A stretch of DNA of 64,000 nucleotides from Leptolyngbya sp. NIES-2104 (GTDB lineage: Bacteria; Cyanobacteriota; Cyanobacteriia; Leptolyngbyales; Leptolyngbyaceae): contig NZ_BBWW01000001.1 in NCBI RefSeq assembly GCF_001485215.1, forward strand, positions 2,542,001 to 2,606,000, given 5' to 3'. Position numbers and translations under genes: made by a program. Under the pieces are notes generated by a model. That model was not told the DNA's origin. It saw only the letters and a list, made by a program, of their open reading frames with translations, and searched no databases. Below are positions 1 through 64,000 of the stretch, one piece after another; within the stretch, counting starts at the first letter, position 1, and each line of letters opens with the position of its first letter.

Positions 1-2369
<2,369 letters not shown>

Positions 2370-2468
2370 ACTAAATTGATTGACTCAATTCGCGATTAGT
2401 CCAATTACATTGGTGTCTGTGTATTTCTACCTGACAACGTACTATGCAGTTTTCTTGGTTCTTTTTGA

Positions 2469-2485
2469 CTGGGAACAACTCCCAG
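2469..2485 (-). other. 16S-23S spacer hairpin (boxB-like)
   Basis: CTGGGA and TCCCAG form a perfect 6-bp stem with a 5-base loop between tRNA-Ala and 23S. On the transcribed strand it is followed by the conserved cyanobacterial spacer string GAAAACTGCATAG (near 2445-2458). This matches the boxB/boxA antitermination region of cyanobacterial rRNA spacers. The assignment is by position and motif only. Confidence 0.55.
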
Positions 2486-2540
2486 CAGGCTCTCTATGCG
2501 ACTAGACGAGTTGCTGACTTGTTCCTGACTCTATAAAAGT

Positions 2541-2616
2541 TGGTGGAGGTTAGCGGACTCGAACCGCTGACATCCTGCTTGCAAAGCAGGCGCTCTACCA
2601 ACTGAGCTAAACCCCC
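2541..2616 (-). tRNA. tRNA-Ala (TGC)
   Basis: The complement folds as a cloverleaf: GGGGGTT acceptor arm, TTTGCAA anticodon loop with anticodon TGC, T loop GTTCGAGTC, acceptor partner AACCTCC and discriminator A. The terminal CCA is encoded (2541-2543). It sits in the 16S-23S spacer nearest 23S, its usual place in cyanobacterial rrn operons. Confidence 0.97.
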
Positions 2617-2651
2617 ATGCGTTAAAACACATCACGCCTGATTGAATGGAG

Positions 2652-2725
<74 letters not shown>

Positions 2726-2846
2726 ACATTTCCCTGAACCGGGATAGTTTAGAAGCACAGCGAAATCAATGGAAAGCTTCGACCGACCTTGAGATGACCA
2801 ACTTCTGTTTCAGACTAAGCTAAATCAGAAGGGGTAGGTCTCCCTT

Positions 2847-4338
<1,492 letters not shown>

Positions 4339-4387
4339 GAAGTTGTTTGTAGCTCGATAATTAGATGTTTATCCGGTTATCCTTCCG

Positions 4388-4407
4388 GTCTCTACATAAA
4401 TAGAGAC
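4388..4407 (-). other. pre-16S leader hairpin
   Basis: A 7-bp perfect stem GTCTCTA/TAGAGAC with a 6-base loop lies in the leader between the rrn promoter and 16S. It may be part of the 16S processing stalk or an antitermination structure; the sequence shows only the fold. There is no T-run, so it is not a terminator. Confidence 0.4.
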
Positions 4408-4530
4408 ATTTTCTTGACGAAGGCTTTCCTTTCTCTGGCTTCTAAACTATTCTGTTTTATAGGTTCAGTTCTCACAAATGAGGAGTGGGCGGCTTTCGCT
4501 CGGCTCCGTCTCTTTCACCCGCGCTTTGAT

Positions 4531-4560
4531 AATATAGCGTGTGAATTAGAAGGCTGTCAA
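4531..4560 (-). promoter_or_regulatory. rrn operon promoter
   Basis: On the minus strand a perfect -35 TTGACA (4555-4560) is followed after 18 bases by -10 TATATT (4531-4536), a near-consensus sigma70-type promoter. It lies about 190 bases upstream of 16S and would produce a leader of that length, as expected for an rRNA operon. Confidence 0.75.
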
Positions 4561-4604
4561 GCAGGTTTTTGGAAAAATGTTTGGGAGTTGTGGAAGTAGT
4601 TAGT

Positions 4605-5240
4605 CTAATCCTTGTAGGATAGGCTTTCTAAAATTTTTGAGTAGAGAGCTTGGGTGACGAGTTCGGCAGTTCGCTTGTCGGTTTCTTGTCGATAGGGGCT
4701 TGTATAGAGAGAAGCGCTAATTTGGATAGAGATGTTTGCGCGGGCTGTGGCATTCGGGGAGTAGGAGAGAGCGATCGGTAAAATAGGTATCTCTACACCT
4801 CCACTCGCCTCCGCCTGAAGCACTAATCTCGCAAGTCCAGTTTTGAATTCTCGGAGGGGTCGATCGCGGACAATTCCCCCTTCTGGAAAAATCACGAGTT
4901 TTTGTCCCGCGTGAAGCAATTCAATCGCACAGCGCAGACTAGAAACGCTCGGACGAGATAGATTTACTGGAAATGCACCAAGCCGCTCAATCATCCATCC
5001 CTGAATTCCTTCAAATTGGTTGGCGTTGGTCATGAATCTGAGTGGTTCTTTGCTGAGGAGTGAAAGGACAAGAGGGTCCCAGCGGCTGAAGTGTTTAGAA
5101 GCCAGGATTAGAGGACCCTTTTCGGGAAGGTGTTCTTGTCCTTGAATGTCGATCGAGCCAAAATAAAGTTTCAAAAATGCTCGATGAATCGGAAAAAGCG
5201 ACCAATACAGCCAAGGTTCGACAGTAGTAAGGGTGGACAC
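4605..5240 (-). CDS. 1-acyl-glycerol-3-phosphate acyltransferase family (PlsC-like)
   Basis: A 211-residue protein of the lysophospholipid acyltransferase superfamily, which transfers a fatty acyl group to a lysophospholipid such as lysophosphatidate at the membrane. The acceptor-site motif HFSRWD (H50-x4-D55) and the FPEGG motif (118-122) are both present, in normal order and spacing. It starts 5 bases after the stop of the DUF3370 gene, so the two are probably co-transcribed. Length is typical of short cyanobacterial members. The exact acceptor lipid cannot be read from the sequence. Confidence 0.85.
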   Translation of the reverse strand: MSTLTTVEPWLYWSLFPIHRAFLKLYFGSIDIQGQEHLPEKGPLILASKHFSRWDPLVLSLLSKEPLRFMTNANQFEGIQGWMIERLGAFPVNLSRPSVSSLRCAIELLHAGQKLVIFPEGGIVRDRPLREFKTGLARLVLQAEASGGVEIPILPIALSYSPNATARANISIQISASLYTSPYRQETDKRTAELVTQALYSKILESLSYKD

Positions 5241-5245
5241 GGCAG

Positions 5246-6679
5246 TTAACGGCTATTCGATAAGGTACGAACGGTCAGAAGTTGGGGAGGAGTAGCATCA
5301 GGTGGATAGAGGAAATCAATCTCAATCGATCGCGTTACTCCAGGTGGAAGGGTTAAATTCAGAAGCGGTTCGCCTTTTTGACCGCGACGTTGGACGAGGT
5401 GAATGAAACGGGTTTGGGAAACAGAGCGATCGTCAAGATATCGAAGTCGAACGGTTCCACGAAAAAAGATCCGGGGATCGGGTGGATTGAGGAAGACGAC
5501 TTCGTTACGGCTGCGGTCTTGTTTGATTGGGGTTTCGATCGATAACGAGATTCGCTGGGTTTGGCGAGTCGTATTTCGTAGTGGTAGCGTCAGAATGTAG
5601 TGAGTCGCGTAATTTCCGTTGGCGAGATAGGCAGTGTCAGGATAGCGCACAAGCATCGGGGCGCTTTGAATTTGCCCGGTGGCAAAAGTACCTTGTTCAA
5701 GGGTACTCAAACCATAGGAGAAAGCACGACCGGAATTTGGAATACCAAGATAGTCTTTTCGGTCATCAGTAATGGTAGTTCGCCATTCGGAGCCTTTAGA
5801 AACTCCAGCAACGCGACCATAGGTAACGTTTGTGCTTTTGGAGTTGAGCGGTGTGGGGGGGATGTCTCTGGGTCCTGCGACTCCAGCATTTACAAGGAGA
5901 TTGAGCCATTCTCCGATCGTTGGAACTCGTTCGGTGCGGTTCGAGTTTAGTGGGGCGAACATCGCGAGTGTGGCAACGTAAACGGGCGCATTGCTGGATA
6001 GGCGCATTAACGTAGAGCGACCATTCGAGGTTGGGGTGACAGTTCCCGCTGGAATCGGGAGATTCATCAGCATTTGAGCTTGTTTCGGTGGAATGACCAT
6101 GACGGTGGGAAGATTTCCTTGCCTTCGTCCACGTAAGATGTCGCTGACGACGCGGCTTCCGGGACCTGCAAAGACGGTTCCGACGGGATCTTCGACGTAG
6201 GGAGGAAGCTCAATAAAGAGGGCATCGGGACGAGTCAGATACGTTGCAGCTTGGGAAATGTCAACTTGAACGGGGCGATCGTTGGGATTGTAAAGGACGA
6301 TGCCTTGAAAGAGCGATCGCGTTTGACTCGAATTGCTGGCTCTTGAAATGTGATGAGCGAAAATATCGAATCGACCGTTGAAGGCGTAATTGAGATGAGC
6401 GGATGGAACCCGCATTCCTTGAGATGGAAAAGTTGAAAGCAAAATACCCTCGGTTAAAACGACTTCAGGGCTATTGCTGTTGAACACGGGAACATCATCG
6501 AGTTTGCCGGGAAGTGCTCGGATTTCTTGGGGTTCGATGAATTCTTGGGGAGGAACGCTTTCTTGAGGGGGAAGTGTTTCCTGGGTTGTGGGTTGGGGAG
6601 CGACGATCAGAGGAGGAAAAGTCAGAACTCGCGTCGGAAGTTGGGCAAGAGAGAAAGACAAGATTGGAAACATGGACAC
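5246..6679 (-). CDS. DUF3370 domain protein, secreted
   Basis: A 477-residue protein with a short hydrophobic N-terminus, then a Pro/Gln-rich linker (about residues 28-50), then a long beta-rich body beginning EIRALPGKLDDVPVFNS, recognisable as the cyanobacterial DUF3370 family. Its function is unknown. The export-like N-terminus suggests a periplasmic or envelope protein. It lies 5 bases upstream of the PlsC-like gene on the same strand, suggesting one transcript and perhaps an envelope role. Family assignment is from recalled family character, not a search. Confidence 0.75.
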   Translation of the reverse strand: MSMFPILSFSLAQLPTRVLTFPPLIVAPQPTTQETLPPQESVPPQEFIEPQEIRALPGKLDDVPVFNSNSPEVVLTEGILLSTFPSQGMRVPSAHLNYAFNGRFDIFAHHISRASNSSQTRSLFQGIVLYNPNDRPVQVDISQAATYLTRPDALFIELPPYVEDPVGTVFAGPGSRVVSDILRGRRQGNLPTVMVIPPKQAQMLMNLPIPAGTVTPTSNGRSTLMRLSSNAPVYVATLAMFAPLNSNRTERVPTIGEWLNLLVNAGVAGPRDIPPTPLNSKSTNVTYGRVAGVSKGSEWRTTITDDRKDYLGIPNSGRAFSYGLSTLEQGTFATGQIQSAPMLVRYPDTAYLANGNYATHYILTLPLRNTTRQTQRISLSIETPIKQDRSRNEVVFLNPPDPRIFFRGTVRLRYLDDRSVSQTRFIHLVQRRGQKGEPLLNLTLPPGVTRSIEIDFLYPPDATPPQLLTVRTLSNSR

Positions 6680-6813
6680 ACTACTAACCAGCTTGAATCA
6701 ACAGCAATAGAGGTAAACGTCAAGAATGCTATCCTCTATCGCACCATTTTTTACATTCTTTGCCTTAATTAAGCATAGAATTTGTCGCAAGCTTACACGA
6801 GAAAAGTTCCGAT

Positions 6814-7617
6814 ATGGTGCAAGTCTGCTTAGATGCAAAGGGTTTCACGGTTAAACCACGATCGATGCAAGGCGTACTCGGTTTTGTCTTATCGATCACC
6901 AGTGTTGGTATTGTTAGTCTGATTGGGAGTTCACAGCCTGTAAATGCGGCTCCGAAACGCAGTGATTATTGTGACGGAAAATTAAGTGATGGTTGGCTAA
7001 CGGGCGTTTACGCTTGTCTGTTTCCAAGTGGAAGTCGGTTCCAGGGGAATCTTCACAAGCATGAGCGGGAAGGACAGGGCATTTTTATCTATCCTGATGG
7101 AACGCGATGTGAAGGAAACTTTCAGAACAATTTATTAAACGGGCGCGGCGTTTGTCAGTTTGCGAGTGGAAATCGGTATGAAGGCGAATTTCGGCAAAAT
7201 GTGCAGCAAGGACAGGGCGTGTTCGTTTACCGGGATGGGACACAATGCGAGGGGAATTTTCGACAGAACGCATTGAATGGATTTGGACGCTGTACGTTTG
7301 CGAGTAGAAATCGGTATGAAGGGGCATTTCAAAACAACGTTCGGCAAGGGCGCGGGGTATTCATTTATGCCAATGGAACGCGATGTGAAGGAGAGTTTCG
7401 GCAGAATACGATGAATGGGTTCGGGGTTTGTGTGTATCCGAATGGCGATCGATATGAGGGATCGTTTCAGAATAATCAGCGAAATGGGCGCGGAACTTAT
7501 ATCTTCGCGAATGGAAGACGATCGCAAGGAATTTGGAGGAATGGAAATCCTCCACAGGTTCGACCGCCGCAAGCAAGACCCGCCCCTCGCCCGCGACAAG
7601 TTCGCCCAAGACGGTAG
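6814..7617 (+). CDS. MORN-repeat protein, secreted
   Basis: A 267-residue protein with an export signal-like stretch (residues 18-46, GVLGFVLSITS... ending VNAA) followed by eight tandem 23-residue MORN repeats and a Pro/Arg-rich tail. The repeats alternate between an RYEG and an RCEG core, so the real unit is about 46 residues with a cysteine in every second repeat. MORN repeats bind lipids or proteins in other systems; the role here is unknown. Met18 is an alternative start giving a more typical signal peptide. No strong ribosome binding site is seen at either start. Confidence 0.8.
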   Translation: MVQVCLDAKGFTVKPRSMQGVLGFVLSITSVGIVSLIGSSQPVNAAPKRSDYCDGKLSDGWLTGVYACLFPSGSRFQGNLHKHEREGQGIFIYPDGTRCEGNFQNNLLNGRGVCQFASGNRYEGEFRQNVQQGQGVFVYRDGTQCEGNFRQNALNGFGRCTFASRNRYEGAFQNNVRQGRGVFIYANGTRCEGEFRQNTMNGFGVCVYPNGDRYEGSFQNNQRNGRGTYIFANGRRSQGIWRNGNPPQVRPPQARPAPRPRQVRPRR

Positions 7618-7627
7618 ACATTAGCAA

Positions 7628-7659
7628 AACAGCGATCGCTAAACTTGGCGATCGCTGTT
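7628..7659. terminator. bidirectional hairpin between MORN gene and ppc
   Basis: AACAGCGATCGC (7628-7639) and GCGATCGCTGTT (7648-7659) form a perfect 12-bp stem with an 8-base loop between two convergent genes. Each arm contains one HIP1 octamer. There is no long T-run, so termination efficiency is uncertain. Confidence 0.6.
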
Positions 7660-7680
7660 CCTAAAATCATTGAGTCTTAA

Positions 7681-10600
7681 TCAACCTGTATTTCTCATTC
7701 CTGCCGCGATTCCGTTAATCGTCAGCAATGCGCCGCGTAGGAGTTCACCTTTGCTGTAGCGAGATCGCACCACGCCCGAAGCCGCAAGCGTTTTATGTTG
7801 CCGTAATCGTTTCAACAATGACACTTGAAGGAATCCGAGCGGCACGATCGTACCGTTGCGTAATTGAACCGATCGCTGAAGCTCTGGGTCGCCATCTAAC
7901 AATCGATTGTGTCCGGTAATTGTCAGAACTAGCTCACGAGTTAACAGATACTCATTGCGAATCTGCTCAAACACTGGCGCAAATCGCTCTCGGTCTTCAG
8001 GTTGAGTGAGTTCATCCACGTAGTGACCTGCAATCTGCAAATCAACTTTAGAGAGCGTCATTTCGACTCTCGAAATCGCCATCTTGAAGAAGGGCCATTT
8101 GTAGTAAAAATGCCGGAGAAGCTGCATGTGTTTTTCAGGCGCTTCATCCAGGAATCCTTGTAGTGCAGTTCCAACCCCGTACCACGAAGGTAGTAGGAAT
8201 CGGCTTTGTGTCCAGCTAAAGACCCAGGGAATTGCACGTAAACTGCCTAAATCTTTTTTGCCACCTCGACGGGCGGGACGGGAACTGATTTGAAGCTGAC
8301 TGATTTCTTCGATCGGAGTAACTTGATGAAAGAAGTCAATAAAATCGGGTTGTTCGTAGATTAAGCCGCGATAGTGTTTACGCGATCGAGCCGCCAATTC
8401 TTCCATCACTTGTTGCCAAGGCGCAATCTCATCGAATTTGTTCTGCAACAAGCTTCCTTGAATCACTGCGGTTGTCACAGTTTCCAAGTTATAAAGCGCG
8501 AGTTCTGGCAGCGAATACTTCGAGGCAAGCACTTCCCCTTGTTCTGTGATCTTGATTCGACCGTTCACACTATGTCCAGGTTGCGCCAGAATTGCCTCGT
8601 AAGCAGGACCGCCACCCCGACCCACAGATCCGCCCCGACCGTGGAAGATTCGCAGCACGACTCCATGTTCATCCGCAATGCTTTGAAGGGCTTGCTGGGC
8701 TTTGTGAATCTCCCAGTTACTACTTAAGAAACCGGAATCTTTATTACTGTCAGAATAGCCGAGCATCACTTCTTGGAGGGCGGTATTCACTCCGATCGAG
8801 TCAAAGCCACCCGCTAATAAAGCTTTATAGAACGGCAGTCCAAACACACTCTGCATGATGCTTGGAGCTTTTTGCAAGTCTTCCACCGTTTCAAACAGAG
8901 GTACCACTTGAATCGATCCGATTCCAGTTGCCGGGTCATAAAGTCCTGCCTCTTTCGCGAACAGCAAGACCTCTAGCAAATCACTGAGATCGTGACTCAT
9001 GCTGATAATGTAGGTGCGACAGATATCGATACCGAATTCTTGTTGCAGTTTGCGAACCATGCGGAAAGTCGCGATCGCTTCACGAGTGCGATCGGAAAAT
9101 GGCAGTTCCGAAGGGATCAAAGGTCTACGAGTTTTTAGCTCGGAAATCAACCATTCGCACCGCTCGTCTTCGGTCATGTCGTTGTAGGACTTCGGCAGCA
9201 TTTGGAGATACTCGACCACTTCATTCATTGTTTCTGAATGACGGGGGCTTTCTTGACGAATGTCTAGATGAGCTAAGTTGAACCCGAAGATTTCGACTTG
9301 ACAGATTAAATGATCTAAGTCGCGACAGCTTAATCCGGTGGCAGCCAGATTGCTTTGAATCAATCGCAGTTCAGTGAGGAAGTCTTCACCCGATCGATAA
9401 ATCGTCGTTTCGTCGTATTCGGGCATTTCTTGTTGTAGCCCGTCGATATTCGACAGAATTTGATTGCGTTCTAGCGTGTTCTCTAATCGCTTGCAAATGT
9501 AGGCGAGTTTGAGCCGATAGGGTTCTTGGCGAAATCGGATCGATAAGCGATCGTACACATCCGGCATTCGCTGTTGATCTTGTTCTAAAGATTCCAACAA
9601 ATCGGGAAGAACATCACTCCAATGCAGCGACAGACTTAATAAATCGGTCAAAGACTGAATCGATTGAACATACCGTTCTAGGACGAGACGGCGTTGATAA
9701 CAAGCAGTTTGCCAAGTGACTTGCGGAGTGACGGACGGGTTGCCATCGCGATCGGCTCCGACCCATGATCCAAACTGGCAGAAATTCCGACGCGGCATCT
9801 GCATGTTCGGAAACGATCCGTGTACCGCTTCTTCTAATCGTTTGTACAGATGGGGAATCGCATCGAAAATCACTTCTCGGAAGTAGTGCAGCGCGTGATC
9901 AACCTCGTCGAGAACGGTCGGCTTGAATTGATGCAGTTCATCGGTTCGCCACCAAAGGCGAATTTCCTCGGTCAATTGATCGCGCAGAGCATCCGCCTCC
10001 CAAGAGGAAGAAAGCCCGATCGCTTTTAAGCTATCCTCTACGCTGTCTAACTGCCGGAGAATTTTCGCGATGCGTCGCTGTTTGTCGCGAATGGTGTGAC
10101 GGACAATCTCAGTTGGGTGAGCCGTAAACACGAGCCACACATCTAATTGACTGATCAAGCGTTGAATCAACTGCGGTGGAACGTTTAGCTGTTTCAAGCG
10201 GGGAAACAACCAGTGAAACGTGCCAATTTCGCGCCGAGAAGCCGCCTCATGCAGGCTGCGTTCTAGAAAATCTGTTTCCGGTCGTCCTGCATCTTCCTCG
10301 GTTGCATACGCTTGCCGCTGATGTTTTGGATCAGGTTGAGCGTGTCCCTCTCGTGCCATGCGGTACTGTAACTGTTGATCGCGCTGTTCGTAGTGCTGCT
10401 CAACAATATTAATGAGCTGAAAGTAAAGTGCAAAAGCGCGAGCGGCTCGAATCGCTTCATTGAGGTCGAGCTTTTCCACGACTTGTAGCACTTCTGACCC
10501 TGTGAACGTCGTCGCTTGACCCTCCGGAGAACACATCCGCCTCAACTGATTGAGCAAATCGACTAATTCCTGTCCGCATTCTTGGCGCAATACGGCTTCC

Positions 10601-10725
10601 CACAGATCCTCAACGATTCTGAGCCGATGACGCAAAAACAAATCAGACATCATCGCGGTCATATCTTCGGAAGTTGTGGTGAGGCTGGTCGAAAATTCGT
10701 CGGAGGAAGGGCGGGTCGAACTCAT
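7681..10725 (-). CDS. ppc: phosphoenolpyruvate carboxylase
   Basis: A 1014-residue enzyme that carboxylates phosphoenolpyruvate with bicarbonate to oxaloacetate, the anaplerotic entry to the cyanobacterial TCA reactions. Seen: the catalytic-His block [12 protein letters not shown] (near residue 196), [10 protein letters not shown], the [14 protein letters not shown] loop and the obligatory C-terminal RNTG. Length is full for the cyanobacterial enzyme, with no frameshift. A small conserved protein gene lies just upstream on the same strand (58-base gap) and may share its transcript. Confidence 0.98.
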
Positions 10726-10783
10726 ACAGTATTCCAGGGAGGTTCAACAATTTTAGGGGACGAAGGCACGATCGCGGAAATGA

Positions 10784-10981
10784 TCAGTCCTGATCTGGCG
10801 GAAAGTCGAGTCGAGGAAGACGATCGCCTCGAAAGATTTCTTCGCTCATCGTGCCGAGTTCCTGAAGGGTTTGCGCGATCGCATTTCCTCCAATGAGTGC
10901 GACTAAAACAGGAACCGTTGCTAAACTCAAAGCAACGTCAGGATCAAGAAAGCCAAAAATGCGATCGGTGTCAGATTTCAT
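10784..10981 (-). CDS. small conserved cyanobacterial protein
   Basis: A 65-residue protein with one hydrophobic segment (residues 17-38, VALSLATVPVLVALIGG) and an acidic C-terminus containing EEIFRGDRLPRLDFPP. It resembles small conserved cyanobacterial proteins of unknown function that I recall with this C-terminal signature. It lies 58 bases upstream of ppc on the same strand. Probably a single-span membrane protein; no function can be assigned. Confidence 0.6.
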   Translation of the reverse strand: MKSDTDRIFGFLDPDVALSLATVPVLVALIGGNAIAQTLQELGTMSEEIFRGDRLPRLDFPPDQD

Positions 10982-11328
10982 CGATTGTAGGTTCCAATGA
11001 GAAGGTAGACCAGTGTTTAGCGTAACAGTCTAATTTGCAAGTCTGTGCATCGTTTCTCTAGATGTATCTAAAGAGATGAGAAAAAGATCAAAACTTGGAA
11101 TCGAATGTGAAATGAATGAAACGGTCAGCTATCGACACAACAGCACTTTAGAGCGATAAAGCGATCGCTGAAAAAATTGTACCGATGGTGCGGTTTGTGC
11201 TTACCATAACTAAAAAAAGTGTATCAAAATCAAAAGTTAAGCTTAAATGCACAAGGTTAGACGCTAATCTAATCTGCTGCTGCCCGTTAAGTATTTTGTT
11301 GGACATTACACAGGGACTCTAAATTCCG
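10982..11328. other. intergenic region between divergent genes
   Basis: A 347-base AT-rich gap between the small protein (minus) and the DUF1574 gene (plus). It must hold both promoters. It contains one HIP1 octamer (about 11161) and A-rich tracts near 11210-11240. I see no clear -35/-10 pair, RNA gene or repeat. Confidence 0.5.
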
Positions 11329-14300
11329 ATGGGGAATCGATCGCCGTACACGCTCTCTTCGTCACCACAAGCTGTGGGATCACGTCTGCCATTGTTGCCG
11401 TGGCTCCATCGCGTGATCGGCATTCCTCACACTCATCTCCAAGTCCGACTGCGCGGAAACAATCTCTACATCCTAGCGGAAGGTCGAAACTGTCCAGAGC
11501 GATCGCTGATTTTTACCCACCTTGTTCGCGCTCTATCAAAGACCGAAATCGAAACGCTGCTTCCTCCCTCTCAGCCCAAAATTTACCAAGTCATTCTCTA
11601 CGGGCGCAAAGTCGGAGAGTCGCGTCCACAATGGGCAGACGTGATTCATCTGGCGCAACTCGATCGCTATTTAGAAAATCTCGATGATCCCAAAACTGAA
11701 GTCACCGTCGCGATCGAGCTTGCAAATCTGGGAATGGCACGACGGGGAAGACCGGATGCGATCGCCCGCTATTTGAGTGAGGCTCTAACTTCTTTGGGCG
11801 TTGCGGTTCGTGCAAGTGTGAAATCTGCCGCGCTACCCGAAGAAACTGGACTCCCTCAGACAGCGAATCTGGCTTCAGTGTTCAGCAGTACGGCATCTCT
11901 TACCCCTCAAGCGTTATTAAATCGATTGTGGGTGGTGTGCGAATCGGCGTACAGCCCAGATTCAACATTGCTCACAGAAACGATCGCGCAAAACCTTCGA
12001 GATCTTGAACTTGATGGATTTAGAGATGCGATCGTCTTTAGTCGCGTCCGAGGTGAAACTAAACCTGAATGGGTGCTACGAGTCGATCTGACTCCGCCCC
12101 AAGAAATGCTGAAGGATTGGGCGCGGTGGGGAGATGTAGAAGCGCTGACGCGACTCATGAACAATGCAGTGCGGGATCAGGGCATCGAAATTTCTGCAAC
12201 TTTGATGGGCATTACGCTGCATGTGACGGCGCAGCGAGAGAAACCCCCGGAAAGACAGCGAGTATTTGCCGCGATCGCGCCTCTGATCGATACGATCGCG
12301 CCTCAAGGCATTCATTCAATGGCGGTGTATGGTCTGAGTGGTGCACCGAATCCGATTCCGCAGTTGTCGATTCCTGATTCTCCGGTTTGGGTGCAGTGGA
12401 TGGATTTGCCTGCAAAGGAACATCCTGCACTATCGGAATCTACAAGAGAATTAGCGAAACAAGGGGATTTAAGCGCGATCGCATTTCTCCTGACTCGCCA
12501 ACTCAATCCAAATCTCGATCACCAATTAGCGACAGGCGGAATTCGGCTGCAAATTCGTCAGAAAGAAGATTTGCTCCACATCATGACTGATGCGCCTGTT
12601 TGTCCGTCTCAAAGTCAAATCGGGGCGAAGGTCGCGAAATATATTCGATCGTTGGATCTTCCAGAGATTCAAGGGGTGCGGGTGTATGGAAGACGATCGG
12701 GACAAAAACGTCCTCTCTGGAGTTATGGTGTCGATTTTGCAACTAGAGATCGGTTAATCCCCGAAGCGACTCCTGAATTTGCCGCTTCAGATGCGTATGT
12801 CGGCGATCTTCTGACCAAAGAACCGGGATCGCTAACCGTTCCAGAATTTGAAGAGGCTGAACCGACCGTATGGGATCGCATGATCGAAGCGATTCAAGGA
12901 GGCATGGCGCGGACTCGAATTTTTACGATCGAATCCGAAACTGCTCCGAATACTGCAAGAGCCACGCAATCCGCTGTTCCAAATGAAGCCAAAGCTGCGA
13001 TCGTCTGGGGAATTCTCGGCATTCTGCTCACGGTTCAAGCCGATTGGCTCTTGGGGCAATTCGTTAAACCGTTACTGGCAACTAAACCTGCTCCCACTGC
13101 TTCCCCGTCTCCGCTACCTCCGGAGCAACTAACGCTGCCCCAATTTTCACTGCAAAAAACACCTGGATTTGACGCGATCGGATCAGGTTTTACACAATCG
13201 GGATCAACGTTACTCACTTCGGGATCGGGTTCAACCGCGTTACTGGTTTCTCCATTGAAACCGAAAGCCGCGATCGACACTTCTCGATCGCCCTATCCCA
13301 CATTCAACGCGCCCCAACTCGACGAAAAATTCGTTCTCTATCGTCAGTACGTTGCTCAAAATGGTGCGCCTGACGTTCTGATTGTCGGAAGCTCTCGTGC
13401 GATGCGAGGAATTGATCCAGTCGTTTTAGAACAAACGCTGGCAACTCAGGGCTACCCCGGAATGCGCGTTTTTAACTTCGGAATCAACGGGGCAACGGTT
13501 CAAGTTGTGGATCTCGTCGTACGGCGATTATTAGCATCGGAAAAACAGCCGAAATTGATTTTATTTGCAGACGGCTTGAGAGCGTTCAACGATGGGCGAC
13601 CAGATGTCACGTTTAATGCGATCGCGTCTTCTCCCGGTTTCCGCAAACTGCCCGAAATAGCAGCGGAATCTGCTGCAAATCCGACTCAAGCGTTTACTAA
13701 ACCATTAGAAACATTGGCGCGAACCAATACAACGGTTGTCGATCGCTATAAATCATTCAATGATCAACTCTTGCAACAAGTCGGTCAACTTTCTACTGTT
13801 TGGAGTGAGCGAGATAAGCTGCAAACGCTTCTGAAGCGGAGTTTAACGTTTGGATCGATCGCAAGTTCTGAACCTGATCCAGAATCCACGATCGAGGGTT
13901 CTGGCTTGATTGATATCAATGGATTTTTACCGATTTCTAATCGCTTCAATCCGGTCACGTACTATCAGAAATATTCGCGAGTACCGGGTGAGAGTGATGC
14001 TGATTATGCGAATTTCAATTTAGACGGAGCGCAAACGCAGGCATTACGATCTCTCGCTCAATACACAAAATCTCAAGATATTCCACTCGTCGTCATTAAT
14101 TTACCGCTCACTGAACAGTATCTGGATTCGTATCGACGCGATCGAGAGCAACAATTCCAGCAGTATCTGATGGGAATGTCTGGAGAATTAGGCTTTACTT
14201 ACCGCGATTTATTAGAGAACTGGAAAGATACGCCTGACTTTTTCTCTGATCCAAGCCATGTGAACCGCTATGGTGCTTATGCTGTCTCGACTCACCTCGC

Positions 14301-14334
14301 TAAAGATCCACTAATCCCGTGGAGAAGAAGATAG
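11329..14334 (+). CDS. DUF1574 SGNH-like protein with N-terminal repeat domains
   Basis: A 1001-residue membrane-linked protein. The N-terminal half holds about four diverged copies of a module of roughly 110-130 residues (compare LQVRLRGNNLYI, IEISATLMGITLHV and IRLQIRQKEDLLHI). A single membrane segment follows near residue 560 (AAIVWGILGILLTV), then a Pro/Ser-rich linker. The C-terminal DUF1574 domain (from about 660) has VLIVGSSRAMRG (a Ser nucleophile block), FNFGINGAT and the terminal DPSH Asp-x-x-His pair of SGNH hydrolases, so an ester- or acyl-transfer activity on an exported substrate is plausible. The substrate is unknown. Confidence 0.75.
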   Translation: MGNRSPYTLSSSPQAVGSRLPLLPWLHRVIGIPHTHLQVRLRGNNLYILAEGRNCPERSLIFTHLVRALSKTEIETLLPPSQPKIYQVILYGRKVGESRPQWADVIHLAQLDRYLENLDDPKTEVTVAIELANLGMARRGRPDAIARYLSEALTSLGVAVRASVKSAALPEETGLPQTANLASVFSSTASLTPQALLNRLWVVCESAYSPDSTLLTETIAQNLRDLELDGFRDAIVFSRVRGETKPEWVLRVDLTPPQEMLKDWARWGDVEALTRLMNNAVRDQGIEISATLMGITLHVTAQREKPPERQRVFAAIAPLIDTIAPQGIHSMAVYGLSGAPNPIPQLSIPDSPVWVQWMDLPAKEHPALSESTRELAKQGDLSAIAFLLTRQLNPNLDHQLATGGIRLQIRQKEDLLHIMTDAPVCPSQSQIGAKVAKYIRSLDLPEIQGVRVYGRRSGQKRPLWSYGVDFATRDRLIPEATPEFAASDAYVGDLLTKEPGSLTVPEFEEAEPTVWDRMIEAIQGGMARTRIFTIESETAPNTARATQSAVPNEAKAAIVWGILGILLTVQADWLLGQFVKPLLATKPAPTASPSPLPPEQLTLPQFSLQKTPGFDAIGSGFTQSGSTLLTSGSGSTALLVSPLKPKAAIDTSRSPYPTFNAPQLDEKFVLYRQYVAQNGAPDVLIVGSSRAMRGIDPVVLEQTLATQGYPGMRVFNFGINGATVQVVDLVVRRLLASEKQPKLILFADGLRAFNDGRPDVTFNAIASSPGFRKLPEIAAESAANPTQAFTKPLETLARTNTTVVDRYKSFNDQLLQQVGQLSTVWSERDKLQTLLKRSLTFGSIASSEPDPESTIEGSGLIDINGFLPISNRFNPVTYYQKYSRVPGESDADYANFNLDGAQTQALRSLAQYTKSQDIPLVVINLPLTEQYLDSYRRDREQQFQQYLMGMSGELGFTYRDLLENWKDTPDFFSDPSHVNRYGAYAVSTHLAKDPLIPWRRR

Positions 14335-14361
14335 TAATTCATCACAAGCTGGATCATAAAA

Positions 14362-14391
14362 AATTCGCAGATAGAACACCATCTGCGAATT
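14362..14391. terminator. bidirectional terminator hairpin
   Basis: AATTCGCAGAT and ATCTGCGAATT form a perfect 11-bp stem with an 8-base loop between the convergent DUF1574 and DUF3352 genes. It is preceded by an A-run (A6, U-tract for the minus transcript) and followed by an AT-rich stretch. Confidence 0.7.
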
Positions 14392-14408
14392 CTAAATTGT
14401 TCAGCCGA

Positions 14409-16184
14409 TTATCGTTTCAGACGTGGGGAAAGCGATAAGAAGCCCTCAAATTGAACTCGATTGCTTGAAATTCCACTCGCACCGCTAATACTGCGAATAC
14501 TGCCTAAGCTGTCTTGAATCTGAGTGACGAACGGATTGTTCTGCGCTGATCGACCCATGAAAGCAGGCAACAAAGCGGTATTCACAAATGACATGAATGC
14601 GCCTTGATTCACGTAGAAATAGCCCAAGTTTGCATTTGGGAAAGGCTCGATCGCAGATTGAAAGTTCGGCGTTTGCGTCAAATTCCGCGTTGGTTTTGGA
14701 TTGAATTCGTTCAGTGCCCCACCTCCAAACAGCATCAACAGCGTATTTTCATCTGTCCAACCGTAGCTAAAGAAATTCAGCGATCGACCTTTATCAACTG
14801 TTCCATAACTCGTAAACGGTTGACCCGCGATCGTGCCTCGTTGCACTAGTGGCTTTCCTAAACGCGGCTCCACAAACGAGGTAAATTTCTTCAATGCGGT
14901 GTCTGCGGCGGCTCGATCGCTTGTTTGCACCATCATGCCGAGGGCAATTTCTGCATTCGCTGAGGGAAGGAAGCCTTTGCGGGTGGGATAAGCGAAGACA
15001 ACATATTCCCCATTCATCCAAGGTAAAAGATCGCGATCGTCTACTCCAAATCCTTCCTGCATCGATTTTCGCGCCTGGTTGATCGCAGTTTTCCAAGCAG
15101 GTTGCGATTCTAATCCAGTGACCAATGTTTGCCAGTACAGCGCTAAATTCTGACTGTTTGCCACCATGTAATTCACTTGGGGCAAGCGCTGTAGAATCTC
15201 ATTGCGAGTCGTGAGCGACGATACTAAGCTCTCTGGAACAGGCTGCTTGAAAGTGATGCCAATCTCGGTGCGGAGTCCGGTCGGTTCTGCCCAAACGTAA
15301 CCTTCTGCGGTGTCGTAGAACTGACCGAGCGGATCAATGTTTTGTGGGTCGATCGAGAAATCCGGCAAGGCAGGCGCATTCGGAGAAATCTTTCTAATCT
15401 CTTCGAGTTGAGCTTTCTGCATTTCATTGATCGCTCTAAATGCTTCCACGTACTTGCCGTAGAGCATCGCGATCGAGCGGCTTGCTTTCGGATTGTTCGC
15501 CAATTTCTGATACTTCGGATTTTCCGTAAGTTTTCCTTGTCCGTCGAGCATTTCTTTAATCGCATCCGCCGAATTTGCCCCGACGAAATAACCGGGGAGA
15601 ATCGCGATCGCAAACTTCGGAGTTGGGAAAAACGGTGCGGAAGGTTTGGATTGTCCAGGTTTTTTATCTGCTTTCGCTGGATTGGCAGGTTCAGGAGTCG
15701 GCAGCTCAAACTCTAAAATTGTTGCGCCTTTGTACTGTGTCTCTTTCGGGGCTTTACGGGATTTCTTAAGTCGATCAACGTACTGATCAAGCGCTGTCTG
15801 ATCCTTCACAGATAAAGCGATCACCATGCTTTTCGCAGAGAGCAACGCTACTCCAAATTGATCCCCTAGCCAAGGTTGAATATCTTTCTCGAAACTGGCT
15901 CCTTGTTCAGTTGGATAAAGGAGTGCACCTGGAAACGAGAAATTATCTGGGAATAGATTGAATTGGCTCAATTCTTTCCAGCGATCGTCTTGCGTATTGA
16001 TCATCACAACGCCCAGCGTTTCTGCCGGGAGAATGGAAGCGATCGAGGTCGATCGGCTGACTTCAGGAGGAACCGCAATGGGTGTAGGTTGAGCAAAAAC
16101 TCTGGGAGTCGAAATCGCCAATTCAGGCGCAGTAACTAAACTCAGCGCAGCAAGCGTTGTAAACAAAGAACGTTTTAGCAACAT
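14409..16184 (-). CDS. DUF3352 domain protein, secreted
   Basis: A 591-residue protein with a clear signal peptide (MLLKRSLFTTLAALSLVTAPELA), then PAETLGVVMINTQDDRWKELSQFNLFPDN, the opening of the cyanobacterial DUF3352 family. Function is unknown; it is probably periplasmic or thylakoid-lumenal. The frame is open from a TTG at 16232, but that TTG lies directly against an AGGAG run, too close for initiation. The ATG at 16184 starts exactly at the signal peptide and is preferred. It is transcribed away from the CNNM gene, with a 131-base shared promoter region. Confidence 0.75.
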   Translation of the reverse strand: MLLKRSLFTTLAALSLVTAPELAISTPRVFAQPTPIAVPPEVSRSTSIASILPAETLGVVMINTQDDRWKELSQFNLFPDNFSFPGALLYPTEQGASFEKDIQPWLGDQFGVALLSAKSMVIALSVKDQTALDQYVDRLKKSRKAPKETQYKGATILEFELPTPEPANPAKADKKPGQSKPSAPFFPTPKFAIAILPGYFVGANSADAIKEMLDGQGKLTENPKYQKLANNPKASRSIAMLYGKYVEAFRAINEMQKAQLEEIRKISPNAPALPDFSIDPQNIDPLGQFYDTAEGYVWAEPTGLRTEIGITFKQPVPESLVSSLTTRNEILQRLPQVNYMVANSQNLALYWQTLVTGLESQPAWKTAINQARKSMQEGFGVDDRDLLPWMNGEYVVFAYPTRKGFLPSANAEIALGMMVQTSDRAAADTALKKFTSFVEPRLGKPLVQRGTIAGQPFTSYGTVDKGRSLNFFSYGWTDENTLLMLFGGGALNEFNPKPTRNLTQTPNFQSAIEPFPNANLGYFYVNQGAFMSFVNTALLPAFMGRSAQNNPFVTQIQDSLGSIRSISGASGISSNRVQFEGFLSLSPRLKR

Positions 16185-16315
16185 AATCCGTTTGATTGAC
16201 GTAATAATGAAATCCTGCTTAGGAGGATGCAACTCCTGAAATCACTCAGTAATCTTTACATTAAGATTCCCAAAAACTGAATTCTTACTGTTTTAAATTC
16301 ATTGGAGAACTTATT

Positions 16316-17200
16316 TTGACGACGCTAGAGACTTTTGAAATTGAAACGGCTGAAACTTTAGTAAGATTAGCGATTCTGCTACTTTTTGTGGTTTTTGTCG
16401 CGTTTTTTGTCGCAGCGGAATTATCGATCGTGTCTGCATCCAAAGGCGAAATTGATTCACTCGCAAGACAAAGCAACAATCCAGGAACTCAGAAAGCGGC
16501 TCAACTGGTTCAAAAAGCACAGAACAATTTAGGGCAGTATCTTTCGGTTACTCAAACCGGAACGACTGCCGGAAGTCTGCTACTCGGATGGATCGGTGAA
16601 GGTGCAACGGTGCATTGGATTGAACCTTGGATTCGATTGCTGCCGATTCCGCCCGTTTCCGCAATGATTACGACGCATACAATCGCAACCGCGATCGCGT
16701 TTCTTATTGTCACGTATATTGAAATCGTATTAGGTGAACTGGTTCCGAAAGTACTAGCCGCTCATGAACCAGAAAAAACCGCACTATTATTAATTCGTCC
16801 GCTTCAGATTTGTTCTTATTTATTCTTTCCAGCGTTAGTGATTTTGAATGCAACCGTGCGACTATTGACCGGATGGATTACGGATCGCGATCGCATTTCA
16901 GAAGATGAATTCATTCGCAAAGATGAGTACTCAGTGTTAGTTTCTGGAACGGCTGATATTTCAACCTTGAACGAACAATTAAATCTCAGCTTGCCTGCGA
17001 GTGATGCGTACCGAACTGCGGCGGGCTTTATGATTCATCATTTGAAAGGAGTTCCGTCAACGGGCGATCGCTTACAGTGGGGCGAATTAGAGTTTGAAGC
17101 GACCCGCGTGGTAGAAAATCAGATAGAAACGCTGTTGTTACGCCAAGTGACTCGCCCGCTCGAACTCGAAAAAACTCTAGCTGCAAGCTCCTATGATTAA
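16316..17200 (+). CDS. CNNM (DUF21) membrane protein lacking CBS domains
   Basis: A 294-residue integral membrane protein with hydrophobic segments at about residues 16-38, 66-85, 110-140 and 155-180. It has the DUF21/CNNM signature (AAELSIVSASKGEIDSLA, YIEIVLGELVPKVLA) found in HlyC/CorC ion-transport proteins. The C-terminal 70 residues resemble the transporter-associated CorC_HlyC domain. The usual CBS pair (about 120-130 residues) between the two is missing, so this is a short form. Start is TTG with a well placed GGAG 9 bases upstream. It overlaps ygfZ by 8 bases. Confidence 0.7.
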   Translation: MTTLETFEIETAETLVRLAILLLFVVFVAFFVAAELSIVSASKGEIDSLARQSNNPGTQKAAQLVQKAQNNLGQYLSVTQTGTTAGSLLLGWIGEGATVHWIEPWIRLLPIPPVSAMITTHTIATAIAFLIVTYIEIVLGELVPKVLAAHEPEKTALLLIRPLQICSYLFFPALVILNATVRLLTGWITDRDRISEDEFIRKDEYSVLVSGTADISTLNEQLNLSLPASDAYRTAAGFMIHHLKGVPSTGDRLQWGELEFEATRVVENQIETLLLRQVTRPLELEKTLAASSYD

Positions 17201-18101
17201 TTTCGATGTAGCATTTTACGATCGCTCTCACTGGGGACGCATCTCAGTTACCGATAGCGATCGCCTCAATTTCCTACACAATCAAACGACGAATACTTTC
17301 AAGCTCAGAAAACCGGGTGAGGGTTGCGATACGGTTGTGCTCACTTCAACCGCAAGAACGATCGATCTAGTCACGGCTTACATTCTCGATGATTCTGTCT
17401 TGCTATTGGTTTCACCGGAAATGAATGGAAAGATCATTAGCTTTCTCGATCGCTATATCTTCTTTGCAGACAAGGTGAAGCTCGAAGACATCACCGAACA
17501 AACCGCAACATTCAGCTTACTCGGTGCGAAAAGTCACGAAATTGTAAAATCGCTTGGTGCTGAAAATCTGATTAATCAACCTTATGGAACTCATTGCGAA
17601 GTCAAAGGCATTCAGATTGCAGTTGGAAATGAATTAGCGATCGAAGGCTATACCTTGATCGGCGATAAAGCGATCGATCTGAAACAAAAACTGATCGATT
17701 CAGGCGTAACCGAAATCGACCATTCAACCTGGGAAAACCTCCGAATCGAACAAGGTCGCCCGATGCCCGGATCTGAATTGACCGAAGACTACAATCCATT
17801 AGAAGCGGGATTGTGGCACACGATCTCATTCAACAAAGGCTGTTACATCGGACAAGAAACGATCGCCCGTCTCGATACTTACAACGGCGTAAAACAGCAA
17901 CTCTGGGGAATTAAGCTTAATCAGTCTGTTGAACCTGGAGCGATCGTCAAACTCGATGATGAAAAAGTCGGTGTAATGACTAGCGTTTCAGACTCAATCG
18001 GGCTTGCCTACATTCGCACCAAAGCAGGAGGAGCAGGCTTAACCGTCGATTTAGGTGAAGTTGTCGATCTCCCGTTTTTGACACACCAGAAACAAAGCTA
18101 G
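17193..18101 (+). CDS. ygfZ: YgfZ/GcvT-like folate-binding protein
   Basis: A 302-residue protein of the tetrahydrofolate-binding YgfZ family, which supports assembly or repair of certain Fe-S enzymes. The hallmark K-G-C-Y-x-G-Q-E motif is present (KGCYIGQE, near residue 214), including the conserved cysteine. Length is normal. The ATG lies inside the end of the upstream CNNM gene (ATGATTAA overlap), so translation is probably coupled. Confidence 0.88.
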   Translation: MINFDVAFYDRSHWGRISVTDSDRLNFLHNQTTNTFKLRKPGEGCDTVVLTSTARTIDLVTAYILDDSVLLLVSPEMNGKIISFLDRYIFFADKVKLEDITEQTATFSLLGAKSHEIVKSLGAENLINQPYGTHCEVKGIQIAVGNELAIEGYTLIGDKAIDLKQKLIDSGVTEIDHSTWENLRIEQGRPMPGSELTEDYNPLEAGLWHTISFNKGCYIGQETIARLDTYNGVKQQLWGIKLNQSVEPGAIVKLDDEKVGVMTSVSDSIGLAYIRTKAGGAGLTVDLGEVVDLPFLTHQKQS

Positions 18102-18117
18102 AAAAACTGAGAATGTC

Positions 18118-18158
18118 GAAGCTTCAGCTTTCCTACTCAGTAGAAATGTTGAAGCTTC
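18118..18158. terminator. hairpin between convergent ygfZ and DUF4330 genes
   Basis: GAAGCTTCAGC and GTTGAAGCTTC (10 of 11 paired) enclose an inner CTACTCAGTAG stem, giving one extended hairpin in the 106-base gap between converging genes. No long T-run follows, so it is called on position and structure. Confidence 0.5.
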
Positions 18159-18207
18159 TTCAATATTTTAGGCAAACTGCCAAAATCCTAAAGCGAGAAT
18201 CACAGTC

Positions 18208-18726
18208 CTATGATTTCTTGAGCCGGATCGCCACAACGCTACTAGCAAAGTTATACATCGGACCATCTAGCTCGATCGTGGTTCCGACTTTGACCTTCTC
18301 CGCTCCTAACACAGGTGTCCCCTCCACCACCGGAACCTCATTCGCCAGCGTCAGCATCATATCTGTCGTCAAAGCTAGTTCCGGTCGTGGATCAGGAAAC
18401 ACCTTCAGCGTTCCATTCGGCTGAGGAGTCGCAACCGTTCGCGGCAAAAACTTAATTTCTGTGACCTTTGCCGTTCCCGAAGGCTGTTTCCGCACCAAGA
18501 TGTTCGTTGTATCTCCAGTTCGGAAAATCTCTTTAGGATTCGTGGTCAAGAGACCTCGCACGACCACATCAACCTCGACGGGTTGCCGCGTCCCTTGAGC
18601 GACTGAACCCGATGCCCCTGGAAACACAAAAATTCCAAACACCACGAGCAAAATCACCAAGGCTGCACCCACATCCAGAATGCTGACCTTGCCAAAGAGC
18701 CGACCTTGAGAATCCACGATAGCCAT
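18208..18726 (-). CDS. DUF4330 domain protein
   Basis: A 172-residue protein with one N-terminal membrane segment (residues 17-36, ILDVGAALVILLVVFGIFVF) followed by a soluble beta-rich region. The start MAIVDSQGRLFGKVSILD and the overall architecture match the cyanobacterial DUF4330 family, of unknown function. Probably anchored in the plasma or thylakoid membrane with the C-terminal part exposed. Confidence 0.75.
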   Translation of the reverse strand: MAIVDSQGRLFGKVSILDVGAALVILLVVFGIFVFPGASGSVAQGTRQPVEVDVVVRGLLTTNPKEIFRTGDTTNILVRKQPSGTAKVTEIKFLPRTVATPQPNGTLKVFPDPRPELALTTDMMLTLANEVPVVEGTPVLGAEKVKVGTTIELDGPMYNFASSVVAIRLKKS

Positions 18727-18910
18727 AGTTATGCTTGATCTAAATGTCTTGTGCGTTGATCTGGATTAATCGTCAATCCTTGATCAACGCCTGTCAAGAG
18801 TAGCACGACTCAACGAAGCGATCGAGCAATTTTCCCCAAGCGCGATCGCAACTAATTCGAGCCAAGCTTCGTCTTGCACAAAAGCGCCTCACGCATTTTT
18901 CACTCGTCCT

Positions 18911-19741
18911 ATGATTACAAAAACACTGCGCCGCCGTTGGTTGTATCCCGTTTTATCGATCGTCATGGTTGCCGGAATCGCGTTTGGGCAACCGTTAGTC
19001 GCTCAGGCAATCTCCTGGGGAGATTTGATCCGGGGTGGAATTCAAATTGTTCAAGGCATTCAGCTTTCTCGCCTCAATGATGCTCAGGAGACTGATCTCG
19101 GTCGCCAAATTAATACGCAATTAACCAGCCGAGAAGTCCGAATTGTTCGCGATCCCGCTTTAACCGCTTATGTAAACGAGATCGGTCAAAGACTCGCGGC
19201 AAATAGTACGCGATCCAATATTCAATATACGTTCCAGGTCGTTGATCAAAATAGCATCAATGCTTTTGCGACGATGGGCGGGTTTGTCTATGTCCATCGC
19301 GGTCTTCTCACCGCTGCGGACAATGAAGCACAAGTTGCGAGTGTGATTGGTCACGAGATTGGACATATCGCTGGAAAACATGCCTTGAAACAAATGCGCC
19401 AAACGGCGATTCAGCAAGGACTTCTAGCAGCCGGAGGACTCGATCGCAGTACTGCTGTCAATCTTGGCGTTCAAGTTGCGCTTCGCTTACCCAATAGCCG
19501 CCGTGATGAGTACGAAGCGGATGAACTCGGAGTTCGGATGCTAGGACGTACAGGGTATGCTCAATCTGAAGCGGTTGCCTTCATGCGGAAACTGCTGAAT
19601 TCTTCGTCTCCGCCTACATTCCTAGCAAATCACCCAGCAACGTCCGATCGCATTACTCGTCTCAATCAGCTAATTTCCCAAAATCCCGCTTCTGGACGGG
19701 CTGGAACCGATTCTGCAAGCTACCGGGCACGCTTACGTTAA
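18911..19741 (+). CDS. M48 family zinc metalloprotease
   Basis: A 276-residue peptidase with an N-terminal export or anchor segment (residues 12-33). HEIGH is at 148-152 (zinc ligands plus catalytic Glu) and the third-ligand block EYEADELGVRML lies about 50 residues later. Family members (BepA/HtpX-like group) handle misfolded envelope proteins. A strong terminator follows the stop. Nearest neighbours are unrelated. The start is the ATG directly before the signal-like segment. Confidence 0.9.
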   Translation: MITKTLRRRWLYPVLSIVMVAGIAFGQPLVAQAISWGDLIRGGIQIVQGIQLSRLNDAQETDLGRQINTQLTSREVRIVRDPALTAYVNEIGQRLAANSTRSNIQYTFQVVDQNSINAFATMGGFVYVHRGLLTAADNEAQVASVIGHEIGHIAGKHALKQMRQTAIQQGLLAAGGLDRSTAVNLGVQVALRLPNSRRDEYEADELGVRMLGRTGYAQSEAVAFMRKLLNSSSPPTFLANHPATSDRITRLNQLISQNPASGRAGTDSASYRARLR

Positions 19742-19763
19742 ACAGGTCAATCTTCTCCAATGT

Positions 19764-19797
19764 GGGACGGTCGTCTCGACCGTCCCCATTTTTTTGC
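19764..19797 (+). terminator. rho-independent terminator after M48 gene
   Basis: GGGACGGTCG/CGACCGTCCC is a perfect 10-bp GC-rich stem with a 3-base loop, followed by CATTTTTTT. It is the clearest intrinsic terminator in the window. Confidence 0.88.
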
Positions 19798-19802
19798 AGA
19801 AA

Positions 19803-20558
19803 TCACATCTTCAGGGCTTGCCGTTTCCCACGTCGTTGCGGTTCCACAGGCATTGTCACTTCACTCAAGGGCACAGTCCGCACTTGATTGGTGTACACAT
19901 TTGCCTGATAAACCTGCTGGCTATTGATTTCTAATGCAGTCAGCCAACCGCTTTTTGGATGGTACGCTCCAGTATCGATACCGAGCCAGCCTCTTCCTTG
20001 CGCGATCGCTCCCGGTGCGACTCCTTGAAACGTGAACGTAATCGTGTGCCCGGTAATAATGGTTTTATCCGTAAAATAAGGACGAGCCGAACTGTGGAAC
20101 TGATCGCGAATCCAGCAAAATTCAGCATAGCCTTGCTGCTCGATCGGTAACTCCGGATTCACGCCTGCATGAACTAACCAGACATCGCCTAAATCCAGAT
20201 AAATCGGCAGGGTGCGAATCCACTCGACGTGCTTCACGAGCAATTCCACATCCACATAACTTGCAACCGTTGCCCTTCCGCCACTCTGTAACCATGCCTG
20301 AAGTGCGGGTGCGTAAACCTGCCCATTCGGAAAAGCTTCAAGCAGCAAATGTTCGTGATTTCCTAATAGCGATTGGTAAGGGCTGTCTTTGACAAATTCA
20401 ATCACTTGGCAGCTTTGCGGACCGCGATCGATCAAATCGCCCAAAAAATAAACCTGATCATCGGCACCGGGAGCGATCGTATTGAGCAACGTCATCAGCC
20501 CTTCATAGTGACCATGCACATCACCAATCACAATTCGACGTGAGGGTTGTTGACTCAT
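19803..20558 (-). CDS. metallophosphoesterase, PPP-type protein phosphatase-like
   Basis: A 251-residue phosphatase with the PPP metal-site motifs in order: GDVHGH (residues 12-17), GDLIDRG (near 41), GNHE (near 65) and a later VHAG. This is the bacterial serine/threonine phosphatase group resembling lambda phosphatase and PrpA. The C-terminus is basic. A monocistronic unit is likely; its natural substrate is unknown, and a di-adenosine tetraphosphatase-type activity cannot be excluded from sequence. Confidence 0.85.
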   Translation of the reverse strand: MSQQPSRRIVIGDVHGHYEGLMTLLNTIAPGADDQVYFLGDLIDRGPQSCQVIEFVKDSPYQSLLGNHEHLLLEAFPNGQVYAPALQAWLQSGGRATVASYVDVELLVKHVEWIRTLPIYLDLGDVWLVHAGVNPELPIEQQGYAEFCWIRDQFHSSARPYFTDKTIITGHTITFTFQGVAPGAIAQGRGWLGIDTGAYHPKSGWLTALEINSQQVYQANVYTNQVRTVPLSEVTMPVEPQRRGKRQALKM

Positions 20559-20705
20559 GCGATCGTCCTTCGGAAACGGGTTAAGACTTGAAATTAAACA
20601 CTAGAACCCGCGTACACGAGTCTGAGCGTATGCCACAATTATGCCCCGTCCATCCTCATCTGTGACGGGAATCTACAGGATTATTACTTTTGCCAAATGC
20701 TTTCT

Positions 20706-21428
20706 TCATCTTCCCAATGCTTTAAGAAACTGCTGAAACCCCGCAAATAGTCCAGGCTTCGCGCTCTGTCCTAAAACTCCGGCAAAAATTTCGTCTAAAC
20801 GTTCAGAATCCGGGCGCTCTTGCTCTTCTGCAATCAACTGATACTCACCGTCCGGCGCATACCAAACCTGCCACGGAGCCGGATAGCAGCGCAAAACTGC
20901 CGACTGATCATCGAGCGGACGCAGATAATAACAAGGCTCGATCGTATCTAAAAATCGCTGCCGGAGTTGCCGTCCTGCGTAGCCAATTCCAATCGTTGCG
21001 ACATCTTCTAGTCTTGGATTGAGCAAAATCACCGGACGTTCTCCAACAACGCTACAAATCTGCTCAACCGGACTCACTTCAACCGAACTCGGTGCCACAA
21101 ACACATAGATTTCGTCTTCCGGATCAACCTGCTCTTCAACAGGAGTCGTTTGCCGCGATCCTGCCACATCCAAGCTGCGAATCGGATGCGGAATCTCGCC
21201 CCAATCGCGTTTCGCCAAGGCTGCAATTCCCGAATCAGTAAAAAACAGTTTCAAGCCTGCACCCCGATCGTGAAAAGTCGAAATGAATTTTTGGGCGATC
21301 GGCATCGCTTTCAGTTCAGGAAACACGAGTTCTACCTGTAATCGCGTGTAACCTGCGGCAAGTGCAGCTTGCGTCGCGCTCTGTGCTTGCGCGATCGCGT
21401 CATCTAAAGTGTTTGGAAGTTCCGGCAT
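20706..21428 (-). CDS. DUF1995 domain protein
   Basis: A 240-residue soluble protein beginning with LPNTLDDAIAQAQSATQAALAAGYTRLQVELVFPEL, the recognisable start of the DUF1995 family shared by cyanobacteria and chloroplasts. The biochemical function is not established. It is divergent from the aldolase gene, with a 74-base shared upstream region containing TACAAT (21471-21476), a possible -10 box for the aldolase. Confidence 0.8.
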   Translation of the reverse strand: MPELPNTLDDAIAQAQSATQAALAAGYTRLQVELVFPELKAMPIAQKFISTFHDRGAGLKLFFTDSGIAALAKRDWGEIPHPIRSLDVAGSRQTTPVEEQVDPEDEIYVFVAPSSVEVSPVEQICSVVGERPVILLNPRLEDVATIGIGYAGRQLRQRFLDTIEPCYYLRPLDDQSAVLRCYPAPWQVWYAPDGEYQLIAEEQERPDSERLDEIFAGVLGQSAKPGLFAGFQQFLKALGR

Positions 21429-21502
21429 ATCGTTTTGTGTTAAACGGCAGAATTCAAGTGGAGCTTGTCGTACAATGCCTTATTTTAAGGGAATTGCGGC
21501 TC

Positions 21503-22399
21503 ATGCTGACTTCAACCAGCGAACTTCTAGAAACAGCACGACGAAATATTTACGCGATCGGCGCGTTCAATGTCTACAACCTCGAAGGAGTCAAAGCAGT
21601 TGTCAGTGCAGCCGAAGTCAGTCAGAGTCCCGCAATGCTACAACTTCATCCCAGCGCTCTAAAATACGGCAATACTCCGCTAGTTGCACTGTGTTTAGAA
21701 GCGGCAGAAGCAGCATCCGTTCCGATTTCTGTTCATTTGGATCACAGCACTTCGGTCAAAGATATCGATCGCGTTCTTCAAGAAGGCGTGCGATCGATTA
21801 TGGCGGACGGTTCACCGATGCCGTATGAGAAAAATCTCGAATTCACCCGCGACATGACGCGATTGGCGCATTCGTATCATGCGATCGTCGAAGCCGAAAT
21901 TGGACGCATCAGCGGCACAGAAGATGGATTAACGATCGCGGAAAAAGAAGCCAAAATGACTGATCCACAGCAAGCGGTGGAATTTGTCCAAGCAACGAAT
22001 GTGGATGCGTTGGCAGTGACGATCGGAAACGTTCATGGAGAATACAAAAATCCGCCGCGTCTCGATTTTCCCCGATTAGAACGCATTCGGAATCTGATCG
22101 AAATCCCGCTCGTCCTGCATGGTGCATCAGGATTGCCACCAGAAATGATTGCTCGATCGATTCAACTCGGTGTGTGCAAATTCAACGTCAATACTGAAGT
22201 GCGTCAGGCTTATATGCAGGCGTTGAAAAATGAAATCTGCGGACAGGACAACAAGGATTTACTCGAAGTCACCGGAGAAGCGATCGCTGCAATGCAAGAC
22301 GTGATTATCGAGAAATTAGAACTCTTTGGCTCTGTCGGTAAAGCTCATCTGCATGAAACACCTTATGCGACGATGTTAGCGACTGCGGCATATCAATAA
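21503..22399 (+). CDS. class II ketose-bisphosphate aldolase
   Basis: A 298-residue zinc aldolase of the fructose/tagatose-bisphosphate type. Seen: HLDHS (substrate and zinc region), VEAEIGRISG, TIGNVHGEY, LHGASG and the phosphate-binding KFNVNTEVR. It is shorter than the main cyanobacterial Calvin-cycle enzyme (about 360 residues), so it may be a GatY/KbaY-type paralogue; the substrate is uncertain. The frame is open back to 21362, but the ATG at 21503 with AAGGGA 10 bases upstream starts at the family N-terminus. The earlier stretch lies over the divergent DUF1995 gene. Confidence 0.88.
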   Translation: MLTSTSELLETARRNIYAIGAFNVYNLEGVKAVVSAAEVSQSPAMLQLHPSALKYGNTPLVALCLEAAEAASVPISVHLDHSTSVKDIDRVLQEGVRSIMADGSPMPYEKNLEFTRDMTRLAHSYHAIVEAEIGRISGTEDGLTIAEKEAKMTDPQQAVEFVQATNVDALAVTIGNVHGEYKNPPRLDFPRLERIRNLIEIPLVLHGASGLPPEMIARSIQLGVCKFNVNTEVRQAYMQALKNEICGQDNKDLLEVTGEAIAAMQDVIIEKLELFGSVGKAHLHETPYATMLATAAYQ

Positions 22400-22405
22400 A
22401 CAAAA

Positions 22406-22428
22406 AGGGAGCCGAATTAAGGCTCCCT
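22406..22428. terminator. bidirectional terminator
   Basis: AGGGAGCC/GGCTCCCT is a perfect 8-bp stem with a 7-base loop. It is preceded by A5 (a U-tract on the minus strand) and lies between the convergent aldolase and VKOR genes. Confidence 0.75.
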
Positions 22429-22449
22429 CTCAATTAGCGGTTCGTGCAA

Positions 22450-23445
22450 TTAAGGCTGTCTACACGTTTTAAATTGATTCTTAAAGTTTTGCGGTCCTTG
22501 ATAACCGGATGCTTCTGCTAACTGCTGCAACGTTTGTCGCCCACTAAAGAATCGTCCATTAATTTGCCAAGTCGGGAATCCTGCTCTTTGTCCTAACTGC
22601 TTCTCTGCCTCACCTAACACACGCTGACAGGTTTCAGTTTGAACATCTTTTCCGCCTTCCGCACATTCCACATACGGAATGTCAGCGACTGCTTCTTTCC
22701 CAAACAATTCTTTTTGTTCACAGCAGTGTGGACACCAGTAAGCGGCATACATTCCCGCGCCCGTCTGCTTCAAATGCCGCGCTAACTGAGTTTCTGCGTC
22801 TCCAGAGGTGTTCTCAATTAGAAAATACGGATTGCCCTGAGCATCTGAAATCGTCGTTGCATTCACTGGAGCCTGTCCTACCGAAGCGCCCCAAGCAAGC
22901 GTTCCAATTAGCGTGACAATTCCTACGATCGATCCCAAAAATACCAACTGTCCGCGATCGTTCCAATCCCGCCCAATCAGCGTCAAGACAAACATCAAAG
23001 TCGCAAACGTCGCAGAAGCGAGACAGAAATAGCAAATCCCGTTCACCCCAAACTGCGACACGAATTTGGAGAACATGATGTACATCAAATAGCCGCTAAA
23101 CAGCAGCATTGCCGTTGCACCTGCAAACAACAGCAACCAAGTATTATTTTCTAAATTCGTCCGGAGTGATTTTTTCTCTTCTGGATTGACTGCGAGTGGA
23201 GCCAGTGCAAACCCTGCCATTGCCAAATATGCCAATAAGCCATACAGCGATAAGGGCAAGCCGAATAAAACAGCATAGGGACTCTCTAGCACTCGTTCGC
23301 ACCCGGTTGTGGGACAGGCGACGACGGTATTCGACAATTTATTAAAGGTAATGTAGCCCGTATTGAGAATGCCGAGAATGGCGATCGCGGCAATCAACAG
23401 ACGAGAGTTGCGATAAATCCAGGGGGTAGAACGTCGGCGGGTCAT
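22450..23445 (-). CDS. VKOR family protein with thioredoxin-like domain
   Basis: A 331-residue fusion. The N-terminal vitamin K epoxide reductase module spans about residues 17-180, with multiple membrane helices, loop cysteines C44 and C49, and the quinone-site CYFC at 138-141. A C-terminal thioredoxin-like domain carries WCPHC (CPHC 238-241). It forms disulfide bonds in exported or lumenal proteins, passing electrons to quinone, which is the known role of the cyanobacterial fusion in place of DsbA/DsbB. All active cysteines are present and the gene looks intact. Confidence 0.93.
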   Translation of the reverse strand: MTRRRSTPWIYRNSRLLIAAIAILGILNTGYITFNKLSNTVVACPTTGCERVLESPYAVLFGLPLSLYGLLAYLAMAGFALAPLAVNPEEKKSLRTNLENNTWLLLFAGATAMLLFSGYLMYIMFSKFVSQFGVNGICYFCLASATFATLMFVLTLIGRDWNDRGQLVFLGSIVGIVTLIGTLAWGASVGQAPVNATTISDAQGNPYFLIENTSGDAETQLARHLKQTGAGMYAAYWCPHCCEQKELFGKEAVADIPYVECAEGGKDVQTETCQRVLGEAEKQLGQRAGFPTWQINGRFFSGRQTLQQLAEASGYQGPQNFKNQFKTCRQP

Positions 23446-23600
23446 AAGCTAGTTTCAATGAGAGTGGCTCTGTACTCTATCAGGGTAACGGCTGCAAGGG
23501 CGACTTGTGATCTGTTGTCTATTCTGGCTGAATTTGGTGCGATCGCAGCGTTTCTTTTAATGAATGGCGATCGGCTCGACAAGTTTCTTGAAGAATTGAC

Positions 23601-23629
23601 TTGCAAAGTGGCGCATCTTTTGTTACTTT
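23601..23629 (+). promoter_or_regulatory. candidate tRNA-Phe promoter
   Basis: TTGCAA (23601-23606), a 17-base spacer and TACTTT (23624-23629) lie about 20 bases upstream of the tRNA-Phe gene. Fair match to sigma70 consensus; assigned by position. Confidence 0.4.
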
Positions 23630-23648
23630 GATTAAGCACCAAAAACGC

Positions 23649-23722
<74 letters not shown>

Positions 23723-23748
23723 TGGTTCCAACCCTTCAAACAGAGAGC

Positions 23749-23766
23749 GTGAGCAGGATGTGAGCA
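23749..23766 (+). repeat. possible integrase arm site, left end
   Basis: Two GTGAGCA heptamers 11 bases apart (23749-23755 and 23760-23766) lie just inside attL. The same pair with the same spacing occurs at the right end (48119-48136). Matching paired sites at both ends of an element are typical of integrase arm-type sites; binding is inferred. Confidence 0.45.
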
Positions 23767-24105
23767 AGGAACCGAAGCACAACTGAATAAGCAAAACGCG
23801 ATATCGATCGCGCATCCAGTTTTCAGACAGGAGCGATCGGCACCGTAAATTTCGTGTGTGAGAAAGCCTGTATTAGTAGGCTCGGATCTCTTTATAGCGG
23901 TTCTCACACACAGTTCTGATATGAAAAAGCTCGATCGCTGAAGCTCGATCGCTGAAGCTCGAAAAATGACTCGATCGCTCTCTTCAATTGCACTCAAATG
24001 TGCAAAACCCCACTTACCGAAGCCGCAATAAAAAAACCGTCCCACAAGCAGACGGCATCCAGTTCATAAGAGCGATCGTACTAACTGAAATAGTTCGCCT
24101 GTATC
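23767..24105. other. left-end noncoding region of element 1 with inverted and tandem repeats
   Basis: No convincing gene. It holds an 11-bp inverted repeat GTGTGTGAGAA (23854-23864) / TTCTCACACAC (23901-23911) with a 36-base spacer, and a 14-bp tandem repeat AAGCTCGATCGCTG twice plus a partial third copy (23927-23962). The TCTCACACACA arm recurs twice upstream of the excisionase gene, so this may be where the excision complex assembles. Confidence 0.5.
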
Positions 24106-24627
24106 ATGAGTCTTGTACAGGCGTTATGTGTTGCGGTCATGGCAGTTCGGCATCGCGATCGACGGGAACAAGATTTAACTGAGATAGCGCGGCGTTACCT
24201 CATGGGTGAAACGCAAAGTACGATCGCTGAATCTCTCAAGGTGAGCCAACAGACGATCAGCGCGGATATGAAGCTGATTCGTAAACGCTGGCGGGATTCA
24301 TCCATTCGTGACTTCGACGAGGCGATCGCTGTTGAACTCGCAAAAATCGATTTAGTTGAAGCCGAATTCTGGGAGCAGTGGGAAAAATCAAAACTCCCGA
24401 AGCAAGTCAAGAAGAATGAGAAAGCGGACGGCTTCACAAAACAAACCACGATCGAGGAAACGAAATGCGGCAACCCTGCTTTTTTGGCGGGTGTCTTAAA
24501 TTGCATCGATCGTAGATGTCGCTTGCTCGGTCTGGATTCTGAGATCAAATATCAGGACTTAACGACAGCGATCGCTAAAGTCATCCAGGCAGGTTTCAAA
24601 GTTGAACAGAGCGATCGAGCAAACTGA
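24106..24627 (+). CDS. helix-turn-helix protein, small-terminase-like
   Basis: A 173-residue protein (162 from Met12 at 24139, an alternative start). It has a predicted helix-turn-helix at about residues 35-58 (MGETQSTIAESLKVSQQTISADMKLI), then a charged helical region, then a C-terminal block FLAGVLNCIDRRCRLLGLD, resembling the C-terminal part of phage small-terminase-like and related DNA-binding proteins. It would recognise DNA ends or packaging sites if a terminase relative; no large terminase is present. It overlaps the next gene by 26 bases. Could equally be a transcription regulator. Confidence 0.5.
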   Translation: MSLVQALCVAVMAVRHRDRREQDLTEIARRYLMGETQSTIAESLKVSQQTISADMKLIRKRWRDSSIRDFDEAIAVELAKIDLVEAEFWEQWEKSKLPKQVKKNEKADGFTKQTTIEETKCGNPAFLAGVLNCIDRRCRLLGLDSEIKYQDLTTAIAKVIQAGFKVEQSDRAN

Positions 24628-25114
24628 AACCGAGCAAAGCGAATCGATCGTTGATGAATTGAGGGTCGATCCAGATGGAATCGGACGATCGAGTATTCGT
24701 GGTGTCGCTCGAATGGTTGGAATTAGCGATTCTGTTCTGGTTCGGGTGTTTCAAGGTGCTGATCTGAATCCCTCGAAACTGGCTCAAATGCTTATGGATG
24801 TTGGGTTTTCGTCTGCTGATCTAGCTGATTTTTCCAAGAACGGCATTCCCGATCGCGCCATTGCAATCATCGTCGAATACTACGCATTCGAGGCAGGGCG
24901 ATATTGCTCAACATTGAGCAAAACTCGTGAATTACCCGATCGTCCAAAGTTTCGAGCAATCCCGGCAGAAATATCTCTGCGATCGACTTCCATCCCGTCG
25001 AAGCTTTCCGCGTCCTTCCCGTCGAATGGCACTGCTTTCACAAACAGGACACAACGGCTTATCACCGTCTTGAACGTCCAAACGTACCGAAGATTCTTTA
25101 GAGGCACGTTGTAG
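24602..25114 (+). CDS. DNA-binding-like protein, C-terminus probably replaced
   Basis: A 170-residue frame. Residues 20-105 (GIGRSSIRGVARMVGISDSVL..., DLNPSKLAQMLMDVGF, EYYAFEAGRYC) match a type of helix-turn-helix protein I recall as common in cyanobacterial mobile DNA. From about residue 110 the sequence becomes Ser/Arg-rich and lies antisense to the zinc-ribbon end of the next, convergent gene, so this tail is probably read-through after truncation. It overlaps the upstream gene (start 26 bases before its stop). Function unknown. Confidence 0.45.
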   Translation: MNRAIEQTETEQSESIVDELRVDPDGIGRSSIRGVARMVGISDSVLVRVFQGADLNPSKLAQMLMDVGFSSADLADFSKNGIPDRAIAIIVEYYAFEAGRYCSTLSKTRELPDRPKFRAIPAEISLRSTSIPSKLSASFPSNGTAFTNRTQRLITVLNVQTYRRFFRGTL

Positions 25115-25357
25115 ACGATTCTGAGAGGACGTTTTCGAGAGGGTTTGGAGAATTTCACCGATTTGATGTTCGATCGCGCTGATTCTGTCATTTAGTGGAC
25201 TGGACTTTTCAGCGGCGGGAACTTCTCCCCCAATAGAAAACCATTCAACGAACTGAACGATCGCACTGCTCGAAGTGGTTCCCCGTCGATCGCATTCTTG
25301 ACGAAACGAATTCCAGCGATCGTCATCAAGCCGAAAATTCCGCATCGGTTGAGACAT
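24932..25357 (-). CDS. ribbon-helix-helix-like protein with C-terminal zinc ribbon
   Basis: A 141-residue protein. The N-terminus (MRNFRLDDDRWNSFRQECDRRG) looks like a short DNA-binding fold, the middle is a probable coiled coil (ISAIEHQIGEILQTL), and the C-terminus is a zinc ribbon with CPVC and CRDC 24 residues apart, like the InsA-type ribbon of IS1-family transposases. It may regulate the element through the TTTAGTCCA sites that lie in its upstream region; that link is inference. Confidence 0.55.
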   Translation of the reverse strand: MSQPMRNFRLDDDRWNSFRQECDRRGTTSSSAIVQFVEWFSIGGEVPAAEKSSPLNDRISAIEHQIGEILQTLSKTSSQNRLQRASKESSVRLDVQDGDKPLCPVCESSAIRREGRGKLRRDGSRSQRYFCRDCSKLWTIG

Positions 25358-25535
25358 AACTTTTGTCTTTACGAAATGACTTACATATAGTACAGGCGAT
25401 CGTCATGCAGATGTAAGACTGTCTCATCTGTTCGATTGCGACTCAAAGCGAGAAAAATCATAAGTGTCGCTAATTAGTACAAATACTCTCCTCCTTGCGA
25501 GTACCTTTATCCTACGAGTCGAAAGTTAATCCGTA

Positions 25536-25780
25536 TTTAGTCCAATTACGCCATTTTTAGTCCAGAGTTTTGATGAGTGGACTAATTAACGCTCAAAAAC
25601 ATTGCTATATATGAATCTCAGATTTGAGAATTTGATTGATGTACTGCTATATCGGCAGAACTTCACCGCATCAGTCCTAAAATTCTGGACTTCTCGACGG
25701 CTACGATCGTTGTACAGAAAGCATTCCACCGATTTGAGGTACTTTGTGAGTCTGGACTAAAGACGATCGCGCTCAGTCCA
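25536..25780. promoter_or_regulatory. cluster of TTTAGTCCA/TGGACTAA sites
   Basis: TTTAGTCCA at 25536-25544 and 25556-25564 (exactly 20 bp apart), inverted TGGACTAA at 25578-25585 and 25753-25760, and weaker CAGTCCA (25774) and TGGACTT (25686). They lie in the otherwise gene-free 25,358-25,953 region between a divergent putative regulator and the tape measure gene, so they may be operators. Confidence 0.45.
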
Positions 25781-25853
25781 ACGGGTGAGCGATCGAGAAT
25801 ATCGGTTCAACTTATCAATTGCGACATAACTCGAAGTGACTTCGACAAAGAAA

Positions 25854-25889
25854 AAGCCGATCGCTTTTCATGACGAGAGCGATCGGCTT
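25854..25889. repeat. GCCGATCG hairpin, copy 1
   Basis: AAGCCGATCGCT / AGCGATCGGCTT is a perfect 12-bp stem with a 12-base loop, preceded by AAAGA A-tract and followed by GCTTAG. Four similar hairpins occur elsewhere in element 1. It may act as a bidirectional terminator. Confidence 0.6.
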
Positions 25890-25953
25890 GCTTAGTGATA
25901 CTCAGTAGCCAGTACGCCTAAGATAGCAGTACGTGTGTTCCTTAGTAGTCAAA

Positions 25954-28900
25954 ATGTCAAACTCTCAAATCGCTTCCGTCTCGATCGAGGCAATTCTCAA
26001 CTGGCAGAAGTTCGATCGCGATCTTGCCGCATTAAACAAGCGGGCAGAGCGCAATGCGATCAACGTGGCGGTGAAATTCAAAGCAGACACCGCACAACTC
26101 CGAAACGAGATCCGATCGCTCTCAAATCAGTCTGTTGAATTAAAACTACGGGTCAATCCTGCGTCCGCTGCAAATCAGGTGCAAAGTTTTATTCGATCGA
26201 ATTCAAACAACGCGCTGAATATTCCTGTTAATGCTCAGACAAAGCCAGCACAGCAAGCGATCGGACAATTCTCGAACAACCTTCCAAAACTGAACCAAGT
26301 CTTAAACGTTGCCACGTCTACCGCATCCTCGCAGGTCGGAACCTTCACAAAATCGGCAGCGATTCAGATGACGGGAATGGGAGCGGCGGCGGGGGGAGCG
26401 ATCGGGGTCGCAATTTCAGCGGCGATCGTCGGGGTCGGGGTCGGTATCAACGAAATTCAGAAAGTCTTCACCGAAGCGAACACCCAATTGGATACACTCC
26501 GTAGTGGCATCCGAGATTTAACACTTGATGCTGGAAAAGCCGTATTCGACATTGGGGCACGATTTGAAGCCAACGTCATCACCTTCGATACCCTGTTCAA
26601 GCGGTTCGATCGCAAGGGTGAGGACTTCATTAGAGAGGTGCAAGATTTCGCGATTCGGACTCCGTTTTCTCAAGAAAACGCAATTAACAGCAGTCGATTT
26701 CTCGCAGGGGCGGGATTGACTCCAGAAAAAACGTTAGGAGTCTCGCGTCAAATTGCCGATATTGCCAGTGCATCGGGCGATCGTGGGTCAGAAAACTTTG
26801 AGAGCCTATCTCGCACTTATGCGAAGATTCAGGCACGTGGAAAAGCGGACGCACGATCGCTTCAAGAATTCGCCACACGCGGCGTTGACATGATCGGAGC
26901 GATCGCTGAAGTATCCGGTAAAACTCGGCAAGAAATTATTCAACTCACCCGTGAGGGGAAAGTCGGAATTGATGCGATCGATGCTGGACTTAAAAACCTA
27001 ACCGGAGAGGGCGGCGCGTTTGCAGGACTGAGCGATCGACTGTCGCAAAGCCTCGGTGGGATTCTCTCTAATATTCAGGATGCTGGAATTGCAACCGCAC
27101 AAAATATTTACAGTGCCTACTCTCCAGCGATTCTCAAAATCGCAGAAGGCTTTCAAAATGCCGTCAGTGGAATCGGACGCGATCCAGCAATTCTTGGAAT
27201 GTTGGCAGAATCCGCAGATCGCATCAAATCAACCTTTGAGCTAAATCCCCAATTTCTCGAAACGCTCAAATCTGGAATGACAGAACTCGCGACGGGCGGA
27301 CTCAGGATCGTGACGGATTTGGCGGAAAAGTTTACAGGATATCTCGCTCAAAATCCCGAAGTGATCAATCGCATCGTGCAGCTACTCACCCTCATGGGTC
27401 AAAACATGGCGCGGGATTTAGAACGTGACTTGCAGCGCAAAGAAGCAATTCTTTCGTGGGGGATTGCGGTCGAATCGTTCCAACAAAAGATGCAGCCTGC
27501 CTATGATGCGTTAAACCAATTTCAAATCGGAGTATTGGAAACAGGTACACGATTTATCAACTGGATTCAGTCTGGAGACGAATCAGCCAGAGCATTCGAT
27601 CGGGTCAGTGCGACAGTCTTAGGGATTCTCTCTCCAGCATCAGCGGCAATTACGCTGTTTAGCCAAATGTCTCGAATCGGAGATGAAATCAATCGCGCAG
27701 CAAAGTTAATTTCTTCCACGATTTCTGGTGATTGGAGTGCTGGACTGAGAGTGGCACAAGGAATCAACAATGCAATTTTGGGAAGCTTTCGAGGGATCGG
27801 CAGTGCGATCAACGGCATCGTCAAAACAATGTCAGAAAAGTTAAATCCGGTCACTCAGGGGTTTAGCAACATTTGGAACCAAGTCAGTTCAACAACTCAA
27901 TTTATTCTGAACAGGGTCTTAGATGGATTCCTGAAACGAATTGGAGCGATCGGCAACAAATTAAGAGAGCTACTAGGCTTAGGCGGATCTCAAGACAATG
28001 CGGATTCGGGTGGCAATGCAGGAACCGGAGAAACGATCGCTTTCAAAGGAGTGCAAGTTACATCTGCCGTTGATGCTTCTGGGGAACCAGGGCTTGATTA
28101 TGTGGTGAGTGATGGTAAGAGAGGCGCGAAATTCGGCTCACTCACCGATGGAAGAGTAATCAAAGTTGTCAGCAATCAAAATTGGGAAACCAATTTAGAA
28201 AGCAATCCCGGTGGGCGAAGAGGTTATGGAAACCAAGTCATTGTAAGAACGATCGATAAAATCACAGGTCAAGCAGTCGATGTCCTGTACGCTCATCTTG
28301 ATAAAGTTTTAGTGCAAGAAGGTGAATCGATCGGCATTGGAACTGTTTTAGGAACGCAAGGACGAACCGGATCAACCACGGGCGCTCATGTATCAGTTGA
28401 TTTCTTTGGCAAGGATTCTAATTCAACAACGCCTGCCGCAATTGCGATGCGCGATCGCTTGGCAAGGATTCTCGCAAACAATCCAAGTCTGTTGAATGGG
28501 CAGATTCAAAGACAGGCTCAATCACAGCCAACTCAGCAGCGATCGCAATCTTCTCCAAATCTAGTTGGGACAGTGGCAGGATTTGATCCGAATCGAATTA
28601 ATCGATCGGTTCAGCTTCTTATGCAGCAAGGGTTGTCTCCGTTAGGCGCAGCAATGCTAACAGGTTCATTCATGCAAGAATCGGGACTCAATCCTAAAGC
28701 TGACAACGGAACACACATCGGTTTAATGCAATGGGATAAGCGGCATCGCGCTCGAAATATGCCTCGCAATGATTTCGATGGACAGGTGAAGTACGCAGTC
28801 ATCGAAGGAATGCAAGATCGACCCGATTCCATCCGCACGTTAAAAAATCCGAATGCGACTCGTCAAGAAGTCGAACAAGCGATCCGCAATATGACGCGAT

Positions 28901-31014
28901 ACGGACCGGGTGAGGAGAAATCACGATTCCAATACGGCGCGGAAATTTATCGTCAAATGGGTAGTTCGTCTGTTCGATCGCCTGCTCAAACAGTCGCTCC
29001 TCGTACATCGATGACGGTGTATGACGGCAACGGTAAGCCGATGACGTTGAACGCAACTCGTACCAACAGCGATTTTGCACCCACGGGCGAAGCTGTAGAC
29101 GGTGACGATATCTTTCAGGATGGCGATCCGAATAAGGCTCAAAATGCTTTGAATTCACGATTTGGCAAGGAATATCAGGCATTGCAAGAGAGAATTCGAT
29201 CGGACAATCGAGCGATCGATCGCGATGCCCAAATCGTTCAAGAACTGCGACAAGAACGCTGGACACAAGAAGATCGACGCATCCAGCAAGAAAGGGCACT
29301 TTCTGACGAAAGACTCAACAGATCGCGGGTTCTGATTGACTCAGAAGACACAACGGCTCAATCACTTCATGAGTTGAGGACGCAACGGGTACAGATTCTT
29401 AGGCGAGATGAGGACGATCAGCGGCAATTATCCCGCCAAGTCGAAACTTACCAGTCTGCGCGGGAATTGAAGGTTAGAAGAAATCGCCTGCGTGGGAAAT
29501 CTGAATCAGAAATCAAAGCGTTGCTCAATGATCCTGAGTTTGCCTCGGTTGAAGAACGCGATCGCTTAATGACTGAATTTAGAAGCGGCAAGCTGTTGGA
29601 CGGATTAGATTCGTCTCCGGTTGACTTCACGAGAGCGATCGGGACTGTCCAACAAGCTCAAAAAATGCGGACTCAGATTCGAGATGAAGCGCTCGGAACT
29701 TTGCAGCTACAAGGGAATAAGTTAATTACCGATTCACTGAAGCGATCGCAATTGGAGGTAGGCGCTCTACCCTTGCGAGTGGCAGAGTATCGCGATCAGC
29801 TTGGGATTACGTCCCCACTTGAAAAGCACCGGACGGAGTTGGCAAAGCTGACGGCTGGGCAAGAAGAATTCGGGCGATCGACGAATACCACGATCGAGCG
29901 ACTTCAAGCATTATCCGAAGCACCATTTACGACACCTGAGCAAAAAACACAGCTTCAGAACTTGATCGCAACGGCTCAACAGTCGGGTGAGACATTCAAG
30001 ACTGCAACCGAATCTGCCAAACGGTACAAGGAAGCTTTATTTTTTAACGATCAATTGCAGTCTAGTATCGGACGCGATCGCGCTTTCTTAGAGGTTCGCA
30101 ATCGGGCACTGAGCGCACGAACGGCAGATTTACAAATTTATTCGGGTGCATTTGGCAGATACGATCGCGCTGAGATTGAAGCCAATATCGCTCGATCAGA
30201 TGTCAGAGTCGATTATCAACAGCAATTAGCGCAAATTCAGCGCTACAGGATCGAGGCAGAACAAAACCCGAATTCTGGATTTAGCACCAGTGTTCTTAAT
30301 GAGATGGAGCGATTATCGGGTGAAGAACTGCAATCGAAGCTAAGATCGATTTCCCTGAACGTGAAAAACTTCTCCAACGAAATTCGAGATGATCTCACGA
30401 GTGGATTTACACAAGGATTTACCGATGTGCTGATGGGCGCGAAATCATTCGGAGATGCGATCGGGGATATCTTCAAAAATCTCGCGCAGAAGTTTATCTC
30501 AGTTGGGTTAAATTCCCTGTTCTCAAGTCTATTCGGCTCAATCTTCAATGGCGCTCCAATGTTTGCGGACGGTGGCTTGATTGAGCGATATGCGGACGGT
30601 GGCATCATTCCTGGTGTGCGATCGCGCAAAGACGATCAGTTAATCCTTGCTCAGAAAGGTGAAGCCGTACTGACTCACAAAGGGGTTGATTTGCTCGGAG
30701 AAACGGCAATTAACACATTGAATCGCGGCATTCTCCCCAAATTCGCCAATGGGGGAATGATTGGAAGCGGCATGATGCCGAACCTCCAATCGCGCATGAT
30801 GCCAATGCGATCGTCTCAATTCCCTCGCAGTTTCAATGTCAACATTCAAACTAAATCGATCGCGGGTGAAGAATATGTCACTGTGTCCCAATTGCGAGAT
30901 GTTGTAAGCGTTGTAACCCGACGAACCGAATCCTATGCGGATAATGCGGTATCGGGTCACGTCGAATCGATTCAGTCCTCACCCGGATATCGATCAAGTT
31001 TGGGGATGAGTTAG
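25954..31014 (+). CDS. phage-type tail tape measure protein with M23-like and tail-lysozyme-like domains
   Basis: About 1686 residues (a GTG at 25933 would add 7). Order: coiled N-terminus; hydrophobic Gly/Ala segment near 150-170; tape measure domain about 210-385 (FAIRTPFSQENAINSSRFLAG, FATRGVDMIGAIAE); a LytM/M23-like region about 725-845 with YAHLDKV and TGSTTGAHVSVDF; a tail-lysozyme-like region about 885-1010 (GSFMQESGLNP, IGLMQWDKRHR); a long coiled coil about 1075-1190; and C-terminal FADGG/YADGG repeats usual in these proteins. The M23 zinc site looks degenerate (second His of HxH is Ser, N-terminal HxxxD not seen). No other tail gene is nearby. Confidence 0.85.
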   Translation: MSNSQIASVSIEAILNWQKFDRDLAALNKRAERNAINVAVKFKADTAQLRNEIRSLSNQSVELKLRVNPASAANQVQSFIRSNSNNALNIPVNAQTKPAQQAIGQFSNNLPKLNQVLNVATSTASSQVGTFTKSAAIQMTGMGAAAGGAIGVAISAAIVGVGVGINEIQKVFTEANTQLDTLRSGIRDLTLDAGKAVFDIGARFEANVITFDTLFKRFDRKGEDFIREVQDFAIRTPFSQENAINSSRFLAGAGLTPEKTLGVSRQIADIASASGDRGSENFESLSRTYAKIQARGKADARSLQEFATRGVDMIGAIAEVSGKTRQEIIQLTREGKVGIDAIDAGLKNLTGEGGAFAGLSDRLSQSLGGILSNIQDAGIATAQNIYSAYSPAILKIAEGFQNAVSGIGRDPAILGMLAESADRIKSTFELNPQFLETLKSGMTELATGGLRIVTDLAEKFTGYLAQNPEVINRIVQLLTLMGQNMARDLERDLQRKEAILSWGIAVESFQQKMQPAYDALNQFQIGVLETGTRFINWIQSGDESARAFDRVSATVLGILSPASAAITLFSQMSRIGDEINRAAKLISSTISGDWSAGLRVAQGINNAILGSFRGIGSAINGIVKTMSEKLNPVTQGFSNIWNQVSSTTQFILNRVLDGFLKRIGAIGNKLRELLGLGGSQDNADSGGNAGTGETIAFKGVQVTSAVDASGEPGLDYVVSDGKRGAKFGSLTDGRVIKVVSNQNWETNLESNPGGRRGYGNQVIVRTIDKITGQAVDVLYAHLDKVLVQEGESIGIGTVLGTQGRTGSTTGAHVSVDFFGKDSNSTTPAAIAMRDRLARILANNPSLLNGQIQRQAQSQPTQQRSQSSPNLVGTVAGFDPNRINRSVQLLMQQGLSPLGAAMLTGSFMQESGLNPKADNGTHIGLMQWDKRHRARNMPRNDFDGQVKYAVIEGMQDRPDSIRTLKNPNATRQEVEQAIRNMTRYGPGEEKSRFQYGAEIYRQMGSSSVRSPAQTVAPRTSMTVYDGNGKPMTLNATRTNSDFAPTGEAVDGDDIFQDGDPNKAQNALNSRFGKEYQALQERIRSDNRAIDRDAQIVQELRQERWTQEDRRIQQERALSDERLNRSRVLIDSEDTTAQSLHELRTQRVQILRRDEDDQRQLSRQVETYQSARELKVRRNRLRGKSESEIKALLNDPEFASVEERDRLMTEFRSGKLLDGLDSSPVDFTRAIGTVQQAQKMRTQIRDEALGTLQLQGNKLITDSLKRSQLEVGALPLRVAEYRDQLGITSPLEKHRTELAKLTAGQEEFGRSTNTTIERLQALSEAPFTTPEQKTQLQNLIATAQQSGETFKTATESAKRYKEALFFNDQLQSSIGRDRAFLEVRNRALSARTADLQIYSGAFGRYDRAEIEANIARSDVRVDYQQQLAQIQRYRIEAEQNPNSGFSTSVLNEMERLSGEELQSKLRSISLNVKNFSNEIRDDLTSGFTQGFTDVLMGAKSFGDAIGDIFKNLAQKFISVGLNSLFSSLFGSIFNGAPMFADGGLIERYADGGIIPGVRSRKDDQLILAQKGEAVLTHKGVDLLGETAINTLNRGILPKFANGGMIGSGMMPNLQSRMMPMRSSQFPRSFNVNIQTKSIAGEEYVTVSQLRDVVSVVTRRTESYADNAVSGHVESIQSSPGYRSSLGMS

Positions 31015-31361
31015 CGGAATTGAGGGCAGACACTTCGAGCAACAGCGGTGATTGCTGCTTGATAACCGTACACACGATCGCGACTTTGCCGAGAGAAGCC
31101 TTTAGTTTCTTTGGCGAGTCTTTCAGCAATTTGCTCATCGCTCGTTCCTTTGGCTCTTGTCTTGCAATACGATTCGATATCCTTGGCAATCAAGCTCGAT
31201 TCGCGACTTTCAGCAAATGGGTGCTGAATCACGTCTAGAATTACGCGAACACTCGAAATATTGCTTCTCGAAACTGGAAACTCTGTTATGTCGATCGCTC
31301 TTGCTACTGGCGCAATCACCGCAATCCCAAGCAACGCTCCCAATGCAATCTTAATTCCCAT
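31011..31361 (-). CDS. small secreted protein, two cysteines
   Basis: A 116-residue protein with a clear signal peptide (MGIKIALGALLGIAVIAPVARA) and a helical mature part with one cysteine at each end (ESYCKTRA... ARSVCPQF), loosely resembling the DUF732 layout. A GGAGA ribosome binding site lies 11 bases upstream of the ATG. It converges on, and overlaps by 4 bases, the stop of the tape measure gene. Function unknown; an exported disulfide-bonded helper is a guess. Confidence 0.6.
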   Translation of the reverse strand: MGIKIALGALLGIAVIAPVARAIDITEFPVSRSNISSVRVILDVIQHPFAESRESSLIAKDIESYCKTRAKGTSDEQIAERLAKETKGFSRQSRDRVYGYQAAITAVARSVCPQFR

Positions 31362-31460
31362 CGTTTTTTTTTCTCCAGAACTCTCAAGGTTGTATCAGAT
31401 CAAACGAGAGACATCATCTGATTCACCGAAATTTTACTTAGCAAAAACGTGCCAAAGAAA

Positions 31461-31489
31461 AAGCCGATCGAGAAATTCCCGATCGGCTT
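31461..31489. repeat. GCCGATCG hairpin, copy 2
   Basis: AAGCCGATCG / CGATCGGCTT is a 10-bp stem with a 9-base loop, flanked on both sides by the same bases as the copy at 25854 (AAAGAA before, GCTNAG after). It lies between two minus-strand genes. Confidence 0.6.
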
Positions 31490-31507
31490 GCTCAGAAGAA
31501 AATTTGC

Positions 31508-31717
31508 TCAGATGGGCGATCGAGTGTATCGCTTCCCTTCACCCGGATAAACGATCGCTTTCAATTTGGTGCACTGCCAGATTAGATCGTCCACAGACAA
31601 GCCGAATCTTTCAGCATCCTGCTCGATCGCTTGCACATCGGTTTCGAGAATTTCCGCCAATTGCTCGATCGTGACTACGCCATGATTCGGAATCGTTGCG
31701 ATCGAGATTCGGTACAT
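31508..31717 (-). CDS. hypothetical 69-residue protein
   Basis: Not recognised. The middle (TIEQLAEILETDVQAIEQDAERFGLSVDDLIWQC) is strongly helical and could be a small helix-turn-helix. It follows the 75-residue gene with a 10-base gap on the same strand, in a run of four small minus-strand genes. Composition is protein-like, but no strong ribosome binding site is seen. Confidence 0.45.
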   Translation of the reverse strand: MYRISIATIPNHGVVTIEQLAEILETDVQAIEQDAERFGLSVDDLIWQCTKLKAIVYPGEGKRYTRSPI

Positions 31718-31727
31718 TGATTTCCCG

Positions 31728-31955
31728 TTAATGCTCGGCAGTGTCGATCGTATTTGCTCTCAACTGCGCGACGAGTCTCTTTTCGCGCATTTGTCGATCG
31801 CACTCGTTAAGCTCTCGAACTTGTCGGGCGATCTCGCTTTCTTGTGGCGGTTTCGGGGTGAGTGCTTCGACTTGGGATTCTAATGCAGCAATGCGATCGA
31901 GCAATTCAGCTTCGGTTTTCTTGTCCATAAGAAGGTTTGTACTATTTCCATCCAT
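31728..31955 (-). CDS. hypothetical coiled-coil protein, 75 residues
   Basis: Not recognised. KKTEAELLDRIAALESQVEAL gives a clear heptad pattern, followed by a charged helix. Met10 (31928) is an alternative start exactly before the coil. Part of the minus-strand small-gene run 31,508-32,656. Confidence 0.5.
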   Translation of the reverse strand: MDGNSTNLLMDKKTEAELLDRIAALESQVEALTPKPPQESEIARQVRELNECDRQMREKRLVAQLRANTIDTAEH

Positions 31956-32070
31956 TGTATCGATCGCCTGTATTTCCCGATGTTGGGAAAAAGGTCGATC
32001 GCTCTTGTCATCCGTGGAAGCGTTACCTAGTGGAGCGATCGAGTCTTTCCGGTGAAAAAGCTGTCATCCG

Positions 32071-32337
32071 TTAACGTCCTTGGCTGGCGATGTAATCAGC
32101 AAGAACATTTTGCAGCCGAACAAATCCTGCTCTCATTTCCGTGATTTGCTCGGTATTGAGCGCGATTTGCTCAGTATTTGCGGTGATTTGATGAGAGTTC
32201 GCCTCTACAGTTCGCTGCAATTGGTCTAGCTGTACCTGAGTTTGATTCTGGCGATTGGCTAATTGTGCGATCGCTAATACAGCGGTTTCGAGTGTTGCTT
32301 CAATGCGATCGAGTCGGTCTGGATTCGCTTGCGTCAT
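32071..32337 (-). CDS. hypothetical coiled-coil protein, 88 residues
   Basis: Almost entirely heptad-like: DRIEATLETAVLAIAQLANRQNQ followed by tandem ANTEQI/LNTEQI units (residues 48-66), ending in an amphipathic helix. GGAG lies 11 bases upstream of the ATG. Such small coiled proteins are common in cyanobacterial islands with no known function; oligomerisation is likely. Confidence 0.6.
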   Translation of the reverse strand: MTQANPDRLDRIEATLETAVLAIAQLANRQNQTQVQLDQLQRTVEANSHQITANTEQIALNTEQITEMRAGFVRLQNVLADYIASQGR

Positions 32338-32386
32338 CGTCGGTTTCTCCGGTGGGGTGATTCGTGATTGATTTTACGCGATCGGG

Positions 32387-32656
32387 CTAATTCTCGGAAT
32401 CAGAGCGATCGGTTTCGTCTGTCGATTCGGTCTTCTTCGGTCTACCAGAATTAGCGCGTTTTCCGCCTCTAGGATCTCCCAGTGGTTCAGTGTCCATAGG
32501 AATTTCTCCGACTTGCTTAGTGTGCGACATCAATAAATTCTCAAGATATTTATTCGCTGAGATGTTGCTTTTCATTGCAAGTTTATCCAGAGCTTCTAAA
32601 AGCCGATCGTCAATTCTGAAGGCTCTGGTACTCCGAGGCATAGCGGGATTGCACAT
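32387..32656 (-). CDS. ribbon-helix-helix-like protein, 89 residues
   Basis: The N-terminal half (STRAFRIDDRLLEALDKLAMKSNISANKYLENLL) fits a ribbon-helix-helix DNA-binding domain; the C-terminal half is a charged tail with GGKRANSGRPKK, a possible nucleic-acid contact. AGGT 8 bases upstream favours the ATG at 32656 over Met6. It is transcribed away from the repeat cluster at 32711-32861, which may be its operator or a centromere-like site. Confidence 0.55.
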   Translation of the reverse strand: MCNPAMPRSTRAFRIDDRLLEALDKLAMKSNISANKYLENLLMSHTKQVGEIPMDTEPLGDPRGGKRANSGRPKKTESTDETDRSDSEN

Positions 32657-32710
32657 GATCGTTACCTAAATAAATTACTACTGATTCACATACTATCTTT
32701 ATCTTCTTAT

Positions 32711-32861
32711 CAATAGCAATACTAAAGAAATAAGTAAAACCTATCTATCAAAAATAATACTATTGATTTATATCCGTTGCGTAGTAAGGGTTATAGCAAT
32801 AAACGCTTGATAAATAAATGCAATATCAATAGTATTGCTATTGTATTGCTATTGATTTATA
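32711..32861. repeat. iteron-like repeats in AT-rich region
   Basis: CAATAGCAATACTA (32711-32724) recurs inverted as TAGTATTGCTATTG (32830-32843), followed at once by TATTGCTATTGAT (32844-32856). CTATTGATTTATA occurs at 32760-32772 and 32849-32861. The whole 32,657-33,163 gap is AT-rich and I see no convincing gene in it. Candidate operator, centromere or replication origin. Confidence 0.55.
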
Positions 32862-33098
32862 ACTGTAAGTGTCAGGCGGAGAGACAACCGCTTCGACGGG
32901 GTGAGCAGGACTCGCCAGAGTATCGAAGATACCAAGCCGAGAGGAAGCAGATCGGCACTACAGAACCATCACAATTCAGCACTGGCTAGGAACTTGAGTC
33001 TTAACGGATAGGGGGAGCGGTGCAAGATTCTACAAGATTTCAGCGATCGAGCTTCTGAACGAAGAAGCCGATCCGCTGGAATTTCCAGCCAATCAAAA

Positions 33099-33135
33099 AG
33101 CCGATCGCGTTGTTTGTCAGGACGTGCGATCGGCT
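33099..33135. repeat. GCCGATCG hairpin, copy 3
   Basis: AGCCGATCGC / GCGATCGGCT is a 10-bp stem with a 17-base loop, upstream of the plus-strand gene at 33164. Same core as the copies at 25854, 31461, 36071 and 37046. Confidence 0.55.
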
Positions 33136-33163
33136 CTAACCCCACTAACGAGGCATAAAACGA

Positions 33164-33538
33164 ATGTTAACATCGATCCCCCAAACTGTTTCGGCTCAAG
33201 ACGTATTGAATCCAAGCGTCAGAATCGAAACTCAGTTCGCAAGCGATCGGGCAACGTGGCGGTTGCTCAGTTTGCAAACTCGACTTAAGGCAGCCAAAAC
33301 ACCGGAGACAAGAGCGGCGATCGTCCGAGCGATTCAAGATTGCATCCGAACAATGTCCCTTTTGTACTCGGACGTTCACACGGAAGGATACCGGAGCGGC
33401 GTTGAATTCGGCAAACAGAATGCAGCATTTTACGCTCACGCTGAACAGATGAAACGCACTTTGCCACATCGAAAGATCGAAGTTCGCACCGTCGATCGCC
33501 GTCCTTGCATGGTTGTAAACGGACGCTCGATCGATTAA
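33164..33538 (+). CDS. hypothetical protein, 124 residues
   Basis: Not recognised. Helical and basic, no membrane segment; a central region (ATWRLLSLQTRLKAAKTPETRAAIVRAIQDCI) suggests a helical bundle. CGAGG about 11 bases upstream could serve as a ribosome binding site. It converges with the next gene, stops overlapping by 4 bases. A long opposite-strand frame covers the same DNA but is less protein-like. Confidence 0.45.
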   Translation: MLTSIPQTVSAQDVLNPSVRIETQFASDRATWRLLSLQTRLKAAKTPETRAAIVRAIQDCIRTMSLLYSDVHTEGYRSGVEFGKQNAAFYAHAEQMKRTLPHRKIEVRTVDRRPCMVVNGRSID

Positions 33539-33753
33539 TCGTCCTGTTTCGGCTGATTGGATTTTTCTTGTTTGCGTTTCTGCAACGCTACCCAATCAGC
33601 CACAATTCCTTCGACAAGATTGCTTAGTGTTCGTCTTTCGTTCTCAGCAAAAATTTCCAACTCATTCTTGAGTTCTGGTGGACAGGTGAACGTGACTTTT
33701 TCCGTGTTGCGTCTTGCCATTGAATCTTGAGCAATCTTGTCAGAAGTAATCAT
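33535..33753 (-). CDS. ribbon-helix-helix (CopG-like) regulator
   Basis: A 72-residue protein (61 from Met12 at 33720). The block EKVTFTCPPELKNELEIFAENERRTLSNLVEGIVADWV is a typical ribbon-helix-helix strand plus two helices. Tail is Lys/Gln-rich. It is divergent from parM across a 261-base AT-rich region, so it may regulate the partition operon. Confidence 0.65.
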   Translation of the reverse strand: MITSDKIAQDSMARRNTEKVTFTCPPELKNELEIFAENERRTLSNLVEGIVADWVALQKRKQEKSNQPKQDD

Positions 33754-34014
33754 ACCTGTTCTGAAATCCTCGAAACGCTTATTTCATCTGGTTTTCATCC
33801 TAACCGATTGAAACAGATTAAATAAGATATATCTTTTCTGATATTGTGCTAACATATTGGAGAGAAACACCACGAATCACCAATTAATCCGTTTTACGCC
33901 ACATAACGCCATTCAATCCATAGAACTAATTCATCTTTGAAAATGGCTCAAACATTGACAGCGTAACGGTTCTTTCAAGTTTTCCACTATTCGCAATCCA
34001 GGGTAATAAATGCC

Positions 34015-35085
34015 ATGAATGCCTACGAAATGCCAGCAAATCCACTAAACGCCATTAATCAATCTGAGTCCATTTCTACGACGGTTCCGATCGCCTTCGA
34101 TGTCGGAAATCATGAAATTAAGGTTGCTTACTCGAATGTAGTTTGGGTATCTGAAGCGGTTTATGCACCTGTTTTTTCATGGAAGGAAGTCGAAGATTTC
34201 AAGTACATCGATGCGAATTCCGCTCATGTCGAGTACATCGACGGCGATCGCGCTGATTTGATCGGGAAGCAGTGGATCGCCGGATCGAGTGCTTTAACCT
34301 TGCTCCCCGATCGTGCTGAACGCCTGGTGTCACGCGGCGGAAATCGCGGCAAAGTCGATTTAGGGTTGCAGATGCTACTTGCTGCAATTGCCCCACGAAT
34401 CGACGGAGAACACATGGATATTGTTCTAGTCGCATCGATGCCAGAGCTAAACGAACTCGCTCAAACTCTGAAGCCGAAACTGCTCGGAACTCACAAAGTC
34501 ATCCGCAACGGTAAGCACTTCACCGCAAACATTAAGCAAGTCGCTGTGATGCGAGAAGGTTCAGGAATGTTCGTTTATGGACGATCAAAAGAGCTTTTCT
34601 CTCTGGGTGCTGAGATTGGCACGATCGACTTAGGCGGCGGCACAACCATCACCCAAGCATTTCAATCGAACGGTAAAACCATTCCCGCAGGTCGGTTAGT
34701 TCTCGATCGCGGCGTGAATGATTTGATTGCGGCGATCGTGGCGGACAAGCGATGGTCTGGATTGATGAGCCGTACACCAGATGCCTCATTAATTCTGCAA
34801 GGAATCCGAGCGGGTAAGTTCCTGTACGGTGGTCAGAAAATCGCCTTTGAAGAGATTTACAGCGATCACCTGAAAGTTTGGATTCAAAGCACTGTGATGC
34901 CTGCAATTAAGCAGTTGTCAGCCGTACAGGACAGACTCGAAAAAGTGTTCATCATCGGGGGCGGTAGTCAGATTATCAAGAGTGCATTCGAGAAGAACCC
35001 AGACATCACTTGCTTGGGTGACGATGCACAGACCGCACACGTTCAGGGAATGTTGCTTCTTGCTCGGAGGGGAATCAATGGCTAG
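34015..35085 (+). CDS. parM: ParM/StbA-like actin-type segregation ATPase
   Basis: A 356-residue actin-fold protein. Phosphate-1 motif IAFDVGNHEIKVAY (about residues 27-40), phosphate-2 IGTIDLGGGTTITQ (about 201-214) and adenosine motif VFIIGGGSQIIKSAF (about 312-326) are all present in order. ParM filaments push plasmid copies apart during division. It is followed with an 8-base overlap by a ribbon-helix-helix gene in the ParR position. Its presence in an integrated element suggests an extrachromosomal, replicating phase. Confidence 0.88.
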   Translation: MNAYEMPANPLNAINQSESISTTVPIAFDVGNHEIKVAYSNVVWVSEAVYAPVFSWKEVEDFKYIDANSAHVEYIDGDRADLIGKQWIAGSSALTLLPDRAERLVSRGGNRGKVDLGLQMLLAAIAPRIDGEHMDIVLVASMPELNELAQTLKPKLLGTHKVIRNGKHFTANIKQVAVMREGSGMFVYGRSKELFSLGAEIGTIDLGGGTTITQAFQSNGKTIPAGRLVLDRGVNDLIAAIVADKRWSGLMSRTPDASLILQGIRAGKFLYGGQKIAFEEIYSDHLKVWIQSTVMPAIKQLSAVQDRLEKVFIIGGGSQIIKSAFEKNPDITCLGDDAQTAHVQGMLLLARRGING

Positions 35086-35329
35086 ACCACGAACCGGAAA
35101 AGGAGAACGGGTTGTGATTGATTCGCTGTATGTCGAAGAACTAAGAGCGATCGCAGATTCCGAGATGTTCCCGTCGATCGGAGCGGTGGTAAACAATGCG
35201 CTCCGTGAATGGTTGAAGTGTCGATCGGGTGAGCCATGCAGCACCGTTTCTAAGCTGCAAGATGTTGCACCGATTCAAGCAAAACAGGGTGTATCGCTAG
35301 ATGTTGATTTTCAAATGGAGACAATCTAA
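35078..35329 (+). CDS. ParR-like ribbon-helix-helix adaptor
   Basis: An 83-residue protein whose ATG (35078) lies inside the end of parM after a GGAGGGG stretch, so it is translationally coupled. ERVVIDSLYVEELRAIADSEMFPSIGAVVNNALREWL fits a ribbon-helix-helix domain. By position and fold it is the likely ParR partner that ties ParM filaments to a DNA centromere. The reading frame is open further upstream within parM, but the coupled ATG is preferred. Confidence 0.65.
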   Translation: MARPRTGKGERVVIDSLYVEELRAIADSEMFPSIGAVVNNALREWLKCRSGEPCSTVSKLQDVAPIQAKQGVSLDVDFQMETI

Positions 35330-35598
35330 TGCAAGTTTTTCTTTCAGCCAAGACTACCGCATACCTAAACTTTCTGGTTGCGTCAGGTGTTTATCACGAT
35401 GTCGAAGAGGCTGTTAATTTCATTCTTGAACATGACGCAGACACAACGATCGCAAGCTTCGACTTTCCTAACAGAATTCAATCTTGTGGAGAAACAGAGG
35501 TACTTCAAGAGCAAACAGCACAGAAGCAACTCCATCCGGAATCATCAGACAGCCTCAATGATTTGTCTGAAGCCTACGACTGGTCAGCTTACCCATAA
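35329..35598 (+). CDS. hypothetical protein, third gene of parM operon
   Basis: An 89-residue protein starting by TAATG overlap with the ParR-like gene. The first 36 residues (MQVFLSAKTTAYLNFLVASGVYHDVEEAVNFILEHD) resemble another ribbon-helix-helix or its dimer partner; the rest is acidic and polar. Not recognised; coupling implies a role with the partition pair. Confidence 0.5.
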   Translation: MQVFLSAKTTAYLNFLVASGVYHDVEEAVNFILEHDADTTIASFDFPNRIQSCGETEVLQEQTAQKQLHPESSDSLNDLSEAYDWSAYP

Positions 35599-35735
35599 TG
35601 CTGACTAATCATCACCTTAAAATCAAGTCTGAAGCGTTCAGACCACTGGCGATCGTTCGGATTCAGCACAATCAAACACTGCTCGAAAAATACGATCGCC
35701 TGTCCTATCAAGCTTTGCTCAGATTGCATCGATAG
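35598..35735 (+). CDS. hypothetical 45-residue protein, fourth gene of parM operon
   Basis: Begins by TAATG overlap with the stop of the previous gene and ends TAG at 35733-35735. Translation MLTNHHLKIKSEAFRPLAIV then ...LLEKYDRLSYQALLRLHR is basic and helical. Too short to classify; called because of the exact start-stop coupling that links all four genes from parM. Confidence 0.4.
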   Translation: MLTNHHLKIKSEAFRPLAIVRIQHNQTLLEKYDRLSYQALLRLHR

Positions 35736-35799
35736 TTCCCCAAGATACTCAGGCTAGACGAGTCAAAACACAATCACCGTAACGTTTTGGCTTAGTTAC

Positions 35800-36060
35800 A
35801 TGGAAACGAATTTAGTTCTACAACAGACGATCGCAAGCTTCTTCAACGTTGAACAATCCCGAATCAGCATCGAGAGCGATCGAGCGCTCATCCAATGTGA
35901 TGACGATGCACAGATTTACGAAGCTCAAGAGAGATGGAGTGACGCATCGTATTTATTTGGCGATCGCCTGAGATACATCGTCATCCAGTGCGGCGACTAT
36001 AAACGCACACTGCCACTGAATCTCAAAATTTGGACATCTGGACAATTGGTGAAGCCGTAG
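35800..36060 (+). CDS. hypothetical protein, 86 residues
   Basis: Not recognised. A small mixed alpha/beta protein with two cysteines (IQCDD, VIQCGDY) and no membrane segment. It follows the parM chain on the same strand and is followed by hairpin copy 4. Codon and residue composition are protein-like. Confidence 0.45.
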   Translation: METNLVLQQTIASFFNVEQSRISIESDRALIQCDDDAQIYEAQERWSDASYLFGDRLRYIVIQCGDYKRTLPLNLKIWTSGQLVKP

Positions 36061-36070
36061 CAGCAAAAAA

Positions 36071-36113
36071 GCCGATCGCTCTCAGCCTGTGACGGGAATG
36101 AAAAGCGATCGGC
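36071..36113. repeat. GCCGATCG hairpin, copy 4
   Basis: GCCGATCGCT / AGCGATCGGC is a 10-bp stem with a 23-base loop, preceded by an A6 tract, directly after the gene ending at 36060. Confidence 0.55.
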
Positions 36114-36142
36114 AGGTTCAAAAAAAATGACATGAGGTAATT

Positions 36143-36295
36143 ATGGCTCAATTTTCTCTGCGATCGATGCTTGTAGCACTTGTGGCACTTGTATTAGGAG
36201 CTTATTCGGCACTGGCAATCATTCGTCATACAGAGAGCAAATCGCAGATTCCCCCAGACAGACCACTGATCACCGATTTCGATTCAAAACGATAG
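36143..36295 (+). CDS. single-span membrane peptide, 50 residues
   Basis: Starts ATG at 36143 with GAGG 6 bases upstream. One hydrophobic helix (MLVALVALVLGAYSALAII) follows a short N-terminus; the tail is polar and Pro-rich (SQIPPDRPLITD). Not recognised. A small membrane protein just ahead of a larger soluble unknown gene. Confidence 0.5.
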   Translation: MAQFSLRSMLVALVALVLGAYSALAIIRHTESKSQIPPDRPLITDFDSKR

Positions 36296-36307
36296 GAACT
36301 TTTCGAC

Positions 36308-37039
36308 ATGACTAAAGGATTTCAGTCAACCGACGAAACCAAGATCGCGATCGTGATTAAACGACTTGCACCCGCAGCAAAACGAGAAGATTACGATGCT
36401 CTGAATCAAGGCATTCTCAAAATGGTCGAGCGTCACGGCGGTGAAGTTGTAGAGCAAGCAATGATTCGCATGATCGATGATTTTCCATTCGTCCGACAAA
36501 AGGCAATTGAAAATCTACCCGATGATCAAAAGCAAATGTTCAACGCTGAGGCAGTCGCGATCATTGCTGGACTTCTGGAAGAGTCAGGCTTACGACTCGA
36601 AGATCATATTCGTTATGGCGATCGTGGCATTGCTCTAACTCATGAGGCGATTCGAGCAATTGCCAATACTGGATGCCCCAATGCTTCGGACTTTGGAATC
36701 GGGAACGAGAGCTTAGAAGGAATCGGCATCGATCGCGCTCCATTCATGCACCCACTGACAGAAACATTCCAGCACAACGGCGAGGATTACGTTAACAGTT
36801 GGGGACTGGCATCAATGACGATCAATTCAGTCCTGAACTGGCTTGATGAGCCACCGGACAATCCTGAAACGCCACGATCGTTTATTGCCGATTGCGTCTC
36901 GCGAGTCGCTCCCACCGTGGATTTAGAAGCAATGCTGTTTCGTGCCAGATACGACGATCGAGCACTGATGAAGCTTGCATCTTATGTAGAGTCAGGATTT
37001 AACGCGATCGCTCAAAAGGCGGTTGATGACCGTAAGTAG
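36308..37039 (+). CDS. hypothetical protein, 243 residues
   Basis: Not recognised. Soluble and largely helical, with no membrane segment and no obvious enzyme motif; acidic overall. AGGAA lies 11 bases upstream of the ATG. It lies 12 bases after the small membrane peptide, probably in one transcript, and is followed by hairpin copy 5. Confidence 0.55.
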   Translation: MTKGFQSTDETKIAIVIKRLAPAAKREDYDALNQGILKMVERHGGEVVEQAMIRMIDDFPFVRQKAIENLPDDQKQMFNAEAVAIIAGLLEESGLRLEDHIRYGDRGIALTHEAIRAIANTGCPNASDFGIGNESLEGIGIDRAPFMHPLTETFQHNGEDYVNSWGLASMTINSVLNWLDEPPDNPETPRSFIADCVSRVAPTVDLEAMLFRARYDDRALMKLASYVESGFNAIAQKAVDDRK

Positions 37040-37045
37040 ACGAAA

Positions 37046-37084
37046 TGCCGATCGCTTTGCCGTAGGAAAGTTCAGCGATCGGCA
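37046..37084. repeat. GCCGATCG hairpin, copy 5
   Basis: TGCCGATCGCT / AGCGATCGGCA is an 11-bp stem with a 17-base loop, immediately after the stop of the 243-residue gene. Confidence 0.55.
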
Positions 37085-37121
37085 CTATCCCACAAATTCA
37101 CCATTTGGAGATTCCAACATT

Positions 37122-37472
37122 ATGACCACGAAACATAGCTCGATCAGCTATTACGGCACGTCGAATCAGTCAGCACTCAAAGCATTGATTGACGAGTACG
37201 GCGATCGCCTGCAAATTCTGACCGCATCCGAGAAGTTTGCTCTACTGCTTCAAGTCACCGATTGGCAGTATCACGACACGATTTCGCAGGAAAGAGGCGA
37301 CGAAGAAATCTCGCTACAAGAGCACATCAATGATGCGTTCATCATTCCTAACGACTCGGACGCATTCAGCGCGATCGAGCTTCTTGCTCAGAACCAGATT
37401 TCGAGCGATGAAGCACTCGACTTGATGAATGCACTGATTCAGCAATTGAAAGAAGGGGTTTATCTGCAATGA
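37122..37472 (+). CDS. hypothetical protein, 116 residues
   Basis: Not recognised. Soluble and acidic; central block LTASEKFALLLQVTDWQYHDTIS then a helical C-terminus. GGAG lies 9 bases upstream of this ATG; the frame is open back to 37023 but without a ribosome binding site. The next gene starts within its stop (ATGA). Confidence 0.5.
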   Translation: MTTKHSSISYYGTSNQSALKALIDEYGDRLQILTASEKFALLLQVTDWQYHDTISQERGDEEISLQEHINDAFIIPNDSDAFSAIELLAQNQISSDEALDLMNALIQQLKEGVYLQ

Positions 37473-37612
37473 CCCCAGAGCAACGAAACGATTTAATCGG
37501 TGCAATTCTTGTCGCGATCGCGGTTTTGTATCTAGCTCCAATTCTTCCAGCCGCGATCGACTTTCTCGCAGTCCGCATCCATCAAGACTTTGTGCAAGGG
37601 AGGGAGAAATGA
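37469..37612 (+). CDS. single-span membrane protein, 47 residues
   Basis: Starts by ATGA overlap with the previous gene and ends by ATGA overlap with the next. LIGAILVAIAVLYLAPILPAAIDFLAV is one membrane helix; the tail is charged. Not recognised; its exact coupling on both sides supports it as a real gene in a membrane-protein operon. Confidence 0.55.
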   Translation: MTPEQRNDLIGAILVAIAVLYLAPILPAAIDFLAVRIHQDFVQGREK

Positions 37613-38022
37613 GCCTAAATCTTCCGCTCAAATGGCAAGTTCCCGCACTGGGCGCGATCCTTGCCGCTACGACATTACCACTCGCCATCACACTCTATCG
37701 GCAGTCCAATGCTCAATTAGAGCAACGCAACACGATCGAGCAACAAACTGCAACCGTGGCAGAAAACGAACGAATCGCACTCGATCGCGCTCGTCGTTGC
37801 TTGCTCATCAATGAACGTTATCCGCTCGTCGAAGGCAATAACGCCTGGTATGACCCAACCAACCGCAAAGATAAGCGACTGTTGCCATCGGGCACAGCGT
37901 TATGCAGCGCGGCATCTGGCTACACCGCAGAAGTCGATTATCTCGGCACTGTGAAAAACATCCGACAAGCCCCGATCGAGAAAATCACCCAAGTACTAAG
38001 ACAACGAGGATTAATCCGATGA
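37609..38022 (+). CDS. membrane-anchored hypothetical protein, 137 residues
   Basis: One N-terminal membrane helix (residues 10-27, QVPALGAILAATTLPLAI), then a coiled-coil stretch (NAQLEQRNTIEQQTATVAENE), then an extracytoplasmic-type domain with two cysteines (RRCLLINERYP, TALCSAAS). Begins with GGGAG upstream and ATGA coupling. Not recognised. May be an envelope component working with the ATPase downstream. Confidence 0.55.
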   Translation: MSLNLPLKWQVPALGAILAATTLPLAITLYRQSNAQLEQRNTIEQQTATVAENERIALDRARRCLLINERYPLVEGNNAWYDPTNRKDKRLLPSGTALCSAASGYTAEVDYLGTVKNIRQAPIEKITQVLRQRGLIR

Positions 38023-38780
38023 AACCTACCGGAAAAACTGAACCCGTCCACACTGGAAACAACGAATTCGATAACAATCGATTTAAGCCCAAGTCCGCAA
38101 ATGACAAGCCCGAAAAGTCAGTCGGTATCGATGCCGGGGCACATCTCGGAGACGCGATCGAGAAACTCGCAAGCATCTTGCTCAGTCCATCGGTGATGAT
38201 GACAGCGGGTTATATTGGCGCGGGTGTTTGTTTAGCGATCGGCATTCATGCTTATGGTCGATTGCTCATTCCAGCACTAGCGGGAAGTCTACCGATTCCG
38301 TTTGACTTTGCTTCTGGAGTTGCTTTATCCGTTGTGTTGGGCGCGGGATTGCAACTGCTCGAAATCTTCCCGCGACTCGATACTTACTTCCCCGGTATGG
38401 CTGAACGGTTAGCGGTGAAACTGAAACTTTCCCCAGTGGCACAACCGAAAGCCGATCGCAACTCTCCTTCATTGCTTCCACAAGCGGTGGATATGGCGAA
38501 ACGTAGCTCTGAGCGACTGTTTAAGGATATGCAAGGGGCATCTGCGATCGCTTACGGAATTGAGGTTATCGGTGCATTGTGGGCATTCCAAATTTTCACA
38601 AATGGTGTTCTGAATGTTCCCGGCATCATCGGGGCGATCATTGCGGTTGTCGGATTTGAAATCTGTCTGAAGTTCTCTAGCTGGATGAAGCAATTGCGGC
38701 TCACTGCTCGGCAGTCTCGACACTACCGGGAACATCAGCGCAGATTGAGAGCCGAAGCTGCTCAAGATTTGCAGAAATAA
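38019..38780 (+). CDS. multi-span membrane protein, 253 residues
   Basis: Starts by ATGA overlap (38019). A hydrophilic N-terminus of about 45 residues, then three or four hydrophobic segments (about 60-85, 93-113, 182-202 and 205-225), then a basic C-terminal tail (RQSRHYREHQRRLRAEAAQ). Not recognised. It ends the coupled chain and is followed by a hairpin, then the ATPase gene. Position suggests a membrane partner of the ATPase. Confidence 0.6.
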   Translation: MKPTGKTEPVHTGNNEFDNNRFKPKSANDKPEKSVGIDAGAHLGDAIEKLASILLSPSVMMTAGYIGAGVCLAIGIHAYGRLLIPALAGSLPIPFDFASGVALSVVLGAGLQLLEIFPRLDTYFPGMAERLAVKLKLSPVAQPKADRNSPSLLPQAVDMAKRSSERLFKDMQGASAIAYGIEVIGALWAFQIFTNGVLNVPGIIGAIIAVVGFEICLKFSSWMKQLRLTARQSRHYREHQRRLRAEAAQDLQK

Positions 38781-38782
38781 TC

Positions 38783-38818
38783 AGAAGCCCTAGAGATGGC
38801 TGTCTCTAGGGCGCTTCT
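38783..38818 (+). terminator. hairpin between membrane-protein operon and ATPase gene
   Basis: CCCTAGAGA/TCTCTAGGG is a perfect 9-bp stem with a 6-base loop, extended outward by AGAAG/CTTCT. No T-run follows, so it may attenuate or stabilise rather than end transcription. Confidence 0.45.
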
Positions 38819-38849
38819 CAGTTGATCAAGTTTTAGGAGTAATCAACCG

Positions 38850-40571
38850 ATGGGATCTAATCTAACCCGGTACAACCAAACGAGTAGCGATCGTGCCACC
38901 GCATCTCATGACGAATCACTATTCGGGCACTATGTCGAAGAATGCGGCTGGACAGTGAAAGAGACGTTAGAAAATCTCGCGCCGATCGCGAAACAGACCT
39001 ACGCTCAAACGGTTTCAGTCGCATCTAGCTCGAAGTGGTTAGCGGTTGCAGGCGGAATCATTGGATTGCTCGGAGGTGGGACGGTTGGCTTAATTGGTGC
39101 GTTACCACTGGGCGCGGCTGCATTAGCTTTCTTTGCTTACCGAGAGGCGAATCAGTGCATTTCTCGTAGGGAAATTGAGCTTAGAGCATTAAAGCAATGT
39201 CCCCAACTTCTAGACCTACTGTATGGTTGCCATCTCAAAGGAGTTGAGGCAAAAAACCTAATCGCAGCATGGGACATCTTTCTAGACAATTACGAAGAAT
39301 CTGGTAGTGCTGACGCGAATCTGATGGCGCGTGAGTATTTGCGGGTTCTAGATGGGTTGTGCTTCACCATTGATCAGGGTGGAGGTGTTCCAATGCCTCA
39401 AGAATTGCCAGAAAAACAACCTGCTCGGATTCAAACACAACTTGGAGAACAAAGCGCGATCGAGGTTCCTGTACAAACATCAAACTGGAATGATTCACCC
39501 GCTCAGGCTCCGGTAGATACCATCCAGCAAGTTAAAGCAGTTTGCGATCGCAATAACTCTTTCTACATTGCAGGCTCAAAAGGCAGTGGTAAGGGAATGT
39601 TTGCAGCGAATCTACTGCGATGGAAGCTGGATCAATTTCCCAACGCGATCGCGCTCATCCTTGACCCCAAAGGCGACTTAAAAGAATCAGGCTATTGGCA
39701 GCACGATCGCATCAAACATTTTTCATTTAAGGGAATTGCACTAAGCAGTGCTGACTACGAGAAGAGAGTGATCGAGTTTCTGACAGAAGCGCGTAACTTG
39801 GTTTCTCAGGCTGATGTCACCCGTGGGATGAGATTGTTTCTCGTACTGGATGAAATGCTCACGGTGAAAGAGTCTGTTTCGGACAAATTATTTGCAGAGT
39901 TCCGACGATTCGGAGTTTCAGCAATCAGCACCGGAGACAGTGAAGGCATCCACTTGATCGCCATCACTCAGTCATTCAATGCGGGTGATTCTTTTGGTTC
40001 TGATGAAGTGCTGAAGAACTTTACTCAAGTGGGATTCTTCAGACAAGACGAATACCAACGGGCAAAGAAACTGATTCAGTACGGCAGATCAAATTCTGAA
40101 TCATTAACCTCTGCCGAATTCAATCAGATGGTAAGTCAGTCTCCAGTCGATCGTGTGATGTCGATCGCGGGTGAATTTATCCCAACTCCCAAGCTTGAAA
40201 ACTACTCTGCTTACGATCGCGACTCTGGCAAAGTCATCAAACAAATGCCGATCGGAAGCAATCCAAGTGAAGGCGATTTACTTGCTGATCAACTCAAGAA
40301 CGAAGTGGCTAAACGAACGGTTCAAGTCACAAATCAAGAAAATGATTTAACCGAAGCGATCGTTAAGTTAATTCGTGAGCAGAAAGACAATGAAGGATGG
40401 ATTAGTACAAGAGACATCTTGAGATCTGTTAACAAGTTATTTCCGGGCACAACTTCAGGCGATATCGAAGGACGTTGCCGTACACTTGCTCATGTTCACC
40501 CTACTAAGTTTGAGTTTCGCATCGTTCAAGGAAAGGGAAGTCCATCGAAGCAGGTTCGAGCGATTAACTAA
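38850..40571 (+). CDS. FtsK/HerA-superfamily membrane ATPase (TraB- or coupling-protein-like)
   Basis: A 573-residue protein. Two membrane helices at about residues 62-98, Walker A AGSKGSGKG at 241-249, LDPKGDL at 271-277 (typical after strand 2 of VirD4/HerA proteins), Walker B LFLVLDE at 329-335 and AITQSFN near 371. The C-terminal 85 residues (from ISTRDILRSVNKLFPGTT) look like a winged helix. Members pump DNA across membranes. With no relaxase in the element, transfer of double-stranded DNA as by actinobacterial TraB is a plausible role. An array of GACACTT repeats starts 18 bases after the stop. Confidence 0.75.
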   Translation: MGSNLTRYNQTSSDRATASHDESLFGHYVEECGWTVKETLENLAPIAKQTYAQTVSVASSSKWLAVAGGIIGLLGGGTVGLIGALPLGAAALAFFAYREANQCISRREIELRALKQCPQLLDLLYGCHLKGVEAKNLIAAWDIFLDNYEESGSADANLMAREYLRVLDGLCFTIDQGGGVPMPQELPEKQPARIQTQLGEQSAIEVPVQTSNWNDSPAQAPVDTIQQVKAVCDRNNSFYIAGSKGSGKGMFAANLLRWKLDQFPNAIALILDPKGDLKESGYWQHDRIKHFSFKGIALSSADYEKRVIEFLTEARNLVSQADVTRGMRLFLVLDEMLTVKESVSDKLFAEFRRFGVSAISTGDSEGIHLIAITQSFNAGDSFGSDEVLKNFTQVGFFRQDEYQRAKKLIQYGRSNSESLTSAEFNQMVSQSPVDRVMSIAGEFIPTPKLENYSAYDRDSGKVIKQMPIGSNPSEGDLLADQLKNEVAKRTVQVTNQENDLTEAIVKLIREQKDNEGWISTRDILRSVNKLFPGTTSGDIEGRCRTLAHVHPTKFEFRIVQGKGSPSKQVRAIN

Positions 40572-40589
40572 CATTAACTGCATCTCGCT

Positions 40590-40709
40590 AAGTGTCATCC
40601 GCTAAAGTGTCTTAAGTGTCTCCAGAAGCCTGAAATAGTGTCACTGACACTTAGGACACTTTCCGCGACACTTTCCGCGACACTTAAGGGGGACACTTAC
40701 AGGACACTT
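40590..40709. repeat. array of ten GACACTT/AAGTGTC heptamers
   Basis: AAGTGTC at 40590, 40605 and 40614; TAGTGTC at 40636; GACACTT at 40646, 40655, 40667, 40679, 40692 and 40703. The last five are spaced 9-13 bp, close to a helical turn. AGTGTCA-C-TGACACT (40637-40651) forms a perfect inverted pair. The array fills the gap after the FtsK-like gene. It may be a recognition site for that ATPase, an iteron origin or an operator. Confidence 0.75.
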
Positions 40710-40769
40710 AACCAAGAAGTTAGCACCATCTACGATCGCTCACCAAAACTATCAAGAGAAACCGCAAAT

Positions 40770-40910
40770 ATGAACTGTCCTAGATGTGGAAACGATCGCA
40801 CTTATCGCAACGGATACAACAAACTCAAAACGGGAAATTTCCCAAAGCGTTATTGTCCGAATTACCGAAAGACTTTTCAAGAAACCAAATCGGAGAAACC
40901 CCAGAAATGA
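40770..40910 (+). CDS. zinc-ribbon mini-protein, 46 residues
   Basis: MNCPRCGNDRTYRNGYNKL then FPKRYCPNYRKTF: the first knuckle CPRC is intact but the second reads CPNY where a CxxC would be expected, so metal binding may be impaired. It resembles the ribbon of IS1-type InsA and a similar ribbon at 24932. The frame is open through the GACACTT array back to 40638, but that part is translated repeat and the ATG at 40770 is preferred. The stop overlaps the next start (ATGA). Confidence 0.45.
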   Translation: MNCPRCGNDRTYRNGYNKLKTGNFPKRYCPNYRKTFQETKSEKPQK

Positions 40911-41194
40911 AACTCTCAGAACTCCTAAATGAATTGCTCGATCGCGGATACAATCCTGAAATATTCGACGGCGGAATCAGATGCCGAATTAATCTTGATA
41001 ATGAAAGTTTCGGGTTAACGATCGCTCCTTCTGGTACAGATTTCATTCGATGCCTTGCTTGGGAAACTTACGGCGGTTCGTATTATTTCGATCGCTTGTT
41101 TCCGAATTTGAATGCAGCAATATTTTCTGCACAATTCGCAGCGGTTTTAGACGATGCACGATTGACCGAATTAGTTTCGCACGTTGGGAGATAA
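40907..41194 (+). CDS. hypothetical protein, 95 residues
   Basis: Not recognised. Begins by ATGA overlap. KLSELLNELLDRGYNPEIFDGGIRCRINLDNESFGLTI suggests a small alpha/beta fold; no membrane segment. First of four closely linked genes leading to the 310-residue protein. Confidence 0.5.
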   Translation: MKLSELLNELLDRGYNPEIFDGGIRCRINLDNESFGLTIAPSGTDFIRCLAWETYGGSYYFDRLFPNLNAAIFSAQFAAVLDDARLTELVSHVGR

Positions 41195-41198
41195 ATCG

Positions 41199-41486
41199 AT
41201 GAACCTTGCATCATTTTGCCTGCCTGAATTCAAACATTTTGATCCAGTCGGATTAGAATTTCGTGCCACATCAAAACGACTTGGAGCCGAACAGGTTTTT
41301 TTCTGGATTCCGCCATTTAAGGAGAAACCCGATCGCTTGTTCCGTTGGATTCCAAAAACGTCCAGTTGGAAAGAATGCTCGATCGCTGGATTGTCCCAAA
41401 AGAAGCGATCGCAGTTGATCGAATGCTGGCAATCTCAGACTGACATCGGACTTTGGATCGCGAAATCGAAACGGGTGGCGGCATGA
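41199..41486 (+). CDS. hypothetical protein, 95 residues
   Basis: Not recognised. GGGAG lies 9 bases upstream of the ATG at 41199. Aromatic-rich centre (VFFWIPPFKEKPDRLFRWIPKTSSW), no membrane segment predicted. Lies 4 bases after the previous stop; its own stop overlaps the next start by ATGA. Confidence 0.5.
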   Translation: MNLASFCLPEFKHFDPVGLEFRATSKRLGAEQVFFWIPPFKEKPDRLFRWIPKTSSWKECSIAGLSQKKRSQLIECWQSQTDIGLWIAKSKRVAA

Positions 41487-41671
41487 GCGAGGAATTTAAG
41501 ACGGGCGATCGTATCCAAACACCGACCGGACGAACCGGAGTGATCATCGAAAGTGACGCGGATTTTCCAAACCACTGCCTGATCCAGTTTGATTCAGGGC
41601 AGAAGCAGTACGTTTTGAGGCGAATTTTGCAGCGATCGGTAGAAACAAAAACCAAATTGAGAAAGAAATAA
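41483..41671 (+). CDS. small SH3-like beta protein, 62 residues
   Basis: MSEEFKTGDRIQTPTGRTGVIIESD... CLIQFDSGQKQYVLRRIL has the pattern of a small SH3-like or hypothetical KOW-like barrel with a basic tail. Coupled by ATGA to the gene before and TAATG to the gene after. Function unknown; nucleic-acid or protein contact is a guess. Confidence 0.5.
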   Translation: MSEEFKTGDRIQTPTGRTGVIIESDADFPNHCLIQFDSGQKQYVLRRILQRSVETKTKLRKK

Positions 41672-42603
41672 TGTCAAACCTTAACCGTCCCGTAGTCAAC
41701 TTTAAGCAGAGCTACTATCAGCGCTCTGGTTCAAAAATTGTTGTTACACCTCCAGCTATTCCGATCGTTGATAGGTATCTGAACAAAATCACGATCGGCG
41801 TAAAGCTTCCACCGGACATCCAAAAGCTATTAGACATCTCAGCACAGCAGCGAGATATCGTTGGCTGTCTTAATGCACTGATGAACGGGTTAGAGGTACA
41901 CGTCGATCGCACTAATGGCAATCTGACTTTATTGGCAGATTTGCGACTAGCTTTGGCAATTTTGATGCAGTGGAAGGTTGCGATCGCGTGGTGTTTGCGC
42001 GACTACTTGAAAACGATTGCGGTGAACGAATCCCCATATAACCGAAAAGACTATCGAGCGCTCCAATCTCACGGGGAGTACGTTTACGCGAAGTTTGAAT
42101 TAATCGAGGTGTTTTTCAAAGCTTTTGAATTGATGAATATTCCGAATCCTTGGAATCAAAACTTTCTTGACAGTTTCGTAATGGCGATGTTTGAAGAAAT
42201 CAATCGAGCGGTTCAGACGCAGTACACATCCAAAGATCAAGCCACTAAGGTCACTCGAAAGATGATTGCTGATTTCAGAAGAGGCATAAATCCCTATCTA
42301 GATTCAGCGGACTGGCGCGTTAATCACGATTTATTTGCAGCAATTCAGATCATCATCGTTTCGCAACCGACAGACAATAACGCCGTCAAGAAGGCGAGAT
42401 CGGCAGTGAAGCGAAAATACACTGCCTTCATTGGGGCATTGCAGCGATGGACAAAAGATGTTGAGAGCGACCCGCAAAACGCTTTCACTCATGCTGTTGT
42501 AGACGAGAAAACCGGGCAGATTTACGCCACTCAAAAGCGGAAAAAAGGCACTCCTGGACGTAAACGAATGACAGATATTCCAACTGATAAACAAAAACAA
42601 TAA
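41671..42603 (+). CDS. hypothetical protein, 310 residues
   Basis: Not recognised. Helical, basic, soluble; C-terminus is Lys/Arg-rich (KRKKGTPGRKRMTDIPTDKQ), suggesting DNA contact. No relaxase HxH, nuclease or ATPase motif is seen. It starts by TAATG overlap, so it is the end of the coupled chain 40,770-42,603. It precedes the replication genes. Confidence 0.5.
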   Translation: MSNLNRPVVNFKQSYYQRSGSKIVVTPPAIPIVDRYLNKITIGVKLPPDIQKLLDISAQQRDIVGCLNALMNGLEVHVDRTNGNLTLLADLRLALAILMQWKVAIAWCLRDYLKTIAVNESPYNRKDYRALQSHGEYVYAKFELIEVFFKAFELMNIPNPWNQNFLDSFVMAMFEEINRAVQTQYTSKDQATKVTRKMIADFRRGINPYLDSADWRVNHDLFAAIQIIIVSQPTDNNAVKKARSAVKRKYTAFIGALQRWTKDVESDPQNAFTHAVVDEKTGQIYATQKRKKGTPGRKRMTDIPTDKQKQ

Positions 42604-42747
42604 ATAAGTATCAAAAATTGCTGAAACAGACTCTTTTGCTTATGTACCTGAAATGATTGCTACGCAAGACTCCTAGCGTTTTCTCCGCTGAGGAGGGGGT
42701 ACGAAACTACTAAGAAATCGGGTATCGTTCCTTTCAGTTACGAAAAA

Positions 42748-42766
42748 AGGCGCTTGCGATGCGCCT
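42748..42766 (-). terminator. hairpin with U-tract on minus strand
   Basis: AGGCGC/GCGCCT is a 6-bp stem with a 7-base loop. On the minus strand it is followed by T6. No minus-strand gene reads into it, so it may block antisense or act bidirectionally upstream of the replication genes. Confidence 0.45.
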
Positions 42767-42792
42767 CCTCACAAATTATTAGTCTTCAAGAT

Positions 42793-43128
42793 ATGCCGAA
42801 AAATTGCGGTTTGCAAGCGTGGAAATCACGTACCAATTCTAACAGGCGTGAGAATGATTCTCAAGTCTTCGAGCTAGTCGATCGTGAGCAGTTAGACCTA
42901 CTCGCTAATTTCCAACCGGAAAGAACGCCGGATCTGATTCTCGAACCAGTTCCCGATCGCTTTTCATTAGCAGACGATCGCTTCTACATTCATTACAACG
43001 ACTGGTATGCACCGATTCAACTGACTCGATCGCAAGCATATCGAGCGATCGAGCTTTGCGGCTCAAGTCGAGATTCTGACACGATTTGGCAAGCGATCGA
43101 GCGGACGGTTAACGGAGGTGTGCGATGA
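42793..43128 (+). CDS. hypothetical protein upstream of rep, 111 residues
   Basis: Not recognised. SLADDRFYIHYNDWYAPIQLTRSQAYRAIELC suggests a compact alpha/beta domain. The start is uncertain: the frame is open to a TTG at 42754 inside the hairpin, and the ATG at 42793 has no strong ribosome binding site. Its stop overlaps the replication gene start by ATGA, so the two are translated together; it may modulate replication. Confidence 0.5.
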   Translation: MPKNCGLQAWKSRTNSNRRENDSQVFELVDREQLDLLANFQPERTPDLILEPVPDRFSLADDRFYIHYNDWYAPIQLTRSQAYRAIELCGSSRDSDTIWQAIERTVNGGVR

Positions 43129-46100
43129 TCACCTCCTTATCGAAGCTGATTCCAACCAAAAAATCGAATCCCTGTCCTGTTTGCGGCAACGTTTCCGGTA
43201 AGTGTCGCACCTTCGACGATAAACCGCTTGTTCTGTGCATGATGGCAGAATCAGCACCGGGATTTAAGGCGTTAGGCTTCACCAAAGACGGCTTATGGAT
43301 GCAATTTGCACCTGATTCTCAGTCGTTCGATCATGCGGCATATCTCGATCGTAAACGTGAGAAGCCAGAGCCACCCGAAACAATGCCGATCGACGAGCGC
43401 GATCAGTCCTACCGTGATTGGTTGGCTAATGGGTCATTGAATGAGCGCGATCGTGCTGATTTAATCCGTAGAGGCTTGTCTAATTCTGAGATCGCTGTCT
43501 CCAGTAAAATCGGTTATGCAGTCCCTTTCAAAGGACTAGACGGCAAATACGTAGGGGCACAGTGGCGACTTGCTGATCCGGGCGAAGGCGGTCGATATCG
43601 TTGGCACAATTTGAAAGGCGGAAAGTATTATCCAGGAACCGACGAGCTACCGATCGCCGTTTATAAAGTCGAGAATCCAACGGCGATCGCACTCGTCGAA
43701 GGAACCGGAATCAAGCCACTGTTGGCATCACAGCGATTAAACGCCGTTGTGATTGGTGCGGCTGGCGGGAATCATGCGAGTTCACCGATTCAGTTGAGAG
43801 CGGCGATCGAGGCATTCCCGAATCTGCCGATCGTGATTGTTCCTGATGCTGGCGATGTCTTAAATTCTCATGTGATGCGGCGGAACGATCGCACAGTTGA
43901 GACTTTACGGCAGTGGGAACTAGAGCCTAAATTCCTTTGGTGGAATCAGCGCACAAAACAAGAAAACGATATCGACGAGGCAACACAAGCCGAAATCGAA
44001 TCGGCTCAATTGCTGACACACGAGCAGTTCACAGCACTGACAGAAGAGCACGACGATCAAGCAGAACGCAGCAAAATTATTCAAGCAATTTTGGAGGCTT
44101 GCTATGTCCAGAATGGAAGTAGACATCGAACAAGCGAAAGTGTACAAAGTTCGGAAAAACGGCAAAAGGGGAGAGGTGAGCAAGGCAGAAACGATAAAAC
44201 ATCGAATGAACTTGCTAAAACTGGGCGCAATTTCTATCGATCCAGATCTTCAGAAATCCATCGATCGCTGGTATCCGCAATACAGAAAGTGTCGCGACGC
44301 TCGGATGCTGGCAACACACCCCATTCTGAAGGCTTCGCCAAAATGGAATACGGAGCCGTTCTACGTCGATTACGAACCTTTTCGATCGACGCACTGAAGT
44401 TTGTCCAAAACGTGGTTAGTGAACAGCCAAACCGCGATCGCCTAATCAGTAAACGGGTATTTCGATTCAGGCAGTATCAGGACAAATTACAACGCGATTT
44501 CCTGATGCCAACTCTGGTTAATGGCAATGAGATCCGATATCAAAACTATTCGGGATCGACATCAACCTTCGATCTGTTCGACGATACAACCTGCCTGCAA
44601 GGGTGGCTAGGAGCGGGAAAAACCGAAGCGATGTTAAAGTCGCTGATTCCGTTTCAGGACAAAGCGATCGTTTGGGTTGCACCTCGAAACGGATTGCTAC
44701 GCCAAACCGCACAACGCGCTAAGAAACTTGGATTTAATGTTTTCCACTACCAAGACGATCCAGGTAAGCACCGGATGATGCTCGAAGCAGGTGAACCGGG
44801 GATCTACTTTATGGCTCCGGACAGCTTCAAATCCTATGCTGTTTCTGGAATCCAATGGGAAAACACCATTTTCGCGATCGACGAGTTCAGCGGCATCCGA
44901 AAAGAGGTTCTAGGAAAAACTACCGAACTGCCACAATTCCTAGACGCGATCGCTCGTTGTGCCTCACTCATTGCGGCGGATGCGTTCTTGAGTCAAATCG
45001 ATATCCGCGTGATTCAGAAGCATCGAAGCGGCTCAATGCAGATTTTGAGGCAGGACTTTAAGAAGTCCCAAACTCGAATCAAGTGGCTAGAATGTCGCAA
45101 TAAAGCGGGTGAAATCTCGTTTAGTCATCTGGGAATTTATTACTCACTGCTCGATCGCTGGATTGAGCAAGGATTCAAGAGAATCGCGATCGCGGCGGAT
45201 AGTATTCGGGTTGCCAAACTGCTCGATCGCTACCTCAAATCGAAAGGAGTTAAAACTCAGCTTGTCTGCTCCGAGACACCAGAACAGAACGTCTCGTTTA
45301 TGGACGATCCAGACAAGATCATCCATAAAGACGAAATCGAAGCGATCGTTTACACTCCAACGGCTCAAAGTGGACTAGACATTCAAGCTGAATTCGATCG
45401 CGGGTTGCTCATTGCGACCGGGGTTTTAAGTCCCCTTCAAATGTTGCAAATGATGGGACGTTGCCGCAAATGTCCAGAATGGTACGTTTCAGCACCTCGC
45501 TTCTCTGGTAATCCTGAATGCGTCACACCGTCACTGGACGGTAGGAAGATTCAGCAATGGAGCGAGAAAATCGCTCTGGCATCAGAAGCGCTCGAATTCA
45601 ACGCACCCCAATCGATTCAACCTTGGGCAGTGTGGGAGCATCTCACGCGCAATATTGAGCAAGCGTTTAATTCCGAGTATTTGCGGCATCTGCTCGATCG
45701 CTTCTTTGAATCAGTCGAAGTGGTTGAAGTCGAGAACGATCGCGCTGGTCAATGGCGTAGGGATTCTGAAATCCTCACCCGCGAGGAAAAGGAATTGATG
45801 CTTAAAGCCAATCTCGGTAAAGGATTGCGATTAATTGACGAGCAGAAGCAACCGAAACTGAATTCGGAAGTTTGGGATATCAAGCTTGCTGAATTGTGGT
45901 TGAAGTATCCCAAAGTTATCAACAAAGCGATCGCGGATTATGGTGTCCCAGAGTGGCGCGACGATGCGATCGACATGACGAAGCTATTTTCGACTCGTCG
46001 GATTGAAAAGCTTCGGAACTATGTAATCGCAACGGAACCGAACGAACAGGACGATCGCGATTTGCGGCAATACCTGAAAGAACGGGTGACGCATTACAGC

Positions 46101-46613
46101 GCTGGCAACTTTAAGCGGCTGCAAAATGTCAAACTGTTCCGACTGCTCAATCTAGGTAAGTTGGCAACCGTTCAGAATCCAAAGGAACTCAAGGCGGGTG
46201 TAAATGCTTTCTGCGCGACATCAGAAGCGATCGAGAAACTGTACCGTAAGTTTCTCAATTCGCCTGAACTGGTGAAGCTGTTTCCGTTTGTGGAGTGCCA
46301 GCGGTCATTCTTTGGTGCGGTGAAAGCTTGCCTGTCGTATTTGGGGTACGAGAAAGGTGGCAAGTCGATTCGAGTCGCAACCGACGAGTTGAACCCGAAC
46401 GGATGCGATCGCAACGGAAATCAGCGGCTCACTAAATCAAAATCGATCTATCTCGTTTACTGGCTTGTGATGGAATGCAGCGGCTCTGCCTACTTCCGTG
46501 AGCATTTCAATTTGATCATTGATGCAATTCGCGATCGTCTTGAAACTGAACGGGAGGAGCGGCGAAAATGGCGCGAGAAACACGAGTCGCCACCAATAGA
46601 GATCGCAGCTTAG
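43125..46613 (+). CDS. CyRepA1-type plasmid replication protein (primase-helicase)
   Basis: A 1162-residue protein. N-terminal zinc-finger cysteines CPVC...C (17-38), a TOPRIM-like (DUF3854) region with ALVEGTGIKPLLA (about 190-202) and VIVPDAGD (about 238-245), then a superfamily 2-like helicase: Walker A GWLGAGKT (about 494-501), AIDEFSG (about 583) and MMGRCRK (about 777). This layout is the CyRepA1 family of cyanobacterial plasmids, which primes and opens the origin. The linker at about 325-425 is unusually Arg/Ser-rich and coincides with a nested gene-like frame (44,104-44,397). Confidence 0.85.
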   Translation: MITSLSKLIPTKKSNPCPVCGNVSGKCRTFDDKPLVLCMMAESAPGFKALGFTKDGLWMQFAPDSQSFDHAAYLDRKREKPEPPETMPIDERDQSYRDWLANGSLNERDRADLIRRGLSNSEIAVSSKIGYAVPFKGLDGKYVGAQWRLADPGEGGRYRWHNLKGGKYYPGTDELPIAVYKVENPTAIALVEGTGIKPLLASQRLNAVVIGAAGGNHASSPIQLRAAIEAFPNLPIVIVPDAGDVLNSHVMRRNDRTVETLRQWELEPKFLWWNQRTKQENDIDEATQAEIESAQLLTHEQFTALTEEHDDQAERSKIIQAILEACYVQNGSRHRTSESVQSSEKRQKGRGEQGRNDKTSNELAKTGRNFYRSRSSEIHRSLVSAIQKVSRRSDAGNTPHSEGFAKMEYGAVLRRLRTFSIDALKFVQNVVSEQPNRDRLISKRVFRFRQYQDKLQRDFLMPTLVNGNEIRYQNYSGSTSTFDLFDDTTCLQGWLGAGKTEAMLKSLIPFQDKAIVWVAPRNGLLRQTAQRAKKLGFNVFHYQDDPGKHRMMLEAGEPGIYFMAPDSFKSYAVSGIQWENTIFAIDEFSGIRKEVLGKTTELPQFLDAIARCASLIAADAFLSQIDIRVIQKHRSGSMQILRQDFKKSQTRIKWLECRNKAGEISFSHLGIYYSLLDRWIEQGFKRIAIAADSIRVAKLLDRYLKSKGVKTQLVCSETPEQNVSFMDDPDKIIHKDEIEAIVYTPTAQSGLDIQAEFDRGLLIATGVLSPLQMLQMMGRCRKCPEWYVSAPRFSGNPECVTPSLDGRKIQQWSEKIALASEALEFNAPQSIQPWAVWEHLTRNIEQAFNSEYLRHLLDRFFESVEVVEVENDRAGQWRRDSEILTREEKELMLKANLGKGLRLIDEQKQPKLNSEVWDIKLAELWLKYPKVINKAIADYGVPEWRDDAIDMTKLFSTRRIEKLRNYVIATEPNEQDDRDLRQYLKERVTHYSAGNFKRLQNVKLFRLLNLGKLATVQNPKELKAGVNAFCATSEAIEKLYRKFLNSPELVKLFPFVECQRSFFGAVKACLSYLGYEKGGKSIRVATDELNPNGCDRNGNQRLTKSKSIYLVYWLVMECSGSAYFREHFNLIIDAIRDRLETEREERRKWREKHESPPIEIAA
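44104..44397 (+). CDS. nested frame within rep linker, 97 residues
   Basis: A +1-frame reading frame wholly inside the replication gene. GGAGG sits 6 bases upstream of its ATG, one of the best ribosome binding sites in the element. The product (MSRMEVDIEQAKVYKVRKNG..., ending EPFYVDYEPFRSTH) is ordinary in composition, whereas the rep frame here is a low-complexity Arg/Ser-rich stretch. Either a true overlapping gene, or the sign that two rep proteins flanking it were fused by loss of a stop. Confidence 0.5.
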   Translation: MSRMEVDIEQAKVYKVRKNGKRGEVSKAETIKHRMNLLKLGAISIDPDLQKSIDRWYPQYRKCRDARMLATHPILKASPKWNTEPFYVDYEPFRSTH

Positions 46614-46759
46614 ACCCTTCTCACACACAAATCAGCGACTTAAAGCGAGAATGCCACCGCTTGATAGAGTTGATCGCTCGAAAATCGTATCCGACCAAAC
46701 GACTGCTTTGGGTGAGACGCGCTCTCATGCTCTACCTGAACTACAAAGCAAATCGCTGA
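46568..46759 (+). CDS. hypothetical basic protein, 63 residues
   Basis: Not recognised. Overlaps the end of rep by 46 bases, with GGAGGAG about 9 bases upstream of the ATG. Basic helical tail (TKRLLWVRRALMLYLNYKANR). Position between rep and xis suggests regulation or replication control, but nothing in the sequence proves it. Confidence 0.45.
   Translation: MARETRVATNRDRSLDPSHTQISDLKRECHRLIELIARKSYPTKRLLWVRRALMLYLNYKANR
46618..46629. promoter_or_regulatory. TTCTCACACACA site
   Basis: Identical to 23901-23912 near attL and, for 11 bases, to 46777-46787. It lies within the 63-residue gene, 160 bases before the copy next to the excisionase start. Candidate excisionase or regulator site. Confidence 0.35.
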
Positions 46760-46776
46760 AAGCCCTACACCATCTA

Positions 46777-46787
46777 TCTCACACACA
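46777..46787. promoter_or_regulatory. TCTCACACACA site ahead of excisionase gene
   Basis: An 11-base copy 5 bases upstream of the excisionase-like ATG. With the copies at 46618 and the inverted pair at 23854/23901 it forms a set placed where an excisionase would bind (own leader and attL arm). Confidence 0.4.
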
Positions 46788-46792
46788 AAACG

Positions 46793-47011
46793 ATGTCTGA
46801 AAAAAATTGGTATTTCACCAATGAAGCAGCGATCGCGCTCGATTTGTCTGCCGAAAAACTGAGAAAGTTATATCGATCGGGAATGTTCAAGAAAGGGTTT
46901 CACTATCGAGATGTGTCACCTAACGGATCAAAGCGTCCAACACTGCAATTTCATGTGAATCGATGCCAGGAGCAACTAAATACGCCTCCTGAGAAGCGCA
47001 AATCATACTAA
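46793..47011 (+). CDS. excisionase-like helix-turn-helix protein
   Basis: A 72-residue protein. NWYFTNEAAIALDLSAEKLRKLYRSGMFKKGFHYRDVS is a MerR/AlpA/Xis-type winged helix pattern, with the C-terminal QFHVNRCQEQL often seen in cyanobacterial island excisionases. It lies 7 bases upstream of the integrase gene on the same strand. Likely directs excision of element 1. Confidence 0.7.
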   Translation: MSEKNWYFTNEAAIALDLSAEKLRKLYRSGMFKKGFHYRDVSPNGSKRPTLQFHVNRCQEQLNTPPEKRKSY

Positions 47012-47018
47012 TCGAACA

Positions 47019-48122
47019 ATGACATTAGACAAAATCAACGCTCGTCTAAGAGCGGCTAACCTTGGCGTGACCATTGAAGCGCGGGGCAAGGGGTCTTTAT
47101 TGTCCCTACGTGCGAAAGTTCCGCCTAAGAGCGGCGATGGAAAAGATTTGTGGCAGTACGTTCCGTTAGGACTGCGAAACAACCCTGCGGGGCTGAAACG
47201 AGCCGAATTAGAAGCGAAAAAGCTGTCGGTGCAAATTGGACTAAGAGAATTTAGCTGGGCTGATTGGGTTGAACCGGAAACGCCTGAACCTGACACGGTT
47301 TCGGCATGGATCGATCGCTATGAAATCGAATACTTTAATCGTCGATCGCGCACTCCAAAAAGTGAAACCACATGGCGAACCGACTATCGGCAACCTTTCG
47401 CACAGTTGCCACCGGATGAACCGCTAACACCTGAGATTCTACGTCGAAGCATCCTTGAGACTGAACCGGACACCCGCAATCGACAGCGGCGATGTATGGC
47501 TTTTGGACGTTTGGCAAAGTTCGCAGGCGTTGAACTGGATGCGAAATCACTGCGCGGCAAATACTCACCCAAACGAGTAAACCCGCGTGACTTGCCGAGT
47601 GACAAAGAGATTGCAGAATGGCGCGATCGCATAAATCAGGAAAATGAAGCTTGGGGCTGGTGTTTCGGGGTAATGGCTTGCTACGGACTGCGGAATCATG
47701 AGCTATTTCATATCGACTTAGAACGACTGCGAGACAGTCCGATCCTCACATTGACCGATGACCTTAACGGCGGTGGGAAGACAGGCGCTAGGCGGATCTG
47801 GGCGTGTTATCCCGAATGGTGGGACGAATGGCATTTGTGGAATATCAAACTACCGAACGTTACCGGAAAAACCAACTCTGATTTAGGTCATCGGGTAACA
47901 AATCAGCTTAAACGGTACGGTTTTTTCAAGCCGTACAATCTGCGACATCGTTGGGCAGTGAGGACGATCGAATTTGGAATTGCACCGGAGTTAGCAGCGA
48001 TTCAGATGGGACACAGCTATCAAATTCATTCTGATGTTTACCATCATTGGATCGGTGATGAGGTGCATCAAAGAGCTTTCGATATTGCCATGCAGCGAAG
48101 CGATCGACCCTTGCCACCGTGA
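47019..48122 (+). CDS. tyrosine recombinase (integrase) of element 1
   Basis: A 367-residue integrase. Catalytic residues fit R225 (CYGLRNHEL), K254 (GGGKTGARR), R309 (YNLRHRW), H332 (MGHS) and nucleophile Y341 (SDVYHHW). The position usually occupied by the first box II His holds Tyr306. N-terminal half carries the arm- and core-binding domains. It lies 137 bases from the attR core and would cut within the tRNA-Phe-derived sequence. The paired GTGAGCA motif overlaps its stop codon. Confidence 0.9.
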   Translation: MTLDKINARLRAANLGVTIEARGKGSLLSLRAKVPPKSGDGKDLWQYVPLGLRNNPAGLKRAELEAKKLSVQIGLREFSWADWVEPETPEPDTVSAWIDRYEIEYFNRRSRTPKSETTWRTDYRQPFAQLPPDEPLTPEILRRSILETEPDTRNRQRRCMAFGRLAKFAGVELDAKSLRGKYSPKRVNPRDLPSDKEIAEWRDRINQENEAWGWCFGVMACYGLRNHELFHIDLERLRDSPILTLTDDLNGGGKTGARRIWACYPEWWDEWHLWNIKLPNVTGKTNSDLGHRVTNQLKRYGFFKPYNLRHRWAVRTIEFGIAPELAAIQMGHSYQIHSDVYHHWIGDEVHQRAFDIAMQRSDRPLPP

Positions 48123-48136
48123 GCAAGATGTGAGCA
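48119..48136 (+). repeat. possible integrase arm site, right end
   Basis: GTGAGCA at 48119-48125 and 48130-48136, the same pair and spacing as at 23749-23766, in the same orientation. Confidence 0.45.
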
Positions 48137-48218
48137 AGAAATCGGGAATATTCCAGCATATTTCAGCACAGTTTAGTACATTCGTTCAAGCTAACAAGTC
48201 ATATCTCATCGGTGTTTT

Positions 48219-48247
48219 AGCCTGTATCTCATTGGTACAGGCTTTTT
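48219..48247 (+). terminator. rho-independent terminator after integrase
   Basis: AGCCTGTA/TACAGGCT is a perfect 8-bp stem with a 9-base loop followed by T4 (T5 counting the last stem base), 97 bases after the integrase stop. Confidence 0.85.
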
Positions 48248-48258
48248 AGTGCCGTGGT

Positions 48259-48301
48259 CTGAAAATCCTCGTGTCACGAGTTCAAGTCTCGTTCCTGGCA
48301 T
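48259..48301 (+). repeat. att copy 2 (attR of element 1, attL of element 2)
   Basis: 43 bases identical to the tRNA-Phe 3' end at 23680-23722. No tRNA 5' half precedes it, so it is a displaced fragment, not a gene. Confidence 0.93.
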
Positions 48302-48354
48302 ACATTTCAAGCTTTTAGATTGGGGAATCCCTAGATAGAAGCGCATTTGAATGA

Positions 48355-49566
48355 TTAAATATCTATCTCGTCTGGATTCCTCGCAGACGGCGCAAGGCTT
48401 GCGGTTTCCGAATCGTATCGAAATTGCTCGATCGTTCCTTCCCGGATTTTGTCAATCACCGCCTCAATTACCTCTAGTGGAACGAGGAACCACTCCCTCG
48501 GCTTCACGGGCATACCGAAGCGATCCTGCAATTCCAGCTCTAATCGAACGCTGCTGAAGAAGTTTTGAAGGAGAGCCTCAAGCCCCTTCCGATCGATATT
48601 TGCCAGCTTAAAGGTTGCTACGATTTCCACGTCTGCTAGCAAATAGGTCGGGTCTTTCTTCGCATTGGCAATCCGCTTTTTCACGTCTCCTCCGGTTACG
48701 CCAATTTTGTGAATGACTGAGCGATTTTCGGCGATGAAGGGATGATCTGATTTGCTCCTAAGCACGTAAATGTAGCCAGTCGGTAAGTCGTCCGTCGCTT
48801 CAACGTGGGAAAAAAGTGGACCGAAATCTGGGCTAGTGATGCGGCGACTGGTCTTATCTTTGTTTAATGCCCGTTGGAGCGATCGCAGCAGAAGATCGCT
48901 CTCGGTAGCATTGTCATAAATCACCCGGAGTCTACAGTCTGGACGACCATAATCGCTGACAAACGGCTCACCCATTTCGGCGACTAGCACCTTCTGCCCA
49001 TCAAGAATGAATAGGTCGCCTTGGTTGACTGCCGCATTGTCTTGATATTTCAGGGTTTGCCGCTCTCCTGTTTCTAACTGGCGCTGCACTTGCTCAAAAA
49101 TAGGCTTGAAGTCATCGAAGTCTGAGCAGAGAATCCGCTGTGCGACTTCCTCCGCTGCTTTGATTTCCTGACGCGATCGCACATGCACAAGCTGAGTCAC
49201 ATCGTTGTCCGCATTGATGCCCAGGGAGTCCAGCAGTGTTTCATCGTCGAGGTCTGCTTCTAGCGTCAGGCTGGTATCTGCTTCAGCCGTTAGCAATCCG
49301 TGAGAGTCGAGCGGTGCTAAAACAGCGCGACATTCCTCCGATTCCCGCAGGCGATCGAGCCGCACGGCGTAAAGCCGCTCGAAGATATCGTGCTCTTCTC
49401 CATGCTGAGGGAGCCTGCCCTGTTCTTCCACAAATCGCTCGATTTCCTCGAATCCGGCGATAATCCGCTCTTCTTTGGCGGAACGCTGACCGGACGGTTC
49501 GGCAGTAAGGTCTACACCTAACTCACCGAGTAATTCCAAATCATCATCAGTGGTGTCTTTAGGCAT
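48355..49566 (-). CDS. GIY-YIG nuclease family protein
   Basis: A 403-residue protein. The nuclease domain starts at GYIYV (264-268), with HKIGVTGGDVKKRI (286-299) supplying the catalytic-type Arg and LEALLQNFF the later Glu, like the T5orf172 subgroup. The N-terminal 260 residues are acidic and unassigned. Its start overlaps the helicase stop by 8 bases, so the two are one translational unit. With the helicase and methyltransferase it probably provides DNA cleavage in a restriction-like system. Confidence 0.75.
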   Translation of the reverse strand: MPKDTTDDDLELLGELGVDLTAEPSGQRSAKEERIIAGFEEIERFVEEQGRLPQHGEEHDIFERLYAVRLDRLRESEECRAVLAPLDSHGLLTAEADTSLTLEADLDDETLLDSLGINADNDVTQLVHVRSRQEIKAAEEVAQRILCSDFDDFKPIFEQVQRQLETGERQTLKYQDNAAVNQGDLFILDGQKVLVAEMGEPFVSDYGRPDCRLRVIYDNATESDLLLRSLQRALNKDKTSRRITSPDFGPLFSHVEATDDLPTGYIYVLRSKSDHPFIAENRSVIHKIGVTGGDVKKRIANAKKDPTYLLADVEIVATFKLANIDRKGLEALLQNFFSSVRLELELQDRFGMPVKPREWFLVPLEVIEAVIDKIREGTIEQFRYDSETASLAPSARNPDEIDI

Positions 49567-51620
49567 TCGTTTCTTCCTTCACTTTGCGTTGTAGGAAAGC
49601 AACCCCTTCTGCCATCCGTTTTTCCCAGGGATCAACCGCTGTGAGAGAGGGCACCCTGCCTTTTTCTTGCTTGAATCGCAGCGCTCGTTTGGTTAATTCC
49701 CGCGCTTCTTCCACGGTTAGGCTGACCCGTTTGGCGGCGATCACCGCTGCAACCTGCTTCAGTCGGTCTTCGCTCATGGACTTGGCGAGAATGGCATAAG
49801 CTTCGCCAAAGGGATTAATGCGATCGATGAGATCCATGTCTAACTCGGTGACAGATAGGGCAAATTGTCGCACTCCGTCGATGATGGCGGTGTTTTTAGC
49901 GGCTTCGCTGCTACTGGAGATGGTGTAGGTTCCACCCCTTTCGTTCATGGTTTTCTTGGCTTGTTGAACGAGGTTGAGAGCAGCGATCGCATGTTGACGA
50001 ACGGCTTCTTGATCCTCTTGCTCTAGATTTGGGAATTTCTCTTTGACGATTTTGCCCATGCGAACCTGTGTCAGTTCTTCTGGCACCAGTTCTTCATCGA
50101 ATAGACCACGCTCGATCGTGGGTTTATCTTGCACAAAGGCTGTTACCAGTTCGGTCAAGTCTTCGCGGCAGATGCGTTCGGCTTCCTGGCTCTTGGGTTC
50201 GGCTAGACCTTTGATTTCTAGCTGGATTTGACCCGTTTCGGGATTGACACCTACGTTGCACTTATTTGGATCGTAGCCGCCTTCGCCGTAGTCAAAGCCA
50301 GGGGTCGCTTGATTGCTCGGCTGCTTGGGTTTGAACTCGAAGCGCGGCGCGAGTACCTGTTCCATCAGCAGGCTGGCTGCAATCGCTTTGAGGGTGTCGT
50401 TTACGGCTTCGGTGACGGCTGCTTCGGTGGCATCTGGCTCGGCAATGAGGTTAGTGAAGCGGGCGCGAGTTTTGCCGGGTGCATCGCGGGTGGCGCGACC
50501 AATGATTTGGACAATCTCGGTTAAGCTGGAACGATAGCCGATCGTTAGGGCGTGTTCGCACCAAATCCAATCGAAGCCTTCTTTTGCCATGCCGAGGGCA
50601 ATGATGAGATCAACGTGATCGCGATCGTTTTTGTGAGCGGGGTCTTTTAGTGCGGTAGCGACTTTATCTCGCTTGGTAGAGTCGTCGTCTACAAGATCGG
50701 CGATTTTGAGAATTGTTCCGGCAGCAGTTTTTACCAGTTGAAACCCCGTTTTGGGATCGGTGCCTTGCCATTCTCCCAGTTCTTCGATGATGTGTTCTAC
50801 CTCGCGGATTTTGTCTTTTGTGCTCTCGCGGGAGTTGACGTTGGGAATGTGCAGAATGGTTTTCTCGCTGGGGTTCAGCACTTCCAATAGTTTGTCAGTG
50901 TAGCTGCCTGCATAGAAGTAATAGCCGATGTTGAGCTGCTTGAGGTGTTGGTAGCCGTTGAGCTGCTCGTAGTAGGTGTAGGTGATGGTGTCGAATCTGG
51001 ATTCGTCTTCGGGATGCAGGACGGCTTCGGCATCGCCCCTGAAGTAGGAGCCTGTCATCGCGACAATATGGGTTTTGTCGCGGGTCATGAGTTGGCGCAC
51101 ATGGTCGCCCAGCTTATTGTCTGGATTGGCGGAAACGTGGTGAAACTCGTCCACGGCGATTAAGCGATCGTCTAAAACTTCGATGCCAAATTTGTCTACG
51201 GCAAAGCGGAAGGTGGCGTGGGTGCAGACCAGTACTTTTTAGAAACTTCTTCACTGCGTCCACTTTGCCGCCATCAGTGCCTGGGGCATCGCAGAGATTC
51301 CATTTAGGTTCGACTTGCCAATCTGCCCAAAAGCCAAACTGACTCAGGGGTTCGTTGTGGAAGCTAGAACCGATTGATTTCTCTGGCACAACGATGATGG
51401 CTTGTTTGAGTCCCTGATTCTCCAGTTTGTCTAAGGCGATGAACATGAGCGCTCGGCTTTTACCAGAGGCGGGAGGCGATTTGATTAGGAGATATTGTTC
51501 GCCGCGCTTTTGGTAAGCGCGTTCTTGCATGGGGCGCATACCGAGAGCGTTGGGGCGGGTGGAGGTGTCATCTTGGGCGTAGCTGACGGAAACAGAGGGA
51601 ATTGCGATCGGGTTGCTCAT
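49559..51620 (-). pseudogene. DEAD/DEAH helicase, frameshifted at a T5 run
   Basis: Two overlapping frames together make one superfamily 2 helicase of about 686 residues. The first (51620 to about 51240) has Walker A SPPASGKS (48-55). The second carries VDEFHH (motif II), VAMTGSYFRGD and QIIGRATRD (motif VI). The join lies at the homopolymer 51236-51240: removing one base restores KVLVCTHATFRFAVDKFG into VDEFHH. Either true inactivation or a sequencing error. It would move or unwind DNA for the nuclease and methyltransferase partners. Confidence 0.85.
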
Positions 51621-51633
51621 AGGTATTTTTCTG

Positions 51634-52065
51634 CTAGAGCTGGTTTAAGAGTTCTGTAGGGGAGTAAATGGGGAGGTTGCTACCCATGAAGTCTTTCTGA
51701 TCGCAAGTGACGATTCCATCAAGTTGATTGAGGGTTGCACAGGCGAGTTGGATGCTGTCTTCAAAGTCTTTCAACCCAAAGCTGAGAGCGTTCTCGACGG
51801 TCTGACGATCGACAGTACAAAATTGGAGACCGATCAGTAGCTGACGAATGGCTACAAGAGCAACTTCACGACCTTCAGTTTTGCGAATGATGTAGAAAAC
51901 GTTAGTGATGGTGGTTGCGGCGACCCCTTGCGGGTAACTCGAAGAGATCGAGCCTTCCAAGTTGCCCTGTTCAATCTGCTCAAAAAGCGCGATCGCAGTT
52001 TCGACAAAGGGTTCTCTTTCCAGGAGTAGATCTAGGATGACGTTGGTATCGATGAGAATTCTCAC
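51634..52065 (-). CDS. PIN domain toxin (VapC-like)
   Basis: A 143-residue PIN ribonuclease. Acidic residues are in place: IDTNV (D6), a Glu-containing middle, DFEDSIQ and TCDQKDF near the C-terminus. It follows its antitoxin gene by 8 bases. Residues about 59-66 (SSYPQGVA) interrupt what is normally a continuous block before ATTITNVFYI, as if a small in-frame insertion had occurred; the DNA there can form a small hairpin. Activity may be affected. Confidence 0.8.
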   Translation of the reverse strand: MRILIDTNVILDLLLEREPFVETAIALFEQIEQGNLEGSISSSYPQGVAATTITNVFYIIRKTEGREVALVAIRQLLIGLQFCTVDRQTVENALSFGLKDFEDSIQLACATLNQLDGIVTCDQKDFMGSNLPIYSPTELLNQL

Positions 52066-52073
52066 GGGATGTC

Positions 52074-52313
52074 TTATTGGTATTTTTGGGTTAGATAGTC
52101 GGTGTATTCTGCTTGCAGGTCATCATTGCTAGGAGCTGCTCCAGAGCGTTTGACGATGCCCCGAAGTCCGGTGAGGGTGCCGGGGGGAATCGCTCTGGGT
52201 TGAGGGGGGGTGGGTTGTTTTTGGTGGAAAGCTTCGGCGAAGTTGAGGATTTCGTTGATCTGGTTTTCGGGAAGGGTTTGAATAAGCTGGTAGAGTTTTT
52301 CGGCGGCTGTCAT
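52074..52313 (-). CDS. antitoxin, DUF2281/VapB-like
   Basis: A 79-residue protein starting with KLYQLIQTLPENQINEILNFAEAF, the typical opening of DUF2281 antitoxins paired with PIN toxins in cyanobacteria, followed by a Pro-rich linker and a polar C-terminus that would wrap the toxin. It precedes the toxin gene by 8 bases on the same strand. Confidence 0.75.
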   Translation of the reverse strand: MTAAEKLYQLIQTLPENQINEILNFAEAFHQKQPTPPQPRAIPPGTLTGLRGIVKRSGAAPSNDDLQAEYTDYLTQKYQ

Positions 52314-52361
52314 GAGGTTTGGGGAGTAAATGGGTTTGTATTTCTATTGTGGCTGAAGGGA

Positions 52362-52545
52362 TTATGGCTTAGTTTTACCTTTAGCTGATTTTTTTGGCAG
52401 CGATCGCTGGGCGGTCATTCTGGTATATAAATCGAAGAGTTTTTCGAGGCGTTCGGTGTCGTTTTTGCAGCGGCGACCGATGTAGATACGATCGAGGATT
52501 TCGTCGTTGCGATCAGGGGATTGGCAGAGGTTGACGGGGTGTTCT
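52362..52545 (-). pseudogene. methyltransferase 3'-end fragment (copy a)
   Basis: Translating the minus strand gives RNDEILDRIYIGRR, KNDTERLEKLFDLY and MTAQRSL, then stop, closely matching the C-terminus of the full methyltransferase gene at 55139. No start codon or earlier part is present. It lies between the PIN/antitoxin pair and the AlbA gene. Confidence 0.8.
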
Positions 52546-52554
52546 CCATTTGTT

Positions 52555-52631
52555 TTTAAGCACTTAGATCCTTGTGAATCAAGGATTTGAAGCCTTGGGA
52601 TCTTGCAATACAGATTTGCATTTAAGCACTT
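52555..52631. repeat. 11-bp direct repeat flanking a hairpin
   Basis: TTTAAGCACTT at 52555-52565 and 52621-52631. Between them ATCCTTG/CAAGGAT (52568-52586) forms a perfect 7-bp stem. It could be a small insertion with target duplication, or a terminator after the AlbA gene. Confidence 0.4.
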
Positions 52632-54050
52632 TTACGCCCAAAAAGGGAGGTAACGAGCGTAGCGAGTCGAGGTAGAAGCAGAGTCATCAGCCTTAATTAG
52701 CCCCGCTTCCTTAGTAGCACCAATCACTTGAGAAACCAAGACATTCTTTGACTCGTCAAACCCAAATCGCTCTCGTAGGGTCTGGTTCGACATCTGCCGA
52801 TTGCTAACGTATAGCAGGCAGCAATGCTGGTAGCAGGCTCGGACTCGATCGGATTTACTCATGTCAGAAAAGTCTTGATGAGCAAATAGGATAGATGTGG
52901 TGCGTGTCTCGCCAACTCGAAAATCTGGTGCAGGGAGTTGGAAAACCTCCGCTGCGCTCACTACTTTGTCAATACCACTCCCCTTTTCTTCGCAGATGCC
53001 AAAGCGACGCATGAGGTCAGCAAGTTGCTCATTGCGTGAACGATATTCGTCAATGAAGCGTTCCACTTGAATAGGAGGGATACCGGGATTAGAAATTTCA
53101 ATTCGATCGCCATACATCTCAATCATCACTGAAGCTCCTGTGGCGAGAAAATCCTGATGCACCAGTGCATTGGCAATCAATTCTCTGAGTGCCTGTTTTG
53201 GGAACATTTTCACTTCTTCCCGCATGACTTCTTCAATGAATCGATTTTGTGGTGCGGCTGAATGGACGAAATCGACCAAGCCTTCAAAGCCAACTGCATA
53301 GCCACGATTGCCTGTCTTATCATCACGGGTTTGGAGCTTGTTTATCCCTTCATAGATAACAACACGGGGAGCTTTGCGAGCCAGGGCAGAGGAGAAGGCA
53401 TCTAGCTTTTTCGCTAGAAGGATAGCTGCGAGATTCGTGATTGTCCAACCTTGAGAGGTCTGTTTGATTAAATCTTGACTTTGCAATCGTTCTAGGACAG
53501 CATCGCGACTGGTTGGGTAGGGTATGTCTAGTAATTCAAAGTATGTTTGGGTATCGAGAAGGGCAATGACATCATCAGGGCTAGCATCAGAGCGAGCGGA
53601 TTGGGAAAACCAGTCCTGTTGATCTTCTGCAAAAATGCGCTTGAGCATATCGGGTGTCATTGGCACCAAATCTTCACCTGCCCGCATTAAATACGCACCC
53701 TCAAAAGTAAATGCTTGTCCTACGGGACGGGTGGGTATTTCAAAAACTAATACTCGACCATTGGCGTGGTTCAGCTCTGCAACGTCTACTCTAAATCTCA
53801 GTCTCTCGACAATGAGAGCTTTGATGTCGTTTAGAGAAGTTACAGATGGAAACGCTTGCGTTCCTACTACATTTCGAGGCGGTTTATTGGTGACACCGAG
53901 GACTAGATGACCGCCTCCCTCATTGGCTAAAGCGATGCAGTAACGCAAAAGTTTGGTTGTATCGTATTGCTGTTTAGCCTCTTTGAATTCGAGTTTCTCG
54001 GTTTCAGCGGGGGCGCGCAACCATTGCTCTAGATTTTCAAGAGTAACCAT
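52632..54050 (-). CDS. AlbA_2-domain / GHKL ATPase-like DNA-binding protein
   Basis: A 472-residue protein. The N-terminal Schlafen-like AlbA_2 domain shows LEFKEAKQQYDTT (about 20-32) and ALANEGGGHLVLGV (about 40-53). The middle contains a HATPase_c_4-like block LRELIANALVHQDF, with GDRIEISNPG and EEKGSGIDKV (nucleotide-binding type). The C-terminus is a winged helix. Such proteins act as ATP-dependent regulators or defence-associated factors. It is flanked on both sides by methyltransferase tail fragments, as if inserted as a cassette. Confidence 0.75.
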   Translation of the reverse strand: MVTLENLEQWLRAPAETEKLEFKEAKQQYDTTKLLRYCIALANEGGGHLVLGVTNKPPRNVVGTQAFPSVTSLNDIKALIVERLRFRVDVAELNHANGRVLVFEIPTRPVGQAFTFEGAYLMRAGEDLVPMTPDMLKRIFAEDQQDWFSQSARSDASPDDVIALLDTQTYFELLDIPYPTSRDAVLERLQSQDLIKQTSQGWTITNLAAILLAKKLDAFSSALARKAPRVVIYEGINKLQTRDDKTGNRGYAVGFEGLVDFVHSAAPQNRFIEEVMREEVKMFPKQALRELIANALVHQDFLATGASVMIEMYGDRIEISNPGIPPIQVERFIDEYRSRNEQLADLMRRFGICEEKGSGIDKVVSAAEVFQLPAPDFRVGETRTTSILFAHQDFSDMSKSDRVRACYQHCCLLYVSNRQMSNQTLRERFGFDESKNVLVSQVIGATKEAGLIKADDSASTSTRYARYLPFWA

Positions 54051-54074
54051 AGTGATCTCTGTCGGCTATTGTGG

Positions 54075-54286
54075 CTAGGTTTTGCGTTTGGCGAGCTTTT
54101 TCGCGAGTGCTGGCTGACGGGTCGTCTTTGTATACAATTCAAACAGTTTTTAGAGGCGTTCGGTGTCGTTTTTGCAGCGGCGATTGATGCGATCGAGGAT
54201 TTTGTCAGTGAGATCGTGTGCTTCTCGGACGAGTGGGAACTCGCTGTCCATGCGATCGGATATCTCGGTGATCGTGGCTTCAGCTA
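54075..54286 (-). pseudogene. methyltransferase 3'-end fragment (copy b)
   Basis: The minus strand translates as ATITEI..., SEFPLVREAHDLTDKIL, CKNDTERL, an in-frame stop, then KLFELYTK, matching the same C-terminal segment of the methyltransferase at 55139. Three residues (YIG) are missing and the internal stop confirms decay. Its 5' boundary abuts the end of the RelE-HigA gene. Confidence 0.8.
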
Positions 54287-54811
54287 GTTTAAATGCGTGA
54301 GTTGGACGACAGGAATATGAGTATAAATTTCTCTGTTTTCTTCCTGAGCTTGACGTAAATCATACTGTGTTTGCAAGTTCATCCAGAACTGAGCACTATT
54401 CCCAAAATATTTCGACAAGCGTAGGGCTGTGTCTGCTGTAATACTGTGCTTTTCGGACAGAATCTCGCCGATGCGGGTTTGGGCTACACCGATATCTTTA
54501 CTTAACCGATAGGGGGTGATCTCTAGTGGCTCCAGAAATTCCATCCGCAGAATTTCGCCGGGGTGAATATTTGGCAAACGGTCACTATCCATAAGAATTT
54601 TCTCAGTGGTAGAGCATTTACGGATGCGAAGCTTGAGGACAGTGTAATTTGTTCCAGAAATCTGATCGCCGAGAAAGATGCCGGATTCCAAATCTTCAAA
54701 GATGGGTTGAAGGTCGTCATAGACTTTCCGATAGCGTTTTGCAAGTGCTTTTAGGCGGCGTTGAAATTCGGGGGAGGCGATGACCTCAACCTTAGCGACT
54801 TCATTCGACAT
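54284..54811 (-). CDS. RelE-like toxin fragment fused to HigA antitoxin
   Basis: A 175-residue chimera (Met4 of a frame open to 54820). Residues 1-65 (VEVIASPEFQRRLKALAKRYRKVYDDLQPIFEDLESG... VLKLRIRK) are the first two thirds of a RelE-type toxin. From about residue 75 it is a complete HigA antitoxin with an XRE helix-turn-helix (IHPGEILRMEFLEPL, PYRLSKDIGVAQTRIGEIL, DTALRLSKYFGNSAQFW). The catalytic C-terminal part of RelE and any HigB toxin are missing, so the product is probably non-toxic and may act as a regulator. Confidence 0.75.
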   Translation of the reverse strand: MSNEVAKVEVIASPEFQRRLKALAKRYRKVYDDLQPIFEDLESGIFLGDQISGTNYTVLKLRIRKCSTTEKILMDSDRLPNIHPGEILRMEFLEPLEITPYRLSKDIGVAQTRIGEILSEKHSITADTALRLSKYFGNSAQFWMNLQTQYDLRQAQEENREIYTHIPVVQLTHLN

Positions 54812-55040
54812 CAATGCCATCCCAGAGATTTGCTAGAGGAATCGCTTGCCCCTCTCGAAATTCTTGGAGCGATCGCTGCAATCCTGCTGCAATACTTTCA
54901 TCACTCTCGTCTGCTGGTAATTCGTCTTCGTCTACTAGCACAATCACCCGAACTCGATCGTGTTTACCAATATTCAGGGGTTGATCAAGCTGGATCTGAC
55001 CTTGCTCATCGATCGAAGCGGTGCGTTCAATGGGTTGCAT
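54801..55040 (-). CDS. RelB-like antitoxin
   Basis: A 79-residue protein beginning MQPIERTASIDEQGQIQLDQPL (an AbrB-like short strand pattern), then an acidic linker and IAAGLQRSLQEFREGQAIPLANLWDGIDVE, typical of antitoxin tails that precede RelE genes in cyanobacteria. The stop overlaps the start of the RelE-HigA gene by 11 bases, the usual toxin-antitoxin coupling. Confidence 0.7.
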   Translation of the reverse strand: MQPIERTASIDEQGQIQLDQPLNIGKHDRVRVIVLVDEDELPADESDESIAAGLQRSLQEFREGQAIPLANLWDGIDVE

Positions 55041-55138
55041 AATTGAGTAGCTGATGGATTGAAGGGAGTTGAGAGAGTTAGGATACAAATTAGCTAATTT
55101 TGCTTAAGCAGTGATGTAATTTTAGCCTCATCTTTAAC

Positions 55139-57511
55139 TCACGTTGCTCTAGGTTTACGGTTGCTCGACTTTTTGAGCGATCGCTGAGCGGTCATTTTGG
55201 TATATAGCTCGAACAGTTTTTCGAGGCGTTCAGTGTCGTTTTTGAAGCGGCGACCGATGTAGATGCGTTCGAGGATTTCATCATTTCGATCGTGCGCTTC
55301 CCTGACTAGCGGAAATTCGGTATCTATGCGATCGGGATTGTACATATCGGCGATCGTGGCAGGAAAATATTGCTCTCGTGCTAACAGAATGTCTTCAGCG
55401 CTGCGGGTGAGGTCGGCTTTGTTTTGGTCGGTGAGAGTGGGGACGGGGAAGGTGTTCCAGCCGAGGGTGTTGGAGTAGGAGAAATCGGTTCTCATGCGGA
55501 CGCAGACGGTGCCGATCCAAACCCAGTGAAGGCGCGAGGCAATCAGCGCCATGTTCCAGAGTGGGGCATCATAGAGGGCGAAGTTTCGATCGCCAATAAT
55601 TGCACCCTGTTTAAGGATGCCAACTGGTAAATAATCACGATTTTCAGAGCTTACACGCGGAACAATAATTAAGGTTTCATTGCCTTTCTGACGAACCTGT
55701 TGAAATTCGCAAGGAGTATTTGCCCCTCGTCGTGTCAACTCCTTCTTACTTTGGGAGCGAAACTCTGCAACTTGATCTACCCGGTTTTTGATAGCAGGAA
55801 CCGAAAGTGCTAAATCTCTCTGATCCTGTGTTATCCAAATGCAGTACCTCTGGTTTCCCTTAATAAATTCAGATGAACCAAGAAATTGCCTAATAAAATA
55901 TCCACTTTTCGGATCAGATTTTATCAAATGCTGCGCCTCATCGCGACTCAGCATCAGGAAGCCGCCATCAACAGGTTTATTTCCGTTCATCATCTCTGAA
56001 ACCAGCGTCATTGGTTGAAGCTTCGCCTCAACGAAAATATTTGGCTGAGCAACCAGATAAGCATTTATGTTTGAAACAACTCTTTTAATAGGTACTCTTT
56101 CATCACCATTATCAAAGACAAATCGATCACTAGCTAAATTAGCTGAAAGACCAACAATTACAACTGTTACACCCGCGTTATAAGCTGCTAGATTCGCCCA
56201 TTTGAATGATGTATACGCAAAGTTAATGCTTAGTCCTTTAGAAAAAACTAAGGTCCATAGTCGAGCTACTTGCTCCCCTTGACAAATGGAGTTGGTGCTA
56301 ACAAATGCACAAGAGGCTGATGTGTATCCAGCATATAGAGAAAACTTGTAAAACCAAGCAGCGACGTAATCCAGCGATTTCCAAGTATTAGTTACCTGGT
56401 CAAATACCAAAGACATATCCGCTTTTTGCTCAGCACTTTGTTCCGTGCCTCCTTTATAGGGTGGATTCCCGCAAACATAAGTCTCTCCCCCCTCATTCTC
56501 AAAATCAATCTCTGCCTCCTGAGTCGGCGTACTAAACAAATCCAAATCCTCGCGCTGCACCTTCACCCCCGTCCCCGTCGGTGGACAAAGACTTAACCAA
56601 TCCAACCGCAACGCATTCCCGCAAGTAATCCAGTTATCATCCTTCAACGGCAAAAACTCAGCCAGCGCCAACTTCTGCCCCCGATACAGCACATCACACT
56701 GATACTCCGCAATAATCAACGCCAGCCGCGCAATCTCCGACGAAAAGTGGCGCAACTCAATCCCCCGAAAATTCGTCAACGGAATCTCAGACTTGCGATC
56801 GCGCTCCCCCCGAAGCCGATTAATCTCCGCCTCGATCGCTCTCATCTCCTTGTACGCAATCACCAAAAAATTCCCCGATCCACAAGCCGGATCAAACACC
56901 CGAATCCGCGCCATCCGCGATCGCAAATTCAGCAACTTCCGCGCATTGTCCCCCGCCGCCTCTAACTGCGATCGCAACTCATCCAAAAACAGCGGATTCA
57001 GCACCTTGAGAATATTCGGCACACTCGTATAGTGCATCCCCAACGCCCCGCGCTCCTCCTCATCCGCCACCGCCTGAATCATCGACCCGAAAATATCCGG
57101 GTTGATCTTCGTCCAGTCCAGATTCCCCACATGAAGCAGATACGATCGCGCAATCTTACTAAAACGCGGCACCTCCACCCCACCCGAAAACAGCCCTCCA
57201 TTTACGTAGGGAAACCCATTCGCCCAATTGCGAATCTTCGCCTTATACCGCACCGTCGCCGGACTCTCCCGCACAGCTGCGAGGGCAGTCGTCACCTCGC
57301 CTTCTGAACAGACGAGCAAATGAATGTTGTTGCGTTGGAGGACACCACCAGGCAGGTCAGATTGATTCGAGCTATTACTTTTACTCTGAAGCCGCTTGAG
57401 GGTCGTCGGCTTGTTGCCGAAAGCTTCGAGAAAAGCGAACGGGAAACCTTCTGGGTCAAAAGGCGCTTCAGCAAGCTTGGAAACGGCTTCTTCGCTTTCA
57501 ACTGCATTCAT
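55139..57511 (-). CDS. MmeI-type class I SAM-dependent DNA methyltransferase, N-terminal block missing
   Basis: A 790-residue adenine-type methyltransferase: SAM motif I DPACGSGNF (207-215), catalytic NPPY (349-352), then a target-recognition region and a helical C-terminus. Relatives I recall are about 920-990 residues with about 150 more between SPAT (84-87) and FPYVNGGLF (100-108); here these are nearly adjacent (TVRYKAKIRNWANGFPY), suggesting an in-frame deletion near 57,225-57,265. It would mark host DNA for the helicase/GIY-YIG restriction partners. Its 3' end is duplicated twice downstream. Confidence 0.85.
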   Translation of the reverse strand: MNAVESEEAVSKLAEAPFDPEGFPFAFLEAFGNKPTTLKRLQSKSNSSNQSDLPGGVLQRNNIHLLVCSEGEVTTALAAVRESPATVRYKAKIRNWANGFPYVNGGLFSGGVEVPRFSKIARSYLLHVGNLDWTKINPDIFGSMIQAVADEEERGALGMHYTSVPNILKVLNPLFLDELRSQLEAAGDNARKLLNLRSRMARIRVFDPACGSGNFLVIAYKEMRAIEAEINRLRGERDRKSEIPLTNFRGIELRHFSSEIARLALIIAEYQCDVLYRGQKLALAEFLPLKDDNWITCGNALRLDWLSLCPPTGTGVKVQREDLDLFSTPTQEAEIDFENEGGETYVCGNPPYKGGTEQSAEQKADMSLVFDQVTNTWKSLDYVAAWFYKFSLYAGYTSASCAFVSTNSICQGEQVARLWTLVFSKGLSINFAYTSFKWANLAAYNAGVTVVIVGLSANLASDRFVFDNGDERVPIKRVVSNINAYLVAQPNIFVEAKLQPMTLVSEMMNGNKPVDGGFLMLSRDEAQHLIKSDPKSGYFIRQFLGSSEFIKGNQRYCIWITQDQRDLALSVPAIKNRVDQVAEFRSQSKKELTRRGANTPCEFQQVRQKGNETLIIVPRVSSENRDYLPVGILKQGAIIGDRNFALYDAPLWNMALIASRLHWVWIGTVCVRMRTDFSYSNTLGWNTFPVPTLTDQNKADLTRSAEDILLAREQYFPATIADMYNPDRIDTEFPLVREAHDRNDEILERIYIGRRFKNDTERLEKLFELYTKMTAQRSLKKSSNRKPRAT

Positions 57512-57656
57512 ACTCTAAATAGCTCAGGATTTGATTACCGCCCCATCACGCAATTTTGGAATTTTATCCTTTTGATCGTAGAGGTGAAGCCAAAAGCCCA
57601 GTACTACGATCGAACAAAATTCGAGGATAATGAGATATCGCATTTTGGAGCCGCTC

Positions 57657-58451
57657 ATGACTCAGCTTTTCGATACTGAAGAAATCGTCACTGAGCTTGA
57701 TATTAGCCATTTGACGATCGAGGACGATACGCCTGTGGACAACATTCAATCTGAGAAACAGCAACGGCTTTTAGTCGAGCCGCTTTACAGTTCCAAGCCG
57801 TTACCGTCGCCGTTTCTCGCGGCTGCGAATGTGGGACTGTTTTACAAACTCAAGGGCGAGCCAGTCGTTCCCGATGTGATGCTGAGTCTCGGTGTGCAAT
57901 GTGCGGACGACTTCTCAAAAAAGCAGAATCGATCGTATTTCGTCTGGGAGTTTGGCAAGCTGCCAGAAGTCTGCATTGAAATCGTCTCGAATCAGGAAGG
58001 CGACGAACTAACACTAAGCCGCAAGTCGCGGCAGAAGGGGAAGACCACGATCAAGAAAGACCTGTATGCTCAAATTCACATTCCTTACTACGTGGTGTTT
58101 GACCCGTTAAAGCAAATTCAGGGTAAAGACGAGATGAACGAAGCGCTGCTGCGCGTCTGGTCGATCGCGCCCGATGGCTACATTGAACTGACTCCCGCTG
58201 AGGGAATTCGCGAAGTTGGTCAACCGATTTGGCTAAATGCAGCAGGTCTAGGTTTGACGCTGTGGGAAGGACAGTTTGAGGAAGACGTGACGCGAACTTG
58301 GTTACGCTGGTGCGATCGCAACGGAAATGTGATTCCGACTGGTGCAGAACGGGCAAACATGGCGGAAGAACGAGCGGATGAGGCAGAGCAAAAAGCCCAG
58401 AGACTTGCTGAACGATTACGAGCGATGGGAATTGATCCAGACGAAATCTAG
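57657..58451 (+). CDS. Uma2 family (PD-(D/E)XK-like) protein
   Basis: A 264-residue protein of the Uma2 family, very common in cyanobacteria. PVVPDVMLSLGV supplies the conserved Asp, EVCIEIVS the E of the E-x-K type core, and YYVVFDP the later conserved block. The C-terminus is a coiled coil (AERANMAEERADEAEQKAQRLAERL). GGAG 6 bases upstream supports the ATG at 57657. It is the only plus-strand gene of element 2, next to the right att copy. Nuclease activity is presumed from fold, target unknown. Confidence 0.85.
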   Translation: MTQLFDTEEIVTELDISHLTIEDDTPVDNIQSEKQQRLLVEPLYSSKPLPSPFLAAANVGLFYKLKGEPVVPDVMLSLGVQCADDFSKKQNRSYFVWEFGKLPEVCIEIVSNQEGDELTLSRKSRQKGKTTIKKDLYAQIHIPYYVVFDPLKQIQGKDEMNEALLRVWSIAPDGYIELTPAEGIREVGQPIWLNAAGLGLTLWEGQFEEDVTRTWLRWCDRNGNVIPTGAERANMAEERADEAEQKAQRLAERLRAMGIDPDEI

Positions 58452-58522
58452 AGGTAAGCGGAAACAGACATAAAGTTGAATTGCTCATCTTCTGAGTGAA
58501 ACTTCTATTTGTTCGCAAAATT

Positions 58523-58557
58523 CTCGTGTCACGAGTTCAAGTCTCGTTCCTGGCATT
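58523..58557 (+). repeat. att copy 3 (right end of island)
   Basis: 35 bases identical to the tRNA-Phe 3' end plus one flanking base (23688-23722). Upstream of it AAAAT is kept but the next base differs (T for C). No tRNA 5' half precedes it. It marks the original chromosomal junction of the island. Confidence 0.9.
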
Positions 58558-58972
58558 CCGTGAAATCTTTTTTGCTCCAAACTCCGCTTGGAATTCGGAT
58601 ACCACCTAAGCGATCGATTTGTTTCAAACTCATCACATACACCCAAGCTGACCCAAGCGCATGACCCTCTAGATTAAACACTTCGATTTCTTGACGTGCA
58701 TAATCATTGTCTGAACCAAATGGCGCGATGACCTCTGGTTCATGCTGTTCGTATTCATCAAGAATCTCTAGAATTGCAGCATCATCAAACGTTAAAAGAT
58801 AACCGTAAGTTCGGGCATCCCCAGGCACGATCGCTGGATAGTTAAACGGTAAATGATAAAGCTCCGCCTGTACGATCGCAGGCTTTGATGAAATGACGCG
58901 ATCGGCACACAGAAAATAATTGCTTTCGTCAGGTTTGAGCGTGCCGTAGACGAATACATTGATAGACTGCAT
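58529..58972 (-). CDS. gamma-glutamylcyclotransferase-like protein
   Basis: A 147-residue protein with the family signature VFVYGTLKPDESN at the N-terminus and a conserved Glu region (EILDEYEQHEP). Members open gamma-glutamyl peptides to 5-oxoproline or act on related amides. The last nine residues (ECQERDLNS) are encoded by the tRNA-derived att repeat, so the reading frame runs into the former tRNA-Phe end. A TTG one codon earlier is less likely as the start. Confidence 0.75.
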   Translation of the reverse strand: MQSINVFVYGTLKPDESNYFLCADRVISSKPAIVQAELYHLPFNYPAIVPGDARTYGYLLTFDDAAILEILDEYEQHEPEVIAPFGSDNDYARQEIEVFNLEGHALGSAWVYVMSLKQIDRLGGIRIPSGVWSKKDFTECQERDLNS

Positions 58973-59011
58973 CAAAAAATCAGCGTGATTTCGTTTATTG
59001 TATTAGCTCTC

Positions 59012-59500
59012 ATGACTAAATTACCTATCAAATGCCTGACTCAGCCGCTAATGGATATGATTTCCGAACAAGCGCGATCGAGTCCACGGCAGCGCAAAAA
59101 CCATAACTTTCATCAACACAGCGATCGCGTTCAGCGGTTCTTGAATGTGCTGCAACCGGGAACTTATGTGCGTCCTCATCGCCATGTGCGTCCAGAAGAT
59201 GCCAATGGATTTGAATTCTTTCTCGTTCTGCAAGGCGCGATCGGGATTTTGATTTTGGATGAAGCAGGAACCGTCATTCACACCGAGAGAATTAGCGCAA
59301 CCGGAACGACACGAGGCGTTGAACTCGGACAAGGTATGTTTCACACCTTGATTGCGCTGGAGCCAGATACAGTCATGTTTGAACTCAAAGAAGGTCCCTA
59401 TATTCCAATGGATGATAAGGATTTCTTACAGCAATTCCCACTTGAGAACACACCCGAAGCGAAACACTGGATACAAACTTGGGAAACTCATTTTCGATAG
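59012..59500 (+). CDS. WbuC-type cupin metalloprotein
   Basis: A 162-residue protein with an N-terminal helical part and a cupin barrel. RPHRH (metal-binding His pair) and FEFFLVLQGAIGILI form cupin motif 1, GMFHTLIAL motif 2. The opening KNHNFHQHSDRVQRFLNVLQPGTYVRPHRH is characteristic of the WbuC family, often linked to polysaccharide loci, role unknown. Met10 of a longer frame is chosen as the start because it begins the family N-terminus. Confidence 0.8.
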   Translation: MTKLPIKCLTQPLMDMISEQARSSPRQRKNHNFHQHSDRVQRFLNVLQPGTYVRPHRHVRPEDANGFEFFLVLQGAIGILILDEAGTVIHTERISATGTTRGVELGQGMFHTLIALEPDTVMFELKEGPYIPMDDKDFLQQFPLENTPEAKHWIQTWETHFR

Positions 59501-59537
59501 TTCAGGAGCGGGTAGAAATCGCCTACCCGCTCCTAAA

Positions 59538-59933
59538 TTAGCCAATTGGACTGGGTTCAGATGTCAAATGAACCAGCGGATTGTTCCGCACATACTCGTG
59601 CCAGAACTGAGCAAACTCTTCGGCTCTCGATCGAGCTTCCGGGCAAAGCTGATACATTCGTCGCGGGCGACCTCGCTTCTCAGGCTTTTTCCAATAGCTT
59701 GCGATGAGCGCTTGCTTTTCTAAAAATCGGAGCGAACTCTGCAAAATCGTATCCGACAGGCGATAGTTCGGATAGTTCTGTCTGAGATTTTGCACTAACT
59801 CGGTTCCGTAAGATTCCGATTCGACAAGAACCGACATTAAGTAACAAACCGTCAATTCTTGATTGAGAAAGATCGGTTGGGGCGTTTGGAAGAACCGATA
59901 GATATCTTCAAAAGTCAGGCGTTGAGCATTCAT
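59538..59933 (-). CDS. PadR-like winged-helix regulator
   Basis: A 131-residue protein. ELTVCYLMSVLVESESYGTELVQNLRQNYPNYRLSDTILQSSLRFLEKQALIASYW followed by KRGRPRRMYQLCPEA is the PadR pattern of recognition helix and wing. The C-terminus is a short helix for dimerisation. Regulator of unknown target, possibly itself or nearby genes. It converges with the WbuC gene. Confidence 0.75.
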   Translation of the reverse strand: MNAQRLTFEDIYRFFQTPQPIFLNQELTVCYLMSVLVESESYGTELVQNLRQNYPNYRLSDTILQSSLRFLEKQALIASYWKKPEKRGRPRRMYQLCPEARSRAEEFAQFWHEYVRNNPLVHLTSEPSPIG

Positions 59934-60025
59934 TGTTGAGAATCACCATCGAACGTAGAGCAATTCACTCCCGATGATAAATGCCAATTGTGAAAAACTT
60001 TGGAGGAGGAAAGAGAAACTTTGTT

Positions 60026-60469
60026 CTAATTTTGACTCAGGGCTGCACTTCGTTCGATCGCAAATCGCACCGATCGCAAGAGTTGCTGAATCGTAATATC
60101 ATCCTTGGTTAAATAGTCCTGAACTCCTGCCCGAATTGAAGCGAGTGCTAGATCTTCATCGTCGATCGCAGTAATCACGACTACAGGAACATCCGGAACG
60201 GCTCGTCGAAAGCGCACCACTGTTTCTAGTCCAGTTGAATCTGGCAACCGCAAATCGAGCAAAATCACATCAAAGTTCTGACCGGTATCTGCCCTGTATT
60301 CTTTACAAATTGAAATTGCTTCCTCCAAGCGTTCAACCTGTGCAAGTTTCCAATGTTCTCTTCCTGCTCTTAAGAAAGTTCGACGAATTAAAACGGCATC
60401 ATCTGGGTTGTCCTCAACCAAAAGAACGTGAATCGCAGCGGATTCAAAAGAACCGGGGTGAGAAACCAT
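60026..60469 (-). CDS. response regulator, single receiver domain
   Basis: A 147-residue REC-only protein. VLLVEDNPDD carries the acidic pair, VILLDLRLPD the phosphorylated Asp, VVVITAIDD the conserved Thr position and YLTKDD the Lys. The long insert after helix 1 (KLAQVERLEEAISICKEYRADTGQN) is typical of the Rcp1-like receivers that partner phytochrome-type kinases. No output domain. No kinase gene is adjacent. Confidence 0.88.
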   Translation of the reverse strand: MVSHPGSFESAAIHVLLVEDNPDDAVLIRRTFLRAGREHWKLAQVERLEEAISICKEYRADTGQNFDVILLDLRLPDSTGLETVVRFRRAVPDVPVVVITAIDDEDLALASIRAGVQDYLTKDDITIQQLLRSVRFAIERSAALSQN

Positions 60470-60635
60470 AATTATTTTTACCTAGTATTTTTTGTAACGA
60501 ATGATAGTTAGATAAATAAGGTGGCGATGCTTATCCTAACAAACTTAGAAGTGGATAAATAGTAACGATAAACTCCTCTCGTAGAATGCGATGAGACGTT
60601 GAGAGTGGCACAATAAAAGAGTCCGTCTATTTCTC

Positions 60636-60956
60636 TTGATGCTTATGCCTCCTCGTTGGTCTCGAATTCCCGATCGCAAAGATGCAGACTATCGCAAACT
60701 CGACGATCGTATGACGTTTGCGACTCACGTTGCTTTGTTTGCAGCGACCAATTCGGGAATTTGGTTTTTCCGTACGCTGCAAAAAGCGGATTGGGATTGG
60801 TCAATTTGGATGACTAGTGCTTGGCTTGCCGTGTTGGTGGCTCATGCGATTTATATTTTCGCGATCGCGGACTACTCAGAACCTGTTGCGGTGGCGGCTC
60901 CAAAGGCGACCGGATTCAAACCGAAAGAAAAACCATCAAAATCAACCAAGAGATAG
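60636..60956 (+). CDS. 2TM domain protein
   Basis: A 106-residue membrane protein with two hydrophobic segments (about residues 28-47 and 58-80) separated by a short loop containing the DWDWSIW motif, then a Pro/Lys-rich cytoplasmic tail. It fits the small 2TM family of cyanobacteria; function unknown. Met4 is a possible start. Confidence 0.65.
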   Translation: MMLMPPRWSRIPDRKDADYRKLDDRMTFATHVALFAATNSGIWFFRTLQKADWDWSIWMTSAWLAVLVAHAIYIFAIADYSEPVAVAAPKATGFKPKEKPSKSTKR

Positions 60957-61012
60957 GAGTTTTCGCCATCCTAGAGTCAGTACGGTTTATTCATTGAACC
61001 TTAAATACAGTT

Positions 61013-61324
61013 ATGGCAACCTCTAGTACTTCAGAAGCGATCGAAGCGTTGGCGGCTGAGATCGGAGAATCGGTTTATATCGATGTCGCAAAATGGCATC
61101 TCTATCTCAATGATGCTCACCTACACACGGTGCTGGCAGAGCGGCTGTTTCCGTTGGTTTCGGGCGGAAAAACGATTCAGGAAGATGATGTTTTGAAAAT
61201 CGTTCAGAGCATTTCAGTGAAGTTGGGGGGTGGGAAGCGCGAGGTTCCGCTGCTCGATTTGCTGCCGATGCAATGTCAGGTGAGTTTGATTGATACGTTG
61301 GAAGAGTTTCAGCGCAATTTGTAG
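61013..61324 (+). CDS. DUF3181 family protein
   Basis: A 103-residue soluble protein. EAIEALAAEIGESVYIDVAKWHLYLNDAHLHTVLAERLFPLV matches the cyanobacterial DUF3181 family as I recall it. Function unknown. It follows the 2TM gene by 56 bases on the same strand and is followed by a long hairpin. Confidence 0.75.
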   Translation: MATSSTSEAIEALAAEIGESVYIDVAKWHLYLNDAHLHTVLAERLFPLVSGGKTIQEDDVLKIVQSISVKLGGGKREVPLLDLLPMQCQVSLIDTLEEFQRNL

Positions 61325-61335
61325 CGGTGTGAATG

Positions 61336-61398
61336 CGTACCCGATAAGGCAGAGACGCGGATTAGAAGCTTCGATGCGCGTTTCTGCCCTATCGGGTA
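61336..61398. repeat. long imperfect palindrome (terminator or dispersed repeat)
   Basis: Two 23-base arms (61336-61358 and 61376-61398), 21 of 23 paired, with a 17-base loop, between the convergent DUF3181 and emfourin genes. The inner AGACGCG/CGCGTTT part resembles palindromes dispersed in cyanobacterial genomes. Confidence 0.7.
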
Positions 61399-61417
61399 CG
61401 ATCAACTCATCTTCATT

Positions 61418-61705
61418 TCACGATCGCGTTTGTACCCATTCCACGATCGGTTTTACTGATTTAGGCATGTTCGTTTCGCTGATCTCGATCGAATGAGATC
61501 GACCTTCCAGTTCGATTGATAAGGTGTATCCAAATCGATCCGGTTGTGGAAAAGCTTCGCCGATCGAACTTAACTGAAAGAAATTCGACTCTCTTACCAG
61601 TTTTTCAAGCTGTTGGGCTTCGGACGGGGAGAGATCTTGAGTATCGATCGTTTTCGTGATCATCAGCCCCGCGAATCCTCCACTTTGTTCAAGCGTGACG
61701 CGCAT
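61418..61705 (-). CDS. emfourin (protealysin inhibitor)
   Basis: A 95-residue protein beginning MRVTLEQSGGFAGL and containing LEKLVRESNFFQL and PDRFGYTLSIE, matching the emfourin family of small inhibitors of M4 proteases. It lies 18 bases downstream of the M4 protease gene on the same strand, the usual operon arrangement, and would protect the cell from the cytoplasmic protease. Confidence 0.8.
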   Translation of the reverse strand: MRVTLEQSGGFAGLMITKTIDTQDLSPSEAQQLEKLVRESNFFQLSSIGEAFPQPDRFGYTLSIELEGRSHSIEISETNMPKSVKPIVEWVQTRS

Positions 61706-61723
61706 TGCTCTACCCCTTTTAAT

Positions 61724-62776
61724 TTAAGTAACACCAACCGTTTTCCAGGCAGTTTGAACGGCTTTCTGTTCGTTGCTGTTGGAGCCATAAAGTTCTGCTG
61801 CGATCGTCGAAGTCACTCGTGCAGCGGTGCGGAAATTCGACGAGGGGCGTAACCGTTCTGTGAGAGCGAGGTACCAAATTTTTCCAGCTTTTTCCCAGGC
61901 ATATCCCCCGATCGCAGTTGCGGTCAGATAAAAGGCGCGATTCGGAATCCCAGAATTAATGTGAACGCCGCCATTGTCCGCTGTGCCCGTGTAAAGGTTT
62001 TTCATCTCCGCAGGCTGGGGATCTTTGCCAAGAACTTTATCATCGTAGGCGGTTCCAGGAGCTTTCATCGATCGCAAGGCGGTTCCATTGACTTTGGCGG
62101 TCAATAAGCCTTCCCCAATTAACCAATCGGCTTGCTCTGCGGTTTGATTCAGAACTTTTTGCTTGATCAAAATGCCAAACACATCGGAAAAAGACTCATT
62201 CAACGCCCCAGACTGTCCTCGATAAATGAGGGCGGCTTCGTTTTGCGTTACACCATGCGTTAGTTCATGACCAATGACATCGATCGAGATCGTGAATCGA
62301 TTAAATAACTCCCCATCGCCATCACCATAAACCATCTGGCTCCCGTTCCAAAAGGCGTTATTGTAGCGTTGCCCATAGTGAACCGTCGAATCTAAGCGCA
62401 TTCCATCGCCATCGATCGATTCTCGCTGGAAGATTTCTTTAAAGAAGTCGTAGGTTGCGCCTGATCCTTCATAGGCTTCATTTACTGCTACATCGCTTGT
62501 CTCGGCAACCCCTTCACCCCGAACAATTTTTCCGGGTAGCGTGGTTTGGTTTTCAGCCGTGTAAATCGTGCGGCGTTTTTCGTTCGCAGAAGCCATCACG
62601 CGAAATCCGCCGACCGCCTCGCGTCGTCCGCGAAACTGTTCTGAAGCGCGTAAATTCTGTAATGCCCATTCTCGCTGAGTTTCGTTGCCGTTGATAATGA
62701 TGCGATCGGTGATATGCGGCGGCACGATGTGGCAAATCGGACAGGGAGAGAGACAGCGGCGGCGGAATTTTTTCAT
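61724..62776 (-). CDS. M4 family metallopeptidase (protealysin-like)
   Basis: A 350-residue thermolysin-type protease. HELTH (zinc ligands and catalytic Glu), followed by GALNESFSDVFG carrying the third ligand Glu, then ADNGGVHINSGIPNRAFYLT with the catalytic His. A short N-terminal precursor (MKKFRRRCLSPCPICHIVPPHI) with three cysteines replaces a signal peptide, as in protealysins. The frame is open to 62869, but the ATG at 62776 with GGAG upstream starts at the protealysin N-terminus. Emfourin is encoded downstream. Confidence 0.9.
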   Translation of the reverse strand: MKKFRRRCLSPCPICHIVPPHITDRIIINGNETQREWALQNLRASEQFRGRREAVGGFRVMASANEKRRTIYTAENQTTLPGKIVRGEGVAETSDVAVNEAYEGSGATYDFFKEIFQRESIDGDGMRLDSTVHYGQRYNNAFWNGSQMVYGDGDGELFNRFTISIDVIGHELTHGVTQNEAALIYRGQSGALNESFSDVFGILIKQKVLNQTAEQADWLIGEGLLTAKVNGTALRSMKAPGTAYDDKVLGKDPQPAEMKNLYTGTADNGGVHINSGIPNRAFYLTATAIGGYAWEKAGKIWYLALTERLRPSSNFRTAARVTSTIAAELYGSNSNEQKAVQTAWKTVGVT

Positions 62777-62978
62777 AGTGCGATCGCTCCAAAAATTTTG
62801 ATTCAAATCAAGATTTGCTCGTGTCGATCCACTGTAGAACAGACTCCTCATCAGTCCGTCTGTAACCACATTTTCTTAAGGTGATGAATTGGCGATCGCG
62901 CTTCTGCTTTCCGTTGGCGATGCAGCGGAACCACGAAAGAATCCCGGACGATTGCCGCATAACAATTCATCCACAGTC

Positions 62979-64000
62979 CTAAGCCGCGATCGCATCCGTC
63001 AATCGAGGGGATAGCGCATCCGTTCGGATCGCACTCAAGCATCGTCCACATGCACACTTATACGCCGCGAGTCCTGCGGTGGTAGCTCCCGGACTCGCAC
63101 TTGTTAAAACTGGAGCCGATCGCACTGCTGGCAGTGTGTAAGGTTGAACCGCTCCAAAATTCACGCTCCAGCCCAAATCTCGTAGCGCTCCCAGTGTTAA
63201 GGCGCTCATCGGCATCGGCGTGCCCGGAGTTTCCGCAAATGGGGTCATCGATTCTGTATCGAATCGCGTCTCATCCCAGTGGAAAAAGATTTGCGGCTCG
63301 ATCGGGATTGCAGTCGGGGTCGCTGTTCCAAGTAAATCTCCATAAGCCCAGCCCGCATAGCTATCGGCTCTGTAGGTCGCATTCGTGCGATTGATCCAAT
63401 TTTTACCTGCTAACAGCTTTGATCCATCTGTAAACGAGAATTCTAACGGCTCCCAAAGCGTCCCAAACCCAAATACATGAGCCAATTCATGAATCATGAT
63501 GTCGCGCAGATAAAGCGGATTAGAGTTGAACTCCGCAAATCTACGGCTATTGAGCGTTGAGGTTCCCCGTGTAATTACGATGTTATCGGCAGCATCAAGC
63601 GTCAGTGAAGGTCCTGATAACGCAAGCGTTCCGGTGTCCGCTGTGCCATCTTGAGCGGTGAAGCTTTGACCCGCGATAGAGATCGACAATGAACTCGCTC
63701 CAAGAATCGAACTCGCTCCAAGAATCACCCCTTCCCAAAATCTCGCTGCTTGATTAATCGCATCTCGCGCCGCCGAATTCAGTCCGGTTAAGGTGTCTGC
63801 AAAACTTAGCTCGATGCGGAATTGCAGCGGGTCGCTTGCTGCCCCCGTAAAGTTCGTAGAAAGCGTATAGTCAGCGGTTTGATTGCTGTAGCTGGAGACT
63901 TGGACAAAATAAGTTCCGGCATTAATAAATCGCCGAATCGATTCATTTGCGGTGCCGCGTTCCCATTGCCACGCGACAATCTCGCCATTGTCGATCGCGC
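62979..64000 (-). CDS. leishmanolysin-like secreted metalloprotease (partial, N-terminus outside window)
   Basis: The frame is open to the right edge; about 339 residues are visible. From the N-terminal side: a pre-peptidase C-terminal-like beta domain (AGTYFVQVSSYSNQTADYTLS), then the catalytic part with RDIMIHELAHVFGFGTLW (HExxHxxGxxH-type zinc site) and MSALTLGALRDLGW, a family signature. The last residues hold a CACGRC cluster. A valine at 63728 could look like a start, but coding clearly continues upstream. Probably exported or surface-located. Confidence 0.8.
   Translation of the reverse strand, partial: AIDNGEIVAWQWERGTANESIRRFINAGTYFVQVSSYSNQTADYTLSTNFTGAASDPLQFRIELSFADTLTGLNSAARDAINQAARFWEGVILGASSILGASSLSISIAGQSFTAQDGTADTGTLALSGPSLTLDAADNIVITRGTSTLNSRRFAEFNSNPLYLRDIMIHELAHVFGFGTLWEPLEFSFTDGSKLLAGKNWINRTNATYRADSYAGWAYGDLLGTATPTAIPIEPQIFFHWDETRFDTESMTPFAETPGTPMPMSALTLGALRDLGWSVNFGAVQPYTLPAVRSAPVLTSASPGATTAGLAAYKCACGRCLSAIRTDALSPRLTDAIAA

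Follow-up and report, generated by a model that had tools for sequence, protein, structure and literature searches.

The element and its genes

The window, by which we mean the whole 64-kb stretch of DNA that was analysed, contains a 24.6-kb element that is integrated in a tRNA-Phe gene and bounded by 43-bp att repeats. Its features, in window coordinates, are these:

23649..23721, + strand: tRNA-Phe, the integration site
23680..23722, + strand: attL, a 43-bp repeat formed by the 3' part of tRNA-Phe
34015..35085, + strand: ParM-like actin, whose linkage to the module recurs in most relatives
35078..35329, + strand: ribbon-helix-helix-like ORF after ParM, a candidate ParR by inspection only
36308..37472, + strand: two small soluble ORFs (36308-37039 and 37023-37472), kept upstream of the trio in several relatives
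37609..38022, + strand: third gene of the trio, encoding a 137-aa protein that is hydrophobic near its N-terminus in a single segment (residues 9-31)
38019..38780, + strand: polytopic membrane protein of about 253 aa, the conserved partner directly upstream of the ATPase
38850..40571, + strand: membrane-anchored FtsK/TraB/HerA-like ATPase, 573 aa
40347..40568, + strand: C-terminal winged-helix domain of the ATPase (about residues 500-573), putative reader of the heptamer from AlphaFold2, Foldseek and co-variation
40590..40709, no strand: bipolar heptamer array, left arm of three AAGTGTC and a near copy, right arm of six GACACTT
40637..40651, no strand: central perfect inverted pair AGTGTCA-C-TGACACT, the point at which orientation switches
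43125..46613, + strand: CyRepA1-like replication protein, below the NCBIfam cut-off
46793..47011, + strand: 72-aa ORF that adjoins the integrase in relatives too, probably excisionase-like to judge by position
47019..48122, + strand: tyrosine recombinase/integrase
48259..48301, + strand: attR, right end of the element just behind the tyrosine recombinase, 43/43 match to attL

When the ORFs of this element were scanned against Pfam, the candidate ParR had no match, and neither a relaxase nor any part of a T4SS was found. The observation made from the sequence alone that the element has no visible relaxase therefore holds, and it extends to a 15-kb relative at the same tRNA site. This relative (L026) occupies the tRNA-Phe of genome G204, where tRNA and att copies are exact over 37 bp; a Pfam scan of the ORFs on L026, a locus that spans most of this element, matched only actin-like and integrase families. 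The tRNA-Phe of G163 holds a related 20-kb element (L116), and a single att copy is present at the tRNA-Phe of G190. Because the right flank is not syntenic in relatives, only left-side occupancy was used for this empty-site comparison.

Behind the element, a third copy of the tRNA-Phe att sequence (58517-58557) bounds a second segment of 10 kb (window 48259-58557), in which no integrase of its own was seen. Its cargo is defence-like and comprises an MmeI-type restriction enzyme (55139-57511), a Schlafen AlbA_2 protein (52632-54050), a GIY-YIG T5orf172 protein and a helicase-like protein. Inside the element lies a gene (25933-31014) whose product, a tape-measure protein of 1693 aa, contains M23 peptidase and phage tail lysozyme domains; no other recognisable phage structural genes accompany it.

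A membrane motor with a predicted winged helix

The ATPase has an N-terminal membrane anchor (a hydrophobic stretch at residues 63-98), a P-loop, GSKGSGKG, at residues 242-249, and a Walker B motif, FLVLDE, at about residues 330-335. In hhalign comparisons it ranked closest to pIJ101 TraB (90%, E 1.4e-6, 139 columns), followed by E. coli FtsK (77%), TrwB (13%) and, as a relaxase-helicase control, TrwC (5%). Neither the window ATPase nor 23 homologues reached the threshold of PF01580 (FtsK_SpoIIIE), and the sub-threshold Pfam matches include TrwB_AAD_bind. At most loci the gene before the ATPase encodes a membrane protein of 225-280 aa, even where its sequence is unrelated; the membrane partner showed no similarity to the SpdB of pIJ101.

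The sequence-only reading had described the end of the ATPase as winged-helix-like, and AlphaFold2 agrees: the last 104 residues, taken alone, were modelled confidently as a winged helix (pLDDT 86). The model of the full-length protein, built on an alignment of three sequences, was poor (pLDDT 40). In Foldseek, the structures nearest to the winged-helix model were mostly winged-helix regulators, none with an E better than 2e-3.

The motor core has been exchanged as well (alignment A1, L029 to L035): among ATPases whose N-terminal membrane domains closely resemble one another, at least three different P-loop cores occur.

The heptamer array

The array begins 18 bp behind the TAA stop codon of the ATPase (40569-40571). 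In direct reading, AAGTGTC starts at 40590, 40605 and 40614, the near copy TAGTGTC at 40636, and GACACTT at 40646, 40655, 40667, 40679, 40692 and 40703, for a total of nine exact copies in the two orientations and one near copy. The later copies are spaced by 9-13 bp. Number, position, gap, central inverted pair and spacing were all re-read just as they had first been described.

Such a concentration is exceptional in this DNA. Only the 7-mer of this array, including its overlapping registers, reaches at least five copies per 120 bp anywhere in the 64-kb window, shuffling of the 3 kb downstream yielded at most three copies, and no second cluster of the GACACTT heptamer was found across the 6.39-Mb genome. 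The identical array is missing elsewhere in the genome because every element has its own word. The rest of the element contains six heptamers where about three would be expected, an excess that is not convincing.

Arrays behind homologous ATPases

A profile search recovered relatives of the ATPase in 45 of 390 genomes of the class, the weakest matches covering only part of the motor, and relatives are also carried by Nostocales plasmids. None occurred in 50,697 phage records, scans of IMG/VR with ATPase peptide patterns gave no match, such scans of viral and genome collections returned nothing or only two loci already known, and two further orders contributed no additional loci of the close type.

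Arrays stand at the same place behind homologous ATPases from within the genus, the family and the class, but are built from different heptamers. In 25 of 56 loci, the 700 bp that follow the ATPase contain an array of at least six copies, as compared with 9 of 1004 background tiles of equal length from the same loci (Fisher 1e-27); in 22 of the 56 loci there is no array of at least four copies right downstream. Among arrays with at least six sites, 26 of 33 consist of an inverted arm, one switch and a direct arm, an arrangement that shuffled orientations produced 0.9 times on average and six times at most. The geometry is thus conserved and the word is not. The expectation that relatives would carry the same heptamer array after their ATPases was consequently borne out for place and geometry, but failed for the heptamer. 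The words are:

Window: GACACTT
L026: GGACAATTA
L027 and L034: TGTCCCTA
L028: ATCCAACA
L029 and L115: CGATACAG
L035, L120 and L141: TGCTACA
L031, L116 and L121: GACTAAA
L119 and L122: GTCATGA
L049 and L050: CCGTGGCA
L139: GTCCTACG

Even at the same integration site the word varies, as the tRNA-Phe elements of G204 and G163 have different heptamers. None of the three findings that the sequence-only reading had named as fatal to it (an array absent or unrelated beside orthologous ATPases, a C-terminus that is not a winged helix, a relaxase in the element) was made for the window element.

The position of the repeats varies in two ways. In one subgroup, the array begins about 370-440 bp downstream and an extra ORF lies between ATPase and array (L030, L031, L033, L116-L119, L121, L122, L127 and L128). 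In some Nostocales plasmids, the repeats are clustered within the coding sequence, in the linker between the motor and the C-terminal domain; these clusters, of CGAAACG or CGATACC, are those of L056 (-275 to -45 from the ATPase stop), L061, L135, L171 and L173. In other Nostocales plasmids no cluster was found.

The genome of the window (G000) itself encodes four further homologues of the ATPase, on plasmids C4 and C5 and at chromosome position 5340899, and at least two of them have their own arrays (TGGGTCA on C5, CCGTGTC on C4).

The heptamer and the C-terminus of the ATPase

Over 35 arrays, a set of modest size whose loci are partly related and whose motifs were scored by a scheme of our own design, heptamer similarity was correlated with similarity in the last 100 aa of the ATPase when the body was held constant (partial r 0.455, p<=2e-4, by a permutation that preserves the matrix structure and is not a phylogenetic test), and the corresponding value for the body with the C-terminus held constant was r -0.20. 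For the 27 loci with a membrane partner, the C-terminus retained its association given both body and partner (r 0.50, p 5e-4), and the partner given the C-terminus had none to speak of (r -0.08). The heptamer was shared in none of 309 pairs with dissimilar C-termini, and all seven pairs with the same heptamer have similar C-termini. Among the 24 pairs whose C-termini are fairly similar, 17 have different heptamers, which implies that the domain can change its specificity quickly.

Natural swaps point in the same direction. The bodies of L027 and L034 have no BLAST similarity, their last 80 aa are 60% identical, and both go with TGTCCCTA. L035, L120 and L141 all use TGCTACA and have C-termini that are 49-72% identical, on bodies that, for L120 and L141, are 24-28% identical to that of L035 or to each other. 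The C-terminus of L113 is 57-61% identical to those of L049 and L050, with a body identity of about 22%, and the heptamers are CCGTGTC and CCGTGGC, respectively. The converse also occurs: the window and L027 have bodies that are 78% identical, unrelated C-termini and different heptamers. By these comparisons, the heptamer follows the last 80-100 or so residues of the ATPase and not the rest of the protein. Because the word changes together with the C-terminus of the motor, each element appears to carry its own pump and a matching address. The array, its fixed position, its geometry and the match between C-terminus and heptamer are what the comparison of loci shows.

Other proteins of the element were considered as owners of the word and set aside: the Rep, since that of L127 is 85% identical over its last 726 aa and goes with ATCCGGT, not GACACTT; the integrase, since integrases that are 60-65% identical go with unrelated heptamers; the membrane partner, by the coefficient given above; and ParM, since the position of the array follows the ATPase.

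A probable loading site for a DNA motor

The explanation that we consider probable as a whole is that the adjoining ATPase would dock and load at the array as its cognate site. The ATPase would be a dsDNA motor of the FtsK/TraB kind, anchored in the membrane, and would act with the two small membrane proteins encoded just upstream. The heptamer would be read by the C-terminal winged helix; the motor would be loaded in an orientation dictated by the polar heptamers, and would then drive the double-stranded DNA of its own element across the membrane. That the ATPase reads the array is, from the co-variation, very likely; direct binding, loading polarity, translocation and transfer by the system are steps that we infer. 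The clt-like recognition by the ATPase that had been proposed at the outset is strongly supported at the level of sequence, because the heptamer co-varies and swaps with the C-terminal domain. Of the purposes that such a motor might have, the most likely is relaxase-independent transfer of the excised circular element from cell to cell, or its spreading, as by Streptomyces TraB/clt, and we regard transfer or spreading between cells as about evenly balanced between true and false. Motor and address would diversify and be exchanged as a matched pair, with the result that co-resident elements would stay separate.

Several features recall the TraB/TraA-clt systems of the Streptomyces plasmids pSVH1, pIJ101 and pWTY27 (PMC3583192; see also PMC4170104). 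Both have a membrane-anchored FtsK-type motor with a C-terminal winged helix (here predicted), short repeats directly behind its gene and small membrane proteins adjoining; in both the C-terminal domain would decide which repeat is recognised, in cyanobacteria as comparison suggests; and the Streptomyces systems work without a relaxase or T4SS, both of which the window element likewise lacks. The clt of pWTY27 takes in 16 bp of traA and the 159 bp that follow, and contains four copies of TGACACC; TraA has two membrane segments near its N-terminus (PMC3583192). Unlike the published clt sites compared, the array here is two-armed. The cyanobacterial motor also differs in having no match to the Pfam model FtsK_SpoIIIE, the model used to define the Tra of actinomycete integrative and conjugative elements (AICEs), its membrane partner is present but unrelated to SpdB, and the module is often accompanied by ParM; transfer by it is putative. 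Because FtsK_SpoIIIE was not reached and the partner is no Spd homologue, we have not filed the cyanobacterial system as a member of the TraB family; the best account of it is a dsDNA motor that would be addressed by sequence, have the array as its loading site and work like TraB/clt.

At the level of the whole element, the closest parallel is with AICEs of the pSAM2 type, which combine an integrase, a tRNA att site, their own Rep and a single FtsK-like motor without a relaxase (PMC3218068). The window element has the same set (tyrosine integrase, tRNA att, its own replication protein and an FtsK-like motor, with no relaxase or T4SS found), but a CyRepA1-like Rep replaces RepSA/RepAM/Prim-Pol, ParM is present, and the phylum is different. 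A HerA/FtsK-family ATPase, TdtA, is needed outside cell division for DNA donation during transjugation in Thermus (PMC5365140); unlike the cyanobacterial ATPase, TdtA has no detected DNA-binding domain and has a NurA-like nuclease as its partner.

Alternative explanations

The winged helix of the dsDNA motors FtsK and SpoIIIE reads short polar sites (KOPS and SRS, respectively) that set direction, and KOPS are oriented towards dif. The sites here differ from KOPS and SRS in being clustered beside the gene and specific to the element, and the motor differs in being a short form that the element itself encodes. Bipolar arrays recall the orientation of KOPS, and a reading of the data that we think unlikely overall, though it is a serious rival, is that the cognate pair pulls or clears element DNA through the closing septum with the help of ParM; the array would then act like a centromere or like KOPS, and the diversity of heptamers would reflect plasmid incompatibility. 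In most loci the module comes with a linked ParM gene, and this regular linkage points to segregation; the block of ParM, small ORFs, trio and ATPase is conserved on ICE-like elements and also on plasmids, whether or not these have a relaxase, and each of several co-resident plasmids has a module of its own. Against this, ParM and the likely ParR already make a partition cassette; chromosomally integrated elements do not need such a module; and the anatomy closely resembles that of clt beside tra (PMC3583192). Spreading within a filament is also a serious rival and is compatible with the same data.

Since winged helix and repeats adjoin one gene and the Foldseek matches are largely transcription regulators, the array might be an operator only, bound by the ATPase winged helix or by another winged-helix regulator to regulate transcription. 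A fused motor and membrane anchor would be superfluous for this purpose, and ten bipolar sites across 120 bp behind a gene would be unusual, so that we consider regulation alone improbable; as an additional role it is compatible with a loading site, and both can coexist.

Equally improbable is that the ATPase is a type IV coupling protein that works with a relaxase and an oriT-like array. VirD4/TrwB proteins share a related P-loop motor and an N-terminal membrane anchor with it, TrwB_AAD_bind appears below threshold, and many Nostocales plasmids with the module have a relaxase and no mating-pair genes; but the hhalign match to TrwB is weak (13%, as against 90% for TraB), and neither the window element nor that of G204 yielded a relaxase.

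A partition centromere, parC, bound by the ParR of a ParM system, is very improbable. ParM and a likely ParR do lie in the linked block, and in L026 a ParM-like gene with an actin-like Pfam match (L026:12822-13832) lies just downstream of the array. The window array, however, is 5.5 kb and seven other ORFs away from parM, array position follows the ATPase and not ParM, and the heptamer follows the C-terminus of the ATPase. No 6-8-mer in at least three copies, as in ParMRC-type repeats, was found directly upstream of parM.

Iteron arrays of short repeats are a common feature of plasmids, and a Rep is encoded 2.4 kb downstream of the array; that the array forms the iterons or origin of this CyRepA1-like Rep is nevertheless the least probable of these readings, because the L127 Rep, 85% identical over its last 726 aa, comes with ATCCGGT, integrases that are 60-65% identical come with unrelated heptamers, and the domain swaps concern the ATPase. 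Packaging by a phage or satellite was rejected, as none of the 50,697 phage records has the ATPase and the 1693-aa tape-measure protein is absent from the elements of relatives.

Hosts, mobility and a possible recognition code

Double-stranded DNA conjugation by FtsK-type motors has been described as a speciality of mycelial actinobacteria (PMC3158045; PMC3218068). If the loading-site explanation is true, a cyanobacterial counterpart would explain how tRNA-borne islands move without a relaxase. The Nostocales form of the module occurs in 56 plasmid records, every one of them from a filamentous genus, which provides a parallel to mycelia; a query with the replication protein does return unicellular cyanobacterial plasmids from the same collection, and this suggests that the module may be tied to multicellular hosts. 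Of these records, 45 of 56 are typed as mobilizable or conjugative, and a relaxase also accompanies the related module on plasmid C5 of the same genome; given such sister plasmids, the absence of a relaxase is no rule. Standard mobility typing scores pIJ101 itself as non-mobilizable, and systems of this kind would be invisible to it.

No earlier description of such a cyanobacterial system was found in the open-access literature searched. We offer tentatively, at somewhat short of an even chance, the proposal that these loci may represent a large undescribed cyanobacterial family of modules for relaxase-independent transfer or spreading of dsDNA, whose specificity would be swapped by one winged-helix domain and its array; each module would combine a two-armed array with a membrane motor and a pair of small membrane proteins, and the modules would be mutually orthogonal, with several per cell.

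Whatever the purpose, protein-DNA recognition can be tested directly with the matched set of winged helices and heptamers and with the natural swaps, and matched pairs offer orthogonal DNA addresses for cyanobacterial genetics. Between the groups with TGCTACA and CGATACA, consistent protein differences are concentrated in the stretch between helix 2 and helix 3 (NKARSPVRKM in the former, ARARKPVKGM in the latter). The winged helices that have an RD motif in helix 2 (window, L026, L029, L035, L038 and L125) go with heptamers that share the core (G/T)ACA, which hints at a readable recognition code.
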